Assembly (NCBI RefSeq): GCF_003349955.1
Contig: NZ_QLKQ01000009.1
Coordinates: 62,001-126,000, forward strand
DNA length: 64,000 nucleotides
Direction: 5' to 3'
Origin: Azospirillum brasilense
GTDB taxonomy: Bacteria > Pseudomonadota > Alphaproteobacteria > Azospirillales > Azospirillaceae
In this document: positions 1-64,000 of the stretch, piece after piece
Position numbering within the stretch: position 1 is the stretch's first letter
Layout of the letters: the number at the start of each line of letters is the position of its first letter
Program-made: the position numbers and the translations under genes
Notes under the pieces: generated by a model
What the model saw: the letters and a program-made list of their open reading frames with translations, nothing else
Database searches by the model: none
Told to the model about the DNA's origin: nothing

Positions 1-1154
1 CTGATCGTCCGCACCCGCCCCTCGATGTGGCCGAAGCGCGAGGCGTCGCCGCCGGCCAGCGTCACCACCACCGGCTGGTCGGGGCGGACATAGCCGATGT
101 CCTGCACCGGCAGGCGGGCGTCCACCACCAGCTTGCCGTCGCGCGGCACCAGCTCCACCACCGTCTCGCCGGCCTTGACCACCGCGCCCTTGGTCGAGAC
201 GGCCAGCGTCTTGACGATGCCGTCCATGGGGGCCCGCAGGCTGCTGCGGTCCAGGCTGTCCTGATAGCGGGTCAGGCGTTGCGACAGCTCGTCGTGGTTG
301 CGGCGGGCCTCGTCGAGGGCGTTGCGGCTCTCCTCCTCGTACTTGCGGCCGATCCACACCAGCTTGCTGCGCGCCTCGGCCAGCGCCGCCTCGGCCTGGG
401 CCAGCGTGGCGCGGTCCTCGGCGATGGCGCTGCTGACGCGGGCGTCGTCGCGCAGAAGCTCCAAGTGCTTCATGCGGTTGGTGATCTCGCGCTTCAGCAG
501 GGTCTCGCTGATGGAGAGCTGCTCGCGGATCAGCCCCTGCGCCACCTGGGAGCCGCCGATGCGCGCCCGCACGGCGGCCACCTGCTGCTCGCGCTGGGCG
601 ATGTCCTGGCGCTGGATGTCGAGGTCGGAAGCCAGCCGGTCGCGGCGGGCACGGAACAGGTCGCGGGTCTGCGCCACCAGATCGGGCCGCTCGCGCAGCA
701 GCCGTTCGGGGAAGGTTATGGCCTCGCGGCGTCCGACCTCCGCCTCCAGCCGCGCGGTGTCGGCGGACAGCGAGCCGAGGCGCAGCTTCAGCTCCTCCAG
801 GTCGGCGCGGATCTTCGTCTGGTCCAGCTCGACCAGCGTCTGGCCGGCGGTGACCGAATCGCCTTCCTGCACCAGGATGTCGCGGACGATGCCGCCCTCG
901 AAATGCTGGACCGACTGGTTGTAGGACAGCGGCACCACGTCGCCGGGCGCGCTGCTGGACACGTTCAGCTCGGCGATGGCCGCCCAGCCGAGCGCGGCGA
1001 GGAAGGCAGCGATGCTGACCGCGAACAGGCCATCGCCGAAGCGGCTTTCCGTGTCCGCGGGTTCCGTTCCCAGCAGGGGAGTGGGAATGGCCGTCGGGCC
1101 GGACAGGGCGGGGCCGGCGGCGGGTTTGCGGGTGAGCAGGGGAAGCGGCTTCAT
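1..1154 (-). CDS. HlyD-family type I secretion membrane fusion protein (3' end outside window)
   Basis: Periplasmic adaptor linking the inner-membrane ABC exporter to the TolC-like channel. About 385 residues are visible and the frame stays open to the left edge, so the C-terminus is missing. The N-terminus is cytoplasmic and proline-rich, followed by one membrane anchor around residues 40-62. A lipoyl-like half motif (QHFEGGIVRDILVQEGDSV) follows, then a long coiled-coil hairpin with many Arg, Glu and Gln heptads, and a returning lipoyl/beta-barrel segment (LRAPMDGIVKTL). This order is typical of HlyD/PrtE/AprE adaptors. The ATG overlaps the stop codon of the exporter ATPase gene (ATGA), so the two are translationally coupled. 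It is the last visible gene of the tolC-like, ABC, hlyD-like series; the cargo is very likely the giant repeat protein encoded just upstream. Confidence 0.93.
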   Translation of the reverse strand, partial: MKPLPLLTRKPAAGPALSGPTAIPTPLLGTEPADTESRFGDGLFAVSIAAFLAALGWAAIAELNVSSSAPGDVVPLSYNQSVQHFEGGIVRDILVQEGDSVTAGQTLVELDQTKIRADLEELKLRLGSLSADTARLEAEVGRREAITFPERLLRERPDLVAQTRDLFRARRDRLASDLDIQRQDIAQREQQVAAVRARIGGSQVAQGLIREQLSISETLLKREITNRMKHLELLRDDARVSSAIAEDRATLAQAEAALAEARSKLVWIGRKYEEESRNALDEARRNHDELSQRLTRYQDSLDRSSLRAPMDGIVKTLAVSTKGAVVKAGETVVELVPRDGKLVVDARLPVQDIGYVRPDQPVVVTLAGGDASRFGHIEGRVRTI

Positions 1155-2833
1155 GGCGTCACCAGCCCCGCCGCTTCGCGGGCGGCCACCGTGCTGTTCG
1201 GTTGATCGAGGTCGAGCACCAGCGAGGCGCCCTGGAGGATGCGCGGGTCGTGGGAGGCGATGATCACCGTGTGGCCGCTCCGCGCCAGCTCGATCAGCGT
1301 GCGGTAGACGGTGGCGGTGCCGTCCGAGTCCAGCCCGTCGGTCGGCTCGTCGAGCAGGATCAGGCGCCCGCCGACCGCCAGGGCGCGGGCCAGCGCCAGC
1401 CGGCGGCGGTGGCCGGTCGGCAGCTCGTGGCCGAAGTTGCGCAGCGGCGTGTCGAGCCCCTGGGCGCAGTCGGCCACCGTGCGGTCGGCCCCGGCGCGGT
1501 GCAGGACGGCGTGAAGCTCCGTCTCCGACAGGCGCGGGTTGGCGAGCAGCAGGTTCTCGCGGATCGTCCGGTTGAGGAACACCGGCTCCTGCGGCAGCAG
1601 CCCGATCTGCTGGCGCCACCAGGAGGGGGCGAATTTGCGGATGTCCACCCCGTCGGCCAGCACCGCGCCCTCCTGCGGGTCGGCCAGACCGGCGATCAGG
1701 CGGATCAGCGTCGATTTGCCGGAGCCGTTGCGCCCCTTCAGCACCAGGATGTTGCCGGCGGGCACCGACAGGCTGAGCCGGCGCAGCAGCGGCGTGACGC
1801 CGCCCGGCGGGGTGAAGGTCAGGTCGCGCAGCTCCAGCGTGCCGGCGTAGCGGGGCAGGCTGGTGCCGCCGGTCGGCTCGACCGCGGTGCGGGCGAACTG
1901 CTCCAGCCGCGCCTGCGCCTGCCGGGCCATCGCCAGGGACTCGCCGATCTGGGCCAGCCGGGTGAAGGGGGCCAGCGCGCGGCCGACCAGCAGGTTGATG
2001 CCGATCAGCGACCCGACGTCCAGCTCGCCGCGCACCACCAGGACGGCGCCGGTGGCGATCACCGCCACGCCCTGGAGCGCCTGGAGGCTTTGTGCCGCCG
2101 ACTGGGCGCGGCCCTGGCGCATCGACATGCGCTCGCGGACCACGCGCAGGGCCTTGGCGGCGCGCTGCCAGTCGCCGAGCAGCGGCTTGGCGCCGCCGAA
2201 CAGGGCGACCGCGTCGCGTCCGACGATGGCGGTGGTGACCAGCCCCTGGGCGTCGGCGCCGGCCTGGGCGAGGTCGCGCCCGACCGCCCGCATGTCGGCC
2301 TGGGCCAGCAGCCCGGCGGCGATGGCCAGCAGCGTGAAGACGAGGCAGATCGCCGCCAGCGGCCAGGAGATCAGCGCCACCACGAGGATGAAGCCGAGCG
2401 CGAAGGGCAGGTCGAACAGCGTCGCGAGGTTGGCGGAGCCGAGCGCGGAATCGATCTGCTCCGGCGCCCGCAGCGCCTCGCGCCGGGCCGCGTCGCCCTC
2501 CGCCGATCCGGCGCCGCTGCGCGCGGTCATCAGGATGCCGAAGGCCCCGGTGGTCAGCCGCTCGTGCTCGGCCCGCCCGATGCGCCCGGCGATGCCCAGC
2601 CGGACGTGACGGAACAGGTGCTCGAAGGCGATGGACAGGACGACGCCGACGGTCAACGCCGCCAGCGTGGAGTCGACGCCGTGCGTCACGTACCGGTTCA
2701 GCACCAGCATCGTGTAGAAGGACGAGGCCAGCCCGAGCAGGTTCGCCGCCAGCGACGCCGCGAAGACGCGGGCGGTCAGCCGCAGGTTGGCGCGCAGCCG
2801 CAGCACCAGAAGCCCGATGGCGCCGCCGTTCAT
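1151..2833 (-). CDS. Type I secretion ABC transporter (permease fused to ATPase)
   Basis: Inner-membrane exporter of 560 residues with an N-terminal six-helix membrane domain (about 1-310) and a C-terminal nucleotide-binding domain. There is no C39 peptidase domain, and the cargo shows no double-glycine leader, as in RTX/adhesin exporters of the PrtD/LapB/HlyB type. Walker A is GRNGSGKST near residue 366, the Q-loop is GLLPQEPVF, and Walker B is LILLDEPT near 490, followed by a D-loop and the switch His in IIASHD. The signature that normally reads LSGGQ is LPTGH (about 468-472), directly followed by RRRLALARAL, so the position is certain but the motif is degenerate. Start and stop overlap both neighbours by 4 bp. 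Function in export is certain by context; the specific cargo is inferred. Confidence 0.94.
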   Translation of the reverse strand: MNGGAIGLLVLRLRANLRLTARVFAASLAANLLGLASSFYTMLVLNRYVTHGVDSTLAALTVGVVLSIAFEHLFRHVRLGIAGRIGRAEHERLTTGAFGILMTARSGAGSAEGDAARREALRAPEQIDSALGSANLATLFDLPFALGFILVVALISWPLAAICLVFTLLAIAAGLLAQADMRAVGRDLAQAGADAQGLVTTAIVGRDAVALFGGAKPLLGDWQRAAKALRVVRERMSMRQGRAQSAAQSLQALQGVAVIATGAVLVVRGELDVGSLIGINLLVGRALAPFTRLAQIGESLAMARQAQARLEQFARTAVEPTGGTSLPRYAGTLELRDLTFTPPGGVTPLLRRLSLSVPAGNILVLKGRNGSGKSTLIRLIAGLADPQEGAVLADGVDIRKFAPSWWRQQIGLLPQEPVFLNRTIRENLLLANPRLSETELHAVLHRAGADRTVADCAQGLDTPLRNFGHELPTGHRRRLALARALAVGGRLILLDEPTDGLDSDGTATVYRTLIELARSGHTVIIASHDPRILQGASLVLDLDQPNSTVAAREAAGLVTP

Positions 2834-4242
2834 CGCTGCTCTCCCGTGCCGCGCCGGCCGGGATCACGTTGGGCCGGATCGCGTCCGCCCTGGTCGCGGA
2901 AGGCGCCGCGGCCCGGCGCGGTCAGCTTCGGCATCGGCTTGGTCTGGATGTCGGTGGCGTTCAGCCGGCCCATGGCAGCGAGCAGGCGGTAGCCGGCCAG
3001 CACCAGCTCCGTTTCCGCCGCCGCGGCGTCGCTGCGCGCGTTGATCAGCGTCGTCTCGCCCGACAGGATGTCGATCAGAGACCGGGTGCCCAGCTCGCGC
3101 TCCGACCGCGCCACGTCGAGGAAGCCGGCGGCGAGGCTCGCCTGGTCGTTGAGAAGCTGCACCTGGGCGCGGGCGCTTTCCAGCCGGTTCCAGCTGTTGC
3201 GGACGGTCTCAAGCACCGTGCGCTCCTGGTCGGCCCAGGTGGCGTCGGCGGCCCGCAGGTCGGCCTCGGCCAGACGGATGCTGTTGAGCGCGGTCAGGCC
3301 GGTGTTCAGCGAGAAGGTGACCTGGAGCTTGAACAGCAGCTCGTTCTGCCGCCCGGACTGGCCGGCGACGTCGCGCTTGACGTTGCGCTCCACGAAGCCG
3401 TCGATCCGCGGGTAGAGGGTGCGGCCGCGCACCGCGGTCACCGCCTCCTGAGCCGCCGCGGTGGTCAGGGCCAATTCCTGGAGACGCGGGTTGTGGCGGC
3501 GCGCCTCCTCCACCGCCGCGTCCAGCGAGACGGGCAGGCCGGCGCGGGTCATCGCCAGGACCTGGGCATTGCTGACCTGGAAGGGGACATGGCCGAAGAA
3601 GGCCTGGAAGCGGCTTTGCGCGTTCTGCGTCGCCTCCTCCGCCGCGACGCGGCGGGCCTGGGCGCCGGCGAGCTGGCTCTTGGCCTGGAGAACGTCGGTG
3701 GAGAAGCCGAAGCCCTCCTGAAGCCGCACCTCCTCCAGCCCGGTCTGGCGGCGGATGTTGTCCTCGGACTGGCGGGCGAAGGCGAGCAGCTGATGGGCGC
3801 GGACGAGGCCGGCGTAGGCGGTGAGGCCCTCCACCAGCAGCTCCTGCCGGGTGCGCTCCACCGCGATGTCGGCGCGGACCAGCGTCACCTGGGCGCGCCG
3901 GATGTCGGCGTTGGTCGCGTCGAAGTCCCAGATCAGCTGCGTCGCCCGCGCCGAGAACTGCGAGGCGTTCATGTCGGTGTTGGGCAGGCCGGCCGGCTTG
4001 GTGGTGCTCTCGCGCCCGCCGTTGGCCGACAGGCTCAGCGTCGGGAACCAGCCGCCATGGCTGACCCGCAGGGCGTTGCGCGCCCCGTCGGCGGCAGCCT
4101 CCGCCCCGCGCAGGCGGTCGTGGCTCTCCGTCGCCTTGCCGATCAGCGCCACCACATCGTCGCGCGGCGACGCAATCAAAGGTTGTGGCGCGCCGGTCAG
4201 GAGCGGGAGCGCAACCGTGGCGATAAGACAAAACTTGTGCAT
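2830..4242 (-). CDS. TolC-family outer membrane protein
   Basis: Outer-membrane channel of the type I secretion system, 470 residues. It begins with a signal peptide (about residues 1-24, hydrophobic core ATVALPLLTG) and has two repeated alpha-helical/beta sections typical of TolC. Recognisable stretches include SLSANGGRES, the LTAYAGLVRA helix and LDAAVEEARRHNPRL at the start of the second repeat. The C-terminal tail after about residue 440 is charged and probably disordered. It is the first gene of the tolC-like, ABC, hlyD-like cluster and overlaps the exporter gene by 4 bp. The 134 bp between it and the giant substrate gene is AT-rich for this genome and probably carries a promoter, so secretion genes may be transcribed separately from the substrate. 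Confidence 0.93.
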   Translation of the reverse strand: MHKFCLIATVALPLLTGAPQPLIASPRDDVVALIGKATESHDRLRGAEAAADGARNALRVSHGGWFPTLSLSANGGRESTTKPAGLPNTDMNASQFSARATQLIWDFDATNADIRRAQVTLVRADIAVERTRQELLVEGLTAYAGLVRAHQLLAFARQSEDNIRRQTGLEEVRLQEGFGFSTDVLQAKSQLAGAQARRVAAEEATQNAQSRFQAFFGHVPFQVSNAQVLAMTRAGLPVSLDAAVEEARRHNPRLQELALTTAAAQEAVTAVRGRTLYPRIDGFVERNVKRDVAGQSGRQNELLFKLQVTFSLNTGLTALNSIRLAEADLRAADATWADQERTVLETVRNSWNRLESARAQVQLLNDQASLAAGFLDVARSERELGTRSLIDILSGETTLINARSDAAAAETELVLAGYRLLAAMGRLNATDIQTKPMPKLTAPGRGAFRDQGGRDPAQRDPGRRGTGEQR

Positions 4243-4376
4243 GAGGGTCCTGGAGATCGCCGCATGTCTAAGCCGTTCGGCTTACAGCGATGATGATCTT
4301 AGTCGAGAACTCTCATACTCATTTAGGACAAAACAGTATCCAAATACCTAAAAATGCGACGAATTCTGTCAATCGC
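4243..4376 (-). promoter_or_regulatory. AT-rich promoter region of the secretion genes, with a TAAGCCG palindrome
   Basis: This 134 bp lies between the stop of the giant protein gene and the ATG of the tolC-like gene. On the minus strand it has a perfect TTGACA (4372 to 4367), but only a poor -10 at 17 bp spacing, so the exact promoter is unsure. At 4269-4284 is the inverted repeat TAAGCCG-TT-CGGCTTA, two 7-bp arms with a 2-bp centre, 26 bp upstream of the start codon; it could be an operator or an RNA hairpin in the leader. No clear intrinsic terminator for the upstream gene is visible. Confidence 0.4.
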
Positions 4377-7300
4377 TCATGAATTTTCTGCGACCGGCAC
4401 AATCATCGATGCATGGGTTGTGGCGTGGTGTGTGTCTGCGCTGTGAGCGGCCATCGCCCAATCCCCCGCGTGTGCATCCACCCCGTTTTGCACAACCGGA
4501 ACAGTGTCCGGCAGGCCCAGGCCGGAGGAGAGCAGCGCCGCGTAGTCGAAGCGTCCGTGATCGGCCTGAGGCGATGAAGATGGCGATGGCGCTGGCGACG
4601 CGGCCAGCGGCTGGCTGTGCAGCTGAGCCGCGACGGTGGCCTGCGCGTCGAAGGCGACGCCGGCCACCACGCGGCTGCTGCCGTCGGCCATGGTCATGCT
4701 GGTGGTGCCGAGGATGTGGTTGCCGGCCAGGGTCGTGTTGGTCGGGGTGGCCGTAGAGGCGATGGACAGGATGCCGGCGTCGGCCAGCGTGCGCAGCTCG
4801 CCCGGCTGGCTCACCCCGTCGCCGTTGGCGTCCTGCCAGACCTGGAGCGTGGCGAAGCTCTGGTCCGCAGCGTCGATGCGCCCGTCGTGGTTGCTGTCGA
4901 GCGAGGCGAGCGCCTCCAGGCTGCTGTTGAAACCAGCTCCGAAATGCTCCGACACCAGCTCGCGCCCGTCGTCGATTTGCCCGTTGTGGTTGTCGTCGCG
5001 CACCAGCAGGGCGTTGCCCTTGCCGACCCAGCCGGTGCGGTCGGCCACGCCGTCGCCGCTGACGTCGAACAGGACGCCGTCGGTCAGCGTCCGCAGGGCC
5101 AGACCGTCGCCGGCCATGTCCAGCACGATGGGGTCGCTGGCGACGGTGGTCAGCTTGACGTTGTCGATGCGCAGGATCGGGTTGACGCTGTTGTCGCTGG
5201 TGTCGGAGGTGCCGAAGCCCAGCGACAGGGTGGTGTTGGCCGGGATCACGACGCTGAATTTTCCGCTGGCGCTCGCGTCCTTGGCGAGCAGCGTGACCAC
5301 GCCGTTGACGCTGACGAAGGCGAAGTCGTGATAGCCGGGGTCGGAGAAGATGAAGGTCCAGTCGAAGGTCAGCGTCGTGTCCTTCGTCACCGTGACGGTG
5401 GTGGCCAGCTTCATCGCGTTGCCGAAGGACGGGATGGTCCCGGTCGCCGTGGCGATGGAGCCGTGGGCAAGGCCGAGGAAGTCCTCGAGCTGGGTCGGCG
5501 TCCGGCCGGCCGCGGAGGTCAGGGTGCCCTCGTGCCCGTCGCCGGTGGCGTCCACCGTGGCGCCGCCGGTGTAGCTCCAGCCGGCCAGCCCCTTGTCGAA
5601 GGTGCCGTTGGGGATCAGCACGCCGGGATGCAGGGTGACGGTGTCCGTCGCGGTGGAGAAGGCGCTGCCGTCGCCGAGGGTGACGGCGGTCTTGGAGCCG
5701 GCGCTGCCGGTGGTCTGGTCCCAGGCCCGGATGGTCAGGGCGCCGTTGACGGTGGCCGGCACCGCGGCGTTGGGCTGGAAGTAGAGCCGGTCGGTGGCGC
5801 GCAGCAGAAGGGCGGAATCGCTGTCGTTGACCGCGCCGACGAGGTTCCAGGTCGCGCCGTTGTCGGTGGAGAACCACCAGCGGCCATAGCTCTCGTTGGT
5901 GCCGGTCAGGGCGATGCCGACGACGGCCCCGGCGTCCGTGTCGATGACGTTGGCGGGGCCGCTGCCGTTCAGCCCGACCAGCTTGGACACCGCGAAGCCG
6001 ACCGTGCCCGCGGTGGGGGCGGCCAGGGCCTCCGCCGCCACGGCCACGTCGAGGTTGGTGTCGATCAGGACGGGGGAGGCGTTCGGCGGCGCCACGGTGA
6101 CGCCGATGGTGACGGTCGCGGTCAGCGGCCCGCCGGCCCCGCCGTTGCCGAGATCGTTCACGACGATCCGGATGGCGTCGGCCCCGGTGTAGAAACTGGC
6201 CGTGTAGAGAAGCCCGTTGGCGGCGCCGAGCAGCCCGTTGATGGTGGCGAGCGTCGCGCGGATGGTGACGGTGTCCGTTCCGTTGCCGGTGATGACGGCG
6301 TCCCACCCGGCGCTGGCCAGAGTCAGCGTGCCGTGGCCGGCGGTCAGCGTGACCAGCATCGGCAGCGTGCCGGCGTCGACGTCGGACACCGACAGGCCGG
6401 TGACCGCCACCGCCACGCCCTTCATCGTCGCCAGCGCCGTCGTGCCGGCGGTGATCTGCGGCGCGTCGTTGACCGGGGTGACGGTTCCGGTCAGGGCGAT
6501 GGTGTCGGCGCTGTAGACGGTGCTGCCGCCGACGCCGGCCGTCAGGTCGACGCGGCCGCCGGTGACGACGGGGGCGCCGCCGTCCTCGATCAGCCGGACG
6601 GTCAGGGCCGGGGTGGTGCCGTTCCAGTCGGCGGCGGGAAGGAAGCGCAGCATCGCGTTGGCGGCGACGACCAGGGCCGAGCCTTCCGCGACCGCGCCGA
6701 CGGTGATCCAGGCGAAGCCCGACCAGTATTGCCAGACGCCTTGCCCGGCGGTCGCCGCGTTGCCGACGATGGCGACGCCGGCGAAGCCGTTGGCGGCGGA
6801 GCCGCCCGCCACCGCGTCCGCCGGGTCGGAGAACAGGGGACCGAACAGGGCGGTGACGCTGGTGCCCGCCGGATTGACGGTGTCCTCGGCGATGGTCGGC
6901 AGGGTCGCCGTCGTGCCCGTCGCCACCGGGGCGTCGTTGACCGGAAGGACGGTGCCGGTCAGGGCGATGGTGCCGGCGCTGTAGGCGGTGCTGCCGCCGA
7001 CGTTGGTCGCGTCGACCCGCGCGCCGCTGGCGATCGGGCCGTGCGACGTGTCGACCAGACGGACGGTCAGGGCGGGCGTGGTGCCGTTCCAATTGGCGGC
7101 GGGAACGAAGCGCAGCGCCGTGTTCGCCGCCAGCAGCAGGCCGTTGCCGCCGCTGACCGCGCCGATGTCGGCCCAGGCCGCCCCGGTCCAGTACTGCCAC
7201 GCCCCTTGCGCCAGGGTGGCGGCGTTGCCGACCACCACCACGCCGGCCAGCGTGTCGGCCGCCGACCCGCCGCTCACCGCGTCGGCGGCGTCGGAAAACA

Positions 7301-10300
7301 GGGGACCGAACAGGCTGGCGACGGTGGTGCCCGTGGGGTTGGCGGTGTCTTCGGCGATGGCCGGCAGCGTGGCCGCCGTGCCCGTCGCCACGGGGGCGTC
7401 GTTGACGGGGGTGACTGAGGTGGTCAGGGCGACGGTGCCGGCGCTGTAGCGGCTGTCGCCGCCCACGCTCGCCAGGGCGACCCGCCCGCCGCTGGTCACG
7501 ACCCCTTGGGAGTCGTCGATCAGCCGGACGGTCAAAGCCGGGGTGGCGCCGTTCCAGTTGGCGGCGGGAACGAAGCGCAACGCCGTGGTGGCGGCCAGCA
7601 GCAGGGCGTTGCCGTCCGAGGCCGCCCCCACGGCGGTCCAGCCCGTGCCGGTCCAGTATTGCCAGACGCCTTGCGTGGTCGCCGCGTTGCCGACGATGGC
7701 GATCCCGGCGAAACCGTTGGCGGCGGAACCGCCGCCCACCGCGTCCGTCGCGTCGGAGAACAGGTGGGCGAACAGGCTGGTGACCGTGGCGCCCGCCGGG
7801 TTGGCGGTGTCCTCGGCGATGGTCGGCAGGGTGGCGGTCGTTCCGGTGGCGACCGGCGCGTCGTTGACCGGGGTGACGGTTCCGGTCAGCGCGACGGTCC
7901 CGGCGCTGTAGACAGTGCTGCCGCCGACTCCGCCGGTCAGGTCGACGCGGTTGCCGGTGACCAGCGGCGCGCCGCCGTCCTCGACCAGCCGGACCGTCAG
8001 GGCGGGCGTGGTGCCGTTCCAGTTGGCGGCGGGAACGAAGCGCAGCGCCGTGTCGGCGGCCAGCAGCAGCCCGTTGGCGTCGCTCGCCGAGCCGATGCCG
8101 GCCCAGGCGATGCCCGTCCAGTACTGCCACGTTCCTTGCGCCACGGTGGCGGCGTTGCCGACCACCACCACGCCGGCGAAGCCGTTCGCGGCGGAGCCGC
8201 CCGCCACGGCGTCCGCCGGGTCGGAGAACAGGGGACCGAACAGGGCGGAGACGGTGGAGCCCGCCGGGTTGGTCGTGTCCTCGGCGATGGTCGGCAGGGT
8301 GGCCGTGCTGCCCGTCGCCACGGGGGCGTCGTTGACCGCGCCGACCGCTGTGTTGAGGGCGATGGTGCCCAGGCTGTAGCGGCTGTCGCCGCCGGCGCCC
8401 GTCACGTCCGCCCGCTCGCCGCTGGTGACCGGCCCTTGCGAATCGTCGATCAGGCGAACCATCAGGCTCGGCGGCACGCCGTTCCAGTCGGCGGCGGGCA
8501 GGAAGCGCAGCGTGGTGCCGGCGGACAGCAGCAGGGCGTCGCCGTTCGACACCGTTCCCACGGCGGTCCAGGCCGTGCCGGTCCAGTATTGCCATTGCCC
8601 TTGGGCGGTGTCCGCACCGTTGGCGATCACCGCCACGCCGGCGAAGCCGTTCGCGGCGGAGCCGCCCGCCACGGCGTCCGCCGGGTCGGAGAACAGGTGG
8701 GCGAACAGGGTGGAGACGGTGGCGCCGGACGGATCGGCGGCGTCTTCGGCGACCGCCGGCAGAAGCGTCGTCGTTCCGGTGGCGACCGGCGCGTCGTTGA
8801 CCGGGGTGATGGTCCCGGTCAGGGCGACGGTGCCGGCGCTGTAGACCGTGCTGCCGCCGACGCCGGTCGTCAGGTCGACGCGGCCACCGGTGACGACGGG
8901 CGCGCCGCCGTCCTCGATCAGCCGGACGGTCAGGGCCGGGGTGGTGCCGTTCCAGTCGGCCGCCGGCAGGAAGCGAAGCTTGGCGTCGGCGGCGAGGATC
9001 AGCGCCGTTCCCTCCGCGACCTCGCCCACGGCGGTCCAGGCGGAACCGGTCCAATATTGCCAGACGCCTTGCGCGGCGGTCGCCGCGTTGCCGACCACCG
9101 CCACACCGGCGAAGCCGTTGCCGGCGGAGCCGAACACCGCGTCGGTGGGGTCGGAGAACAGACCGCCGAACAGCGACGCGACGCTGGCGCCCGCCGGATC
9201 GGCGCTGTCTTCCGCGATGGGAGCCAGGACCGCGTGTGCGCCGGTCGCCACCGGGGCGCCGTTGACCGGGGTCACCTCCAGCGTCAAGGGGGCGACGTCC
9301 CCCGACAGCGGGGTGGTGCCGCCGACGCCGGTCAGCGTGAACAGCCGGTGCTCGGCGCCGCTGAAGCCCTCGGCCCATTCGCCGTTCACCGCCCGCAGCC
9401 CGAGCGACGGCGCGGTGCCGTTCCAGTTGGCGGCCGGCAGGAAGCGCAGCAGGGCGCTGTCCGGAAGCACGAGCGCCGAGCCGTCGCCAACCGCGCCCAC
9501 CGCCAGCCACACACTCCCGTCCACGCTGTACTGCCAGACGCCGGACGGGGAGTCCGGGTTCGCCACCACGGCGACGCCGATCACGCGGCTGCCGGCCTCG
9601 CCGGGCCGGAACATCGCCTCGATCAGGTGGAAGACGGCGAAGCCGGCCGGGGCCGCGGTGCCCTCGGCGATCGCCAGGGCCTTCGCGAAGGCCGCCGCGT
9701 CGAAGGCGGTCGAGAGGGTGGGGGCCGCCACCGGCGGCACCGTCGCGGGCAGGGTGGCGGCGGCCGCCTCGATGGCGCGGGCCACCTGCTGCTGGATCTG
9801 CGCGGCGACGGCGAAGGGATCGCTGGTCAGCGCCTTGGTGACCGCCGGGGCGGCGGGCGGAGCGCTGGTGGTGGGCGTGGGGGCGGTAACGCTCGGCGCG
9901 GCGGTGTCGGCGCTCTTGGCGGTTCCGGCCGCGTCGAAGCTGATCGGCTTCAGCGCCGGTTCGCTTCCCATGGTGGATTTGGCGGCGGCCGGAGACGCCT
10001 CGCCCTCCGCCGAGGAGGCGTCGGTGGCGGCGTCGGCGGCTTCGCCCTTCGCGTCCTCCTTGGCCCCGTCCTCCTTGGCGCCTTCCTCTTTGGCGCCGTC
10101 CTTCTCGCCGCCCTCGTCCTTGCCGCCCTCCTTGCCCTCGGCCGGGGCTTCGGCGACCTGCTCGGCGGCCTTCTGCTCGGCGGCCTTCTCCCCACCGCCC
10201 TTGTCACCGTCTCCCTTGGCGCCGTCCTTGGCCGCCTCTCCCGCGGGCGGCGGGTTGGCGAGATCGGCCAGCGCCTTGTTCTCGGGGGAAACGGGAACTT

Positions 10301-11666
10301 CGCTGCCCTGGGCGTTCTGCTGCACCGTCTCCGCGGTCTGACGGGCGGCGGCGAGCGCCGATCCGGGGGCACGCCCGTCCGCCAATGCCTGCCCGAGTGC
10401 CGTGTTGAAGGCGGCGCCGGAGCCGCCGAGCGCCTGCACCGCCTGCTGGACGTTCTGCCCGCTGGCCAGCGCCGCGATCAGCCCGTCGCTCTTGACGCCC
10501 TTCGCGGTTTCGGCGGACAGGGCCAGCGCGGTGGACACGGTCTGCTGCGCCGAGCCCAGCGCGCCGGACATCTCCTGCCCGCTGGACAGGGCCCGCCCCA
10601 GCGCCTCGCCGAAGCCGCCGGCCGCCGCGCCGTCGAGCCCGGCGGCGGCGGCGAAGGTCTTGACGGTCGCCGCCACATTCTGGCCGGACGACAGCGAGGC
10701 GACCAGCGCGTCCGCCGGCTTCGCCGGAACGGCGGCGGCCTCCTGCCGGGCCGCCATGTCCGTCTGCGCCCGCGCCGAGGCGCCGAGCGCCGCGTCGGGT
10801 TGCGCGCCCTGCGCCAGCGCGTCGTTCAGGACGCTGGTGAAAGCGGGGTTGCCGGCCAGCGCGCCGCCCGCACCGTCCGTCTTTCCGGCGGCCAGCGCGC
10901 CGAGCAGGCGCGCGCCGTCGGTCTGTTCGACCGCGACGGAATCGGTCTGGACCGCGCCGGCGGCGCTCAACGCCTGCGCTTCGGCAATGGCGCCGGCGGC
11001 GTCGGCGCCGCTGGACAGGGCGTGTTCCAGCGCTTCGGCGAAGTGACCGCCCGATCCGGGGCCGAGCGCCGTCACCGCGTCCTGCACCCCCACGCCGGAG
11101 GCGAGCGCCGCGGCGAGCTTGTCGGACGGCGAAACGGGAACGGCGTCCGGCATCGCCGGGGCGGTGGGGGGGGCGGTCAGGGCCTGCGACAGGGCGGCGA
11201 GCGGGTCGGCGGCGCCCGCCGGGCGGGCCGCCGGGTCCATCACCCCGCTGAACAGCGCCGCCGACAGGTCGGACGCCGTCTTGGAATCGTTCGCGCCGCC
11301 CGGCCCAATTCCCTGTCCCTGGGCCAGGGCGACGGCCAAGCGCTGCTCCCCGGTCAGCGCCGCGGTTTCCTGGGCGGCTTGCGCCATGCGCGCCGCGGTG
11401 CCGGCGGCGATCCGGCTCGCCTGGGCGATGGCGTCGTCGGGCGTGGCGCTGGCGCCGACCCCCGCCACGACGTCGCGCATCCAGCCGTCCGCCACGCTGC
11501 CCGCGGCGCCGTCCGGCAGGCCCTGTCCGGTCAGCGCCGCCGCCAGCTTCTCCTGCACGGCCTTGAGCGCGCCGGGATCGCCGCCCAGCAGCACCGCCGC
11601 CGCTTCGGACGCCAGGGCATCGGGGATGGTCAGGAGCGGGGCGGTGGCGTCCAGGGTGTCCGGCAT
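4377..11666 (-). CDS. Giant type I-secreted repeat protein (putative adhesin), 2,429 residues
   Basis: Probable surface or extracellular adhesin. The ATG at 11666 is chosen because GAGAGGG precedes it by about 7 nt; an in-frame upstream start would add 17 residues without a better ribosome site. Order: an Ala-rich region (about 1-470) with recurring ALASGQNV-type units; a Lys/Glu/Gly low-complexity linker (about 472-565); about seven units of roughly 155 residues (about 700-1735) carrying WQYWTG, RFLPAADWNGTTPAL and PVNDAPVATG, related to cadherin/VCBS-like adhesin domains; further Ig/cadherin-like and lectin-like segments; then a Ca-binding-like region near 2190-2310 (DNHNGQIDDG, DSNHDGRIDAADQ, DANGDGVSQPGEL). 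No Sec signal peptide is seen, and no classic GGXGXDXUX RTX nonapeptides. The adjacent export genes support type I secretion. It resembles LapA/BapA-like proteins in architecture; the true ligand is unknown. Confidence 0.88.
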   Translation of the reverse strand: MPDTLDATAPLLTIPDALASEAAAVLLGGDPGALKAVQEKLAAALTGQGLPDGAAGSVADGWMRDVVAGVGASATPDDAIAQASRIAAGTAARMAQAAQETAALTGEQRLAVALAQGQGIGPGGANDSKTASDLSAALFSGVMDPAARPAGAADPLAALSQALTAPPTAPAMPDAVPVSPSDKLAAALASGVGVQDAVTALGPGSGGHFAEALEHALSSGADAAGAIAEAQALSAAGAVQTDSVAVEQTDGARLLGALAAGKTDGAGGALAGNPAFTSVLNDALAQGAQPDAALGASARAQTDMAARQEAAAVPAKPADALVASLSSGQNVAATVKTFAAAAGLDGAAAGGFGEALGRALSSGQEMSGALGSAQQTVSTALALSAETAKGVKSDGLIAALASGQNVQQAVQALGGSGAAFNTALGQALADGRAPGSALAAARQTAETVQQNAQGSEVPVSPENKALADLANPPPAGEAAKDGAKGDGDKGGGEKAAEQKAAEQVAEAPAEGKEGGKDEGGEKDGAKEEGAKEDGAKEDAKGEAADAATDASSAEGEASPAAAKSTMGSEPALKPISFDAAGTAKSADTAAPSVTAPTPTTSAPPAAPAVTKALTSDPFAVAAQIQQQVARAIEAAAATLPATVPPVAAPTLSTAFDAAAFAKALAIAEGTAAPAGFAVFHLIEAMFRPGEAGSRVIGVAVVANPDSPSGVWQYSVDGSVWLAVGAVGDGSALVLPDSALLRFLPAANWNGTAPSLGLRAVNGEWAEGFSGAEHRLFTLTGVGGTTPLSGDVAPLTLEVTPVNGAPVATGAHAVLAPIAEDSADPAGASVASLFGGLFSDPTDAVFGSAGNGFAGVAVVGNAATAAQGVWQYWTGSAWTAVGEVAEGTALILAADAKLRFLPAADWNGTTPALTVRLIEDGGAPVVTGGRVDLTTGVGGSTVYSAGTVALTGTITPVNDAPVATGTTTLLPAVAEDAADPSGATVSTLFAHLFSDPADAVAGGSAANGFAGVAVIANGADTAQGQWQYWTGTAWTAVGTVSNGDALLLSAGTTLRFLPAADWNGVPPSLMVRLIDDSQGPVTSGERADVTGAGGDSRYSLGTIALNTAVGAVNDAPVATGSTATLPTIAEDTTNPAGSTVSALFGPLFSDPADAVAGGSAANGFAGVVVVGNAATVAQGTWQYWTGIAWAGIGSASDANGLLLAADTALRFVPAANWNGTTPALTVRLVEDGGAPLVTGNRVDLTGGVGGSTVYSAGTVALTGTVTPVNDAPVATGTTATLPTIAEDTANPAGATVTSLFAHLFSDATDAVGGGSAANGFAGIAIVGNAATTQGVWQYWTGTGWTAVGAASDGNALLLAATTALRFVPAANWNGATPALTVRLIDDSQGVVTSGGRVALASVGGDSRYSAGTVALTTSVTPVNDAPVATGTAATLPAIAEDTANPTGTTVASLFGPLFSDAADAVSGGSAADTLAGVVVVGNAATLAQGAWQYWTGAAWADIGAVSGGNGLLLAANTALRFVPAANWNGTTPALTVRLVDTSHGPIASGARVDATNVGGSTAYSAGTIALTGTVLPVNDAPVATGTTATLPTIAEDTVNPAGTSVTALFGPLFSDPADAVAGGSAANGFAGVAIVGNAATAGQGVWQYWSGFAWITVGAVAEGSALVVAANAMLRFLPAADWNGTTPALTVRLIEDGGAPVVTGGRVDLTAGVGGSTVYSADTIALTGTVTPVNDAPQITAGTTALATMKGVAVAVTGLSVSDVDAGTLPMLVTLTAGHGTLTLASAGWDAVITGNGTDTVTIRATLATINGLLGAANGLLYTASFYTGADAIRIVVNDLGNGGAGGPLTATVTIGVTVAPPNASPVLIDTNLDVAVAAEALAAPTAGTVGFAVSKLVGLNGSGPANVIDTDAGAVVGIALTGTNESYGRWWFSTDNGATWNLVGAVNDSDSALLLRATDRLYFQPNAAVPATVNGALTIRAWDQTTGSAGSKTAVTLGDGSAFSTATDTVTLHPGVLIPNGTFDKGLAGWSYTGGATVDATGDGHEGTLTSAAGRTPTQLEDFLGLAHGSIATATGTIPSFGNAMKLATTVTVTKDTTLTFDWTFIFSDPGYHDFAFVSVNGVVTLLAKDASASGKFSVVIPANTTLSLGFGTSDTSDNSVNPILRIDNVKLTTVASDPIVLDMAGDGLALRTLTDGVLFDVSGDGVADRTGWVGKGNALLVRDDNHNGQIDDGRELVSEHFGAGFNSSLEALASLDSNHDGRIDAADQSFATLQVWQDANGDGVSQPGELRTLADAGILSIASTATPTNTTLAGNHILGTTSMTMADGSSRVVAGVAFDAQATVAAQLHSQPLAASPAPSPSSSPQADHGRFDYAALLSSGLGLPDTVPVVQNGVDAHAGDWAMAAHSADTHHATTHASMIVPVAENS
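6463..9258 (-). repeat. Six tandem ~465-bp repeats coding ~155-residue adhesin domains
   Basis: The anchor codons for VNDAPVA recur at about 6463, 6931, 7396, 7858, 8326, 8791 and (as VNGAPVA) 9256, giving intervals of 462-468 bp, always multiples of three. Each unit carries FSDPADAV, WQYWTG, WNGTTPALTVRL and TPVNDAPVATG-like blocks. A more divergent unit lies on the N-terminal side (to about 9640). Small length changes and substitutions between copies show that the array is older and less homogenised than the 210-bp array at the right edge of the window. Confidence 0.9.
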
Positions 11667-12000
11667 AGTGGCCCTCTCGCCATCGCGGCGGTCGCGTATC
11701 GGGAAGGCCAATAACAAAGTGATTTGTTGAAGAAACTCTGAACGCTGCCGGCCTTTTGGCCGACTGGAAATTAATTCCGCTTGGATTGGTGGCTATACAA
11801 CGACGAAATCCCCGCAGGGTGGGGATGGTTACTGCATGAATTTTGGCTCATGCAGAAGAAAATTGTCGATTATTGACACATTTGAGGCTTTGGTTGTGAA
11901 AGACGCGAAAGCACCTTTCTGAAAAGTGGTGTTCGGGAGCGGCGCCGCCTCTGTCGATCCACCTGGGGATGCAGAGGCGGCGCCGTCCGTACGGATCGCG
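11667..12000 (-). promoter_or_regulatory. Structured, AT-rich leader and promoter region of the giant adhesin gene
   Basis: The 334 bp between the ABC ATPase stop and the adhesin ATG contains no convincing gene. It is much richer in A and T than its surroundings. Four separate inverted repeats lie in a row: 11713-11728 (AACAAA-GTGA-TTTGTT), 11749-11762 (CGGCC-TTTT-GGCCG), 11808-11826 (ATCCCC-N7-GGGGAT) and 11832-11855 (CTGCATGA-N8-TCATGCAG, perfect 8-bp arms). The last, farthest from the gene, is the best operator candidate; the others lie where a 5' leader would be. No promoter hexamers are convincing, so the transcription start is not assigned. Confidence 0.5.
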
Positions 12001-13221
12001 TCAGGAGGCCGTCCGGATGGTGCCGACGCGCCCGCCGGCCAGGAAGTCCTCCGCGGCCCGCCCGCCGACGCGGAGCCCGCTGTCCTTCTCGAACAGGGAA
12101 AAGTCCTTCAGCAGGCAGTCGATGCCGACCGCCTCGCCGACGCGCAACTCGCTGTAGCCGGGGACGGAGACCATCACCTCGTCGGTCAGGCCGCCGTCGT
12201 CGTCGTGGGCGGTGTGGACGCCGGACAGCTTGACCGAGATCAGCGATTCCGCCCCCACATGCTCGACCAGGGTGACGGTGCCCGGCAGGCTCTTGCCCTG
12301 GCCCGGCGGCACGACGGCCAGCGCGCCGGGGCGCAGGCCCAGCCAGACCCTCATGCGGCTGCTGCCGCCCGGCCTCTCCGCCTTGTCGGGCAGCGGCAGG
12401 ACGCTGTTGCCGATGCGCACGGTCATGCCCTCGACCTCGGCGTCGATCAGGTTCATCGGCGGCGTGCCGATGAAGCGGGCGACGTAGGTGTTGGCCGGCT
12501 TCTCGTAGATCTCGCGCGGGGTGCCGTACTGCTGGAGGTGCCCGTCGCGCATCAGCGCGATGCGGGTGCCCATGGTCATCGCCTCGATCTGGTCGTGGGT
12601 GACGTAGACGAAGTTGCCGCCGACCCGCTGGTGGAGCTGGGTGATCTCCGCCCGCATGGCGGTGCGCAGCTTGGCGTCGAGGTTCGACAGCGGCTCGTCC
12701 ATCAGGAAGGCCGACGGCTCGCGCACCATGGCGCGGCCGAGCGCCACGCGCTGGCGCTGGCCGCCCGACAGGGTGCGCGGGTGGCGGTCGAGCACCTTGG
12801 TCAGGGCCAGCGTGTCGGCGGTGCGCTCCACCAGCTCGCGCACCTCCGGCGAGTTCTCGATGCGGCGCTTGAAATAGTCGCCGATGAAGGGGATGTGGAA
12901 CCACCAGCGGAACTGCCGCATGATCAGCGGGAAGGCGATGTTCCGGCGCACCGTCATGTGCGGGTAGAGCGCGTAGGACTGGAAGACGAAGGCCATGTCG
13001 CGGTCGCTGGGCGGCAGCTCGTCCACCCGCTTGCCGCCGAGATGGATCTCGCCGCTGGTCACCGTCTCGAGCCCCGCGATCATGCGCAGGATGGTGGACT
13101 TGCCGCAGCCCGACGGGCCGAGCAGAACCAGGAACTCGTCGTCGCCGGCCTCCAGGCTCACGTTGTCGATCACGGTCAGCGAACCGAAGGACTTCGTGAC
13201 GTTCTGCAGTTTGATAGCCAT
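12001..13221 (-). CDS. Sugar-type ABC importer ATPase (MalK/UgpC-like)
   Basis: Cytoplasmic ATPase of 406 residues powering the permeases encoded immediately upstream. Walker A is GPSGCGKST (35-43), signature LSGGQRQRVALGRA, Walker B FLMDEPLSNLD, H-loop YVTHD, followed by a C-terminal OB/TOBE regulatory region typical of the CUT1 family. The ATG at 13221 is preferred because AAGGGAA precedes it and the product begins MAIKLQNVTKSFG, as in the family. Unusually, the helical domain between the Q-loop and signature carries roughly 20 extra residues containing FRWWFHIPFIGDYFKRR. It is the last gene of the minus-strand operon starting at 23540. Substrate is unknown, but operon enzymes suggest a sugar acid or related compound. 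Confidence 0.94.
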   Translation of the reverse strand: MAIKLQNVTKSFGSLTVIDNVSLEAGDDEFLVLLGPSGCGKSTILRMIAGLETVTSGEIHLGGKRVDELPPSDRDMAFVFQSYALYPHMTVRRNIAFPLIMRQFRWWFHIPFIGDYFKRRIENSPEVRELVERTADTLALTKVLDRHPRTLSGGQRQRVALGRAMVREPSAFLMDEPLSNLDAKLRTAMRAEITQLHQRVGGNFVYVTHDQIEAMTMGTRIALMRDGHLQQYGTPREIYEKPANTYVARFIGTPPMNLIDAEVEGMTVRIGNSVLPLPDKAERPGGSSRMRVWLGLRPGALAVVPPGQGKSLPGTVTLVEHVGAESLISVKLSGVHTAHDDDGGLTDEVMVSVPGYSELRVGEAVGIDCLLKDFSLFEKDSGLRVGGRAAEDFLAGGRVGTIRTAS

Positions 13222-13282
13222 TGGGCTTTTCCCTTTTATCTCTCGGGCGTGTCGGTGCAAGGGGGGCGGGATCGGCCCACGG

Positions 13283-14104
13283 TCAGCCCTTGACGCCGCC
13301 GGTCGTCATGCCGGCGACCACGTAGCGTTGGACGAACAGGTAGAAGACGACCGCCGGCAGCGTGTAGATGAAGCCGACCGCCATGACCGTGTGCACCGGC
13401 GTGCTCAGCTCGCCCACGAAGCTGGCGAGGCCGACCGAGGCGGTGCGCAGGGCGTCGTCGCTGATGAAGGTCTGGGCGAAGACATACTCGTTCCAGCCGT
13501 GGAAGAAGGCGATCACCGCGGCGGCCGCCAGCGTCGGTGCGATCAGCGGAACCACCACCGCCAGCACGATGCCGAGGCGGGAGCAGCCGTCCACCCTCGC
13601 GGCCTCCTCGATCTCCGACGGCACGCCGTCGATGGCGCCCTTCAGGATCCAGGTCACCACCGGCACCGTGAAGGCCGTGTTGGCCAGGATCAGGCCGAGC
13701 AGCGTGTTGAGCAGCGACAGCTTGGTGAAGATGTCGTAGAGCGGCACCACCAGCATCGCTTCCGGCAGCATCTGCGTCATGAACAGCGCGAAGCCGAGCA
13801 GCAGCTTGCCGTTGAAGGTCAGGCGCGACAGCGCGTAGGCCGGCAGCACCGACAGCAGGATGCTCAGCACCGTCGTGCCGACCGCGACGATCAGGCTGTT
13901 GACCAGCCATTGGCGCAGCGAGGTCTCGGTGAAGGCGGCGGCGTAGGTGCCGATCTGCGACAGCGTCGGCAGCAGGTTCGGCGTGTCGTCGAACAGCCGC
14001 TCCGACGGGGTGAGCGAGGTCACCAGCATCCAGTAGAGCGGGAAGGCCGCCACCCCGAGGAGGACCAGGACGGCGAGCGTGCGGGCCGTGGAATTGTGTT
14101 TCAT
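13283..14104 (-). CDS. ABC importer permease, MalG-like
   Basis: Inner-membrane permease of 273 residues with six predicted helices; helix 1 is near residues 9-28. The EAA loop that contacts the ATPase reads EIEEAARVDGCSRLGIVL and precedes LPLIAP-like residues, as in MalG/UgpE. The start codon lies 4 bp after the stop of the MalF-like gene, and the stop is 61 bp before the ATPase start, consistent with one transcript. It pairs with the MalF-like permease to form the channel. Confidence 0.94.
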   Translation of the reverse strand: MKHNSTARTLAVLVLLGVAAFPLYWMLVTSLTPSERLFDDTPNLLPTLSQIGTYAAAFTETSLRQWLVNSLIVAVGTTVLSILLSVLPAYALSRLTFNGKLLLGFALFMTQMLPEAMLVVPLYDIFTKLSLLNTLLGLILANTAFTVPVVTWILKGAIDGVPSEIEEAARVDGCSRLGIVLAVVVPLIAPTLAAAAVIAFFHGWNEYVFAQTFISDDALRTASVGLASFVGELSTPVHTVMAVGFIYTLPAVVFYLFVQRYVVAGMTTGGVKG

Positions 14105-14108
14105 GACA

Positions 14109-15047
14109 TCACCGCTTTCCGGCGGCCTTTTCCGCCCGCGTCGTCAGCCAGAAATAGACCAGCGTCACCAGGATCGCGACGACCAGCCCGATGATGCCGA
14201 CCGCCGCCGCCCGGCCGAGGTCGAGATAGACGAAGGCGCGGCGGTACAGGTCGATGACCAGCGTGTTGGTCTCGCCCAGCGGACCGCCCTGGGTCATCAG
14301 CCAGATCACGTCGAAGCGGCGCAGCGACCACACGGTGATGAGCAGGGTCAGCAGGGCCACCGACGGGCGGATGGTCGGCCAGGTGACGGCGCGGAAGATG
14401 CTCAGCCGGTCGGCCCCGTCGATCACCGCCGCCTCGCGCAGTTCCGACGGCACGCCCTGGAGGGCGGCCAGGATGACGACGGAGGAGAAGGGGAAGATCT
14501 GCCAGATCGTGGTGATAAGGATGGCCGGCAGGGCGAAGGACGGCTCGTCCAGCCAGTTCACCCCGCCGTCGGCGAAGCCGAAGAACTGGGCGAGGTGGCT
14601 GAACAGGCCGTACTGAGCGTTGAACATCCACACGAAGATCAGCGCCGCGGCGACCGGCGGGGCGGCCCACGGAATGGTGACCAGCGCGCGGGCGATGCCG
14701 CGCCCCCGGAAGGTGCCGTCGAGCAGCAGCGCCGCCAGCAGGCCGAGCCCGATGGAGGCGACCACGCAGACCACCGTGTAGACCGCGGTGACGCGCAGGA
14801 CCTGATGGAACTCCGGGTCGAAGACGAGTTCGCGGTAATTGTCCAGCCCGACGTAGGTCTGCTGGCCGGGTGAGAGCAGCGAGGTGGAGGTGACGCTGAG
14901 CAGGAATTCCTGCACCAGCGGGTAGCCCTGGAAGACCAGGAGATAGAGCGCCACCGGGGCGACGAAGAGCGCGGGAACCCAGCGGCCATGGTCGATCGGC
15001 GCGCGCCGCGCGGCGGCCCTGGGCTGGCTCACGGTCCTGCTCATCAT
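14109..15047 (-). CDS. ABC importer permease, MalF/UgpA-like
   Basis: Inner-membrane permease of 312 residues. An N-terminal cytoplasmic basic stretch precedes helix 1 (ALFVAPVALYLLVFQGYP), and the ATPase-contacting EAA loop reads REAAVIDGADRLSIFRAVTWP. The profile fits CUT1 sugar transporters such as MalF, UgpA and LacF. It is separated from the solute-binding protein gene by 261 bp occupied mostly by a palindromic repeat, an arrangement that may lower permease expression relative to the binding protein. Confidence 0.93.
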   Translation of the reverse strand: MMSRTVSQPRAAARRAPIDHGRWVPALFVAPVALYLLVFQGYPLVQEFLLSVTSTSLLSPGQQTYVGLDNYRELVFDPEFHQVLRVTAVYTVVCVVASIGLGLLAALLLDGTFRGRGIARALVTIPWAAPPVAAALIFVWMFNAQYGLFSHLAQFFGFADGGVNWLDEPSFALPAILITTIWQIFPFSSVVILAALQGVPSELREAAVIDGADRLSIFRAVTWPTIRPSVALLTLLITVWSLRRFDVIWLMTQGGPLGETNTLVIDLYRRAFVYLDLGRAAAVGIIGLVVAILVTLVYFWLTTRAEKAAGKR

Positions 15048-15092
15048 GATGCGGTATCCGGAGTTGGAACCAAGGCGATCGCTTCCGACATT

Positions 15093-15266
15093 CCCTCTCC
15101 CCTCCGGGGAGAGGGGTAGGGTGAGGGGGTTGCGCGTGTCGGTAGGCTCGACAAAAGCGCAACCCCCTCACCGGCCCTTCGGGCCACCCTCTCCCCGCTT
15201 TCGGCGGACCGGAGGTCCCCCTGCTCACGCGCAAACTTCGTTTGCGCGTGAGCAGGGGGGAGAGGG
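15093..15266. repeat. Palindromic intergenic repeat, copy A
   Basis: Composite inverted repeat between the binding-protein and permease genes. It contains a CCTCTCCCC-TCC-GGGGAGAGG hairpin, a 14-bp perfect stem (GTGAGGGGGTTGCG with CGCAACCCCCTCAC) around a 23-nt loop, a GGCCC-TTC-GGGCC hairpin, and a 20-bp perfect stem with a 3-nt loop (arms 15217-15236 and 15240-15259). Related elements lie at 27433, 34045 and 47869. The shared blocks include CCGGCCCTTCGGGCCACCCTCT or close variants, so this is a dispersed family, not chance pairing. Confidence 0.88.
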
Positions 15267-15308
15267 TTAAGGATGGACGAAGGCAATCGCCCTGGAATTG
15301 TGCGGGCG

Positions 15309-16574
15309 TTACTTCTGGGCGAGCACGCGGGCGGTGATCAGGCGCTGCGCCTCGTCCATGGCGGTCTGCGGGGCGACGCCGCCCTGGAGCACCTTGAGGA
15401 GCTGCTGGACGATGATCTGCTGGATCTCCGGCGCCTTGGTCTCAAGCCCCTGCGGCAGGGCCGGCACGCTGTTCGGGGTCTGCGCGTCGTAGACCTTCAG
15501 CCAGGGCATGGCCTGAAGCTCCTCCGGCGTGCGCTCCACCGTCGTCGCGACGTTGGCGGCGCCGAGCAGGGTCTGGAGTTCCTGCTGCTGCTGGGGCTGG
15601 AGCGCCCATTGCAGGAACTTGCCGGCGGCGTCCTTCACCTTGGTGTTGGCGTTGATGGTCACCGGAGCCAGGATCATGCCCTGCTCCTTGTGCGGGAAGG
15701 GCGACGGGGCGGCAGCGATGGGGTGCGCCTTGCCCTGCGAGGTCAGGATGGTGGCGACACCGCCGTTGTCGATCTCCATGGCGACCTTGCCTTCCCAGAA
15801 CATTCGCCGGTAGGTGGCGGCGTCGGTGCCCTTGGGGATCATGCCGGCGTCATAGACGGTCTTGTAGGCGGCGACACCCGCCACGACCTCCGGGCTGTTG
15901 AAGGTCGGCGTGCCGTCCGGCTTGGACCAGCGCCCGCCGAAGCCGTAGACGAAGTTGGTCAGGTCGTACCAGACGCCGCCGCGCTCGGCCATCGTGGCGC
16001 GGAAGGCGAAGCCGTAGTTGCCGTCCTTCGTCGCCTCCTTGCCGAGCTTCACGAACTCCTCGAAGGTCTTGGGCGGCGTGCCGTTGGGCAGCAGCGCGGC
16101 GTTGTAGACCATCGCGTAGTTGGCGGTGTCAAAGGCGAAGCCGTAGCGCTTGCCCTCCACCTTCATGTACTGGTCGGCGGCGGTGAAGTTGTGGGCGCCG
16201 TCCTTCACGATGTCGTCGATCGGCAGGACCGACTTGGCGGCCACCGCCGCGTAGAACTCCGGCAGGTCGAAGCGGATCACGTCGGGGCCGCCGTTGCCGC
16301 CCATCTGCGTGAAGATGGTGGTGGCGAAGGAGGAGAAGGGGATGGTGACCGGCTTCACCTCGATGTCGGGCTGGGACTGGTTGAACTTTTCGACCCAGGC
16401 CTTCAGCCGGTCGCCGCGGCCGACCTCGGCGAAGTGGGACGCAGCGAAGGTCACCACCGTCTTTCCCGAAGACTGGGCCAGGGCGACCGAGGCGGTGCCC
16501 AGCGCCAGGGCGGCGGCGAGCCCGCCGGCCAGAAGGGGGGTGATGCCCGTGATTGCGCTCAGAAACGGCTTCAT
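15309..16574 (-). CDS. Periplasmic sugar-type solute-binding protein (family 1)
   Basis: Substrate-capturing component of the CUT1 importer, 421 residues. The signal peptide covers about residues 1-33 (TASVALA before QSSG). The mature protein has family 1 features: VVTFAASHFAEVGRGDRLKA at the N-terminus, the DVIRFDLPEFYAAVA region after the first lobe, and FWEGKVAMEIDNGGV in the hinge/second lobe. A strong ribosome site (AGAGGAGG) precedes the ATG. It follows the semialdehyde dehydrogenase gene by 100 bp and precedes permeases, MalK-like ATPase and repeat copy A. The ligand cannot be read from sequence. Confidence 0.93.
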   Translation of the reverse strand: MKPFLSAITGITPLLAGGLAAALALGTASVALAQSSGKTVVTFAASHFAEVGRGDRLKAWVEKFNQSQPDIEVKPVTIPFSSFATTIFTQMGGNGGPDVIRFDLPEFYAAVAAKSVLPIDDIVKDGAHNFTAADQYMKVEGKRYGFAFDTANYAMVYNAALLPNGTPPKTFEEFVKLGKEATKDGNYGFAFRATMAERGGVWYDLTNFVYGFGGRWSKPDGTPTFNSPEVVAGVAAYKTVYDAGMIPKGTDAATYRRMFWEGKVAMEIDNGGVATILTSQGKAHPIAAAPSPFPHKEQGMILAPVTINANTKVKDAAGKFLQWALQPQQQQELQTLLGAANVATTVERTPEELQAMPWLKVYDAQTPNSVPALPQGLETKAPEIQQIIVQQLLKVLQGGVAPQTAMDEAQRLITARVLAQK

Positions 16575-16642
16575 GCTGCGTCCTCCTCTGAATTTGTTCG
16601 TTTACTGTCTTTTTTGGTTGGTTTAGCCCGCAATCCTGGAAC

Positions 16643-16656
16643 CATACCAGAGTATG
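16643..16656. other. Small hairpin between dehydrogenase and binding-protein genes
   Basis: CATAC-CAGA-GTATG forms a perfect 5-bp stem in the 100-bp gap just upstream of the binding-protein gene. It could be an mRNA processing or operator element. It has no T-run, so it is not called a terminator. Confidence 0.3.
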
Positions 16657-16674
16657 CGGACCGGTGGTCGGGGT

Positions 16675-18255
16675 TCAGTGCCGGCCCAACGCTCCGTCGA
16701 ACCGGCGCCACAGCCCCAGCGGGTTGCCGTCGCGCAGGGCTTGCGGCAGCAGGTCGGCGGGGATGTCCTGGTAGCAGACGGGCCGCAGGAACCGCTCGAT
16801 GGCCGCCGTGCCGACCGAGGTGGTGCGGCCGTCCGACGTGGCCGGGAAGGGGCCGCCATGCACCATGGCGTGGCAGACCTCGACGCCGGTCGGCCAGCCG
16901 TTGGCCAGGATGCGGCCGGCCTTGCGCTCCAGCGTCGGCAGCAGGACCGCCGCCGCCCCGGTGTCGGCCGCGTCCATGTGCAGGGTCGCGGTGAGCTGGC
17001 CGTCCAGCCGCTCCGCCACCACGCGCAGGGATTCCAGATCCGGGCAGCGGATGAGCAGAGAGGCGGCGCCGAACACCTCCTCCCGCAGGGCCGGGTCGTC
17101 GAGGAAGGCGTCGGCGGTCGTGGCGAACAGCGCCGCCCGGCACCGGTTGGGGCCATCGCCGTCCAGCCCGCGGGCCAGCGTCGCCACGAGGGCGTTGCCG
17201 GCCAGGGCGGCCACCCCGGCGTCGAAGGCGGCGTGGATGCCCGGCGTCAGCATGGTCGGCGCCGCGCTGCCGCCCAGCGCGTCCACGGCGGACGCCACGA
17301 AGCGGTCGAGGTCCGGCCCGTCCACCGCCAGCAGGATTCCGGGGTTGGTGCAGAACTGCCCGGCGCCCATGGTCAGCGAGGCGACGAAGCTCTTGCCCAG
17401 CGCCTCCGCCCGCGCGGCGAGCGCCGCCGGCAGCAGGAAAACCGGGTTGATGCTGCTCATCTCGGCGTAGACGGGGATCGGCTCCGGACGCCTGGCCGCC
17501 ACCTCCATCAGCGCCACGCCGCCGCGGCGCGACCCGGTGAAGCCGACCGCCTTGATGCGCGGGTCGGCGACCAGCGCCGTGCCCACCGACGAGCCGGCGC
17601 CGAAGATCAGCGAGAAGACGCCCTCCGGCAGCCCGCATTCGGCGACGGCCGCCTGGACGGCGCGGCCGACCAGCTCCGACGTGCCGGGATGGGCGGAGTG
17701 GGCCTTGACCACCACCGGACAGCCGGCGGCGAAGGCCGAGGCGGTGTCGCCCCCGGCCACCGAGAAGGCCAGCGGGAAATTGCTGGCGCCGAACACCGCG
17801 ACGGGGCCGAGCGGGATGCGGCGCTGGCGCAGGTCGGGGCGGGGCAGGGGCGCCCGCTCCGGCAGGGCCGGGTCGATGCGGGCGCCGATCCAGCTTCCCT
17901 CCCGCACCACCGCGGCGAACAGGCGGAGCTGGCCGACGGTGCGGCCCCGCTCCCCCTCCAGCCGGGCGCGCGGCAGGCCGCTTTCGGCCATGGCGCGGAC
18001 GATCAACGCGTCGCCGAGGTCGAGGATGTTGCGGGCGACCGCCTCCAGGAAGACGGCGCGGTCCTCCGGCGCGGTCTCGCGGAAGCGGTCGAAGGCGTCC
18101 CAGGCGAGCTGGCAGGCGCGGTCCACCTCCGCCGCCCCGCCGCCGCCGAAGGCGGGCTCCAGCGTCGCCCCGGTGGACGGGTCGATGGCGTGGATCTCGC
18201 CGTTGCGGCCGCGGTGGCTCTCGGCGCCGATCAGCATCATGCCGGTGAGGGTCAC
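16675..18255 (-). CDS. NADP-type aldehyde dehydrogenase, probable alpha-ketoglutarate semialdehyde dehydrogenase
   Basis: Cytoplasmic dehydrogenase of 526 residues, likely oxidising 2,5-dioxopentanoate to 2-oxoglutarate. The family's general base is E265 (in AEMSSINP) and the nucleophile is C302 (in [10 protein letters not shown]); cofactor-site blocks [15 protein letters not shown] and GFTGSRRGG are present. The variant SSINP/QFCTNPG motifs and length are characteristic of the KGSADH II/III group described from Azospirillum brasilense and of XylA-type enzymes of the Weimberg pathway, in contrast to the shorter ordinary aldehyde dehydrogenases. It lies 61 bp after an FAH-family gene, the usual partner that makes the semialdehyde from a 2-keto-3-deoxy acid. 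Exact substrate is inferred. Confidence 0.88.
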
Positions 18256-18316
18256 GGGCAGGTCCTTTCCTGGTCTCGGTGCTCTTGGTCTCGGTGCTTT
18301 CAGTCTCGGGGCGGCA

Positions 18317-19501
18317 TCAGCCGAGCAGGCCGCGGCCCGCGAGGTTCCGCATCAGCGCGGCGGCGCCGAAGTCCCAGGGCGCGCAGTCGGCGCAATGGCG
18401 GACCCGGTTGGTCAGGCTGCCCAGCGCCGGGGCGGTGATGGTCACCACGTCGTCCAGCTTGTGGGTGAAGCCCTCGCCCGGACGGTCGCGGTCCTCGACC
18501 GGCGCGAACATGGTGCCGAGCAGCAGGACGAAGCCGTCCGGATACTGGTGGTTCTCGCCGATGGTGGCCTCGACCAGCTCCACCGGGTCGCGGCTGATCT
18601 GCGACATGGAGCTGGAGCCCTCCAGCCGGAAGCCGTCGCTGCCCTCGACCACCAGCCCAAGCTCGGCGCTGCGCACGCCGTCGAGGGTGAAGCGGTCGTC
18701 GAACAGGCGGATGAACGGGCCGATGGAGCCGCTGGCGTTGTTGTCCTTGGCCTTGCCGAGCAGCAGGGCGGAGCGCCCCTCGACGTCGCGCAGGTTCATG
18801 TCGTTGCCGAGCGTGGCGCCGACGATGTCCCCGCGGCTGGAAGCCAGGACGGCGATTTCCGGCTCCGGGTTGTTCCACACCGAATAGGGCGGGATGCCGA
18901 CGTGGGCGCCGGTGCCGACCGCCGACATCGGCTGGCCCTTGGTGAAGATCTCGGCGTCGGGGCCGATGCCGACCTCAAGGTATTGCGACCACACCCCGCG
19001 GGCGATCAGCGCCTTCTTGACCTCCATGGCCTCCGGCGAGCCGGGCTTCAGGCTGGACAGGTCGCGCCCGATCAGCGCGTCGATGTCGGCGCGGATCGCC
19101 AGCGCCTTTTCCGGGGCGCCGCGCGCCTGCTCCTCGATGACGCGCTCCAGCAGGCTGACGACGAAGGTCACGCCGGACGCCTTCACCGCCTGGAGGTCGA
19201 TGGGGGCCAGCAGCCAGGGCCGCTCCGGGTCGCGCCGGTCCTCGTCGGAGTTGGCGAGGATGGCGGCGGCGGTGCCGATCCACTCGCCGGGCAGGTCGCG
19301 GGCGATGGCCGCGGCGGCGCCGGTCTCCACCAGATCGCGCACGGTGGGCGCGTCGCGGCTGGTGATGTCGAACACGTCCCGGCCGCGCACGGCGATGACC
19401 GAGGGGCCGACGCCGGGACGCCAGGCGCGCCCGACCAGGAGCGCGCCCTCGTCCGCCGGCAGGGCGGCGGCGGGGTCGAGGGGAAGGGGTCGCTTGCTCA
19501 T
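18317..19501 (-). CDS. FAH-family enzyme, candidate 2-keto-3-deoxy-acid dehydratase
   Basis: Cytoplasmic fumarylacetoacetate-hydrolase-fold protein of 394 residues. Metal-site residues appear in [12 protein letters not shown] (E-x-E) and in the following [11 protein letters not shown] segment, and the glycine-rich C-terminal half includes [20 protein letters not shown]. Length and sequence resemble XylX/AraD1-like members, some of which dehydrate 2-keto-3-deoxy-pentonates to alpha-ketoglutarate semialdehyde. Direct coupling to the semialdehyde dehydrogenase gene 61 bp downstream strongly supports that role. The ATG at 19501 is preceded by GAGCGGAC and lies 17 bp after the hydratase stop. Hydrolase or decarboxylase activity cannot be excluded. 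Confidence 0.85.
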
Positions 19502-19518
19502 GGTGTCCGCTCCTCGTC

Positions 19519-20316
19519 TTACTTGCGCCGGAAGACCGGGCTGCGCTTTTCCTTGAAGGCGGCGCGCCCCTCGGCGGCGTCCGCCGTGGCGAAGCAGATG
19601 GTCTGCAGGTCGCGCTCGTACTCGATGGCCTTTTCCACCGGCATGGTGTGGGCGGCCTTCAGGTTCAGCTTCGCCGTCTCCGCCGCGATGGGGGCGCGGC
19701 TGGCGACGATGGCGGCGATCTCCTGCGCGCGGGCGAGCAGTCGGTCGGCGGGCACCACCTCGCTGACGAGACCCCAGGCCAGCGCCTTGTCCGCCGGGAT
19801 CGGGTCGCCGGTCAGGATCATCATCGCGGCGTTGGAGGTGCCGATGGAGTGCGAGAGGAAGGCCGCCACGCCGCCGCCGCCGATCCAGCCGAGCTTGATC
19901 TCCGGCGCACCGAACTGCGCGTTCTCCGACGCGATGCGGATGTCGCAGCTCATCGCCGTTTCCAGCCCGCCGCCGAAGGCGTAGCCGTTGACCGCGGCGA
20001 TGCTGGGCTTGCGCAAAGACCGGATGGCGTCGCAATAGTCCTCGCGGTTGCGGAAGTTCCAGGCGGTGTCGTAGCGGTCCAACTCGCGGATGTCGGAGCC
20101 GCAGCAGAAGGCGCGCGGCCCGGCGCCGGTCAGCACGACGCAGCGGATGTCGTCGTCGGCGTTGCAGCGGGCGACGGCGGCGACCAGCTCCGCGGCCATC
20201 TCCGGGGTCACCGCGTTCAGCTTCTGCGGGCGGTCGAGCGTGATGGTGGCGACGAAGCCGTCCACCGTGACGGTGACCTTGCCAAGCGCCGGATCGGGGG
20301 TGTTGAGCGAGTCCAT
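19519..20316 (-). CDS. Enoyl-CoA hydratase/isomerase (crotonase family)
   Basis: Cytoplasmic CoA-thioester enzyme of 265 residues. Both catalytic glutamates of true hydratases are present by alignment: E119 in GGGLETAMSCD and E139 in QFGAPEIKLG. The oxyanion-hole segment is AFCCGSDI, and the second oxyanion region GYAFGGG is intact. This predicts hydration of an alpha,beta-unsaturated acyl-CoA rather than a degenerate crotonase. It sits between a solute-binding-like gene (10 bp away) and the FAH gene (17 bp). Together with the class III CoA-transferase in the same operon it resembles the CaiB/CaiD pairing, but the remaining operon enzymes act on keto acids. Confidence 0.9.
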   Translation of the reverse strand: MDSLNTPDPALGKVTVTVDGFVATITLDRPQKLNAVTPEMAAELVAAVARCNADDDIRCVVLTGAGPRAFCCGSDIRELDRYDTAWNFRNREDYCDAIRSLRKPSIAAVNGYAFGGGLETAMSCDIRIASENAQFGAPEIKLGWIGGGGVAAFLSHSIGTSNAAMMILTGDPIPADKALAWGLVSEVVPADRLLARAQEIAAIVASRAPIAAETAKLNLKAAHTMPVEKAIEYERDLQTICFATADAAEGRAAFKEKRSPVFRRK

Positions 20317-20326
20317 GGGATGGGCC

Positions 20327-21478
20327 TTATCGTTCGGCGCCAGCAGCCGGACGGCTGGCGGCGTAGCGGTGTTGCAGGCGGTCGAGCAAGGCGGCGTGCG
20401 GCGTGCCGTCGGCCAGCGCGTCGCGGATCATCGCGGCGGCGTCGGCCTGGAAAGCGATGTAGCCGGCGTGGCGCGGGCGGACATAGGCGGCCTCCAGCGT
20501 CGCGGCGGTGTTGCGGTAGAAGCCGCCCCAGCGTTCGTTCACCGCCGCGTCCGCCCAGGCGTCGCGGCGGCTCGGCTGGCCGTCGTGGGCCGGGATGAAG
20601 CTCCGCTGCGCCTCGGCGCCGAGCAGCCAGCGCAGATGGTCGAGCAGGGCGGGCGTCACCTCGCAGCGCACGGAGACGCCGATGCCGGTGCCGCCCAGCG
20701 TCGAACCGGGACGCCCGTCCGCCGTGGCGCGCGGCGCGTCGGCGAAGGTGACCGGCTTCTCGCCCGAGGCGGTCGGGGCGGCGTAGTTGACGTAGCCGTA
20801 GACCAGCGGGCAGAGCGCGACCTCATCCGTGCGGGCCATGTGGCCGAGCAGCCCGATGGGGTTCAGCCCGCGCACCGCCGCCGGCATCCGCCCGGCCAGC
20901 GTCGCCATGAGGTCGAGCACCCGCGTCCCCACCTCCGTCGAGACCAGCCGGTCGGGATCGGCCACCGCGGGCGGATCGCCGAAGGCGGCCGCCATGGACA
21001 GGAAGGTCAGGCAGGCGTGGGGTCCGGCCAGCGACAGGGCGACCGGCGCCCGCTCGGACAGGCTCGCCACCTCCGCCCAGGTGACGGGGACCGGCCCGTC
21101 CAGAAGGTCGGCGCGGCAGGCCATCACCTGCGTCGCCGCGTCGAGCGGCAGCGCCCAATGCCGGTCGGCGAAGCGGTAGCTGGCGAGGCTCGGCCCGATG
21201 CTGTCGCGCTGCCAGCCGGCGATGTCCGCGGCGGTGAACAGTTCCTCCAGCGGGATCAGGCCGCGCTCCGCGACCGCCTCGCCGACATGCGGGTGGTCGA
21301 GGACGATCAGGTCGTAGCGGGCGCAGAGGTCGCCGATCGGATGGGCCTCGAAGCCTTCGAGCGGCTGCTTGTCCCAGTCGATCGCAAGCCCGTCGCGCGC
21401 CTCGTCCAGCCCGGCGGCGGCGGCCGCCAAGGCGTTGTAGCCGCGCGGGTGGTCCCAGGTCAGCGCGCGGTAGCGCAT
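20327..21478 (-). CDS. Solute-binding-protein-like cytoplasmic protein without signal peptide
   Basis: Protein of 383 residues with family 1 extracellular solute-binding features: YDLIVLDHPHVGEA after the first strand-helix unit, PLDAATQVMACRADLL (hinge), ALCPLVYGYVNYAA, and a C-terminal helical tail. The N-terminus MRYRALTWDHPRGYNALAAA begins at once with the first core strand and has no hydrophobic signal or lipobox. Upstream codons in this frame only mirror the CoA-transferase gene and give an Arg-rich, non-signal sequence. The gene overlaps the CoA-transferase 3' end by 19 bp and is followed by the hydratase after 10 bp. It may bind an intracellular intermediate or act enzymatically; I know of no characterised homologue. 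Confidence 0.8.
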   Translation of the reverse strand: MRYRALTWDHPRGYNALAAAAAGLDEARDGLAIDWDKQPLEGFEAHPIGDLCARYDLIVLDHPHVGEAVAERGLIPLEELFTAADIAGWQRDSIGPSLASYRFADRHWALPLDAATQVMACRADLLDGPVPVTWAEVASLSERAPVALSLAGPHACLTFLSMAAAFGDPPAVADPDRLVSTEVGTRVLDLMATLAGRMPAAVRGLNPIGLLGHMARTDEVALCPLVYGYVNYAAPTASGEKPVTFADAPRATADGRPGSTLGGTGIGVSVRCEVTPALLDHLRWLLGAEAQRSFIPAHDGQPSRRDAWADAAVNERWGGFYRNTAATLEAAYVRPRHAGYIAFQADAAAMIRDALADGTPHAALLDRLQHRYAASRPAAGAER

Positions 21479-22707
21479 GCCCGAACCTCCTCTTCCTCCG
21501 CCTCCGGCTCGGTGGCGGCGACGACGCCGGCGGCCAGCAGGCGGTCGATGGCCTCGGCGGTGAAGCCGGCGGCCTCCAGCACCTCGCGGGTGTGCTCGCC
21601 GGCCAGGGGCGCGCCGCGCTCGACCTCCGACGGGGTCTTGGAGAACTTGATCGGGAAGCCCGGCGTCTTGACGCGGCCCTCGGTCGGGTGGTCGTACTCG
21701 ACGAAGGTGCCGTTGTGCTTGATCTGCGGGTCGTTCACGAGGTCGGCGTAGCCGTAGACCGGCCCGGCCCAGACCCCGGCGGCGTTGAACAGCTCCAGCC
21801 ACTCGGCGGAGGTTTTGGCGGTCAGCCGGGCGCGGGTCTTGGCGAAGATCTCGTCGCGGCGCGACCAGCTGTCGGTCTCGTCCTCCATGTCGAGGAAGGA
21901 CGGCTCGCCGATCAGCTCGCCCAGCAGCTTCAGCGGCGGGAAGGCCACGATGATGAAGCCGTCGCTGGTGGCGAAGGCGCCGTAGGGCGCGCGGATGTAG
22001 ACGTGGGCGTGCGGCTCGGCGGAGCGGGTCTGCGGCTTGCCGCCGACCGTGAAGACCGACAGCTCCTGCATCTGGATCGTCGTGATGGCGTCCAGCATGT
22101 TGACCTGGACGAGCTGGCCCTCGCCGGTGCGCTCGCGGTGGAGCAGGGCGGCCAGCACGCCCTCGAAGGCGGTGTAGCCGGTGATCGCGTCCACCAAGTA
22201 CTGGCCGGCGGGGGTCGGGGCCTCGCCCTCGCGGCCGGCCGACAGCATGGCGCCGGACATGCCCTGCAACAGCAGGTCCTGGCCCGGGCGCTGGACGTAG
22301 GGGCCGGTCTCGCCATAGCCGGAGATCGACAGGTAGATCAGGCGCGGGTTGACCGCGGAGAGCGATTCATAGTCCACGCCCAGCCGCTTGGCGACGCCGG
22401 GCCGGTAGTTCTGGAGGAAGACGTCGGCGGTCTTGACCAGCTCCATCAGCAGGGCCTTGCCCTCGGTGTTCTTCAGGTCGACGGCGAGCGAGCGCTTGTT
22501 CCGGTTCAGCGACAGGAAGGAGACGTTCACTTTGTTGCCGGTGATGCCGCCCGCCGCGGTGTGGCGCTGCCACTCGCCGGTCACCGGCTCCACCTTCACC
22601 ACGTCGGCGCCGAGGTCACCCAGGCGCTGCGCCGCCAGCGGGCCGGCCATGGCGATGGAGCAGTCGAGCACACGGTAACCGCTGAGGATGTTGCGTTTCT
22701 TGTCCAT
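21460..22707 (-). CDS. Class III (CaiB/BaiF) CoA-transferase
   Basis: Cytoplasmic enzyme of 415 residues that would transfer CoA between a carboxylate and an acyl-CoA. Family landmarks are GYRVLDCSIAMAGPLAAQ at the N-terminus, LGADVVKVEP, FLSLNRNKRSLAVDLK, and NYRPGVAKRLG. The catalytic Asp is D144 in RPGQDLLLQGM, which forms the glutamyl/aspartyl-CoA-type anhydride intermediate in characterised members. The C-terminus includes GFPIKFSKTPSEVERGAPLAGEHT, near the family end. It follows the short-chain dehydrogenase by 68 bp and overlaps the next gene. It implies that a carboxylic acid substrate of the operon is activated to a CoA-thioester. Confidence 0.93.
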   Translation of the reverse strand: MDKKRNILSGYRVLDCSIAMAGPLAAQRLGDLGADVVKVEPVTGEWQRHTAAGGITGNKVNVSFLSLNRNKRSLAVDLKNTEGKALLMELVKTADVFLQNYRPGVAKRLGVDYESLSAVNPRLIYLSISGYGETGPYVQRPGQDLLLQGMSGAMLSAGREGEAPTPAGQYLVDAITGYTAFEGVLAALLHRERTGEGQLVQVNMLDAITTIQMQELSVFTVGGKPQTRSAEPHAHVYIRAPYGAFATSDGFIIVAFPPLKLLGELIGEPSFLDMEDETDSWSRRDEIFAKTRARLTAKTSAEWLELFNAAGVWAGPVYGYADLVNDPQIKHNGTFVEYDHPTEGRVKTPGFPIKFSKTPSEVERGAPLAGEHTREVLEAAGFTAEAIDRLLAAGVVAATEPEAEEEEVRACATAR

Positions 22708-22775
22708 GATGTCCGGATCTTGTTGCCGTGGGTCCGCCGGCCATGGCGGAAGGATGGGGCGGAAAGGATGGGTGG

Positions 22776-23540
22776 TCAGCCGTTGGTCGCCGGGGCTTCG
22801 GTGAAGAAGGCGCGGTTCCAGACGGGGCTGATGAGGATTTCGTTGACGCAGACGTGGGGCGGCATCTCGGCCACGAAGCGGATGGTGCGGCCCAGGTCTT
22901 CGGGCTGGAGCAGGCGCGCCATCTCCTCAGCCGGGGGCGGGGAGGGGCGCTGGCCCAGCAGGTCGGTTGCCACCTCGCCGGGCATGACCACGCAGGAGCG
23001 CAGGCCGTTGCGCCATTCCTCCATGTTCAGGCTGTGGCTCAGCGTCACCAGCGCCTGCTTCGTCGCGTTGTAGCCGGGTCCGCCGAGGACGAGCGCGTGC
23101 CGACCGACCCAGGAGGACACGATGATGACGGTGCCGGACCGGCGCTCCCGCATGGCGGGCAGCACCGCCTGGATGGCGTGCATGGTGCCGTTGAGGTTGA
23201 CGTCGACCAGCCGCCGCCAGCCCTCCGCCCCGACCTCGCGGAAGCTGCGGTTGGGCAGGTTCATCCCGGCGCTGGCGACCAGCGTGTCGATTCGCCCGTG
23301 GCGGTCGAGGATCGCCGCCGCCACGCGCCGCACCGCCGCCTCGTCGGCCACGTCGAGCACCGCGGTCTCGGCCCTGCCGCCGGCGGTGCGGATGGACTCC
23401 GCCACGCGGTCGAGCGCGTCCTCGCGCCGTCCGGACAGGACGACGGTGGCGCCGCCCTGCGCCAGCGCCCGCGCGCCGGCCTCCCCGATTCCGCTGCCGC
23501 CGCCGGTGATCCAGGCGACGCTGTCCGCAAGAACGCTCAT
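22776..23540 (-). CDS. Short-chain dehydrogenase/reductase
   Basis: Cytoplasmic NAD(P)-dependent oxidoreductase of 254 residues, first gene of the long operon. The cofactor motif is TGGGSGIG (12-19), the NAG-like motif is ASAGMN, and the catalytic residues are Ser142/143, Tyr157 and Lys161 (YNATK). GRRED after the second strand, with Arg rather than Asp at the adenosine-ribose position, hints at NADP preference. The start at 23540 was chosen because it gives the family N-terminus MSVLADSVAWITGG; further upstream codons fall in the operator region. It may oxidise the imported hydroxy compound before CoA activation. Confidence 0.92.
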   Translation of the reverse strand: MSVLADSVAWITGGGSGIGEAGARALAQGGATVVLSGRREDALDRVAESIRTAGGRAETAVLDVADEAAVRRVAAAILDRHGRIDTLVASAGMNLPNRSFREVGAEGWRRLVDVNLNGTMHAIQAVLPAMRERRSGTVIIVSSWVGRHALVLGGPGYNATKQALVTLSHSLNMEEWRNGLRSCVVMPGEVATDLLGQRPSPPPAEEMARLLQPEDLGRTIRFVAEMPPHVCVNEILISPVWNRAFFTEAPATNG

Positions 23541-23872
23541 GTCTTGCCCGCTTCGTTGCTTGTCTTTGTCGCTTGCCCGCCGTCCGGCCATCGGGCCGCC
23601 GCGGTGTCCCTCCCAGCGCCCCCGGATCGTCCGCCTTCGCGTTCGTTCCGAGTGACCGCTAACGTGACCGGTAACATGATTGGTTGGGGCAATCAAGCAT
23701 ATTTGGTGAGCGATAACGTTAGCGTTCACGTGACCGCTAATATGAAATGCGCTATGGATTGTGGAAACGGGGCCGCACCCGGCTTGCAACGGCGGGCGCG
23801 GCCATGCACAAGAAGGCGACCGGTCGGTGCGCGAAGGCGGGCCGGCGGAGGCAGGATAAGAGGTCATCCCAG
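23541..23872. promoter_or_regulatory. Divergent regulatory region with four LacI/GntR(Ec)-like palindromes
   Basis: The 332 bp between the SDR and LacI genes holds a cluster of related palindromes at 23650-23743. The best, ACGTGACCGGTAACAT at 23662-23677, matches 14 of 16 bases of the E. coli GntR (LacI-family) operator ATGTTACCGGTAACAT. A 12/16 match lies at 23728-23743 and an 11/16 match at 23650-23665. A further palindrome, CGATAACGTTAGCG, occupies 23711-23724 and reuses the same TAACG half site. This suggests cooperative autorepression and control of the divergent catabolic operon. Promoter elements themselves are not resolved. Confidence 0.65.
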
Positions 23873-24934
23873 GTGTCGGACGAAGGACAGCTTTCGCTCA
23901 GGAAGGCGGAGTCACGGCGGCGCTCCGCGACCCGCGCGGTGACGATGGCCGATGTGGCGCAGGCCGCGGGCGTCTCCACGCAGACGGTCTCGCGCGCGCT
24001 CCGCGATCCGCGCAGCGTCGGCCCGGACACGCTCGCCCGCATCGAGGAGGCGGTGCGCGAAACCCGCTATGTGCAGAATCTGGCGGCGAGCCACCTCGCC
24101 TCCAACCGCAGCATGACGGTGGCGGCGATCATCCCGACCATCTCCGCCTCGATCTTCGCGGAAACCATCCAGGGGCTGACCGACGTCCTGCTGCCGGAGG
24201 GCTATCAGGTCTTCCTCGGCCACACCGACTACATGGCGGGGCGCGAGGAGTCGCTGGTCCGCAGCTTCAGCGGGCGGCGCCCCGACGGCTTCTTCATCAT
24301 CGGCACCCGCCACACCCAGGAGACCACCGCCCTGCTGAAGCGCACCGGGGTCCCGGTGGTCGAAAGCTGGAGCTGGACGAACCGCCCCGTCGACATGCTG
24401 GTCGGCTTCTCCAACCACGCCGCCCTGATGAGCGTGGTCGACCATCTGGTGGGGCGCGGCTATCGCCGGCTGGCCTTCACGGGCGTCATGAAGCCGGGCG
24501 ACCACCGCGCCAAGGAGCGTCTGAAGGGCTTCCAGGACGCCCACGAGCGTCATTTTCCGGGCATGACGCCGCGCGTCGTCACGGTCACCAGCGGGCCGAT
24601 GGTGATGGCGACCGGCGTGGAGCTGCTGAAACTGGTGCGGGAGCAGCACCCCGACACCGACGCCGTGGTGTTCGTCAGCGACGTGCTGGCCTCCGGCGCC
24701 CTGCTGGCCTGCAGCGGCCTGGGCATCTCGGTGCCGAAGGATCTGGCGATCACCGGGTTCGGCAATTACGACATCGCCGGGCAACTGACGCCGGGCCTGA
24801 CCACCATCGCCATCGCCAGCCGCAGGATCGGCATGGAATCCGCCAACCTCCTGCTGCGGCGGATGCAGGGCGGCGAGGTGGAGAACCGCACCCAGGACGT
24901 GGGGTTCGAGCTTCTGGTGCGGGGCAGCGCCTGA
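23873..24934 (+). CDS. LacI-family transcriptional regulator
   Basis: DNA-binding repressor of 353 residues. The N-terminal helix-turn-helix reads TMADVAQAAGVSTQTVSRAL, with the hinge helix ending NLAASHLASNRS, then a periplasmic-binding-like effector domain (AAIIPTISASIFAETIQGL through GFELLVRGSA). The GTG at 23873 is preferred because AGAGGTC lies 8 nt before it; the ATG at 23747 is immediately after an operator palindrome, has no ribosome site, and would add 42 poorly structured basic residues. It is divergent from the 11.5-kb operon and probably represses it until a sugar-acid-like inducer binds. Resemblance to gluconate-type regulators is supported by operator sequence. Confidence 0.93.
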   Translation: MSDEGQLSLRKAESRRRSATRAVTMADVAQAAGVSTQTVSRALRDPRSVGPDTLARIEEAVRETRYVQNLAASHLASNRSMTVAAIIPTISASIFAETIQGLTDVLLPEGYQVFLGHTDYMAGREESLVRSFSGRRPDGFFIIGTRHTQETTALLKRTGVPVVESWSWTNRPVDMLVGFSNHAALMSVVDHLVGRGYRRLAFTGVMKPGDHRAKERLKGFQDAHERHFPGMTPRVVTVTSGPMVMATGVELLKLVREQHPDTDAVVFVSDVLASGALLACSGLGISVPKDLAITGFGNYDIAGQLTPGLTTIAIASRRIGMESANLLLRRMQGGEVENRTQDVGFELLVRGSA

Positions 24935-24967
24935 ACCGACGGGGCCGGCGGGCTGGGCGCGCCCGCT

Positions 24968-24996
24968 CCCTCAAATCGAGGGTAAGCCTTATTTTT
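24968..24996 (+). terminator. Weak hairpin plus T-run after the lacI-type gene
   Basis: CCCTC-AAATC-GAGGG is followed by eight bases and then ATTTTT. The stem is short and the T-run is displaced, so this is only a possible intrinsic terminator. Confidence 0.3.
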
Positions 24997-25123
24997 GCCC
25001 CATTTTGTCGCGACCCGCCAGTTTGCGCTTCCCGTCCGGGCGTGATGGGAGGATGATTCTCCACCGTTTTCATCAGGTTCATCGTGCTTTTCAACGATTG
25101 CGAATCGTTTGGGAGGAGTACGC

Positions 25124-27190
25124 ATGCCCCGCATCCTCAATCACGCGCCGTGGCTGGTCCTCGCCGTGCTGGGCGCCTTCGCGCTCGGCACGGTCGCGCT
25201 GGCGCGCGGCGAGACCATCAACGCCCTCTGGCTGGTCGTGGCCGCCGTCTGTACGTATCTGGTCTCCTACCGCTATTACAGCCTGTTCATCGCCACCCGC
25301 GTCATGCGGCTGGACCCGGCGCGCCCGACGCCGGCGGTGCGCCACAACGACGGGTTGGATTACGTCCCGACCAACCAGTACGTCCTGTTCGGCCACCATT
25401 TCGCGGCCATCGCCGGCGCTGGCCCGCTGGTTGGCCCGGTGCTGGCGGCCCAGATGGGCTATCTGCCGGGCATGCTGTGGATTCTCGCCGGCGTGGTGGT
25501 CGCCGGGGCGGTGCAGGATTTCATGATCCTGTTCGTCTCGATGCGCCGCGACGGGCGGTCGCTCGGCGAACTGATCAAGGCCGAGCTGGGGGACATCCCC
25601 GGCGTCATCGCCCTGTTCGGCACCTTCATGATCATGGTCATCATCCTGGCGGTGCTGGCCCTGGTCGTGGTCAAGGCGCTGACCAACAGCCCGTGGGGCT
25701 TCTTCACGGTCGCCGCCACCGTCCCGATCGCCCTGTTCATGGGCGTCTACATGCGCTTCATCCGCCCCGGCCGGATCGGCGAAATCTCCATCATCGGCTT
25801 CTTCCTGCTGATCGCCGCCATCCTGCTCGGCGGGCAGGTCGCGCAGAGCGAGACCTGGGCGCCGGTCTTCACGCTGACCGGCATCCAGATCACCTGGATC
25901 CTGATCGGCTACGGCTTCGTGGCGTCGGTGCTGCCGGTGTGGCTGCTTCTGGCGCCGCGCGATTATCTGTCGACCTTCCTCAAGGTCGGCACCATCGTGA
26001 TGCTGGCGCTGTGCATCCTGCTCGTCGCGCCGCCGATGAAGATGCCCAGCGTCACCCGCTTCATCGATGGCACCGGCCCGGTGTGGTCGGGCAGCCTGTT
26101 CCCGTTCCTGTTCATCACCATCGCCTGCGGCGCGGTGTCGGGCTTCCACGCCCTGATCTCGTCGGGCACCACGCCGAAGATGGTGGAGAACGAACTCCAC
26201 ACCCGCTTCATCGGCTACGGTGGCATGCTGACGGAGTCCTTCGTCGCCGTCATGGCGCTGGTCGCCGCCTCCTGCATCGAGCCGGGCATCTATTTCGCCA
26301 TGAACAGCCCGCCCGCGCTGCTCGGCACCACGGCGGAGTCGGCGGCCCAGGTCATCAACAGCTGGGGCTTCGTCATCACGCCGGAGATGATCACCCGGAC
26401 GGCGCAGGACGTCGGCGAGGTGAGCATCCTGTCGCGGGCCGGCGGCGCGCCGACCCTGGCGGTCGGCATGGCGCAGATCTTCTCCGAGCTGTTCGGCGGC
26501 AAGGGCATGATGGCCTTCTGGTACCATTTCGCCATCCTGTTCGAGGCGCTGTTCATCCTGACCGCCGTCGACGCCGGCACCCGCGCCGGGCGGTTCATGC
26601 TGCAGGACCTGCTGGGCGTCTTCTTCAAGCCGCTGCAGCGCACGGCGTCCTGGGCCGGCAACCTGATCGCCACCGGCCTGTGCGTCGCCGCCTGGGGCTA
26701 CATCCTCTATCAGGGGGTGGTCGATCCGTTGGGCGGCATCAACACCTTCTGGCCGCTGTTCGGCATCTCCAACCAGATGCTGGCGGGGATCGCCCTGATC
26801 CTGGCCACGGTGGTGCTGTTCCGGATGAAGCGGGAGCGCTACGCCTGGGTGACCATGGTGCCGGCGGCATGGCTGCTGATCTGCACCCTGACCGCGGGCG
26901 TGCAGAAGGTCTTCCACAGCAACCCGGCGATCGGCTTCCTCGCCCACGCCGAGCGCTTCAGCACCGCCGCCAACGAGGGCCGGCTGCTCGCCCCGGCGAC
27001 CTCGATGGAGCAGATGCGGCAGGTGATCTTCAACGATTACCTGGACGCGGCCCTGGCCTCGCTGTTCGTTCTGGTGGTGCTGGCGGTGCTGGTCTTCGGT
27101 GTCCTGTCCTGCCTGAAGGCATTGCGCAGCGACCGCCCGACGACACGGGAAATCCCGACGGGTGGCGCCACCGCGCGGGCCGGGGATTGA
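25124..27190 (+). CDS. cstA: Carbon starvation protein A-family transporter (CstA/BtsT)
   Basis: Inner-membrane transporter of 688 residues with many hydrophobic helices. Members CstA and BtsT of E. coli import pyruvate and possibly peptides. Conserved blocks include RHNDGLDYVPTNQYVLFGHH near the N-terminus, FAAIAGAGPLVGPVLAAQMGY, a SGFHALISSGTTPKM segment and AVDAGTRAGRFMLQD. The ATG at 25124 is preceded by GGGAGGAG with optimal spacing. The ybdD-like gene follows after 28 bp, the standard partner arrangement. A substrate choice between pyruvate and another small acid cannot be made from sequence. No LytTR-type operator was recognised upstream. Confidence 0.93.
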   Translation: MPRILNHAPWLVLAVLGAFALGTVALARGETINALWLVVAAVCTYLVSYRYYSLFIATRVMRLDPARPTPAVRHNDGLDYVPTNQYVLFGHHFAAIAGAGPLVGPVLAAQMGYLPGMLWILAGVVVAGAVQDFMILFVSMRRDGRSLGELIKAELGDIPGVIALFGTFMIMVIILAVLALVVVKALTNSPWGFFTVAATVPIALFMGVYMRFIRPGRIGEISIIGFFLLIAAILLGGQVAQSETWAPVFTLTGIQITWILIGYGFVASVLPVWLLLAPRDYLSTFLKVGTIVMLALCILLVAPPMKMPSVTRFIDGTGPVWSGSLFPFLFITIACGAVSGFHALISSGTTPKMVENELHTRFIGYGGMLTESFVAVMALVAASCIEPGIYFAMNSPPALLGTTAESAAQVINSWGFVITPEMITRTAQDVGEVSILSRAGGAPTLAVGMAQIFSELFGGKGMMAFWYHFAILFEALFILTAVDAGTRAGRFMLQDLLGVFFKPLQRTASWAGNLIATGLCVAAWGYILYQGVVDPLGGINTFWPLFGISNQMLAGIALILATVVLFRMKRERYAWVTMVPAAWLLICTLTAGVQKVFHSNPAIGFLAHAERFSTAANEGRLLAPATSMEQMRQVIFNDYLDAALASLFVLVVLAVLVFGVLSCLKALRSDRPTTREIPTGGATARAGD

Positions 27191-27218
27191 ACGCTGCATC
27201 TTGGAAAAAGGACGACCG

Positions 27219-27422
27219 ATGAGCGGCTTGAAAAGCAACCTCAGCCGGTTCCGCGGTTACTTCGAGCAGACGGCCAAGCTCATGGTCGGGGTGCCGGATT
27301 ACGACACCTATCTGGAGCACATGCGGACCCGGCACCCCGACCAGCCGGCGATGACCTACACCGAATTCCTCGACAACCGCCTGCAAGCCCGTTACGGCGC
27401 CGGCAAGGCGGGGTGTTGCTGA
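27219..27422 (+). CDS. YbdD/YjiX-family small protein
   Basis: Protein of 67 residues that starts MSGLKSNLSRFRGYFEQTA and contains the family block LMVGVPDYDTYLEHM, followed by PDQPAMTYTEFLDNRLQARYG. The family (DUF466) is almost always encoded beside CstA/BtsT-type transporters and is thought to act with them. The internal ATG at 27219 is chosen for length and family N-terminus, with AAAAAGGAC upstream. The C-terminus ends with two cysteines (GCC), a feature worth noting but of unknown role. Confidence 0.92.
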   Translation: MSGLKSNLSRFRGYFEQTAKLMVGVPDYDTYLEHMRTRHPDQPAMTYTEFLDNRLQARYGAGKAGCC

Positions 27423-27432
27423 GGGGTGTTGT

Positions 27433-27550
27433 CCCCTCTCCCCCCTGGGGAGAGGGTTAGGTGAGGGGGTTGCGCTATTGCCGGACGCACCAGCCACGCG
27501 CAACCCCCTCACCGGCCCTTCGGGCCACCCTCTTCCCAGGGGGGAGAGGG
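27433..27550. repeat. Palindromic intergenic repeat, copy B
   Basis: Element lying between the convergent ybdD-like gene and membrane-protein gene. It has CCCTCTCCCCCCTGGGGAGAGGG, a GTGAGGGGGTTGCG/CGCAACCCCCTCAC stem, the GGCCC-TTC-GGGCC hairpin, and an outer CCCTCTTCCC/GGGGAGAGGG-type arm. It lacks the additional right-hand extension present in copies A and D. It may also act as a bidirectional terminator. Confidence 0.85.
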
Positions 27551-27565
27551 CTATGACCGAGCCGC

Positions 27566-28084
27566 TCAAGCCGGCTCGAAGCGCAGGATGTCCGGGGTCC
27601 GCATGTCGGCGGGGATCGGAGCGTCCTTGGCGGCGCCGCGCATGGCGACGGGCGGGCGCGGCAGGCCGCTGCGGTCGCTGTAGTCGGGGTGCGGCGTCCA
27701 GGCCGTCGCCTCCTCCCGGTGCAGCATCGCCGTGCACAGCACGTCGAGCGCCGTCACCGCCGCGACCGCGCCCAGCGCCGTGGCGACGTTCTCCCGGCGC
27801 GGGTTGCCGTCGTGATGCGCCGACGCCAGCGTGGCGAGGTCCAGCGCGTCCCCGGCGATCCGTCCCCACATCCAGGGGCGGGCGTCGCCCAGCGCCAGCA
27901 GGCCGACGCCGGTCGCCACCTCGCGGGCGCCATAGGCGCGGATCAGCCCGGCCTGCTCCTCCATCCCCATCCAGCGGGCAATCCGGCGCCCGGCCACCAA
28001 TTCGGCCACGCCCAGCCCGATGCTGAACCAGCCCAAACCGCGGGCCAACCGGTCCGCGGACGAGTTCCGTCGGTAATACGCCAT
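27566..28084 (-). CDS. Small hypothetical membrane protein
   Basis: Protein of 172 residues that I cannot assign to a named family with confidence. The N-terminus RNSSADRLARGLGWFSIGLGVAELVAG and following GLIRAYGAREVATGVGLLALG suggest two helices; a later AALGAVAAVTALDVLCTAML segment gives one or two more. The C-terminal 45 residues are soluble and proline-rich. The N-terminal block is common in alphaproteobacterial membrane proteins, sometimes fused to cyclase/dehydrase-like domains. It follows the alcohol dehydrogenase gene by 14 bp and likely belongs to the same stress-type operon. Confidence 0.8.
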   Translation of the reverse strand: MAYYRRNSSADRLARGLGWFSIGLGVAELVAGRRIARWMGMEEQAGLIRAYGAREVATGVGLLALGDARPWMWGRIAGDALDLATLASAHHDGNPRRENVATALGAVAAVTALDVLCTAMLHREEATAWTPHPDYSDRSGLPRPPVAMRGAAKDAPIPADMRTPDILRFEPA

Positions 28085-28098
28085 GACGCCCCTCCCTG

Positions 28099-29271
28099 TT
28101 ACGGCTTGAGCACGACCTTGATGCAGCCGTCCCGCTTGTCGCGGAAGGTCTGGTACATGCCCGGCCCGTCGGCCAGCCCCACGGTGTGGGTGATGACGAA
28201 GGACGGGTCGATCTGGCCCTCCTGGATGCGGCGCAGCAGGTCGTCGGTCCAGCGGTTGACGTGGGTCTGGCCCATCCGCCAGGTCAGGCCCTTGTTCATC
28301 GACATGCCGAAGGGGACCTTGTCAATCAGCCCGCCATAGACGCCGGGGATCGACAGCGTGCCGGCGGGGCGGCAGACATACATCATCTCGCGCAGCACAT
28401 GGGCGCGGTCGGATTCCAGGGCCAGCGCCTGCTTGGCGCGGTCGTACATGGAATCGAGCGTGGCGGTGGCGTGCGCCTCCATGCCGACGGCGTCGATGCA
28501 CTTCTCCGGACCCTTGCCGCCGGTCAGCTCGTTCAGCCGCTCGACGACGCTTTCCTCTTCGAAGTTGATGGTGATGGCGCCGCCGGCCTTGGCCATGGAC
28601 AGGCGCTCGGGCACGCGGTCGATGGCGATGACCTGCTTGGCGCCCAGGAGGACGGCGCTGCGGATCGTCATCTGCCCGACCGGGCCGCAACCCCAGATCG
28701 CCACCGTGTCGGTCGGCTGGATGTCGCACTGCGCCGCCGCCTGCCAGCCGGTGGGGAAGATGTCGCCGAGGAACAGCACCTGCTCGTCGGTCAGCCCGTC
28801 CGGGATCTTCACGTGGGTGCGGTCGGCGAAGGGGACGCGCACATACTCCGCCTGCCCGCCCGGATAGCCGCCGGTCAGGTGGGTGTAGCCGAACAGCCCG
28901 GCGGTGGTGTGGCCGAACAGCTTGTCGGCCATCGCCTTGTTGCGGTTGGAGCGTTCACAGACCGAATAGTTGCCGCGGCGGCACTGGTCGCACTCGCCGC
29001 ACCAGATGGTGAAGGGCACGACGACGCGGTCGCCGACCTTCAGGGCGCTCTTGGCCTCGGCCCCGACATCGACGACCTCGCCCATGAACTCGTGGCCCAT
29101 GATGTCGCCCTTCTCCATGCCGGGCATGAAGTGGTCGTAGAGATGCAGATCCGAACCGCAGATGGCGCAGGACGTGACCTTGACGATGGCGTCGCGGGGC
29201 TGCTCGATCTCCGGGTCGGGGACGGTGTCGTAACGGATGTCCGCGGTGCCGTGCCAGACCAGGGCTTTCAT
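28099..29271 (-). CDS. Zinc-dependent alcohol dehydrogenase (formaldehyde-dehydrogenase-like)
   Basis: Cytoplasmic medium-chain dehydrogenase of 390 residues. Catalytic zinc ligands are C38, H60 and E61 (CAICGSD, MGHEFMG); structural zinc cysteines are C91, C94, C97 and C105. The Rossmann motif is GCGPVGQ. An insertion relative to short ADHs ([20 protein letters not shown] and the [18 protein letters not shown] region) is typical of glutathione-independent formaldehyde dehydrogenase-like and related zinc ADHs. The start is supported by GGAGGAG 7 nt upstream. The gene follows a short-chain dehydrogenase by 47 bp and precedes the membrane protein gene by 14 bp. Physiological substrate is unknown. 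Confidence 0.92.
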
Positions 29272-29318
29272 GGGAAGCTCCTCCGTGGGGGGGTGGGGAT
29301 GGGGCGGCAGACCGTCGA

Positions 29319-30110
29319 TCAGTGATGGCCCGAGCCGGGCTCGGCCTGCTTGCGGTGCTGCTCGGCCAGCACGCCGGAAGGCGTCACGGCGGCCACGGCG
29401 GTCTGCAGCTTGTTCTTCCAGCCAGCCACCACGTCGCCGTCGCCGCGCATCATCGCGTCGAAGCCGACCTTGGCGACCATCGCCGGGTCGTCCTTCTTGC
29501 CTTGGCCGATCCGGGTGTCCTCCATGCCGGCGCGCTCGAAGAACTCGGTGTCGGTGGCGCCGGGCATCAGGCAGGTGACCGTCACCCCGGAGTCCTTGAT
29601 CTCGTGGCGCAGCGCGAAGGAGAAGGAATCGATGAAGGCCTTCGTGCCGTTGTAGACCGCCTGATAAGTGCCGGGCATGAAGCCGGCGATCGAACCGGTG
29701 ATCAGGATGCGGCCCTGCTTGCGGTCGCGCATGCCGCGCCCGACCTTCTGGATCAGGTACAGCGTGCCGGTGATGTTGGTGTCGATGACGTGCCGGGCCT
29801 CCTGGAAATCCTGATCGAGGAAGCCGTGGCCCAGCCCGTGGCCGGCGTTGGCGAGCAGGGCGTCGACCGGCCGGCCCTTCACCGCCGCGCAGAGCGTGTC
29901 GACGCCGTCGAGGGTGGCGAGGTCCGCCTGAACCGTCTCCACCGTGACGCCGAGCGCGCGCAGCTCCTTGGCGGCCTCCTCGATGGCCGGATCGTCGGCG
30001 GCAATCAGGAGGTCGAAGCCGTTCCGGGCGCATTCCTTGGCGAGTTCGAGCCCGATGCCGGTGGACGCCCCGGTGACGATGGCAAGGGAATGGGTGGCTG
30101 CACGAGCCAT
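29319..30110 (-). CDS. Short-chain dehydrogenase
   Basis: NAD(P)-dependent oxidoreductase of 263 residues. TGASTGIG (13-20) binds cofactor; the NAG motif is [10 protein letters not shown], and Ser140, Tyr153 and Lys157 are catalytic. The [22 protein letters not shown] block resembles DltE/YqjQ-type dehydrogenases. AGAGGA lies upstream of the ATG. First gene of a three-gene minus-strand unit behind a candidate EcfG-type promoter; co-occurrence with zinc ADH and a small membrane protein is common in stress-induced loci of alphaproteobacteria. Confidence 0.92.
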
Positions 30111-30151
30111 GGGAACGGTCCTCTTTGCGAAGCGGGAGAGTCCCTCAACCC

Positions 30152-30177
30152 AACTGGCACCGACAGCCGTTGGTTCC
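30152..30177 (-). promoter_or_regulatory. Candidate EcfG (general stress sigma factor) promoter
   Basis: On the minus strand GGAACC (30177-30172) is followed by AGTT (30155-30152). GGAAC and AGTT are separated by 17 nt. The alphaproteobacterial general-stress consensus is GGAAC-N16/17-CGTT, so the -35 is perfect and the -10 differs at one base. The -10 ends 41 nt before the ATG of the SDR gene, a normal distance. The downstream genes are of stress type. Confidence 0.55.
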
Positions 30178-30324
30178 GCCTTTTTCGCCGCCGTCCTTTG
30201 CCATTCGGGGCAAGCGCAGCGAAGCGATGCCGCGGAAAAGTGCATAAGTCTTAATCAGGTCGGCCTCGTGCCCAATTTTTGATCGCGCTAAGGGTCAGGC
30301 CCCAGCGTTTCCGCGCCGTTCCGG

Positions 30325-30341
30325 TTGGCACGCCGCTTGCT
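30325..30341 (+). promoter_or_regulatory. Consensus sigma-54 promoter
   Basis: TTGGCACGCCGCTTGCT fits the RpoN consensus YTGGCACG-N4-TTGCW at every fixed position, with 10 bp between GG (30327-30328) and GC (30339-30340). The predicted start, about 12 nt downstream near 30352, lies inside the GntR operator palindrome, leaving a leader of about 26 nt before the GntR ATG. An NtrC-type upstream activating sequence was looked for and not clearly found. Confidence 0.7.
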
Positions 30342-30347
30342 CAACAG

Positions 30348-30361
30348 TCTTGTATACAAGA
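30348..30361. promoter_or_regulatory. GntR/FadR-type operator palindrome
   Basis: TCTTGTATACAAGA is a perfect 14-bp palindrome with the TTGTATACAA core common to FadR-subfamily GntR regulators. It ends 16 bp before the regulator's start codon and overlaps the transcription start predicted from the sigma-54 promoter. Autorepression is the natural reading. Confidence 0.75.
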
Positions 30362-30377
30362 TTGGTGCGGCAGCCTG

Positions 30378-31055
30378 ATGACCCAGCTTCCCGACAGCAT
30401 CGAAGACAGCGTGATCTCCGCCATCCTGGGCGGCCGCCTTCGGCCCGGCACCCGGCTGGGCGAGGCGAAGCTGGCCGAGGTCTACGGCGTGTCCCGCACC
30501 CGCGTGCGCGAGGCGATGATGCGGCTGGAGACGCGTGGCATCGTCCATGTCAGCGCCCGGCGCGGCTGGTTCGTCGTCGAGCCCTCGGCGACGGAGGCGC
30601 GGGCCGCCTTCCAGGCGCGGCGGGTGATCGAGACCGGGATGCTGCGCGATCTGCACACGCTTCCGGGGGACGCCGTCGCCCACCTGCGCGCCCATGTCGA
30701 GGAGGAGCGCGAGGCGCTGCACACCGGCCATGTCGGGTCGCGCACCTGCCTGCTCGGCGACTTCCACATCCACCTCGCCCACGCCTTCGGCAACGCCTTC
30801 CTGACCGACATCCTGCGCGACCTGACCGCGCGCACGACGCTGGTCTCGATGCTCTACCAGTCCGACCAGGACGCCGCGGCGTCCAGCGACGACCACGCCG
30901 GCATCGTGACGCTGCTGGCCGACGGCGACTACGCCGGGGCGGCGCGGCTGATGGACGAGCACATCCGGCGGGTCGAGGACGGCCTCGACCTCGCCGCCGC
31001 CCCCGATCCCCTGGCCGGCCTGCGCGAGATCCTCTCGCCCGGCGCCCCCGCCTGA
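30378..31055 (+). CDS. GntR-family regulator (FCD domain, FadR subfamily)
   Basis: Regulator of 225 residues. N-terminal winged helix includes IEDSVISAILGGRLRPGTRL and VSRTRVREAMMRLETRGIV; the all-helical FCD effector domain follows with metal/ligand residues in GDFHIHLAHAFGNAFL and the terminal HIRRVEDGLDL helix. The ATG at 30378 is selected for family length and because the 99 bp before it include the sigma-54 promoter and the operator. It precedes the amino-acid importer genes by only 49 bp, so it is probably co-transcribed with and controls them. Confidence 0.92.
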   Translation: MTQLPDSIEDSVISAILGGRLRPGTRLGEAKLAEVYGVSRTRVREAMMRLETRGIVHVSARRGWFVVEPSATEARAAFQARRVIETGMLRDLHTLPGDAVAHLRAHVEEEREALHTGHVGSRTCLLGDFHIHLAHAFGNAFLTDILRDLTARTTLVSMLYQSDQDAAASSDDHAGIVTLLADGDYAGAARLMDEHIRRVEDGLDLAAAPDPLAGLREILSPGAPA

Positions 31056-31104
31056 CCCTTTCACGCAAACCATTCCATCCAGCAAAACCGGAGGAGTTAG
31101 AGAC

Positions 31105-31896
31105 ATGAAGCGCAGGACCCTGCTCGCCCTGGCCGTCGCCGCCGTCGCCGGCCTGTCCATCGCCCAGGCCCCGGCCGCGCGGGCCGACGCCCTTCAGGAC
31201 ATCACCAAGCGCGGCACGCTGCGCGTCGCCGTTCCGCAGGACTTCCCGCCCTTCGGCTCGGTCGGCCCGGACATGGCCCCGCTCGGCTACGACATCGACG
31301 TGGCCAAGCTGATCGGCGCCAAGATGGGCGTGAAGGTGGAGTTGGTGCCGGTCACCAGCGCCAACCGCATCCCCTTCCTGCAGACCAACAAGGTCGATCT
31401 GGTGATCTCCAGCCTCGGCAAGAACGCCGAGCGCGAGAAGGTCATCGACTTCACCGACGCCTACGCGCCCTTCTTCAACGGCGTCTTCGCCCCGGCCGGC
31501 GTCACCGCCGCGAAGCCGGAGGATCTGGCCGGCAAGACCGTCGGCGTGACCCGCGGCGCCATCGAGGATCTGGAGCTGACCAAGATCGCCCCGGCCGACG
31601 CGGTCATCAAGCGCTACGAGGACAACAACGGCACCATCTCCGCCTTCCTGTCCGGTCAGGTCGAGGTGGTGGCGACCGGAAACGTCGTGGCGGCGGCGAT
31701 CCTCGCCCGCAACCCGCCGAAGCGGCCGGAGCTGAAGTTCCTCATCAAGAACTCCCCCTGCTACATCGGCCTGAGCAAGGAGCAGCCGGCCCTGCTGGAG
31801 AAGCTGAACGGCATCCTGGCGGCGGCCAAGGCCGACGGCTCGCTGAACGCCATCGCGCAGAAGTGGCTGTCCGCCGACCTGCCGAAGGACCTTTGA
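31105..31896 (+). CDS. Polar amino-acid ABC importer binding protein (family 3)
   Basis: Periplasmic protein of 263 residues, preceded by CGGAGGAG. Signal peptide about residues 1-28, ending ARA before DALQD. Family 3 marks are GTLRVAVPQDFPPF near the N-terminus, PLGYDIDVAKLIGAKMG, VDLVISSLGKNAEREKVIDFT and the Arg-containing ligand loop GVTRGAIEDLEL. The Glu/Asp/Gln or basic amino-acid specificity cannot be read. The binding protein heads the transport genes, followed by two permeases and an ATPase. Association with a sigma-54 promoter suggests use during nitrogen limitation. Confidence 0.94.
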   Translation: MKRRTLLALAVAAVAGLSIAQAPAARADALQDITKRGTLRVAVPQDFPPFGSVGPDMAPLGYDIDVAKLIGAKMGVKVELVPVTSANRIPFLQTNKVDLVISSLGKNAEREKVIDFTDAYAPFFNGVFAPAGVTAAKPEDLAGKTVGVTRGAIEDLELTKIAPADAVIKRYEDNNGTISAFLSGQVEVVATGNVVAAAILARNPPKRPELKFLIKNSPCYIGLSKEQPALLEKLNGILAAAKADGSLNAIAQKWLSADLPKDL

Positions 31897-31935
31897 CCCA
31901 GGGACCTCTAAGGACGATGGGGCCGGGGCGTCGCG

Positions 31936-31951
31936 GGTGGCTTCGGCCGCC
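31936..31951 (+). other. UUCG-capped hairpin 3' of the binding-protein gene
   Basis: GGTGGC-TTCG-GCCGCC folds to a six-pair stem with one G-U pair and a stable UUCG tetraloop, 39 nt after the binding-protein stop. No T-run follows. Such structures can protect upstream mRNA and leave the binding protein in excess over permease. Confidence 0.45.
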
Positions 31952-31990
31952 ACGGCGGCCCGGCGCACGGGGGGCTGACCGGAGGGCCGC

Positions 31991-32662
31991 ATGACCTACC
32001 GCTTCGATTATTCGTGGATCGCCGAATACTGGCCCGTCATTCTGAAGGGGCTGGTGACGACGGTCGAACTGACCCTGATCGGCACGCTGTTCGGGGTGGC
32101 GCTGGGCATCGCCTGCGCCTGGACGCGGTCGCTCGGCCCGCGCTGGCTGCGCCCGCCGGTCGTCGCCTATGTCGAGCTGATCCGCAACACGCCCTTCCTG
32201 ATCCAGCTCTTCTTCATCTTCTTCGGCCTGCCGTCGCTCGGCGTGCAGATGACCGAGTTCCAGGCGGCGGTTCTGGCGATGGTCATCAACCTCGGCGCCT
32301 ACAGCGGCGAGATCATCCGCGCCGGCATCGAGGCCACCCCGCGCGGCCAGTTTGAGGCCGGGGCCAGCCTCGCCATGACGCGATTCGAGACCTTCCGCCA
32401 CGTCGTGCTGATTCCGGCGCTGCAACGGATCTGGCCGGCGCTGTCGTCGCAGATCGTCATCGTCATGCTCGGCTCGTCGGTGGTGTCGCAGATCGCGGCG
32501 GAGGACATCACCTTCGCCGCAAACTTCATCCAGTCGCGGACCTTCCGCGCCTTCGAGAGCTATTTCCTGACCACCGGCCTCTACCTGTTGCTGGCGCTGG
32601 CTCTGCGGCAGGCGCTGCGCGGCGTCGGAAACAGGCTGTTCCCGCGGAGGGCCGCGCGATGA
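31991..32662 (+). CDS. Polar amino-acid ABC importer permease (HisM/GlnP family)
   Basis: Inner-membrane permease of 223 residues with about five helices. Family marks include YVELIRNTPFLIQLFFIFFGL and the EAA-like loop GIEATPRGQFEAGASLAM. It begins after the hairpin-containing 94-bp spacer with CGGAGGG upstream of the ATG and overlaps the next gene by 4 bp. It forms a heterodimeric channel with the next permease. Confidence 0.94.
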   Translation: MTYRFDYSWIAEYWPVILKGLVTTVELTLIGTLFGVALGIACAWTRSLGPRWLRPPVVAYVELIRNTPFLIQLFFIFFGLPSLGVQMTEFQAAVLAMVINLGAYSGEIIRAGIEATPRGQFEAGASLAMTRFETFRHVVLIPALQRIWPALSSQIVIVMLGSSVVSQIAAEDITFAANFIQSRTFRAFESYFLTTGLYLLLALALRQALRGVGNRLFPRRAAR

Positions 32663-33318
32663 TGACCTTCACCCTGTGGGACATCCTGCGCAACCTGCTG
32701 CTGGCGGCGCGCTGGACGGTGGTCCTCTCGCTCGTCTCCTTCATCGGCGGCGGGCTGTTGGGGATGGCGCTGCTCTACCTGCGGATCGGCAAGGCGCGGG
32801 CCGGACGGATGTTCGTCCAGGGCTATGTCGAGCTGTTCCAGGGCACGCCGCTGCTGATGCAGCTCTTCCTGGCCTTCTTCGGGCTCGGCCTGTTCGGCAT
32901 CGACGTGCCGGCCTGGCTGGCCGCCGGGCTGGCGCTGATCCTGTGGACGGCGGCCTTCCTGGTGGAGATCTGGCGCGGCTGCGTGGAATCGGTGGCCCGC
33001 GGCCAGTGGGAGGCGTCGGCCAGCCTTGGCATGGGCTACGTCCAGCAGATGCGCTACGTGATCCTGCCCCAGGCGGTGCGGGTCGCCGTCCCGCCCACCG
33101 TCGGCTTCTCCGTGCAGGTGGTGAAGGGCACGGCGCTGACCTCGATCATCGGCTTCGTGGAGCTGTCCAAGGCCGGCACGGTCGTCACCAACGCGACCTT
33201 CGAACCCTTCACCGTCTACGGGCTGGTCGCCCTGATCTATTTCGCGCTGTGCTGGCCCCTGTCCAAGAGCAGCCAGATTCTGGAAAGGAAGCTCAATGTC
33301 GCTCATCGCAATCACTGA
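32659..33318 (+). CDS. Polar amino-acid ABC importer permease (HisQ/GltJ family)
   Basis: Inner-membrane permease of 219 residues. Family marks include GYVELFQGTPLLMQLFLAFFG and RGCVESVARGQWEASASLGM, followed by ILPQAVRVAVPPTVG. It overlaps the first permease gene by 4 bp and the ATPase gene by 23 bp, which implies tight translational coupling of all three products. Confidence 0.94.
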   Translation: MMTFTLWDILRNLLLAARWTVVLSLVSFIGGGLLGMALLYLRIGKARAGRMFVQGYVELFQGTPLLMQLFLAFFGLGLFGIDVPAWLAAGLALILWTAAFLVEIWRGCVESVARGQWEASASLGMGYVQQMRYVILPQAVRVAVPPTVGFSVQVVKGTALTSIIGFVELSKAGTVVTNATFEPFTVYGLVALIYFALCWPLSKSSQILERKLNVAHRNH

Positions 33319-34030
33319 GGTGAAGAAGCGCTTCGGCGACGTCGAAGTCCTGAAGGGGATCAACCTGGACGTCGAGCGCGGCGAGGTCGTCGCCATCATC
33401 GGCAAGAGCGGTTCGGGCAAGAGCACGCTTCTGCGCTGCGTCAACGGGCTGGAGATGATCGACGACGGCTCGATCATGGTGGCCGGCGCCCAGCTCATCG
33501 ACGATGAGCTTCACCTGAAGGCGTTGCGGCTGAAGGTCGGCATGATCTTCCAGCAGTTCAACCTGTTCCCGCACCTGTCGGCGGGGCGCAACGTCATGCT
33601 GTCGCAGATGGTCGTCAAGAAGACCCCCGCGCGCGAGGCGGAGGCGATGGCCCGCCGCATGCTGGAGCGGGTGGGCTTGGGCCACAAGTTCGACGCCTAC
33701 CCCGACCAGCTCTCCGGCGGGCAGCAGCAGCGCGTCGCCATCGCGCGGGCGCTGTCGATGCAGCCGATGGCCCTGCTGTGCGACGAGATCACCTCGGCCC
33801 TCGACCCGGAGCTGGTGAACGAGGTGCTGGCCGTGGTGAAGGAACTGGCCGCCGACGGCATGACGCTGATGATGGTGACCCACGAGATGCGCTTCGCCCG
33901 CGAGGTCTGCGACCGGGTCGTCTTCATGCACCAGGGCCGCGTGCACGAGATCGGCCCGCCCGAGGAGGTCTTCGGCAACCCCCGGACCCCGGAGCTCCGG
34001 CAGTTCCTGGGGGCGCAACTGGTCGTCTGA
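33296..34030 (+). CDS. Polar amino-acid ABC importer ATPase (GlnQ/HisP family)
   Basis: Cytoplasmic ATPase of 244 residues. Walker A GKSGSGKST, Q-loop MIFQQFNLFPHL, signature LSGGQQQRVAIARAL, Walker B ALLCDEITSALD and H-loop MVTHEM are complete. Walker B has ITSALD, as in several PAAT members. GGAAAGGAAG precedes the ATG. Last gene of the unit; palindromic repeat copy C follows after 14 bp and separates it from the convergent SGNH hydrolase gene. Confidence 0.95.
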   Translation: MSLIAITEVKKRFGDVEVLKGINLDVERGEVVAIIGKSGSGKSTLLRCVNGLEMIDDGSIMVAGAQLIDDELHLKALRLKVGMIFQQFNLFPHLSAGRNVMLSQMVVKKTPAREAEAMARRMLERVGLGHKFDAYPDQLSGGQQQRVAIARALSMQPMALLCDEITSALDPELVNEVLAVVKELAADGMTLMMVTHEMRFAREVCDRVVFMHQGRVHEIGPPEEVFGNPRTPELRQFLGAQLVV

Positions 34031-34044
34031 CGGGTGAAGGATAT

Positions 34045-34186
34045 CCCTCTCCCGCCCCGGGAGAGGGAAGGGGCCCGCGCCGCAGGCGTGGGAAGGGTGA
34101 GGGTAACACCAAGAATCAGCCTCTTAATCCTTGCACGACCCTCACCCGCCCGCTTCGCGGGCACCCTCTCCCGGGGCGGGAGAGGG
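34045..34186. repeat. Palindromic intergenic repeat, copy C (divergent)
   Basis: Element between convergent genes. It has terminal CCCTCTCCCGCCCCGGGAGAGGG and CCCTCTCCCGGGGCGGGAGAGGG hairpins that are reverse complements of one another, an inner GTGAGGGT/ACCCTCAC pairing, and a GCCCGC-TTC-GCGGGC hairpin in place of GGCCC-TTC-GGGCC. Structure is conserved while several bases co-vary relative to copies A, B and D. It may terminate both transcripts. Confidence 0.82.
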
Positions 34187-34200
34187 ACTCTTTAATCGGC

Positions 34201-34956
34201 TCAGCGCGCTGCGGTCTTCTCGCTCACCACACGCGGGGTGTCGATCATGTCGGCGACGAACTCCGCCAGACAGCGGTAGCTGAGGTCCTTCAGGTGCAGG
34301 CCGTCGGTGCTCAGCACCTGATCGGCGGCGAAGTGGCGGCTTTCCAGCCACCAGGCCATGATGCGGTAGCGGTCGAGCACCGGCACGTCGAGTTCGCGGC
34401 CGAGCGCCACCACGGTGGACGCGTAGGCGGGGTAGGACTCGACCTTGGCCTCGCCGGGGAAGGACTGCGGGTTCATCAGGATGACGTCGGCGCCGGTCTT
34501 GCGGATGCGGGCGATGCCGTCGCGCAGGGTGGCGGCGAAGGCGTCGAGCGGCACCTTCTGGAAGCTGTCGTTGGTCCCGACCTGCCAGACCACGAGGTCC
34601 GGCTTGGCGGCCAGCACGTCCTTGTCGAAGCGGACGAGGTTGGCCCCCGCCGTCTCGCCGCCGATGCCCTTGTTCAGGACCTGGATGGCCGAGGTGGCGT
34701 GACGCTGCTCCAGAATGGCGTCGAGCTGGGCGGGGTAGGTGGCGGTGATGGCGGTGGCCCCGACGCCCTCCGTGCTGGACGACCCCATCGCGACGACCGT
34801 CAGCGGCTGCCCGGCGGCCAGGGCGGCCCGGCTGTGCGTCAGTCCGGCGGTGGCCGGATCGGCACCGGGCGGGACCGGGCACAGCGCCGACGCGGCGGCG
34901 GCACCGCTCCACAACACCCAAGCGGCCATCAGTCCGCCAAGCACCCGTCCCGTCAT
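34201..34956 (-). CDS. Secreted SGNH/GDSL hydrolase
   Basis: Exported esterase or lipase-like hydrolase of 251 residues. A signal peptide covers about 1-24 (LMAAWVLWSGAAAASA). Block I is AMGSSSTEG (nucleophile probably Ser60), block II GGETAGAN, block III VGTND, and block V DGLHL supplies Asp and His. The ATG at 34956 is preceded by GGGGAG; an upstream start would disturb the signal peptide. Similar proteins deacylate polysaccharides or lipids. It is divergent from the OpgC-like gene, which may be related through envelope glycan modification. Confidence 0.9.
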   Translation of the reverse strand: MTGRVLGGLMAAWVLWSGAAAASALCPVPPGADPATAGLTHSRAALAAGQPLTVVAMGSSSTEGVGATAITATYPAQLDAILEQRHATSAIQVLNKGIGGETAGANLVRFDKDVLAAKPDLVVWQVGTNDSFQKVPLDAFAATLRDGIARIRKTGADVILMNPQSFPGEAKVESYPAYASTVVALGRELDVPVLDRYRIMAWWLESRHFAADQVLSTDGLHLKDLSYRCLAEFVADMIDTPRVVSEKTAAR

Positions 34957-35137
34957 GAGCCACGCTCCCCTGGTTCGCCTCGTCGAGGCACGCTGTCTGA
35001 GAGCCATGGTCAGGCGATCATGGTTAACGCATCGCTAAGCGGGGGAGCGGCTAACCCCAATTCGTTGCTCGTCAAAAGGGATGCTTTGCCGGGCTCGTCT
35101 GTATTCGGAATACGGACGAACGGGTGGGGGGCGCGTT

Positions 35138-36355
35138 ATGACCAGGCACCATCTTCTGGATGGCCTGCGCGGCTATTTCCTCGTGTTCATGCTGGTGAAC
35201 CACATCTGGTTCGACGGGGGAAATCCGGTTGCCCTGGTCAATCACAACCAACTCGCCTTCGTCGAGGACGCGCAAGGCTTCATTCTCATCTCCGGGTTGA
35301 TCGTCGGGCTTTATTACGGACGGCTCTACGCCGCCGGGCGGGACGAGGAGGCCGGCAAGCGCCTGCGCGCCCGCGTCTGGCAGCTTTACCTGTACACAGT
35401 GGCGGTCTTCGCCGCCGTCGTCGCGATGGCGCTGCTGATCCCCGGCGCGCGCAGCGGCTGGGAGTCGCAACTGGGCAGCGCGCTCGGCCCGGCGCTGCCG
35501 GCGGTCCTGCTGCTGCTGCACCAGCCGGCGCTGATGGACATCCTGCCGCAATACATGCTGTACCTCGCGGCGTCGCCGCTGCTGATCCGCCTGACGCTCG
35601 CCGGCAAGGGCGGGGAGGTCATCGCGGGGAGCTTCGCCCTGTGGGCGGCGGTGCAGTTCGGCCTGCATCTGCCGCTGGCCGCGTCGCTGGAGGCGCTGGC
35701 CGGCTCGGTCATTCCGGACTTCGCGCTGCGCGGGCACTTCAACCCGCTGGCGTGGCAGATCGTGTTCGTCACCGGGCTGGTGATCGGCACGCTGATGGCG
35801 GCGGAGCGGATCGACCTGCGCCCCTGGCTGTCCCCGGACCGCACGCTGCTCGCCCGGATCGCGCTGTATGTGGTGCTCGCCTTCATGGCGTGGCGGCTGG
35901 CCTTCACCTTCGACCTCGTGCCGGAGGACATGGCGGCGCGTTTCTGGAGCCTGCACGACCGCACCGAGTTCAGCCTGATCTTCCTGGTGAACTTCGCGGC
36001 GCTGGCCTTCCTGGTGACGTGGCTGCTGTCCGCCGGCGTCGAGGCCGCGTCCCCCGCCGCGCGCTGGGCGGGGCAGGCCCTGCAACGGCTCTTCCTGTTG
36101 CGCTTCCTGCGCTATCTCGGCGGCCATTCGCTGCAGGTCTACGCCTACCACGTCGTGCTCGCCTACGGGATCGTGCTGATCGACGAGGCGGTGCGGCCGG
36201 TGGGCGCCCTGGGCAAGACGGCCATCACGGTCCTGGCGGTCGCCAGTCTGGCGCTTCCGGCGTGGCTGCACCGGCGCGTCGCCGTGCCGGCATCGGGGGG
36301 TGGGAAGGTCCGCCGCGCCACGGCGGCCGGAGCGGACCGGCGCGCGACGACCTGA
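35138..36355 (+). CDS. opgC: OpgC-like membrane acyltransferase
   Basis: Integral membrane protein of 405 residues with about ten helices. OpgC family features are HHLLDGLRGYFLVFMLVNH at the N-terminus, AFVEDAQGFILISGLIVGLYYG, a FNPLAWQIVFVTGLVIGT block, and LGGHSLQVYAYHVVLAY. Characterised OpgC proteins succinylate periplasmic glucans; the acyl donor here is not known. The ATG at 35138 follows GGTGGGGG. The last about 30 residues are basic and likely cytoplasmic. Chemically related modifications of cyclic glucans are known in plant-associated alphaproteobacteria. Confidence 0.85.
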   Translation: MTRHHLLDGLRGYFLVFMLVNHIWFDGGNPVALVNHNQLAFVEDAQGFILISGLIVGLYYGRLYAAGRDEEAGKRLRARVWQLYLYTVAVFAAVVAMALLIPGARSGWESQLGSALGPALPAVLLLLHQPALMDILPQYMLYLAASPLLIRLTLAGKGGEVIAGSFALWAAVQFGLHLPLAASLEALAGSVIPDFALRGHFNPLAWQIVFVTGLVIGTLMAAERIDLRPWLSPDRTLLARIALYVVLAFMAWRLAFTFDLVPEDMAARFWSLHDRTEFSLIFLVNFAALAFLVTWLLSAGVEAASPAARWAGQALQRLFLLRFLRYLGGHSLQVYAYHVVLAYGIVLIDEAVRPVGALGKTAITVLAVASLALPAWLHRRVAVPASGGGKVRRATAAGADRRATT

Positions 36356-36687
36356 GGCGAGTGCGCGGGCTGCCGCTTGACGACCCGAGCCAGGACACCC
36401 GAGCCACGAAACCAAGCCGTCTCCGCACCGTTCGATCAACGGGTGTGGTTGTTTGATACCGGCGAGCGGAGCCGCTGACTTACGGTCGTGTCCCGCGACG
36501 TGGTGTAGGAGCGGCTGTGGGGAACCGGCGATCCGCCGGGCGATCGACGCCTGCGTCATCCACGCCCATTTCGAGCTGACGGAGCGCGCCGGGCCGGGCG
36601 ACAGCGAGGCCAAGCGTCTGTCCGATGTTCAACCGCCGCGCGGCCAGCGGACCATCCATGCATCACGGCGCATCCCCTGCGTCCCCG
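36356..36687. other. 332-bp intergenic stretch between convergent genes; one possible terminator
   Basis: No gene could be supported. At 36426-36445 CACCGTT-CGATC-AACGGGTG forms a stem with one bulged G, followed by TGGTTGTTTG; it could end the OpgC transcript. The remaining sequence has coding-like GC but no family match, and an open plus-strand frame there reads through cysteine- and proline-rich text without motifs. Confidence 0.35.
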
Positions 36688-39246
36688 TCAGGATGGAAGC
36701 GACGGCACGGCGGCGAGCAGCCGGCGCGTGTAGGGATGTTCCGGTGCCGCAAACAGACGGTCGCTCGGCCCCTCCTCGACGATGTCGCCGGCGGCCATCA
36801 CCATGACCCGGTCGGCGACGGCTTCGACCACGGCGAGGTCATGGCTGATGAACAGGTAGGTCAGACCGTGCCGCTCCTTCAGCGCCGCCAGGAGGCGCAG
36901 GACCTGCGCCCGCACCGACACGTCCAGGGCGGAGACCGCCTCGTCGAGAACGATGATCTTCGCTCCGGCGGCGAGCGCCCGCGCGATGGCGACGCGCTGC
37001 GCTTGCCCGCCCGACAGCTCGTGCGGGTAGCGGTCCAGAATGGCGGGATCGAGGTCGACCGACCGCACCAGCTCGGCCAGCCGGTCCTCCCGCTCCCCGG
37101 ACGGCACGCCGGCCAGGAAGCGCAGCGGCGCCGACAGGGTCCGCCGGACCGTCTTGCGCGGGTTGAGCGAGGACAGCGGGTCCTGGAAGACATACTGCAC
37201 CGTCCGACCCAGCGCCCGCGGCCCGCCGACGGCCAGCTCGGCGAGGGGCCGCCCGTCGAGCAGGACGGTCCCGCCGGTCGGACGGCTCAGCCCGACGAGG
37301 CTGCGGGCGAGCGTCGACTTGCCGCTGCCGGACTCACCGACGATCCCCAGCGTCTCCCCGAACGCCACCCGCAGCGACACGGATTTCAAGGCCGTGACCG
37401 CCGGGCGCGACCGCCCGAACAGGGAGCGGCCGAACAGGGAACGGCGCGCGGCATAGGTCTTGACCAGACTGCGGACCTCGACCGCCCAGCCCGCCCCGGA
37501 CGATGACCGCGGCGGCGGCTGCTCCGGGCGCCGGGACCGCCCGAGGACCGGTACGGCGGCGAGCAGGCGCCGGGTGTAATCGTGGCGCGGGCGGGTGAGG
37601 ACGCTGCGGGTGTCGCCCTCCTCGACGATTTCCCCCTGGAACATCACGGCCACCCGGTCGCAGAGGCGGGCGATGACTCCGAAATCGTGGCTGATGAAGA
37701 CGAGGGCGAGACGGCGTCGTCGGCGCAGATCGTCCAGCAGGTCCAGGATCTCGGCCTGGACGGTGACGTCGAGCGCGGTGGTCGGCTCGTCGGCGATGAT
37801 CAGCTCGGGGTCGTTGGCGAGCGCCATGGCGATGCCGACGCGCTGGCGCTGCCCGCCCGACAGCTCGTGCGGGTGGGCGTGGGCGAGGCTGGCCGGATCG
37901 GGCAGCTTCACCGCGGCGAACAGCTCCACAACCCGCCGCTCGGCCTCGGCTCGCGGCACCGGGCGATGGGCGCGCAGCGCCTCGGCCACCTGCGCGCCGA
38001 CCGGCATCAGCGGATGGAGCGTCGTCAGCGGGTCCTGGAAGACGTAGGCGATCCGCCCGCCGCGCAGCCGTTGCAACGCCCCGACCGGCAGCGCCAGCAG
38101 ATCGTCCCCGCCGAACCGCACCGCGCCGCCGCGCACCACCCCCGGCGGCGAGGCGACGAGGCGCGCGATGGACAGCGCCGTGACCGACTTGCCGGACCCG
38201 GACTCGCCGATGATGCCCAGGCATTCGCCGGGGGCGACGCGCAGGCTGACGCCCTTTACCGCGTCCACTGGCCCATCCACCGTGTCGAAGGCTGTGCGCA
38301 GGCCGGTGACCTGCAGCAACGCGCCGGAGTCCGGCGCCGCGTTTCCCGTGTCGTCTTCGGCGGCCCGCGCCACCCGCGTGGCGGCGCCCGGCGCGCCGGG
38401 GATGCCGGAGCGCAGGCGCGGGTCGAGCGCGTCGCGCAGCCCGTCGCCGATCAGGTTCATGCTCATCACGATCAGGAAGACGACCAGCCCCGGCACCGCC
38501 GCGACGTGCGGCGCGGTGATCAGCGCCTTGCGCCCCTCGCTCAGCATCGAGCCGAGATCGGCCTGCGGCGGCTGCGACCCCAGCCCCAGGAAGGACAGGC
38601 CGGCGGTCTCCAGGATCATCCAGCCCACGGTGGTCGAGGCGGTGATGACGATCACCGGCAGGACGTTGGGCAGCACCTCGCCCAGCAGGATGCGCGCCTC
38701 GCCCATGCCGGACAGGCGCGCCGCGTCGACGAACTCCCGATGGCGCAGGCCGACGGTGGCGCCGCGGACGTTGCGCGCGAAGAAGGGTATGTTGGCGACC
38801 ACCACGGCGTACAGCGCGTTGAGCAGCCCCGGCCCCAGCGCCGCCACGATGGCGAGCGCCAGCAGCAGGTAGGGAAAGGCCATCAGCACGTCGATGCCGC
38901 GCATCAGCACGCCGTCCGTTCGCCCACCGGCGTAGCCGGCGACGAGGCCGATGGCCGACCCGACCAGAGCCGCGAGGAGGGAGGCCGCGACCCCGACCCC
39001 CAGGCTCAGCCGCGTCCCCCAGACCAGCCGGGCCAGCACGTCGCGCCCCAGCGTGTCGGTTCCGAGCCACGCCCCGGCGCTGAAGGGCGGCAGCAGGCGC
39101 CGGGCGGGATCAATGGCGTCCGGGTCGGCCAGCGGCAGGACGGGCGCGGCGAGCGCGGCCAGGACGATCAGCGTCAGCAGCGCAAGCCCCAGCGCCGCCA
39201 GCCGGTTCCGCGTCACGCGGCGCAAGAGAGCCAAGCCGCCCTTCAT
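36688..39246 (-). CDS. Triple-fusion peptide/nickel-type ABC importer: DppC permease + DppD ATPase + DppF ATPase
   Basis: A single 852-residue frame carries three normally separate proteins. Residues about 1-280 are a DppC-like permease (LGTDTLGRDVLARLVWG; EAA-like loop REFVDAARLSGMGEARILL). About 310-570 is a DppD-like ATPase: Walker A GESGSGKS near 344, signature LSGGQRQRVGIAMA near 460, Walker B LIIADEPTTALD. About 590-852 is a DppF-like ATPase: Walker A GESGSGKST near 634, signature LSGGQAQRVAIARA near 742, Walker B IIVLDEAVSALD. Each ATPase ends with the family YTRRLLAAVP tail. The ATG at 39246 overlaps the DppB stop by 4 bp. The linkers are short and Pro/Ala-rich, and no internal stop or frameshift interrupts the frame. 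Confidence 0.93.
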   Translation of the reverse strand: MKGGLALLRRVTRNRLAALGLALLTLIVLAALAAPVLPLADPDAIDPARRLLPPFSAGAWLGTDTLGRDVLARLVWGTRLSLGVGVAASLLAALVGSAIGLVAGYAGGRTDGVLMRGIDVLMAFPYLLLALAIVAALGPGLLNALYAVVVANIPFFARNVRGATVGLRHREFVDAARLSGMGEARILLGEVLPNVLPVIVITASTTVGWMILETAGLSFLGLGSQPPQADLGSMLSEGRKALITAPHVAAVPGLVVFLIVMSMNLIGDGLRDALDPRLRSGIPGAPGAATRVARAAEDDTGNAAPDSGALLQVTGLRTAFDTVDGPVDAVKGVSLRVAPGECLGIIGESGSGKSVTALSIARLVASPPGVVRGGAVRFGGDDLLALPVGALQRLRGGRIAYVFQDPLTTLHPLMPVGAQVAEALRAHRPVPRAEAERRVVELFAAVKLPDPASLAHAHPHELSGGQRQRVGIAMALANDPELIIADEPTTALDVTVQAEILDLLDDLRRRRRLALVFISHDFGVIARLCDRVAVMFQGEIVEEGDTRSVLTRPRHDYTRRLLAAVPVLGRSRRPEQPPPRSSSGAGWAVEVRSLVKTYAARRSLFGRSLFGRSRPAVTALKSVSLRVAFGETLGIVGESGSGKSTLARSLVGLSRPTGGTVLLDGRPLAELAVGGPRALGRTVQYVFQDPLSSLNPRKTVRRTLSAPLRFLAGVPSGEREDRLAELVRSVDLDPAILDRYPHELSGGQAQRVAIARALAAGAKIIVLDEAVSALDVSVRAQVLRLLAALKERHGLTYLFISHDLAVVEAVADRVMVMAAGDIVEEGPSDRLFAAPEHPYTRRLLAAVPSLPS

Positions 39247-40190
39247 GGCGCGATCCTCGGGTCGAGCAGCCGTTGCAGGATGTCGGCCAACAGGTTGAAC
39301 AGCACATAGCTGGCTGCGACCACCAGAACGCCGCCCTGGACCAGCAGCACGTCGCGCGTCGCGATGGCGTTGACCAGCATGCGGCCGATGCCCGGCCACT
39401 GGAACACCGTCTCGATGTAGACCGCCCCGCCCAGGACGAAGCCGGCCTGGATGCCGATCACCGGGATCACCGTCACCATGGCGGCCCGCAGCGCGTGGCC
39501 GAACACCACGCGGCGCTCCGTCAGCCCCTTGGCGCGGGCGGTGCGGACGAAGTCCTGGCGCAGCACCTCCAGCATGGCCGAGCGCGTCAGCCGGGCGATC
39601 ACCCCGGCGGCGACGATGGCGAGCGTCGCGGCGGGCAGCGCCAGATGCCAGAGCAGGTCCGGCAGGTCGCCGCCGCCGTAGATGGAGACCATGCCGCTCA
39701 CTGGCAGCAGGCGCCAGCGCACCGAAAAGACCAAAATCAGCAGCAGGCCGAGCCAGAAGGTCGGCATGGAGATCCCCACCAGGACGGCCAGCGTCACCAG
39801 CTTGTCGGCGAGGCCGAACTGCCGCACCGCCGACAGGATGCCGGCCAGCAGCCCGAGCAGCGACGCCAGCACCAGCGCCGCGCCGGCCAGCACCAGCGTG
39901 GCGGCGAAGCGCTCCGTCACCTCGTCGAGGACCGGCCGGTTGAGGCTGGAGGAGCGCCCGAGGTCGCCCGTCAGCACGTTGCCCAGCCACGTCGCGTAGC
40001 GCACCGGCAGGCTGTGGTCGAGGCCGAGGTCCTGGCGGAGCCGCGCCACGTTCTCCGGCGTCGCGTAGGGGCCGAGAATCGCGGTCGCCGGATCGCCGGG
40101 GATCAGCGCCATGATCAGGAAAACGATCACGCTGAGCCCGAACAGCACGGGGACGAGCGCCGCGAGGCGGCCGAGGATGTAGGACCCCAT
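39243..40190 (-). CDS. Peptide/nickel-type ABC importer permease (DppB-like)
   Basis: Inner-membrane permease of 315 residues with six helices. MGSYILGRLAALVPVLFGLSVIVFLIM is the usual DppB/NikB first helix; LGLDHSLPVRYATWLGNVLTGDLG marks the large periplasmic loop, and FVRTARAKGLTERRVVFGHAL is the EAA loop. It starts 8 bp after the binding-protein stop and overlaps the fused permease/ATPase gene. It would pair with the permease portion of that fusion to form the channel. Confidence 0.94.
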   Translation of the reverse strand: MGSYILGRLAALVPVLFGLSVIVFLIMALIPGDPATAILGPYATPENVARLRQDLGLDHSLPVRYATWLGNVLTGDLGRSSSLNRPVLDEVTERFAATLVLAGAALVLASLLGLLAGILSAVRQFGLADKLVTLAVLVGISMPTFWLGLLLILVFSVRWRLLPVSGMVSIYGGGDLPDLLWHLALPAATLAIVAAGVIARLTRSAMLEVLRQDFVRTARAKGLTERRVVFGHALRAAMVTVIPVIGIQAGFVLGGAVYIETVFQWPGIGRMLVNAIATRDVLLVQGGVLVVAASYVLFNLLADILQRLLDPRIAP

Positions 40191-40198
40191 CGGCCCCC

Positions 40199-41770
40199 TC
40201 AGTCCTTGGACACGCGGTCGAGCCGCAGGAAGAAGGACGGCTCCAGGGCGAAGCCGCGCACCGCCGCGGTGGTGACGGCGTTCTGCTTCCAGTGCGCGAC
40301 GAAGGCCCAGGGCGCGTCCTCCACGATGATCCGCTCGGCCTGTCGGTAGAGCGACCCCCGCTCGTCCCGGTCGCCGCTGCGCCGCGCTTGTTCCAAGAGG
40401 CGGTCAAGCTCCGGATTGGCGTAGTAGCCGGAGTTGAAGCCGCCCGCCTCCGGCAGGGCGCCGGAGCGCAGGGTCAGGTACGGCAGGGTGTCGGGATCGT
40501 TGGTCATCCAGGCCATCTCGGCCATGTCCGCCGCCTCGCTCAGCCCGCCGTTCACCCGCGCCAGGAAGCTGTTCCACTCATAGGTTTCGATGGTGACGGC
40601 CAGCCCCACGGCGGCGAGGTTCGCCTGGATCGCCGTCCCCATGGCGACGGGGTCGAGCATCCCGGACCCGCCCTCCGCCACATAGAAGGTGAGCTTCGCC
40701 CCCTCCGCCCCGGCTTCCTTCAGCAGCGCCCGCGCCTTGTCTGGGTCGTAGGGGTAGCCCGTGACCGCGGGGTCGGTGGCCCAGGCGAAGGCGGGGGCGA
40801 TGGGTCCCTTGGCCGGGATCGCCGTGCCCTGCAGGAGGCTGTCGGCGATGGCCCGCTTGTCGATGGCGTAGTTCACCGCCTGCCGGACGCGCCGGTCCTG
40901 CAGCGGCCCGTGCCGGGTGTTCAGGATCAGGAACCAGAGATGCGGCCCGGCCTGCTCGTGCACCCGAAAGCCGTCGCCGTCGCGGAACTGGGACAGCGCG
41001 TCCGCCGGCACCTCCACCATCACGTCGAGGCCGCCGGCCAGCATCTCCATCGCACGGGTGTTGGGGTCGCTCACCGGGCGGAAGATCACCGCGCGCAGCT
41101 TGGGCGGCGTGCCCCAATAGTCCGGATTGCGCTCGATGGTCAGGCGCCGGCTGCCCTGCCACTCGACGAAGCGGAAGGGGCCGGTGCCGACCGGCCGCCG
41201 GCCGAACCCCCGGCCTTCCCTCATCACGGCGGCGGGCGAGACGATCAGGCCGGTCGGATAGGCGAGGTTCGAGAGGAAGGGCGCGAAGGGCTCCTTCAGC
41301 GTGATGCGGACGGTCAGCGGGTCCGGCGCCTCGACCCGGTCGATGGCCGCGAAGAAGAAGGCCAGCGGGAAGGGGCCGGTGTCGGCGGCGGGGTGCGTCT
41401 TGTCCAGCATGCGGTCGAAGTTGAACTTCACCGCTTGGGCGTCGCAGGGCGTGCCGTCGTGGAAGGTGATGCCTGGACGCAGCGTGAAGCGGTAGGTCAG
41501 CCCGTCGTCGGAGACGCTCCAGCGCTCGGCCAGAGCGGGCTCGACGTCCAGGGTTCCCGGCCGGTAGCGGACCAGCCCCTCATACAGGTTGACCAGGATG
41601 CGGAAGTCGTTGGTGGCGGTGCTGACCGCCGGGTCCAGCGACGCCGGTTCGGCGATCTGACCGACGACCAGCACGTCCTTCGGCACCGGCGCCGCCCGGA
41701 GAGGCGCGCCCGGCAAGGCGAGAAAGGCGCCGAGCAGCAAGCCCGCGAGCGCGCGTCGGAATCCGGTCAT
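40199..41770 (-). CDS. Peptide/nickel-type ABC solute-binding protein (family 5)
   Basis: Periplasmic binding protein of 523 residues. Signal peptide about 1-27 (LLLGAFLALPGAPLRAAP). Family 5 marks are EPASLDPAVSTATND, NLYEGLVRY, GLTYRFTLRPGITFHDGTP, VGTGPFRFVEW and DRRVRQAVNYAIDKRAI. Members bind peptides, glutathione, nickel complexes, opines or oligosaccharides, so the ligand is open. It follows the LysR gene by 93 bp on the same strand and precedes the permease by 8 bp. Confidence 0.94.
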   Translation of the reverse strand: MTGFRRALAGLLLGAFLALPGAPLRAAPVPKDVLVVGQIAEPASLDPAVSTATNDFRILVNLYEGLVRYRPGTLDVEPALAERWSVSDDGLTYRFTLRPGITFHDGTPCDAQAVKFNFDRMLDKTHPAADTGPFPLAFFFAAIDRVEAPDPLTVRITLKEPFAPFLSNLAYPTGLIVSPAAVMREGRGFGRRPVGTGPFRFVEWQGSRRLTIERNPDYWGTPPKLRAVIFRPVSDPNTRAMEMLAGGLDVMVEVPADALSQFRDGDGFRVHEQAGPHLWFLILNTRHGPLQDRRVRQAVNYAIDKRAIADSLLQGTAIPAKGPIAPAFAWATDPAVTGYPYDPDKARALLKEAGAEGAKLTFYVAEGGSGMLDPVAMGTAIQANLAAVGLAVTIETYEWNSFLARVNGGLSEAADMAEMAWMTNDPDTLPYLTLRSGALPEAGGFNSGYYANPELDRLLEQARRSGDRDERGSLYRQAERIIVEDAPWAFVAHWKQNAVTTAAVRGFALEPSFFLRLDRVSKD

Positions 41771-41863
41771 TGCGTCCCAGCCGTCGAAATCGATCCGACC
41801 TTATCAATGCCGGGAGGGGGAGGTTGTTGCGCCGCTTCCGCTCCGCCGAGGGTGTGTCGCGGG

Positions 41864-42772
41864 TCAGTCCGGCTCGCGGCAGGCGGCGAGAATCCGCCCG
41901 CGCAGCCAGCGGTGGGCCGGGTCGGCGTCCTGCCGGGGGTGCCACATCTGCGTCACCACGACCTCGCCCAGGACGGTCGCCAGACCGGCGGGAAGCGGCA
42001 GGGCGCGGACCCCGGCCACGCCCGCGGCGAGCTGGCGTTCGGACACCAGGGCGGTGAGGTCGGAGGCGCGGACGATCGCCAGGGCCGCCGGGAAGCTCGG
42101 CACCACCGCCGCCACCTTGCGCACGAGGCCGAGGGCGGCCAGCGCCTCGTCCATCCGGTCGCGCACCAGCCCGCGCCGCGAGGTCAGCACATGGCCGCAG
42201 GCGGCGTACTGGTCCGGCGTGACCGTCTCCTGGCGGGCCAGCGGGTGGCCCTCCCGCACGGCGGCGACCAGCCGGTCGCGGAGCAGGCTCTGCACCTTCA
42301 GCTCCGGCGTAGTTTCCGAATGCACCCCGATGTCGAGGTCGATCAGCCCGTCGCGCAACGCCTGCGCGTCGCGGTTGCCCCTTGGCGCGAAGCGCAGCAG
42401 GACGCCGGGCGCCTCGGCGGCGACGCGGTTCACCAGCCGGGCCCCGTAGACCTCGATGAAGCTCTCGCTGGCGCGCAGGGTGAAGCCGCGCTCCAGCCGG
42501 GCGATGTCGATGGCCTCCGCCGGACGCAGCGCCGCGCGGACCTCCTCGGCGAGGCCGGGCACCCGCTCCCGCAACTGGATGGCCCGCGGCGTCGGGACGA
42601 GGCCGCGCCCGGCCCGGACGAGCAGCGGGTCCCCGGTGACCGCGCGCAGGCGCGCCAGGGTGCGGCTCATCGCGGACTCGCTGAGGCCGAGCCGCCGCGC
42701 CGCCTTGACGACGCTGCCCTCCGTGAGCAACGCGTCGAGCGCGAGGATGAGGTTGAGATCGGGATCGGTCAT
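41864..42772 (-). CDS. LysR-family transcriptional regulator
   Basis: Regulator of 302 residues with a winged helix beginning DPDLNLILALDALLTEGSVVKAARRLGLSESAMSR. The effector domain has TLRASESFIEVYGARLVNRV and ends in a NodD-like style. The ATG at 42772 is chosen because the family starts three residues before the helix; a longer form would add 55 unstructured residues running into the MFS promoter. It is encoded upstream of the peptide-type importer on the same strand and divergently from the MFS exporter, so it could control either. No clear T-N11-A site was verified. Confidence 0.9.
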   Translation of the reverse strand: MTDPDLNLILALDALLTEGSVVKAARRLGLSESAMSRTLARLRAVTGDPLLVRAGRGLVPTPRAIQLRERVPGLAEEVRAALRPAEAIDIARLERGFTLRASESFIEVYGARLVNRVAAEAPGVLLRFAPRGNRDAQALRDGLIDLDIGVHSETTPELKVQSLLRDRLVAAVREGHPLARQETVTPDQYAACGHVLTSRRGLVRDRMDEALAALGLVRKVAAVVPSFPAALAIVRASDLTALVSERQLAAGVAGVRALPLPAGLATVLGEVVVTQMWHPRQDADPAHRWLRGRILAACREPD

Positions 42773-42897
42773 GGAGACGAAGGCTAACACATGGCGTCTG
42801 GTGCAGGAATAACCTGCACAGGCGGCGTCTTCCGCCATGACTGGGGGAGAGCAAAATTGGTCCAACCCTTGTTGGAGACGCCCCGTTGGAGACGCCA

Positions 42898-44313
42898 ATG
42901 CCCCGTTCCACCACCGCCCGGACACCCGATTCCCCACATCCCGACGGGCTGCCCATGCCCCGCCGCGCCGTGGCCGGCGCGTCCGTCATCGCCGCGATCG
43001 TGCTCGTCGTGCTCGACGCCGCCATCGCCAACCTCGCCCTGCCGACCGTCGCGAACACCCTCGGGGTTCCGCCCGCCGACACCGTCTGGATCATCACCGC
43101 CTACCAGCTGGCGCTGGTGATCGCGCTCCTGCCCGTCGGCGCCCTTGGGGAGAGTCTCGGGCACCGCCGGGTGTTCACCGGCGGGGTGCTGCTGTTCACC
43201 GTGGCCTCCGCCGGCTGCGCCCTGGCGCCGACGCTGCCCTGGCTGATCGCCGCGCGCTTCGTTCAGGGGCTGGGCGGGGCGGCGGTGATGGCGCTGGGCG
43301 TCGCTCTGCTGCGCTTCGTCTACCCGCAGCGGCTGCTCGGCGCCGCCATCGGCTGGAACGCCCTGGCCATCGCGCTCGCCTCGGCGGCGGGACCGACGAT
43401 CGGGGCGGGCATCCTCGCCGTCGCCCCCTGGCCGTTCCTGTTCGCGGTCAACATCCCGGTCGGCCTCGTCGTGCTGGCGACCGCCCGCGCGCTGCCCGCG
43501 GTCGCGGGAACCAGCCGCCGCCTCGATCCGGCCAGCGTCGCCCTCAACGCCGGATTCTTCGCCGCCCTGGTGATGGGGGCCGAGACCGTCGCGGCGCAGC
43601 CCCTGCGCGGCGGCGCGCTTCTGCTGGCCGCGGCGCTCTGCCTTGCCGGGCTGGTGCGGCGCGAGAAGGACCGCGAGGCGCCGCTGGTCCCGCTCGACCT
43701 GCTGAGGGTGCGCTCCTTCCGCCTGTCGGTGATCGCCTCGGTCCTCTGCTTCACCGGCCAGATGGCCGCCGCCGTGGCGCTGCCCTTCTATCTGCAGCAC
43801 GGGCTCGGCCAGGGCATCGTGACGGCGGGGCTGTTCCTGGTGCCGTGGCCGCTGGCGACCGCCGTCGCCGCACCCATCGCCGGCCGGCTGTCCGACCGTG
43901 TGGGCACGGGCTGGCTGTGCGCCGTGGGCGGCCTGCTGCTCGCCGCCGGCCTCGCCCTGGCGGCGGTCTGGCCGCTGGAGCGGGACCCGCGGCCGCTGCT
44001 GGCCTTCATGGTGATGTGCGGCTTCGGCTTCGGGCTGTTCCAGACACCCAACAACCGCAACATGCTGCTGACCGTGCCCAAGGCGCGCAGCGGCGCCGCC
44101 GGAGGGATGCAGGGCACCGCGCGTCTGGTCGGGCAGACCGCCGGCGCGGTGCTGATGACCGTGCTGTTCTCGCTGCTGTCCGGCCCGGAGGCGGCGCCGC
44201 GCCTCGGCCTCGGCCTGGCCGCCGCCCTCACCCTGGCGGGCGGCCTGACCAGCCTGCTGCGCGTCCCCGCGAAAGGCGCGGCGGAGGCCGTGGAGGCGCC
44301 GGCCCTCCGGTGA
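42898..44313 (+). CDS. MFS drug/solute exporter (DHA2, 14-helix type)
   Basis: Inner-membrane proton-antiport exporter of 471 residues. Helix 1 is VIAAIVLVVLDAAIANLALPTV with the DHA2 pattern LD...NVALP; motif A-like GALGESLGHRRVF links helices 2-3, and helix 5 motif C is ASAAGPTIGAGI. Helix count is about 14. The ATG at 42898 is preceded by TTGGAGACGCC, itself a tandem repeat of GTTGGAGACGCC just upstream, which may give two ribosome sites. Divergent from the LysR gene, which is the usual arrangement for efflux genes. Confidence 0.91.
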   Translation: MPRSTTARTPDSPHPDGLPMPRRAVAGASVIAAIVLVVLDAAIANLALPTVANTLGVPPADTVWIITAYQLALVIALLPVGALGESLGHRRVFTGGVLLFTVASAGCALAPTLPWLIAARFVQGLGGAAVMALGVALLRFVYPQRLLGAAIGWNALAIALASAAGPTIGAGILAVAPWPFLFAVNIPVGLVVLATARALPAVAGTSRRLDPASVALNAGFFAALVMGAETVAAQPLRGGALLLAAALCLAGLVRREKDREAPLVPLDLLRVRSFRLSVIASVLCFTGQMAAAVALPFYLQHGLGQGIVTAGLFLVPWPLATAVAAPIAGRLSDRVGTGWLCAVGGLLLAAGLALAAVWPLERDPRPLLAFMVMCGFGFGLFQTPNNRNMLLTVPKARSGAAGGMQGTARLVGQTAGAVLMTVLFSLLSGPEAAPRLGLGLAAALTLAGGLTSLLRVPAKGAAEAVEAPALR

Positions 44314-44316
44314 TCG

Positions 44317-44808
44317 TCAGCCGCGCCGCGCCGCCTCGATCGCCGCCTCGATCGCGGCGACGTCGATCTTCGTCATGCCCATCATCGCTTCGAAGGCGCG
44401 CCTCGCTTCCTCGCCGCCGGCCGCCAGCGCCTCGGTCAGCACGCGCGGCGTGATCTGCCAGGAGACGCCCCAGCGGTCCTTGCACCAGCCGCAGGCGCTT
44501 TCCTGCCCGCCGTTGCCGACGATGGCGTTCCAATAGCGGTCGGTCTCCTCCTGGTCGTCGGTGGCGATCTGGAACGAGAAGGCTTCGGTGTGTTTGAACG
44601 TCGGCCCGCCGTTGAGGCCGAGGCAGGGGATGCCGGCGACCGTGAACTGCACCGTCAGCACGTCGCCCGCCTTGCCGGACGGGTAGTCGCCGGGCGCGCG
44701 GTGAACGGCGCCCACCGAACTGTCGGGAAAGACCGTGGCGTAGAAGCGGGCCGCGGCCTCCGCGTCCTTGTCGTACCAGAGGCAGATCGTGTTTTTGGCG
44801 GTCGTCAT
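44317..44808 (-). CDS. VOC-fold protein (PhnB/3-dmu-9_3-mt family)
   Basis: Cytoplasmic protein of 163 residues. The N-terminus TICLWYDKDAEAAARFYATVFPDS and YWNAIVGNGGQESACGWCKDRWGVSWQITP define the PF06983-type vicinal oxygen chelate family. These proteins are often of unknown catalytic role despite the old methyltransferase label. It converges with the MFS gene, with 3 bp between stop codons. Confidence 0.92.
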   Translation of the reverse strand: MTTAKNTICLWYDKDAEAAARFYATVFPDSSVGAVHRAPGDYPSGKAGDVLTVQFTVAGIPCLGLNGGPTFKHTEAFSFQIATDDQEETDRYWNAIVGNGGQESACGWCKDRWGVSWQITPRVLTEALAAGGEEARRAFEAMMGMTKIDVAAIEAAIEAARRG

Positions 44809-44907
44809 GGCGTATCCCTTCCCTGTCGGTGCGTTGCCGATGCGCGTGAGGATACGCCCCGGCCCCTGTTGACGGGAAGGTTGCAATCCCTTTCGCAGAG
44901 GTGGCGC

Positions 44908-45096
44908 ATGAGCGACCCGAAGAAGCCGGACGACACCGCCGTTCATCCCCCGCGCAGCTACGACCCCGACAGCCGGAAACCGGCGAGCGACCGCCCCAAT
45001 GATCGGGACGAGGCCGCGCCCGGCACGCCGGGAACCGGCGAGGATATCGACCCGAGGACCGGCGAGACCTTCACCGAGGGCATCGGCGGCGCCTGA
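44908..45096 (+). CDS. Small acidic/proline-rich hypothetical protein
   Basis: A 62-residue frame beginning MSDPKKPDDTAVHPPRSYDP and rich in Asp, Pro, Arg and Gly, so probably disordered in solution. AGAGGTGG lies 5 nt before the ATG. It resembles small hypothetical proteins common in Azospirillum-like genomes but has no motif I recognise. The stop is 22 bp from the convergent GntR gene stop. Existence as a gene is plausible, not certain. Confidence 0.6.
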   Translation: MSDPKKPDDTAVHPPRSYDPDSRKPASDRPNDRDEAAPGTPGTGEDIDPRTGETFTEGIGGA

Positions 45097-45118
45097 TTTC
45101 CGCCGTCGCCGCCCGCCC

Positions 45119-45793
45119 TTAGCGTCCGGCGGCTAAAGCCTGCATGGTCACGCGGGCGGCGCTGGCGATGTGATCGTCGTAGAGCTGGCGCGTGCGGGCG
45201 GTGTCGCGGGCGGTGATCGCCTCGTAGATCTCGCGGATCTCGCGGATCGTGTTGGGCAGGCGCCCCGGTTCGGCCAGCGACACCCCGCGCAACAGCTGGA
45301 TGCGGTTGTGCAGCGCCTTGAGGATCTGCGCCATCGTCGGGTTGCCGCAGCCGGCGATCAGCGTGTCGTAGACCATGGTCTTCGCCGTGCGGATGCGCGC
45401 CGGCACGCCTTCCGCCGCCGCCGCCTCGAAGGCCGCCATGGCGTCGGCGAGGACCGCCCACTGCTCCGGGCTGGCCTGGGCGATGAACTCCGCCGCCGCC
45501 AGACTCTCCAGCGCCCCGCGCACCTGATAGATCTGCCGGACATCCTCCGCCGTCAGGGTCACCACCTCCAGCCCGCGCTGGGGCACGTTGTGGACCAGCC
45601 CCTCCGCCTCCAGCTGGCGCAGGGCCTCCCGCAGGATCGGGCGGCTGACCTGCAACGTCTCGCACAGCTCGCGCTCGACCAGCCGGTCGCCGGGGGAATA
45701 GCGCCCGTCGGCGATGGCCGCGCGCAACAGATCGATCACCTGCTGACGCAGGGGAGCGGCGACGCGGACAATATTTATCGGCAAATTTGACAT
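45119..45793 (-). CDS. GntR-family regulator (FCD domain)
   Basis: Regulator of 224 residues. The N-terminal winged helix has PLRQQVIDLLRAAIADGRYSP and VSRPILREALRQLEAEGLV; the helical FCD domain includes the TAKTMVYDTLIAGCGNP and terminal TRQLYDDHIASAARV segments. The ATG at 45793 follows AAGAGAAAC; a start at 45847 would add 18 residues that run back into the promoter. Divergent from the TauABC-type importer operon by 157 bp, which it presumably represses. ATACGTAT at 45859-45866 is a small palindrome and possible operator core. Confidence 0.91.
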   Translation of the reverse strand: MSNLPINIVRVAAPLRQQVIDLLRAAIADGRYSPGDRLVERELCETLQVSRPILREALRQLEAEGLVHNVPQRGLEVVTLTAEDVRQIYQVRGALESLAAAEFIAQASPEQWAVLADAMAAFEAAAAEGVPARIRTAKTMVYDTLIAGCGNPTMAQILKALHNRIQLLRGVSLAEPGRLPNTIREIREIYEAITARDTARTRQLYDDHIASAARVTMQALAAGR

Positions 45794-45950
45794 AAAGTTT
45801 CTCTTCTTGTCAGACAGTATGACGATATGCTTGCGCCACACTACCACCTTCGATTAGCATACGTATCAACGACGATCCAAGGTGGCGGCCCAGAGGGCCA
45901 AACGCCACACCCACCACACCATACCATCACCTCGCACACAGGAGGCAGGC

Positions 45951-46772
45951 GTGCAGCGGAGTGCACAAGCGAGCGCCGTTTCAAAAAGCGCCGGCGAGCC
46001 TGAGGCGGCGTCCGATCCCAACCGGCAGAGGCGACGCGAGCGGTTGCTTCAATTCGGCACGCTGGTCCTGTTGCTCGCCGTCTGGGAATTCGCGGCGCGC
46101 GACGCGAACAAGCTGCTGGTCGCGGTGCCCAGCGACATCGCCGTGGCGACCTGGGAGCTGCTGCTGAACGGCGAGCTGTTCTGGGCCACGCTGGACAGCA
46201 TGTCGACCTTCGTCCTGGGCTTCATCATCGCCTCGGTCATCGGCATCGTGATCGGCTTCGCGATGGGCACCAACCGCACGGTGGAGGTGATTCTCGATCC
46301 CTACATCAACGCGCTCTACGCCATGCCGCTGGTGGCCCTGATCCCGATCCTGATGCTGTGGGTGGGCATCGGCTTCCTGGCCAAGATCACGATCATCATC
46401 CTGTTCGCGGTCTTCCCGGTGATCATCAACACGGTCACCGGCGTGAAGAACGTCGACCGGCACTATCTGGACATCGGAAAGGCCTTCATGGCCTCGCGGT
46501 TCATGGTCTACCGCCAGATCATCGCGCCCTACGCCTTGCCCTATGTGGCGAGCGGGCTGCGCATCGCGCTCGGCCGCGGCATCATCGCGATGATCGTGGC
46601 GGAGTTCCTGACCTCCATCTCCGGCCTCGGCGGCCTGATCATCAACTACACCAACGCGTTCGAGACGGCCAAGGCCTTCGCCCCGGTCCTGGTGGTGGCC
46701 CTGCTCGCCAACGCGCTGACAGTTCTCGTTCAGAAGGTCGAAGAGCGTTTCGGCCGCTGGCGCCGCCGCTGA
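45951..46772 (+). CDS. ABC importer permease, TauC/SsuC-like
   Basis: Inner-membrane permease of 273 residues. The GTG at 45951 is preferred because AGGAGGC lies 5 nt before it; an upstream GTG at 45882 would add 23 residues without a ribosome site. Six helices follow a basic N-terminal arm; the family block YAMPLVALIPILMLWVGIG and EAA-like GKAFMASRFMVYRQIIAPYALP are clear. It pairs with the binding protein encoded 64 bp later and the ATPase at 48129. Confidence 0.91.
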   Translation: MQRSAQASAVSKSAGEPEAASDPNRQRRRERLLQFGTLVLLLAVWEFAARDANKLLVAVPSDIAVATWELLLNGELFWATLDSMSTFVLGFIIASVIGIVIGFAMGTNRTVEVILDPYINALYAMPLVALIPILMLWVGIGFLAKITIIILFAVFPVIINTVTGVKNVDRHYLDIGKAFMASRFMVYRQIIAPYALPYVASGLRIALGRGIIAMIVAEFLTSISGLGGLIINYTNAFETAKAFAPVLVVALLANALTVLVQKVEERFGRWRRR

Positions 46773-46836
46773 GCGGCCCCCCCTTAACACCACACGCGCC
46801 CCACACCACACCGGATTTGAGGAAGGAAGAGGGATC

Positions 46837-47841
46837 ATGAGCATGATGTCCCGTTCGCTGAAGGCCGCCCTGCTGGCGGGTGCCGTCTCCGTGGCGATGA
46901 GCACCGCCGCGCTCGCCGCCGACGCGCTGAAGATCGGCATGCCGGCCAAGATGTTCCTGAACCTCGTCGAGTTCGTCGCGCAGGACCAGGGCTTCTATGA
47001 GAAGAACGGCCTGACGGTGGAGCTGGTGCACATCGCCGACAGCTCCATCCCCGTGCGCTCGCTGATCGCCGGGGAACTGGACGTCAGCCAGGCCGGCATG
47101 TCGGAGACGCTGGCGGCGGCCGACAAGGGCGGCACGCTGAAGACCATCGGCGGCGTCCACACCGGCCTGCATTACGCCTTCTACGCCAACGCCGCGTCGG
47201 GCGTGAAGGACGTCACCGACCTGCCGGGCAAGAAGGTCGGCATCTCCTCCCCCGGCTCGCTGCCGCACGTCGTCATCACCGCCCTGATGCGCCAGGCCGG
47301 CATGAGCGAGGATCAGATCAAGTCGGTGCAGTGGGTCTCGCTGAAGGGCTCCTCGGCCCGCATCAACGGCATCCTGACCGGCACCATCGACGCCACCGTC
47401 TCCAACTACGACCCGAAGGCCGCGCACGACAAGAACGCCAAGGTGCTGTTCGTCGTCTCCAAGAAACTGCCGAACTACGTGATGACCCCCTGGGACGTCA
47501 ACGACGCGACCATCGCCAAGAAGCGCGACGTGCTGAAGCGCTTCGTCAAGGCGGAGCTGGAGGCGACCCGCTGGATCTTCGACAACGAGAAGGGCGCGCT
47601 GGACGTCGCGAAGAAGCACTTCGACTACAACGACGAGCAGCTCGCCGAATTCTACGAGTTCTACAAGGTCGGCGGCATCTGGAACCCGAACGGCACCGTC
47701 ACCGCCGATCAGGCCAAGTACATGCAGGAGCTGAACGTCGAAGGTGGTCTGCAGAAGGCCGTCCACCCGGCCGAGAAGGTGCTGGACACCAGCATCGTCC
47801 AGGAGGTGCTGGCGGAGATCGGCACCTACAAGCAGCCGTAA
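46837..47841 (+). CDS. ABC importer solute-binding protein (NMT1/TauA-like)
   Basis: Periplasmic binding protein of 334 residues with a strong ribosome site (GGAAGAGGG). Signal peptide about 1-28 (VSVAMSTAALA before ADALK). Marks: IGMPAKMFLNLVEFVAQDQGFYEKNGLTVEL at the start of the first lobe (split here as a family hallmark), DVSQAGMSETLAAA and KKVGISSPGSLPHVV. Relatives bind sulphonates, pyrimidine precursors, phthalate and nitrile-derived acids; the ligand is unclear. Repeat copy D follows the stop codon. Confidence 0.92.
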   Translation: MSMMSRSLKAALLAGAVSVAMSTAALAADALKIGMPAKMFLNLVEFVAQDQGFYEKNGLTVELVHIADSSIPVRSLIAGELDVSQAGMSETLAAADKGGTLKTIGGVHTGLHYAFYANAASGVKDVTDLPGKKVGISSPGSLPHVVITALMRQAGMSEDQIKSVQWVSLKGSSARINGILTGTIDATVSNYDPKAAHDKNAKVLFVVSKKLPNYVMTPWDVNDATIAKKRDVLKRFVKAELEATRWIFDNEKGALDVAKKHFDYNDEQLAEFYEFYKVGGIWNPNGTVTADQAKYMQELNVEGGLQKAVHPAEKVLDTSIVQEVLAEIGTYKQP

Positions 47842-47868
47842 TCCTCCTAAGGCCATCGCCTGCGGTAT

Positions 47869-48046
47869 CCCCTCTCCCCTCCGGGGAGAGGGTTAGGGTG
47901 AGGGGGTTGTACGTGTTGAAACGTTCGGCCAAAGCGCATCCCCCTCACCGGTCCTTCGGGCCACCCTCTCCCCGCTTTCGGCGGACCGAAGGTCCGTCTG
48001 TCGCGTCAGCGCAAACGAAGTTCGCGCGTGAGCGGAGGGGAGAGGG
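47869..48046. repeat. Palindromic intergenic repeat, copy D
   Basis: Lies between the binding-protein and ATPase genes. It shares with copy A both the CCCTCTCCCCTCCGGGGAGAGGG hairpin and the right-hand CCCGCTTTCGGCGGACCG-type extension with a terminal GCGCAAAC/GTTCGCGCG arm. The central stem (GTGAGGGGGTTG/ATCCCCCTCAC) and GGTCCTTCGGGCC hairpin have a few mismatches relative to copy A, so it is diverged. Being downstream of a binding-protein gene mirrors copy A. Confidence 0.84.
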
Positions 48047-48128
48047 CTACGAAGGCCGAATGCGATAGTCCCGACCGCTTCCTTCCCCATTCCGCCCGCC
48101 GTCCCGCTTCAAGACCCGGTGCCGTCCC

Positions 48129-48899
48129 ATGCCCAAGCTGTCCGTCCGCAACCTGACCAAGCGCTTCCCGGTGTCCGGAGGGCCGTCGATGACGGCGCTC
48201 GACGGCGTCGACCTGGACGTGGAGGAGGGTGAGTTCATCGCCTTCGTCGGGCCCAGCGGCTGCGGCAAGACCACGCTGCTGCGCATCATTCAGGGGCTGG
48301 AGACGGCGACCAGCGGCGAGATCCTCATCGACGGCAAGCCGGTCACCGGCCCCGGCCACGACCGCGGCTTCGTCTTCCAGCAGTACGGCCTGCTGCCCTG
48401 GCTGACCGCCGCCCAGAACATCGGCTTCGCGCTGGAGGCCAAGGGCATCCCGCCGAACCGCCAGGGCGAGACGACGGAGCGCGTGCTCGCCACCGTCGGG
48501 CTGAAGGGCTTCGGCGACCGCTTCCCGCACCAGCTCTCCGGCGGCATGCAGCAGCGCGTCGGCATCGCCCGCGCCCTGGCGATCGAGCCGGAGATCATGC
48601 TGCTCGACGAGCCGTTCGGCGCGCTCGACGCGCTGACCCGCGAGATTTTGCAGAACGAGATGCTCGGCCTGACCGAGCGCATGGGCAAGACGATCCTCTT
48701 CGTCACCCACAGCGTGGACGAGGCCGTCTGCCTCGCCGACCGGGTGGTGGTCATGTCGCCCCGCCCCGGCCGCATCCGCGAGATCGTGCCCATCGACATC
48801 CCGCGCCCGCGCGCCAGCCTGGGCGAGGCGCTGCGCGACACGCCGGAATACGTCGCCAAGCGGCACCAGCTGTGGAACCAGCTCATGGACCTGGTCTGA
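48129..48899 (+). CDS. ABC importer ATPase, TauB/SsuB-like
   Basis: Cytoplasmic ATPase of 256 residues. Walker A GPSGCGKTT, Q-loop FVFQQYGLLPWLTAAQN, signature LSGGMQQRVGIARAL, Walker B IMLLDEPFGALD and H-loop FVTHSVDEAV are complete; the C-terminal RDTPEYVAKRHQLWNQLMDL is the family tail. It lies 287 bp after the binding-protein gene across repeat copy D, and the hydrolase gene follows after 49 bp, so it is still in the same operon unless the repeat terminates transcription. Confidence 0.94.
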   Translation: MPKLSVRNLTKRFPVSGGPSMTALDGVDLDVEEGEFIAFVGPSGCGKTTLLRIIQGLETATSGEILIDGKPVTGPGHDRGFVFQQYGLLPWLTAAQNIGFALEAKGIPPNRQGETTERVLATVGLKGFGDRFPHQLSGGMQQRVGIARALAIEPEIMLLDEPFGALDALTREILQNEMLGLTERMGKTILFVTHSVDEAVCLADRVVVMSPRPGRIREIVPIDIPRPRASLGEALRDTPEYVAKRHQLWNQLMDLV

Positions 48900-48948
48900 G
48901 GGACCTGGTCTGAGCGCCCCCCTTCTCCGGAACCCAGGAGGTCCCATC

Positions 48949-49815
48949 GTGTCAGTCACCCCCGACGATCACGAGTGGCAGTACAACCCCCGTCATTCCG
49001 TCCCCGACTTCGCCCGCCACGCCGAGCGCGCCGCCGCGCTGAGCCGCGCCGCCCGGGAACGGAACGCCGGACGGTACGACATCGCCTACGGCGACAGCCC
49101 GCTCTCCACGCTCGACGTGTTTCCGGCCGCCGCACCCGGCGCCCCGCTGCACGTCTTCCTGCATGGCGGCTACTGGCGCGGGCGCGACAAGGCGGACTAC
49201 AGCTACGTCGCCGACGCGCTCGTGCCGCGCGGGGTGACGACCGTGGTCATGAACTACGACCTGTGCCCGGCGGCGCCCCTGCCGGAGATCGCGCGGCGCA
49301 CCCGCGAGGGGCTGCGCTGGATTCACCGCAACGCGGCCTCGCTGGGCGGCGATCCCGACCGCCTCACCGTGTCGGGCCATTCCGCCGGGGCGCATCTGGT
49401 GGCCATGGCGCTTGCCGACGACGCCGGGGCCGACGACGCCGGGGCCGACCGGCTTGAGGATGGCGCCATCAAGGCCGCCGTCCTGATCAGCGGCATCTAC
49501 GAGCTGGCGCCGGTGCTGGACATCACCGTCAACGAGACCATCGGGCTGCGCCCGGAGATGGTCGACGGGGTCAGCCCGATGCGCCACCCGCCGTCCACCG
49601 CCACGGCCCTGACGGTCGTCGTCGGTTCGGCGGAGACGCCGGCCTGGATCGCCCAGTCGCGCGACTTCGCCACGCTGTGCCGGGGCCGCGGATCGCGCTG
49701 CTCTTATCACACGCTGGCCGGTGAGGATCACTTCTCGATCATGGCACGGATGGAAAAGCCGGAGGACGCGCTGTCGCGTCTGGTTCTGGAAGCGGCGGGA
49801 GCAGCAAACGAATGA
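48949..49815 (+). CDS. Alpha/beta hydrolase (arylformamidase-like)
   Basis: Cytoplasmic hydrolase of 288 residues. Oxyanion motif is LHGGYWRGRDKADYSYVAD; nucleophile S145 in SGHSAGAHL; later GEDHFSI supplies the catalytic His, and an Asp lies in the preceding segment. HGGYW and GHSAG with this length fit the kynurenine formamidase-like and carboxylesterase-like group. It overlaps the ornithine-cyclodeaminase-like gene by 4 bp. AGGAGG precedes the GTG start at 48949. Its position after a solute importer implies that it hydrolyses the imported compound or a derivative, perhaps an amide or ester. Confidence 0.9.
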   Translation: MSVTPDDHEWQYNPRHSVPDFARHAERAAALSRAARERNAGRYDIAYGDSPLSTLDVFPAAAPGAPLHVFLHGGYWRGRDKADYSYVADALVPRGVTTVVMNYDLCPAAPLPEIARRTREGLRWIHRNAASLGGDPDRLTVSGHSAGAHLVAMALADDAGADDAGADRLEDGAIKAAVLISGIYELAPVLDITVNETIGLRPEMVDGVSPMRHPPSTATALTVVVGSAETPAWIAQSRDFATLCRGRGSRCSYHTLAGEDHFSIMARMEKPEDALSRLVLEAAGAANE

Positions 49816-50795
49816 TCGTCATCGATGAAACCGCCGCCCGTCGCCTGGTCTCCCCGGCCGACGCCATCGACGCCATGGAGATGGCTTTCCGCGAGGTCTC
49901 CCGCGGGCAGGCCCGCAATTTCCCGGTGGTCCGCGAGCGGCTGCTGCCGGGACCGGACGTCTACGGCATCAAGGCCGGCGGCGACCTCGCCATCGGACTG
50001 CTCGGGCTGAAGATCGGCGGCTACTGGACGGGCAACCGCGCCCGCGGCCTGACCAACCACCAGTCGACCACCGTGCTCACCGACCCGGAGACCGGCTGCC
50101 CGACGGCGCTGGTCAGCTCCAACCACCTGACCGGGCTGCGCACCGCCGCCGCCTGCGCCATCGGCATCCGCGAGCTGGCCCGGCCCGACGCGCGGGTGCT
50201 CGCCCTGATCGGCACCGGCGGGCAGGCGGCCCACCATCTGGAGGCGGCGCTGCTGGTGCGGAGCTTCGACCGCATTCTGGTGGCCAACCGCGACCGCGCG
50301 CGGGCCGAGGAACTGGCGGCCTCCTTCGCCGGTCCGCTGCCCGTCGAGGTCGTGGACGCCGAAACCGCGGCGCGCGGCGCCGACGTGCTCATCACCCTGA
50401 CCACGGCGCGCGAGCCGGTGGTCCAGGCCGGCTGGGTCCGCCCCGGAACGCACCTCTGCGCCATGGGCGCCGACACCGCCGGCAAGCAGGAGCTGGACCC
50501 GATGATCCTGCTCGGCGCCTCCGTCTGGGTGGACGATTGGGCGCAGGCCTCCACGCTCGGCGAATGCCAGCACGCGCTGGCGCTCGGCCTGACCCGCGAG
50601 TCCGTCCGCGGCACGCTGTGCGACGCGCTGGAAGGCAAGGCGCCCCGCCGCACCGACGCGGACGAGATCACCGTCTTCGATTCCACCGGCATGGGCATCC
50701 AGGATCTGGCGATCGCCGCCTGGGCCGTCCGCGCCGCAAACACCGACGCCGGCGATGCCGGCTTACCCATCCACCGCATCGATTTAGCGCGCTGA
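49812..50795 (+). CDS. Ornithine cyclodeaminase/mu-crystallin-family protein
   Basis: Cytoplasmic NAD(P)-binding protein of 327 residues. The dinucleotide motif is [11 protein letters not shown], the active-site lysine-containing segment is [17 protein letters not shown], and [15 protein letters not shown] fits the substrate loop. The family includes ornithine cyclodeaminase, ketimine reductases, alanine dehydrogenase-like enzymes and EutC of ectoine use, so the label is generic. It overlaps the hydrolase gene by 4 bp; the chemoreceptor gene starts 28 bp later. Acting after the hydrolase suggests metabolism of an imino or amino acid product. Confidence 0.91.
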
Positions 50796-50823
50796 CCCGC
50801 AAGAGGGCGCGACCGAGGCCGAC

Positions 50824-52518
50824 ATGCAGTTGAAGAATGTGCGAATCGCCGGGAAGATTCTCGGCATCGTCGTGGTGCTGGGCACCGTATCGGTGTCCAC
50901 CGCTCTGGTCAGCGGCTACGGCCTCGCCACGCTCGGCGGGGAGCTGAACCGGGTCGAGGGGGCGGGGCGCGAGGCGACGCAGGGCGCCCGGCTGAACCGC
51001 TATCTGGTCGAGCTGAGCCGCGCCGAGTACCAGATGGGCGCCAACCCGGCCAGCGTCGCCACCATCGAGGCCGTCGTCGCCGACCGCAAGGCCGAGGTCC
51101 GCGCCCACCTGGAGCACGCCCGCTCCGCCGCCGACGCGCAGCAGCGCCCCCTGCTGGACGGCATCGAGACGCAGTACGCCGCCTATCTCAGCAGCCTGGA
51201 CGCCACGGTGGCGGCGGCGAAGAAGCACGCCGACATGGGCATCACCTACGCCCGGCGCGAGGTGCTGAACAACGTCTCCGGCAGCCAGGAGCAGGTGGAG
51301 GCGCTGATCCGCGCCGTCCAGGACTACAACGGCCTCACCGTCGCCAAGACGGCGCGGATCTCCGAAGAGGCGGAAGCGCTGGCCGGCCGGACCACCTGGC
51401 TGATCGCGGTGGTCGCCCTGCTCGGCATCCTCGCCAGCGGGCTGATCGGGCGCTGGCTGTCGGCGCGCGGCATCGTCGGACCCATCGTGGAGGCGGTGTC
51501 CTGCCTGCGCCGTCTGGCCGGCGGCGACCTGACGGTGGTCATCACCGGCGCCGACCGCCGCGACGAGGTCGGCGACATCGCGCGGGCGCTCGCCGTCTTC
51601 AAGGACAACGCGCTCGACCGCCAGCGCATCCAGGCGGAGCAGGAGGCCGAGGCCCGGCACAAGCTGGACCGCGCCGAGGCGGTCGGCGCGACGATCCTGC
51701 GCTTCGACCGCGAGGTCGGCGAGGCCCTGCACGTGATGAAGGACGCCGCCGCCGCGCTGGAGGCCACCGCCCATTCCCTGTCCGCCGGGGCCGAGCAGGC
51801 GTCGGAGCGCATGACCGTCGTCGGTGCGGCCGCCGAGCAGACCGCCGCCAACGTCCAGACGGTCGCCGCCGCGACGGAGGAGATGACCGCCACCGTGCAG
51901 GAGGTGTCGCGCCAGATGAACGAGGCGCGCGGCTTCGCCGACGAGGCGACGCGGCAGGCCCAGCAGGCCCAGCAGCGGGTCGGCGCCCTGACCGAGTCCG
52001 GCCAGCGCATCAACGAGGTGATTGACCTCATCCAGGGCATCGCCAGCCAGACCAACCTGCTGGCGCTGAACGCCACCATCGAGGCCGCCCGCGCCGGCGA
52101 GGCCGGCAAGGGCTTCGCGGTGGTGGCGAGCGAGGTCAAACAGCTCGCCAACCAGACGGCGCAGGCGACCGACGAGATCCGCAGCCAGGTCGGCGCCATG
52201 CAGGAGACCATTGGTGGCGCGGTGTCGGCCATCCAGACCATCGCCACGGTTATCTACCGCCTGAACGAGATGGCCACCACCGTCGCCGCCGCGGTCGAGC
52301 AGCAGGGGGCCGCCACCGCCGAGATCGGCCGCAACGCCGTCCAGGCGGCGCAGGGCACGGCGGAGGTGACCGGGACCATCGGCACGCTGCGCGTCGCCTC
52401 CGAATCGACGGCCGCCGGTTCGGCGCAGGTCCTGCAATCCGCCCGCGAGGTCGCCGGCCGCGCGGTAGCCCTCAAGGGCAGCGTCGACGCCTTCATCGCG
52501 GAGGTGAAGACGGCCTGA
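50824..52518 (+). CDS. Methyl-accepting chemotaxis protein
   Basis: Membrane chemoreceptor of 564 residues. TM1 is about residues 9-30; a periplasmic four-helix-like domain spans about 31-188 ([24 protein letters not shown] segment); TM2 is near 189-211 ([20 protein letters not shown]); a HAMP domain follows with [21 protein letters not shown]. The cytoplasmic hairpin tip is [30 protein letters not shown] (read here in two parts), which is highly conserved. No C-terminal NWETF-type pentapeptide. Being 28 bp behind the OCD-like gene it may sense the substrate of that operon. Putative methylation sites were not assigned. Confidence 0.94.
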
Positions 52519-52661
52519 CCCTCCCTGACCGGGTGGAGTGCGATCAATGGGTTGAGCGGCGCGCCGGCAACCGCCAGAATGCGGCGGGCGAGATGACCGG
52601 CGGCCTCCGCCGGTTTCCCTCCTGTGGGCTTGACCGCAGGACCGGTTTGGAGACGATCACG

Positions 52662-54737
<2,076 letters not shown>

Positions 54738-54775
54738 CCGCTGCCCTGCGGCGCGCGGTTCCGGGAGGCCGCGGG

Positions 54776-54794
54776 CCGTTGCGTCGTGCAACGG
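54776..54794. terminator. Hairpin between convergent genes
   Basis: CCGTTGC-GTCGT-GCAACGG has a perfect 7-bp stem in the 142-bp gap between the NadE and CHAT gene stop codons. There is no T-run, so termination would need another factor. It is the only clear structure in the gap. Confidence 0.35.
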
Positions 54795-54879
54795 ACCCGC
54801 CGTCCCGACCGACGTCGGCGCGGATGGCACAACCCTGGCCAATCCGCGGCGCACCCACCACCCGCACGCCGGTACACCG

Positions 54880-57800
54880 TTACATCCTGGCCGGAAGCGT
54901 AATCGGCCGATTCCCATCGCCGACCAGTGTGAAGGCCGCCCAGAAGTAAGGATGGCTCTGCTCCAGGTCGGCGATTATTTCCTTTTGCGCGGACTGCAGA
55001 TGGTAGGCGCTGCCCTGGGAGCGTTCCCCGCCTATTCTGCGGAACAGCTCGGTCATCAGCTTGATCGTCGCCCCGTTGTCCACCTGCCAGTGCGACACCA
55101 GCAGCGAACGGGCGCCTCCGACGAAGAAGGACCGGGCGATGCCCGTCAGGCTTTCACCGCCGCCGCTGCCCTCAGCGCCGGTGTTGCAGGCGGACAGCAC
55201 CACCAGGTCGGCGTTGAGGCGCAGCTGCTCGATTTCGCTCGCCGCCAGCAGCCCATCGTACTGCTGCGGCGCCCCCTCGGGCAGCGACACCATCAGGGCC
55301 GGTTCCGACCAGCAGTTCAACTCGTTCGGCAGCAAGCCGTGCGTGGCGAAATACACGATCCGGTACTGCTCCAGAAGGGCCGTGCCGTTGTCAGGGGCTT
55401 GGCCGAGCTGCCGCACCTTCTCGTGGCTGAACGCATCGCGGATCAGAACCGACCCGGTGGAGGCCTGAAGGCTCTGGGCGACGGACCGGACCTCCCGGTC
55501 GGTCCCTTCGAGGCGCGGCAGCTTGGTCAGGCGGGCGACTTCGGACCGGCAGCTTTCCGGCAGGTTGCGGTTGCGCAGCACCGCGTCGACGTTGGTGAAC
55601 GGCAGCGGATCGCCGAAGCCGATGAAGGGCTGCGGCGCGGTCGACGGCTCGACGCGCCGCAGATCCACGAAGGACCGCACCGACGGCGTCAGCGTCAGCG
55701 CGTAGCGTTGGATGAGCCAGGGGACGGTGCGGTAGTCCCGGTTGTCGGCAACGCGCGGGTGCGGTTCGGTCACCAACAGGCCGAGCGGCAAGCTGAGCAG
55801 CGGCCCGGACGGCACCGTCACCAGATGGTCGACATCGGCCATGCGGGCCTTCGCCGGCCCCATCAGCGTCTCGAACAGCTTGTTCGCGCCGATGACGTCG
55901 TACTCCAGCAATTGGCTGCCGTCGATGGCGGAGCGGAGCGCCTTGGTCTCGCGGGCGGCCTGTCCGGGCGTCAGGGCCACCCGATAGGCCGTCATGCCGT
56001 TCTTGCGGATCAGGAAGGCAACCGACATCGGTTCACCGACGATGATCTGGTAAAGCGCGTCCCGCTGGGTGAGCTGGGCCTGCACGTCGGCGACCTTCAC
56101 CGGCGCGTCGAGCAGGCTCTGGTACCGTGGGAAGGCGCTCTGCACCTCCTGGGTCAACTGGCTGACGGCGCGCTTCTTGGTCTCCACCTCCGTCCGCAGG
56201 AAGTCGAGTTCGTTCGACAGGGCTTGCGGATCGGCTTCCATCCGGGCCAGCTCGTTCTTGGCACGGTCATGGTCGCGCTCGGCGTCCTGAAGGCGCCGGA
56301 TGACGCCGCCCGCCGACCGGTCCGCGGACATCCGCAAAGCCGTGCGGGCGATGGCCTGGCTGGTCATGGTGCCGCGAACCAGCTGTCCGGCCTCGAACAT
56401 CTCGGTGAAGTAGGCGTCGGCCTTGCCGGGGTCGTTCTCGGCCAGGGTCAGCATCAGGTCGAAGAAGGGATAGACCACGTCGTAGGAAAGCGCGGTGGAG
56501 CGCTCCGCCGAGATGGCGAAGGCGGCGCGGAACGCGCGCAGGGCGTCCTCGGTGCGCTCCGTCGCCGCGTGCGCCTTGCCCAGCGCCAGCAGCGCCAGAA
56601 CCTCCAGCCGGGAATTGCTGAACAGCTTGCGCTGTTCGGCAATGACGGTTTCCAGCCGGCTGACGCCGCGTTCCGGATTGCCGCTATCCACGTCAAGCCC
56701 GGCCTGCAGGAACAGGAACTGCGGCCGCCACCAGGCCGGCGCCAGACGGGCCTGACCCAGCACGCCGAACGCTTGGTCGAGGGTCGCCGACGCCTCCTTC
56801 AGCCGCCCGGTCTTTTCCTGCATGCGGGCCTGCGTGTAGGTGTCGAGGGCCATGTCGGCGAACAGGATTTCCGTGTTCCGGGCGATTTCGGACACGCTGA
56901 ACGTCTGGTTGTCGTCATTGCGGCCGCGGCGGTCGGCACCCTTGGCCACGCTCACGCTCTGGCGCTCCCCGGCGATCTTCTTCGCCTGTTCCAGAGCGCC
57001 GTCATACTGCCGCTGGTTGGCGAGATGAAGCGCGCGATAGCTGCCCAGCCGCAGGCGGACCAGATCCTCGGCGCCCCCAAGCTTGGCCTCCGCCTGCTCG
57101 AACAGACCGTCGGCGATGGCGAATCGCTGCTGGTTGCTGGCCTGCAGGGCGAGGTGGGCGTAAAGCACCCCCTGGTTGATTTCGTCGTCCGGCTGGAACT
57201 TCATCAGAACGGCCAGGGCCTGGCGGTACTGATCCTCGGCCTTCGCGAATTCGCGGATGCTGTTGTAGTACTGGCCGAGACGCATGGCGTTCTCGAACGC
57301 CGACAGATCGCCGATGCTGAATTTGGTCTGGGCTTCCAGCCGTTCGGCCACCGAGGAGCGGGAGCCCCCGGCCTCCTCGATCTTGGAGCGGTCGATCGCC
57401 CCGGCGAGGCCGCCGACGGTGTTCTCGATCTGGCTCATCGCCACCGGGATGCCTTCGGCCAGAAACACCGTTCCGTTCACCGACGCGACGACGGCGACCA
57501 CCGGCCAGCCGCCCTGCTTGCGCCGGCATTCCATCAGCAGGGCATCGTAGCGGTCGAGGATCTTGGCGGCGGCCGGCGCCGGACAATTCAGCCTCTGGTC
57601 GATGTCGCCGCGCCACCAGCTTTGCGTGGCGTAGTTCTCCAGCACGGCGCTGGCCGACATGTCGGCGCTCAGCTCGGTTACCCGCGCGCTGGGCTCCTGC
57701 CAGTTGCCGCAATAGACGTCCAGCGTGCGCCGGACGCCGGCCCCGCCCTCCGGCCGCGCTCCGGGCTGGGCGCGGCACGCCTCTCCGATGCCGTTCCGGC

Positions 57801-57909
57801 CGACGAGGAAGGACGTCTCCCCCGGCCGCGGGGAGGAGGTGTTCATGCAGCCGCCAAGCGCGGCCAAAAGCACCGCCGTAGCCACAATCCGGATGGTCGC
57901 CCGCTTCAT
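54880..57909 (-). CDS. TPR/CHAT (caspase-like) lipoprotein
   Basis: Protein of 1,009 residues. Signal peptide with lipobox LGGC makes Cys21 the acylated residue, so the mature protein is anchored in the envelope. About 200-560 are TPR-like helical repeats (for example AKAEDQYRQALAVLMKFQPDD). A coiled-coil segment near 565-640 precedes the C-terminal CHAT domain. The catalytic dyad is H857 (YFATHG) and C908 (LSACNTG), both intact, as are SLLVSHWQVDN and PYFWAAFTLVGDG, so it is predicted to be an active protease. It starts 19 bp after the giant haemagglutinin gene stop, with GAGGATT as ribosome site inside the gap. CHAT/TPR genes next to two-partner-secretion exoproteins are known in other bacteria; the target is not. 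Confidence 0.92.
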   Translation of the reverse strand: MKRATIRIVATAVLLAALGGCMNTSSPRPGETSFLVGRNGIGEACRAQPGARPEGGAGVRRTLDVYCGNWQEPSARVTELSADMSASAVLENYATQSWWRGDIDQRLNCPAPAAAKILDRYDALLMECRRKQGGWPVVAVVASVNGTVFLAEGIPVAMSQIENTVGGLAGAIDRSKIEEAGGSRSSVAERLEAQTKFSIGDLSAFENAMRLGQYYNSIREFAKAEDQYRQALAVLMKFQPDDEINQGVLYAHLALQASNQQRFAIADGLFEQAEAKLGGAEDLVRLRLGSYRALHLANQRQYDGALEQAKKIAGERQSVSVAKGADRRGRNDDNQTFSVSEIARNTEILFADMALDTYTQARMQEKTGRLKEASATLDQAFGVLGQARLAPAWWRPQFLFLQAGLDVDSGNPERGVSRLETVIAEQRKLFSNSRLEVLALLALGKAHAATERTEDALRAFRAAFAISAERSTALSYDVVYPFFDLMLTLAENDPGKADAYFTEMFEAGQLVRGTMTSQAIARTALRMSADRSAGGVIRRLQDAERDHDRAKNELARMEADPQALSNELDFLRTEVETKKRAVSQLTQEVQSAFPRYQSLLDAPVKVADVQAQLTQRDALYQIIVGEPMSVAFLIRKNGMTAYRVALTPGQAARETKALRSAIDGSQLLEYDVIGANKLFETLMGPAKARMADVDHLVTVPSGPLLSLPLGLLVTEPHPRVADNRDYRTVPWLIQRYALTLTPSVRSFVDLRRVEPSTAPQPFIGFGDPLPFTNVDAVLRNRNLPESCRSEVARLTKLPRLEGTDREVRSVAQSLQASTGSVLIRDAFSHEKVRQLGQAPDNGTALLEQYRIVYFATHGLLPNELNCWSEPALMVSLPEGAPQQYDGLLAASEIEQLRLNADLVVLSACNTGAEGSGGGESLTGIARSFFVGGARSLLVSHWQVDNGATIKLMTELFRRIGGERSQGSAYHLQSAQKEIIADLEQSHPYFWAAFTLVGDGNRPITLPARM

Positions 57910-57928
57910 GGGTGTAATCCTCGCGCTC

Positions 57929-60900
57929 TTACCAGAGTTCTTCGTTGCCGGAGTTGGAGAAGATGGCGTCCGCGTCGCTCTGCGACGGCGGCCGAACCGG
58001 CACGACCACGCGGGCGTCGTCCAACGTCACGCGCAGCGTCTGGGCGGGCAGGCCGATGAACAGCGGAGTGCAGCCGGAAATCTGCCCGACCGGGCATCCG
58101 TTGAAGACGAAGGCCGGGTTCTGGTTGCTGGACTGGACCTGAAGGCTGGCCTGCTTTCCGCCAAGGCCGGCGACCGTGCCGTAGCCGGTGACCTTGGATG
58201 CCTTTTGGATGTTGAAGCCGCCGACCGTCATCCCGAGCCCATCGTACGGGGCGTTGGCCTGGTCGCGCAGGCTCATCAGGTTCGTGCTGGCGAAGGCCCC
58301 GTTGATCGACACCGTCAGCACGCCGGTGGCGGTGAACATCTGGCTGACCAGCACCGAGTCGGCGCTGTCGATCCGGACGTTGTGCAACGGCTGGGTCTTG
58401 CCGACCTCTCCCTTGAACGCGATGTTGCCGGGTCCGGCCTGGATGGTCAGGTCGACGCCATTCCTGGTCGCGTCGAGCGGGCCGACGTTCAGCGTGCCGC
58501 TCTTCAGGGTGGTCGCCCCCTCCAGGACCGTATAGCGCGCGTCGGAGGGGCTTGCCTTCGCCCCGACGCGGCCCAGCGTCATCGCTCCGCCCATGGTCGA
58601 GATGGTGCCGGACAGGTAGGTGGTCGATGGCGATCCGGATCCCGTGTCCAGGCCGCCGACGAAGACCATGTCCTTGGTGGTCCCGTTCAGGCGCAGCGTT
58701 CCGGTGTTCACGAAGCGTGTCGCCGAACCGATCGTGCCACCGCCCAGCAGGTCGACCGCGTAAGGACGCTCGGACGTGAGCAGCGCGCCGGCGTCGACCG
58801 CTTCCCGGAAGGTGAAGCTCTGGGCGTCGAGCAGGCTGAGCGTGCCCAACCCCGTGACGGCGTTGGCGAAGGAGACGGTCCCGCCACCCCGCAACCCCAG
58901 CCATGTGCCCGCGCCCGCCGACAGGGCGGCGGCATCGATCGCGCCGCCCGCGTCGATGGTCAGCGCCGTCCCGGCCCCCTGGGCAATCGTGCCAAGGGTG
59001 ACGTTCCCCTTCGCGACGATGCCGAGCGACGCCGTGGTCCGCAGCGGGTTGGTGATGGTGATCGATCCGTTGCGGCTGGTCAGGTTGCCGGTCAACACCG
59101 TTCCCGGCACCGCCGTCAGGATGACGGAGCCGCCGGCGGTGGCGTTCGGCGCGACGGTCAGCACGCCCGCGGACTGCACGTTCAGGGCGCCGGCCACCGA
59201 AGCGGTCAGGCTGGTCTCGCGGCTGTTGGTCAGGACCGCGTCGCCGTTGGTGGTCGCCAACAGAACGTCCCCGGCGAAACTGTTGTCGGCGTTCGTCAGG
59301 TGCAGGTCGCGGGCGGTGATCCGGGCCGGGCCCCCGACCAGAATGGCGCCGCTCTGATCGACGCTTCCGCCGTCGAGCGCAAGCGAACCGGCCGTGCGCA
59401 ACCGCTGGATGGTCACCCCGTCGGCATCGGCGTATGCGATGGCACCGGCGGCGTCGGCCGTGTCGGCCGCGTTGCGCGAGCGCAGGTCCACGGCGACGGC
59501 GGCGTTGGCCGCGTTGTCCAGGGTGATCGCCGCGCCGCTGTCCTTGCGCGTCGTGATGACCAGGGTGTTGGCTCTGATGGCCCCGCTTTGCGTAACGGCG
59601 TCTCCCGCCGTCGCGGTCAGCGTGCCGTCCACGGCGAGGCTTCCGAAACCGAGAGCGCCATCCGTGGTCACCCCCAACGTCCCGGCTGCGCCGGCCAACG
59701 CGCCGATGGCGCCACGCACCGTCAGCGTGGCCGTCCCCGCGGTGCGGACCGTCGCCGCGGCCAGACCGTTGGCGTCGGTGTAGGTGATGGTCCCAGCGGC
59801 GTCCGCCGTGTCGGCGGTGTTGCGGGTGCGCAGGTCCAGCGAGGCGACGTCGTTGCCGGCGTTGGTCAGGGTGATCGCCGCGCCGCCGTTCTGGAGCGTC
59901 TTCACCGTGAGGCTGCCGACGGCGAGCGTTCCGCTCTGCGTGACCGGGCCGCCGGCGATCAGCGTCGCCGCGCCGGCCGTGTTCAGCCTGGCGATATCGA
60001 TCGCGGTCGCGTTGGTGTAGGCGACATCTCCGGCCGCCATGTTGCCATTGGCGTCAAGCGAGCGGAGGTCCAGCGAGGCGACGTCATTGCCGCTGTTGGT
60101 CAAGCGAATCGCCGCCCCCGAGCCGCCGCGCGTCCGTGCGACGAGGGTGTCGGCGAGAATGGCGCCGCTCTGGCTGAGCAGGCCGCCCGCATCGATGGTC
60201 GCGTTCCCCGTGGTGGCCATGCCGGCGATGTCCACACCGTTCAGATCGGTGTAGGCGATCGGGCCGGCCGCGTTCGCGGTGTTCGCCGTGTTGCGGGACA
60301 GCAATTGGGCAACGGCCACATCGTTGGCGGCGTTGGTCAGGGTGATCGCCGCTCCGCCGTCCTTTCTCGTCGTGACGTTCAGGCGGTTTGCCGTGACGGC
60401 GCCGCTCTGGGTCACTGTGTCCGACGCGGTGGCCGACAGAGTCCCGCCGGCCGCAACGGTCGCGAAGGTCAGGCGACCACCCGTTGTCACCGTGAGATCC
60501 CGCCCGACCGTACCGGTCAGCGTGGTGTCCAATGTGTTGACAAGGGCCGCGTCGTTGGCGCCGGCCGTGCTCAACGCAACTTGGCCGACCAGGGCGTTGG
60601 CCCCGTTGGTCAGGGCGACCCCACCGCCCTGCGACGTGAAGGACGAGGTGCCGTTCACCTGCAGCGCCGCCGATTGAGTGATGGTGCCGCCGGCCACCAG
60701 CTCCGCGCTGCTGATGGTTTTCAGTGCGGCGATGTTGACCGAGGAGACGTCGGTGTAGGCGATGGCGCCCGCGGCGCGGTTGTCCAGTGTATCCAGCGTC
60801 TGCAGGTCCAGGTTGGCGACGTCGTTGCCCACATTGGTCAGGGTGATCGCCGCGCCGCCGTCCTTGCGCGTCTTCACGGCCAGGTTGCCGGCGCTGATCG

Positions 60901-63900
60901 CGCCCGTCTGCGTCACCGTGTCGGTCGCCGTGGCCGCCAGGGTGCGACCCACCGTGGTGGCTCCGAAGCTCAGCGCGCCGTCGATGATCACCGTGAGGTC
61001 CTGGCCGACCGTACCGGTGATGGCCGTGGCCAGCGTGTTGGTCAGCGTTGCGTCGTTGGTGCCGCTGTTGGTGAGGGTGACCGCACCGGTGAGGGCGTTG
61101 CCAGCGTTGCTCAGCGTGATGGCGTTGGCACCGGCGCTGAACGAGGAGGCCCCGCCCACGGTCAGCGCGCCGCTCTGGGTCAGGGCGCCACCGCTGGTCA
61201 CCGTGAGGTCTTGGCCGACCGTGCCGGCGATGGCCGTGGCCAGCGTGTTGGTGAGGGTGGCGTCGTTGGTGCCGCTGTTGGTGAGGGTGACCGCACCGGT
61301 GAGGGCGTTGCCAGCGTTGCTCAGCGTGATGGCGTTGGCACCGGCGCTGAACGAGGAGGCCCCGCCCACGGTCAGCGCGCCGCTCTGGGTCAGGGCGCCA
61401 CCGCTGGTCACCGTGAGGTCTTGGCCGACCGTGCCGGCGATGGCCGTGGCCAGCGTGTTGGTGAGGGTGGCGTCGTTGGTGCCGCTGTTGGTGAGGGTGA
61501 CCGCACCGGTGAGGGCGTTGCCAGCGTTGCTCAGCGTGATGGCGTTGGCACCGGCGCTGAACGAGGAGGCCCCGCCCACGGTCAGCGCGCCGCTCTGGGT
61601 CAGGGCGCCACCGCTGGTCACCGTGAGGTCTTGGCCGACCGTGCCGGCGATGGCCGTGGCCAGCGTGTTGGTGAGGGTGGCGTTGTTGCTGCCGCTGTTG
61701 GTCAGCGTGACCGATCCGGTGAGGGCGTTGCCAGCGTTGCTCAGCGTGATGGCGTTTGCACCGGCGCTGAACGAGGAGGCTCCGCCCACGGTCAGTGCAC
61801 CGCTCTGGGTCAGGGCGCCGCCGCTGGTCACCGTCAGATCGCCACCAATCGTGCCGCTGAGCGAGGTTGCCAGCGTGTTGGTGAGGGTGGCGTCGTTGGC
61901 GCCGCTGTTCGTGAGGGTGACCGATCCGGTGAGGGAGTTGCCAGCGTTGCTCAGCGTGATGGTGTTGGCGCCGGCGCTGAACGAGGAGGCCCCGCCCACC
62001 GTCAGCGCGCCGCTCTGGGTCAGGGCGCCACCGCTGGTCACCGTCAGATCGCCACCAATCGTACCGGCGATGGCTGTGGCCAGAGTGTTGGTGAGGGTGA
62101 CGTCGTTGGTGCCACTGTTGGTGAAGGTGACCGAGCCACTGAAGGCGTTTGCGGTGTTGCCCAGGGTGATGGCGTTGGCACCGGCGCTGAACGAGGAGGC
62201 CCCGCCCACCGTCAGCGCGCCGCTCTGGGTCAGGGCGCCGCCGCTGGTCACCGTCAGACCGCCACCAATCGTACCGGCGATGGCTGTGGCGAGCGTGTTG
62301 GTCAGTGTTGCGTCGTTGGCGCCGCTGTTGGTCAGCGTGACCGCTCCGGTGAGGGCGTTGGCGGCGTTGCCCAGGGTGATGGCGTTGGCACCGGCGCTGA
62401 ACGAGGAGGCTCCGCCCACGGTCAGTGCACCGCTCTGGGTCAGGGCGCCGCCGCTGGTCACCGTGAGGTCCTGGCCGACCGTACCGCTGAGCGAGGTTGC
62501 CAGCGTGTTGGTGAGGGTGACGTCGTTGGTGCCGCTGTTGGTCAGCGTGACCGATCCGGTGAAGGCGTTGGCGGCATTGCTCAGCGTGATGGCGTTGGCA
62601 CCGGCGCTGAACGAGGAGGCCCCGCCCACCGTCAGCGCGCCGCTCTGGGTCAGGGCGCCACCGCTGGTCACCGTCAGACCGCCACCAACCGTGCCGGCGA
62701 TGGCCGTGGCCAGCGTGTTGGTGAAGGTGACGTTGTTGGCGCCGCTGTTGGTCAGCGTGACCGCACCGGTGAGGGCGTTGCCAGCGTTGCTCAGCGTGAT
62801 GGCGTTGGCGCCGGCGTCGAATGAGGAGGCTCCGCCCACGGTCAGCGCGCCGCTCTGGCTCAGGGCGCCGCCGCTGGTCACCGTCAGACCGCCACCAATC
62901 GTACCGGCGATGGCCGTGGCGAGAGTGTTGGTCAGCGTTGCGTCGTTGGCGCCGCTGTTGGTCAGCGTGACCGCACCGGTGAGGGCGTTGCCAGCGTTGC
63001 TCAGGGTGATGGCGTTGGCGCCGGCGTCGAACGAGGAGGCCCCGCCCACGGTCAGCGCGCCGCTCTGGGTCAGGGCGCCGCCGCTGGTCACCGTCAGACC
63101 GCCACCAATCGTACCGGCGATGGCCGTGGCCAGCGTGTTGGTGAGGGTGGCGTCGTTGGTGCCGCTGTTGGTCAGCGTGACCGCACCGGTGAGGGCGTTT
63201 GCGGCGTTGCTCAGCGTGATGGCGTTGGCGCCGGCGCTAAACGAGGAGGCCCCGCCCACGGTCAGCGCGCCGCTCTGGGTCAGGGCTCCGCCGCTGGTCA
63301 CCGTCAGACCGCCACCAATCGTACCGGCGATGGCTGTGGCGAGTGTGTTGGTCAGTGTTGCGTCGTTGGCGCCGCTGTTCGTGAGGGTGACCGAGCCACT
63401 GAAGGCGTTTGCGGTGTTGCCCAGCGTGATGGCGTTTGCACCGGCATCGAACGAGGAGGCTCCGCCCACGGTCAGCGCGCCGCTCTGGGTCAGGGCTCCG
63501 CCGCTGGTCACCGTCAGACCGCCACCAATCGTACCGGCGATGGCTGTGGCGAGTGTGTTGGTCAGTGTTGCGTCGTTGGCGCCGCTGTTCGTGAGGGTGA
63601 CCGCACCGGTGAGGGCGTTGCCAGCATTGCTCAGGGTGATGGCGTTGGCGCCGGCGTCGAATGAGGAGGCTCCGCCCACGGTCAGCGCGCCGCTCTGGCT
63701 CAGGGCGCCGCCGCTGGTCACCGTCAGATCGCCACCAATCGTGCCGCTGAGCGAGGTTGCCAGTGTGTTGGTCAGCGTTGCGTCGTTGGTGCCGCTGTTG
63801 GTGAGGGTGACCGAGCCACTGAAGGCGTTTGCGGTGTTGCCCAGCGTGATGGCGTTTGCACCGGCATCGAACGAGGAGGCTCCGCCCACGGTCAGCGCGC

Positions 63901-64000
63901 CGCTCTGGGTCAGGGCTCCGCCGCTGGTCACCGTCAGACCGCCACCAATCGTACCGGCGATGGCTGTGGCGAGCGTGTTGGTCAGTGTTGCGTCGTTGGC
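57929..64000 (-). CDS. Giant filamentous-haemagglutinin-like repeat exoprotein (5' end outside window)
   Basis: At least 2,023 residues are visible and the frame is open to the right edge, so the N-terminus with its probable TPS secretion domain is missing. The visible protein starts with over fourteen near-identical 70-residue repeats (LTVTSGGALTQSGALTVGG plus ANAITLSNAGNALTG), continues with about seven diverged units (AAITLTNAGNDVASLDLR, AAGAIAYTD), then a beta-helix-like section and a short acidic C-terminus (DADAIFSNSGNEELW). No autotransporter beta-barrel is present, which fits two-partner secretion through a TpsB protein encoded elsewhere. Parallel beta-helix folding is inferred from the repeat periodicity. 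The CHAT lipoprotein gene follows after 19 bp. Confidence 0.9.
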   Translation of the reverse strand, partial: ANDATLTNTLATAIAGTIGGGLTVTSGGALTQSGALTVGGASSFDAGANAITLGNTANAFSGSVTLTNSGTNDATLTNTLATSLSGTIGGDLTVTSGGALSQSGALTVGGASSFDAGANAITLSNAGNALTGAVTLTNSGANDATLTNTLATAIAGTIGGGLTVTSGGALTQSGALTVGGASSFDAGANAITLGNTANAFSGSVTLTNSGANDATLTNTLATAIAGTIGGGLTVTSGGALTQSGALTVGGASSFSAGANAITLSNAANALTGAVTLTNSGTNDATLTNTLATAIAGTIGGGLTVTSGGALTQSGALTVGGASSFDAGANAITLSNAGNALTGAVTLTNSGANDATLTNTLATAIAGTIGGGLTVTSGGALSQSGALTVGGASSFDAGANAITLSNAGNALTGAVTLTNSGANNVTFTNTLATAIAGTVGGGLTVTSGGALTQSGALTVGGASSFSAGANAITLSNAANAFTGSVTLTNSGTNDVTLTNTLATSLSGTVGQDLTVTSGGALTQSGALTVGGASSFSAGANAITLGNAANALTGAVTLTNSGANDATLTNTLATAIAGTIGGGLTVTSGGALTQSGALTVGGASSFSAGANAITLGNTANAFSGSVTFTNSGTNDVTLTNTLATAIAGTIGGDLTVTSGGALTQSGALTVGGASSFSAGANTITLSNAGNSLTGSVTLTNSGANDATLTNTLATSLSGTIGGDLTVTSGGALTQSGALTVGGASSFSAGANAITLSNAGNALTGSVTLTNSGSNNATLTNTLATAIAGTVGQDLTVTSGGALTQSGALTVGGASSFSAGANAITLSNAGNALTGAVTLTNSGTNDATLTNTLATAIAGTVGQDLTVTSGGALTQSGALTVGGASSFSAGANAITLSNAGNALTGAVTLTNSGTNDATLTNTLATAIAGTVGQDLTVTSGGALTQSGALTVGGASSFSAGANAITLSNAGNALTGAVTLTNSGTNDATLTNTLATAITGTVGQDLTVIIDGALSFGATTVGRTLAATATDTVTQTGAISAGNLAVKTRKDGGAAITLTNVGNDVANLDLQTLDTLDNRAAGAIAYTDVSSVNIAALKTISSAELVAGGTITQSAALQVNGTSSFTSQGGGVALTNGANALVGQVALSTAGANDAALVNTLDTTLTGTVGRDLTVTTGGRLTFATVAAGGTLSATASDTVTQSGAVTANRLNVTTRKDGGAAITLTNAANDVAVAQLLSRNTANTANAAGPIAYTDLNGVDIAGMATTGNATIDAGGLLSQSGAILADTLVARTRGGSGAAIRLTNSGNDVASLDLRSLDANGNMAAGDVAYTNATAIDIARLNTAGAATLIAGGPVTQSGTLAVGSLTVKTLQNGGAAITLTNAGNDVASLDLRTRNTADTADAAGTITYTDANGLAAATVRTAGTATLTVRGAIGALAGAAGTLGVTTDGALGFGSLAVDGTLTATAGDAVTQSGAIRANTLVITTRKDSGAAITLDNAANAAVAVDLRSRNAADTADAAGAIAYADADGVTIQRLRTAGSLALDGGSVDQSGAILVGGPARITARDLHLTNADNSFAGDVLLATTNGDAVLTNSRETSLTASVAGALNVQSAGVLTVAPNATAGGSVILTAVPGTVLTGNLTSRNGSITITNPLRTTASLGIVAKGNVTLGTIAQGAGTALTIDAGGAIDAAALSAGAGTWLGLRGGGTVSFANAVTGLGTLSLLDAQSFTFREAVDAGALLTSERPYAVDLLGGGTIGSATRFVNTGTLRLNGTTKDMVFVGGLDTGSGSPSTTYLSGTISTMGGAMTLGRVGAKASPSDARYTVLEGATTLKSGTLNVGPLDATRNGVDLTIQAGPGNIAFKGEVGKTQPLHNVRIDSADSVLVSQMFTATGVLTVSINGAFASTNLMSLRDQANAPYDGLGMTVGGFNIQKASKVTGYGTVAGLGGKQASLQVQSSNQNPAFVFNGCPVGQISGCTPLFIGLPAQTLRVTLDDARVVVPVRPPSQSDADAIFSNSGNEELW
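60984..64000 (-). repeat. Tandem 210-bp (70-residue) repeat array
   Basis: Period is exactly 210 bp: CGTCGTTGGT recurs at 61051, 61261 and 61471, then CGTTGTTGCT at 61681, and so on to the right edge, giving about 14 copies in the window. The three units 61051-61260, 61261-61470 and 61471-61680 are identical at every base. Other units differ by scattered substitutions, often shared in blocks (ccgatccggt, ccgagccact), which points to gene conversion or unequal crossing-over. The period keeps frame, so copy number can vary without loss of the protein. Confidence 0.95.

Follow-up and report, generated by a model that had tools for sequence, protein, structure and literature searches.

An Azospirillum brasilense operon joining a CoA-transferase, a signal-less solute-binding protein homologue and a crotonase to Weimberg-type genes and a sugar-type importer

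Related systems and organization of the operon

The enzymes CaiB and CaiD bring about the net dehydration of carnitine, a 3-hydroxy acid, with CoA in a catalytic role. The operon described here likewise encodes a class III CoA-transferase with a candidate catalytic aspartate together with a two-glutamate crotonase, and by analogy the same working principle may apply. Unlike in the CaiB/CaiD system, a gene for a protein of predicted solute-binding protein fold lies between the transferase and crotonase genes, and a sugar importer and a FAH-superfamily enzyme are encoded instead of carnitine genes. With the Weimberg pathway (xyl genes of Caulobacter) the operon shares, as judged by sequence, a sugar dehydrogenase type, a putative FAH keto-deoxy-acid dehydratase and an aldehyde dehydrogenase (ALDH). 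It differs from this pathway in containing genes for the CoA-transferase, the solute-binding protein homologue (SBPx) and the crotonase where an aldonate dehydratase of the IlvD/EDD or enolase family is expected. To our knowledge, the aldonate is dehydrated by metal or iron-sulfur dehydratases in all Weimberg and Entner-Doudoroff variants. The D-xylonate dehydration step is called rate-limiting in the accessible part of one report (PMC9795676).

A sugar acid is also a proposed CoA thioester, deoxyribonyl-CoA, in the deoxyribonate oxidation of Klebsiella michiganensis; this route is proposed to use a CoA synthetase, a dehydrogenase and a thiolase, and the available excerpt mentions no SBPx, crotonase or FAH (PMC6365646). 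In the inositol breakdown of Anaerostipes, which starts from a sugar-like polyol, a CoA-transferase gene is grouped with genes for an enoyl-CoA hydratase and an acyl-CoA dehydrogenase. The CoA-transferase is of another type and the enzymes act on 3-oxopropionate after aldol cleavage; neither SBPx nor FAH is mentioned in the available excerpt (PMC8355322). No description of a CoA-transferase/SBPx/hydratase module was found in the accessible portions of the open-access literature.

The window, that is the whole stretch of 64,000 nucleotides analysed, contains ten genes on the minus strand, listed here from the first to the last gene:

22776..23540, minus: oxidoreductase of the SDR family, predicted to dehydrogenate a sugar or sugar acid (PF00106, 159 bits)
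21460..22707, minus: class III (CaiB/BaiF) CoA-transferase, candidate catalytic Asp173 (PF02515, 358 bits)
20327..21478, minus: SBPx, homologous to carbohydrate ABC solute-binding proteins, lacking a signal peptide and predicted to be cytoplasmic
19519..20316, minus: enoyl-CoA hydratase of the crotonase family, containing E119 and E139 (PF00378, 220 bits)
18317..19501, minus: FAH-superfamily enzyme, 2-keto-3-deoxypentonate dehydratase type (9kkt, 401 bits; 2q18, a 2-keto-3-deoxy-D-arabinonate dehydratase, 64 bits)
16675..18255, minus: NADP-type ALDH, predicted 2-oxoglutarate-semialdehyde dehydrogenase (PF00171, 145 bits)
15309..16574, minus: the importer's own extracellular solute-binding protein, which has a signal peptide (PF01547, 115 bits; N-terminus)
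14109..15047, minus: ABC permease 1, UgpA/MalF type (PF00528; best NCBIfam relatives)
13283..14104, minus: ABC permease 2, GlcU/UgpE/MalG type (PF00528; best NCBIfam relatives)
12001..13221, minus: MalK-type ABC ATPase with OB and TOBE domains (PF00005, PF17912, PF08402)

The gaps between these genes, from the SDR gene to the ATPase gene, are 68, -19, 10, 17, 61, 100, 261, 4 and 61 bp, the CoA-transferase and SBPx genes overlapping by 19 bp. A sequence-only reading had described ten co-directional, tightly spaced genes that include a signal-less solute-binding-like protein and an enoyl-CoA hydratase with both catalytic glutamates. All ten genes were found at the positions it gave, Pfam recovered every expected family, and these descriptions proved correct. 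The last four genes encode a complete MalK-type (CUT1) importer.

The assignments differ in depth. The SDR product reaches no NCBIfam cut-off among the best 25 of 221 models. The solved protein nearest to the CoA-transferase is the succinate-hydroxymethylglutarate CoA-transferase 9br6 (239 bits), with which Asp173, located in the motif LVDAITG, aligns Asp to Asp. The nearest solved relative of the crotonase is the 3-hydroxypropionyl-CoA dehydratase 5zai. The catalytic roles of Asp173 and of the two crotonase glutamates are assigned by homology. Residues E213, E215 and D234 of the FAH enzyme fall within segments alignable to 2q18; characterized D-KdpDs are FAH-family members specific for the D-acid, according to the accessible part of PMC7374468. 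The ALDH has 3v4c and 1eyy as nearest solved relatives and reaches no NCBIfam cut-off among the best 25 of 36 models (GucD, NF042993, 78 bits against 770). Its earlier assignment as an alpha-ketoglutarate semialdehyde dehydrogenase holds for the ALDH family; the subfamily is a guess. A carnitine operon was considered and rejected, the L-carnitine CoA-transferase model NF002914 giving 143 bits against a cut-off of 413.

Conservation of the CoA-transferase, SBPx and hydratase genes

The CoA-transferase, SBPx and enoyl-CoA hydratase genes form a conserved core of sugar operons in Alphaproteobacteria, Variovorax and Streptomyces. The 32 longer loci with both CoA-transferase and SBPx contain a crotonase gene (25), a MaoC hydratase gene (6) or neither (1), and never both. 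The hydratase gene lies within 0.3 kb of SBPx at 24 of the 25 crotonase loci, the exception being Shinella (3.8 kb). The MaoC hydratase fold is unrelated to the crotonase fold. The presence of two folds with one shared reaction beside SBPx suggests that water is genuinely added to, or removed from, a CoA thioester. In Chelatococcus the SDR, CoA-transferase, SBPx, hydratase and importer genes recur at one locus, and in two strains of Paracoccus onubensis all ten families occur together in an altered order. Given the recurrence across loci, it is unlikely that the arrangement arose by chance.

The FAH gene is linked to this core less strictly. The window-type FAH gene is present at 16 of 25 crotonase loci and at none of 12 other loci, and it directly follows the hydratase gene in Azospirillum, Paracoccus, Streptomyces, Variovorax, Pseudosulfitobacter and Pararhizobium. 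Nine crotonase loci contain no FAH gene; in the seven that could be checked, it was found elsewhere in the genome (7/7). The sequence-only reading had regarded conservation of sub-blocks in separate places as evidence against itself, and such separation was observed only for FAH and ALDH. Among Azospirillaceae, FAH is encoded in 20 of 21 genomes with SBPx and in 27 of 61 without it, and the link is weaker in a second family (19/32 against 55/216), neither comparison being corrected for kinship. In one Azospirillaceae genus (g285), FAH is also found in genomes without SBPx. The window-type ALDH is confined to Azospirillum and Paracoccus among 37 longer loci; in Paracoccus denitrificans an ALDH 67.5% identical to that of the window is encoded one gene away from a FAH gene. 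A Peteryoungia locus with FAH, a family I CoA-transferase and crotonase was rejected as convergent support, because the same block occurs without FAH in Roseibium, which leaves a single case.

No aldonate dehydratase of the IlvD/EDD or enolase family was detected by Pfam among the ten operon genes, and three IlvD/EDD queries from the own genome found no IlvD/EDD gene in the 37 longer SBPx loci. Two apparent matches were traced to the antisense frame of one repeat-bearing query and disappeared with the correct frames. The three IlvD/EDD genes of the own genome all lie outside the operon, so that an aldonate dehydratase could be supplied in trans. At two other loci (L132 and L133), one of the queries does match an IlvD/EDD gene, with 61-62% identity and about 5 kb or less from FAH.

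A possible CoA-tethered route to 2-oxoglutarate

We tentatively propose that the operon converts a pentose or its aldonic acid into 2-oxoglutarate by a variant of the Weimberg route, with the CoA-transferase and the crotonase replacing the aldonate dehydratase. The operon has a dehydrogenase, a relative of keto-deoxy-acid dehydratases and an ALDH, and has no aldonate dehydratase; the CoA pair would fill this slot. We infer all of the following reactions, the substrate and the contact between SBPx and the transferase. The substrate would be taken up by the MalK-type importer and, if a sugar, oxidized by the SDR enzyme; alternatively, the aldonate would be imported directly. The CoA-transferase would load the aldonate with CoA from the product thioester, so that CoA would be needed only catalytically, as with CaiB and carnitine. 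The crotonase would then strip the 3-hydroxyl group from the 2,3-dihydroxyacyl-CoA, and the resulting enol would give 2-keto-3-deoxyaldonyl-CoA. Transfer of CoA to the next aldonate would release 2-keto-3-deoxypentonate, which FAH would dehydrate to 2-oxoglutarate semialdehyde and the ALDH would oxidize to 2-oxoglutarate. SBPx, predicted to be cytoplasmic and to have the ABC-receptor fold, would bind the sugar acid and hand it to the CoA-transferase. D-Xylonate is our best guess for the substrate. A. brasilense is not known as a good xylose user, which counts against the route.

The earlier claim of an uncharacterized CoA-linked route ending in 2-oxoglutarate is in this form still the best reading, the CoA genes being conserved alongside importer genes and, in many cases, FAH. 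It is unnecessary to regard the CoA pair as the start of a separate acid pathway, and the contrast once drawn with an FAH-ALDH ending that needs no CoA step was mistaken, since the pair may supply the missing Weimberg dehydration. The order of reactions first suggested, in which an imported hydroxy acid is oxidized by the SDR enzyme, activated, hydrated by the crotonase and released through 2-oxoglutarate, is very unlikely. It fits the gene content loosely and crotonases work in both directions, but no gene would produce the 2-enoyl acid to be hydrated, and Pfam assigns none of the ten genes to a thiolase, acyl-CoA dehydrogenase or thioesterase family. A thiolase route like that for deoxyribonate was likewise rejected, as neither a thiolase nor a cleavage enzyme is encoded among the ten genes.

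Several features of the other loci weaken the CoA-bound dehydration route: the lack of FAH at nine of 25 crotonase loci, the restriction of the ALDH to two genera, and an enolase-family gene within 10 kb at eight of the 25. The same holds for genes at crotonase loci that the route does not need, of the DUF4432 type (16/25), xylose-isomerase-like (6/25) and of the Gfo/Idh/MocA type (5/25). It is possible, if somewhat doubtful, that the CoA branch serves another acid unfit for ordinary aldonate dehydratases, with FAH and ALDH as an optional exit in some lineages. Candidates are sugar acids of the deoxy, methylated or branched kind and small acids, for example 3-oxo- or 3-hydroxypropionate formed by inositol-type enzymes. 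This would agree with the missing FAH and ALDH at the Chelatococcus and Sinorhizobium loci, with the recurrence of Gfo/Idh/MocA, AP_endonuc_2 and DUF4432 genes, with the crotonase's resemblance to 3-hydroxypropionyl-CoA dehydratase, and with the GH141-like beta-helix proteins and fucose-type genes near the module at locus L058 and in Sphingomonas (L014). The pairing of CoA-transferase and enoyl-CoA hydratase in Anaerostipes, as given in the available part of PMC8355322, points the same way. Against it, FAH is present elsewhere in all seven checked genomes with FAH-less loci and, among the 37 longer loci, is restricted to crotonase loci, and the window operon lacks both the extra genes and an acyl-CoA dehydrogenase. 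A single DUF4432 query, run without a positive control, also found no match in the own genome.

An unlikely alternative is that one regulon unites two functions, a CoA-linked acid module with its importer and a Weimberg tail for a different substrate. The Chelatococcus locus, with importer and CoA core and without FAH and ALDH, and the occurrence of FAH relatives near IlvD/EDD genes would suit this arrangement, but the position of FAH directly behind the hydratase in six genera argues against it. If the CoA-tethered route is correct, sugar acids can be dehydrated by a mechanism new to these pathways, a large family of apparently signal-less 'solute-binding proteins' currently annotated as transporter parts gains a function, and many rhizobial and Azospirillum operons become testable.

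SBPx and the regulatory region

SBPx, the most unusual conserved part of the operon, was passed over in the sequence-only reading. Its AlphaFold model (pLDDT 94.2) predicts a full sugar-ABC-receptor fold. By visual inspection of N-termini, no signal peptide is present in SBPx or in 36 aligned relatives. SBPx differs in this, and in being encoded beside a CoA-transferase, from carbohydrate ABC solute-binding proteins (5iai, SmoF and LpqY), with which it shares 10-20% sequence identity among the matches listed. A mis-started importer receptor was rejected, because the importer has its own leader-bearing receptor and the SBPx relatives share the start.

A search with SBPx gave 2503 protein clusters at E<=1e-10, the best 120 of which were examined. 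A same-strand CoA-transferase gene lies within 250 bp of SBPx at 53 of 68 loci, as a raw count; at the other 15, some of them near contig ends, an adjacent one is missing. SBPx adjoins three deep CoA-transferase lineages (A, B and C) in either gene order. Independent recruitment of these lineages is not supported, since they fall within one larger clade, which also includes the transferases P0151 and P0153, relative to the other outgroups used. The best 120 of 371 matches included one clean full-length CoA-transferase-SBPx fusion (P0121). Six partial CoA-transferase-SBPx reading frames, three CoA-transferase-hydratase composites and one SBPx-hydratase composite among them were left out of the count, as they look like truncated or frame-shifted genes. 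The distance correlation between SBPx and CoA-transferase is 0.92 over all 58 loci; over the same 24 loci it is 0.79, against 0.82 for SBPx and hydratase. The tie to the transferase is no closer than that to the hydratase and gives no special support to a physical pair.

Whichever pathway applies, SBPx may instead act without a CoA-transferase partner, either as an enzyme or as a sensor of a cytoplasmic ligand. Binding-protein folds are known among enzymes, as in MqnA and MqnD, and SBPx relatives without a CoA-transferase exist, several of them adjoining enolase-family, FAH or SDR genes. The correlations are in line with this possibility, while the association with three deep transferase lineages in either order and the P0121 fusion speak against it. 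A further, rather unlikely proposal is that SBPx descends from a periplasmic sugar receptor whose export signal disappeared, and that it now loads the acceptor as a subunit of a CoA-transferase. The two would belong to a metal-free and iron-sulfur-free CoA-tethered dehydratase of sugar acids, which at least two bacterial phyla would use to catabolize sugars. The crotonase would serve (3S) acids of the xylonate type and MaoC (3R) acids of the fuconate or rhamnonate type. Enolase and UxaA genes are found at only three of six MaoC loci, which makes the stereochemical support thin.

The region upstream of the operon and one intergenic region within it contain the following elements:

23747..24934, plus: open reading frame of a LacI-family, GntR-like regulator, with an ATG at 23945
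23650..23745, no strand: candidate LacI/GntR-type operators, palindromes such as CGATAACGTTAGCG at 23711 and TAGCGTTCACGTGACCGCTA at 23720
15120..15267, no strand: strong inverted repeats between the importer's solute-binding protein and permease genes

The LacI link suggested earlier was confirmed, the regulator gene diverging from the operon and its helix-turn-helix beginning at this ATG. Its product misses the equivalog cut-off of the GntR subfamily (NF052440, 307 bits against 400). By eye, sites resembling the candidate operators were seen at Azospirillum and Chelatococcus loci, in the corresponding intergenic region, and not at Sinorhizobium loci. The inverted repeats have 20-nt arms that are 100% complementary.

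Organization of the operon

Ten co-directional, LacI-linked genes had been described as one operon in the sequence-only reading, and this was confirmed; genes and gaps were located on the minus strand.

12001-23540 (-): ten-gene operon
22776-23540 (-): SDR
20327-21478 (-): signal-less solute-binding-protein homologue (SBPx)
18317-19501 (-): FAH-superfamily enzyme, 2-keto-3-deoxypentonate dehydratase type (FAH)
16675-18255 (-): aldehyde dehydrogenase (ALDH)
15048-15308: hairpin-rich 261-bp gap between receptor and permease genes, including a perfect 20-nt hairpin
4377-11717 (-): downstream 2446-aa ORF with many 'TPVNDAPVATGT...IAEDTANPAG' repeats, resembling large, repetitive proteins of the surface or adhesin type
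25109-27190 (+): gene for a CstA-like carbon-starvation protein (named by eye), immediately 3′ of the LacI gene

The operon also encodes a class III CoA-transferase (CoAT), a crotonase-family hydratase (ECH) and a MalK-type importer consisting of a receptor, two permeases and an ATPase. Its intergenic gaps are 68, -19, 10, 17, 61, 100, 261, 4 and 61 bp. The receptor-permease gap is also long in the related loci L009 and L011 and measures about 55 bp in the Azospirillum relatives L010 and L012. The LacI-family gene is transcribed divergently. Its product is closest to gluconate-type GntR models, with a score below the cut-off, and ATGTTAnCGnTAACAT-like repeats lie in its intergenic region. By eye, such repeats were also seen in Azospirillum and Chelatococcus relatives and were not seen in the Sinorhizobium loci. 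The GntR-like protein and the repeats would fit, but not prove, a sugar-acid effector.

A conserved CoAT-SBPx-hydratase module

The loci closest to the window, with SBPx identity of 94-97%, belong to three A. brasilense strains and Azospirillum sp. OGB3. SBPx matches (E<=1e-20) were obtained in 6 of 385 genomes of the class, 21 of 82 Azospirillaceae, and 32/248, 3/16 and 11/248 genomes of three further sets, each set including its centre and the sets overlapping slightly. Among 145 matching plasmid records, 90 are from Sinorhizobium. Two matches, L088 (genome G463) and G525:C12:74436-75557, contain one in-frame TGA each. The genome searches delivered 68 loci, 11 of them the window and its near Azospirillum relatives, and in 53 a CoAT match lies on the same strand within 250 bp of SBPx. 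Of the 15 others, most are distant, sharing 33-44% identity with their nearest reference (50-55% in two cases), and some are close to contig ends. Signal-less relatives lacking an adjacent CoAT are L021/L069, L024/L072, L097 and L099-L103; several CoAT-less loci adjoin enolase-family, FAH280 (shorter than the window-type FAH), SDR or IclR genes, or oligopeptide-type importers.

CoAT is present in 32 of 37 longer SBPx loci, accompanied by ECH in 25, by MaoC in six and never by both; only Nitratireductor L029 has neither. Window-type FAH occurs in 16/25 ECH loci versus 0/12 remaining longer loci, and FAH280 in three of the six MaoC loci, one CoAT-less locus and none of the 25 ECH loci. The ECH-locus counts are not independent events, since they include five near-duplicate loci of A. 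brasilense and its relatives (L009-L012, L033), a pair from two strains of the same Paracoccus species, and L057-L063, seven loci that belong to a single family. CoAT, SBPx, ECH and FAH are consecutive in Paracoccus onubensis, Streptomyces NBC_00184, Pseudosulfitobacter, Variovorax paradoxus and Pararhizobium. We regard the conserved CoAT-SBPx-hydratase module as a firm finding. No description of it was found in the open-access literature searched.

FAH was detected in 20/21 Azospirillaceae genomes with SBPx versus 27/61 without (Fisher p 2e-5), and in a second family in 19/32 versus 55/216 (p 3e-4), both values uncorrected for kinship. For all seven checkable of the nine FAH-less ECH loci, FAH is encoded elsewhere in the genome. 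In one genus, genomes without SBPx carry FAH too, and FAH is also found in other gene neighbourhoods, some with IlvD/EDD. Among solved structures, FAH is related to 9kkt (401 bits) and to 2q18 (64 bits), a 2-keto-3-deoxy-D-arabinonate dehydratase; E213, E215 and D234 fall within stretches aligning to the latter. The ALDH belongs with 3v4c and 1eyy in type. P. denitrificans has a 67.5% identical ALDH one gene away from FAH, and among the 37 longer loci the window type occurs in Azospirillum and Paracoccus only.

Candidate route of aldonate dehydration

The Weimberg route requires a sugar dehydrogenase, an aldonate dehydratase, a keto-deoxy-acid dehydratase and a semialdehyde dehydrogenase. The operon offers candidates for every step except the aldonate dehydratase, families of which are described in PMC9795676. 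Three IlvD/EDD queries gave no match in the 37 longer SBPx loci; one of them detects IlvD/EDD, with 61-62% identity, close to FAH in two loci outside this set. Supply of the dehydratase in trans is possible, because the genome itself holds three IlvD/EDD genes elsewhere. CoA-linked dehydration has its model in CaiB and CaiD, and by this analogy CoAT and ECH could together achieve the net aldonate dehydratase reaction. The aldonate would be activated on CoA by CoAT, ECH would remove the 3-hydroxyl from the 2,3-dihydroxyacyl-CoA, and CoA would be passed by exchange to the next substrate. We tentatively favour such CoA-tethered dehydration as the most economical mechanism, plausible rather than probable; that SBPx serves as the acceptor-loading partner is a less secure proposal. 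The earlier proposal of CoA-thioester chemistry joined to a keto-acid terminal module and a sugar-type importer is partly supported and sharpened, its mechanism being tentatively recast as CoA-tethered aldonate dehydration.

Stereochemistry and substrate

D-Xylonate, L-arabinonate and D-gluconate are 3S-configured and L-fuconate and L-rhamnonate 3R; MaoC proteins belong to the PaaZ-type (3R) group of hydratases. UxaA genes, absent from the 25 ECH loci, occur together with enolase-family genes in three of the six MaoC loci (L032, L068, L070), the remaining three lacking this combination; L032 and L068 also carry an L-rhamnose mutarotase gene. Crotonase-type hydratases yield (3S)-hydroxyacyl-CoA and PaaZ-type relatives the (3R) form, as stated in PMC9007349. 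Characterised relatives of the ECH-locus FAH type are D-specific, according to PMC7374468. D-xylonate is a thin stereochemical guess for the substrate, as it is both 3S and D-configured. Two observations speak against a straightforward xylose route: fucose-type and GH141-like beta-helix genes occur in the vicinity of the ECH loci L058 and L014, and 8/25 ECH loci have an enolase-family gene within 10 kb.

The CoAT-SBPx-ECH clusters L057-L063 come from Azospirillaceae relatives. Pfam assigns GH141-like beta-helix, MFS, amidohydrolase and enolase-family genes to the L058 neighbourhood, and BLAST finds the last two across L057-L063 except L061. These surroundings resemble those of an L-fucose route. 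A different CoA-transferase adjoins a different crotonase beside sugar ABC importers in Peteryoungia (L122, 5962-12825), Roseibium (L124, 6424-11291) and Rhizobium (L125, 6400-8762), possibly a second CoA-linked sugar route. In L122 the CoA-transferase is of family I (PF01144) and the crotonase 36% identical to that of the window; Gfo/Idh/MocA and ALDH genes are present in two of the three clusters.
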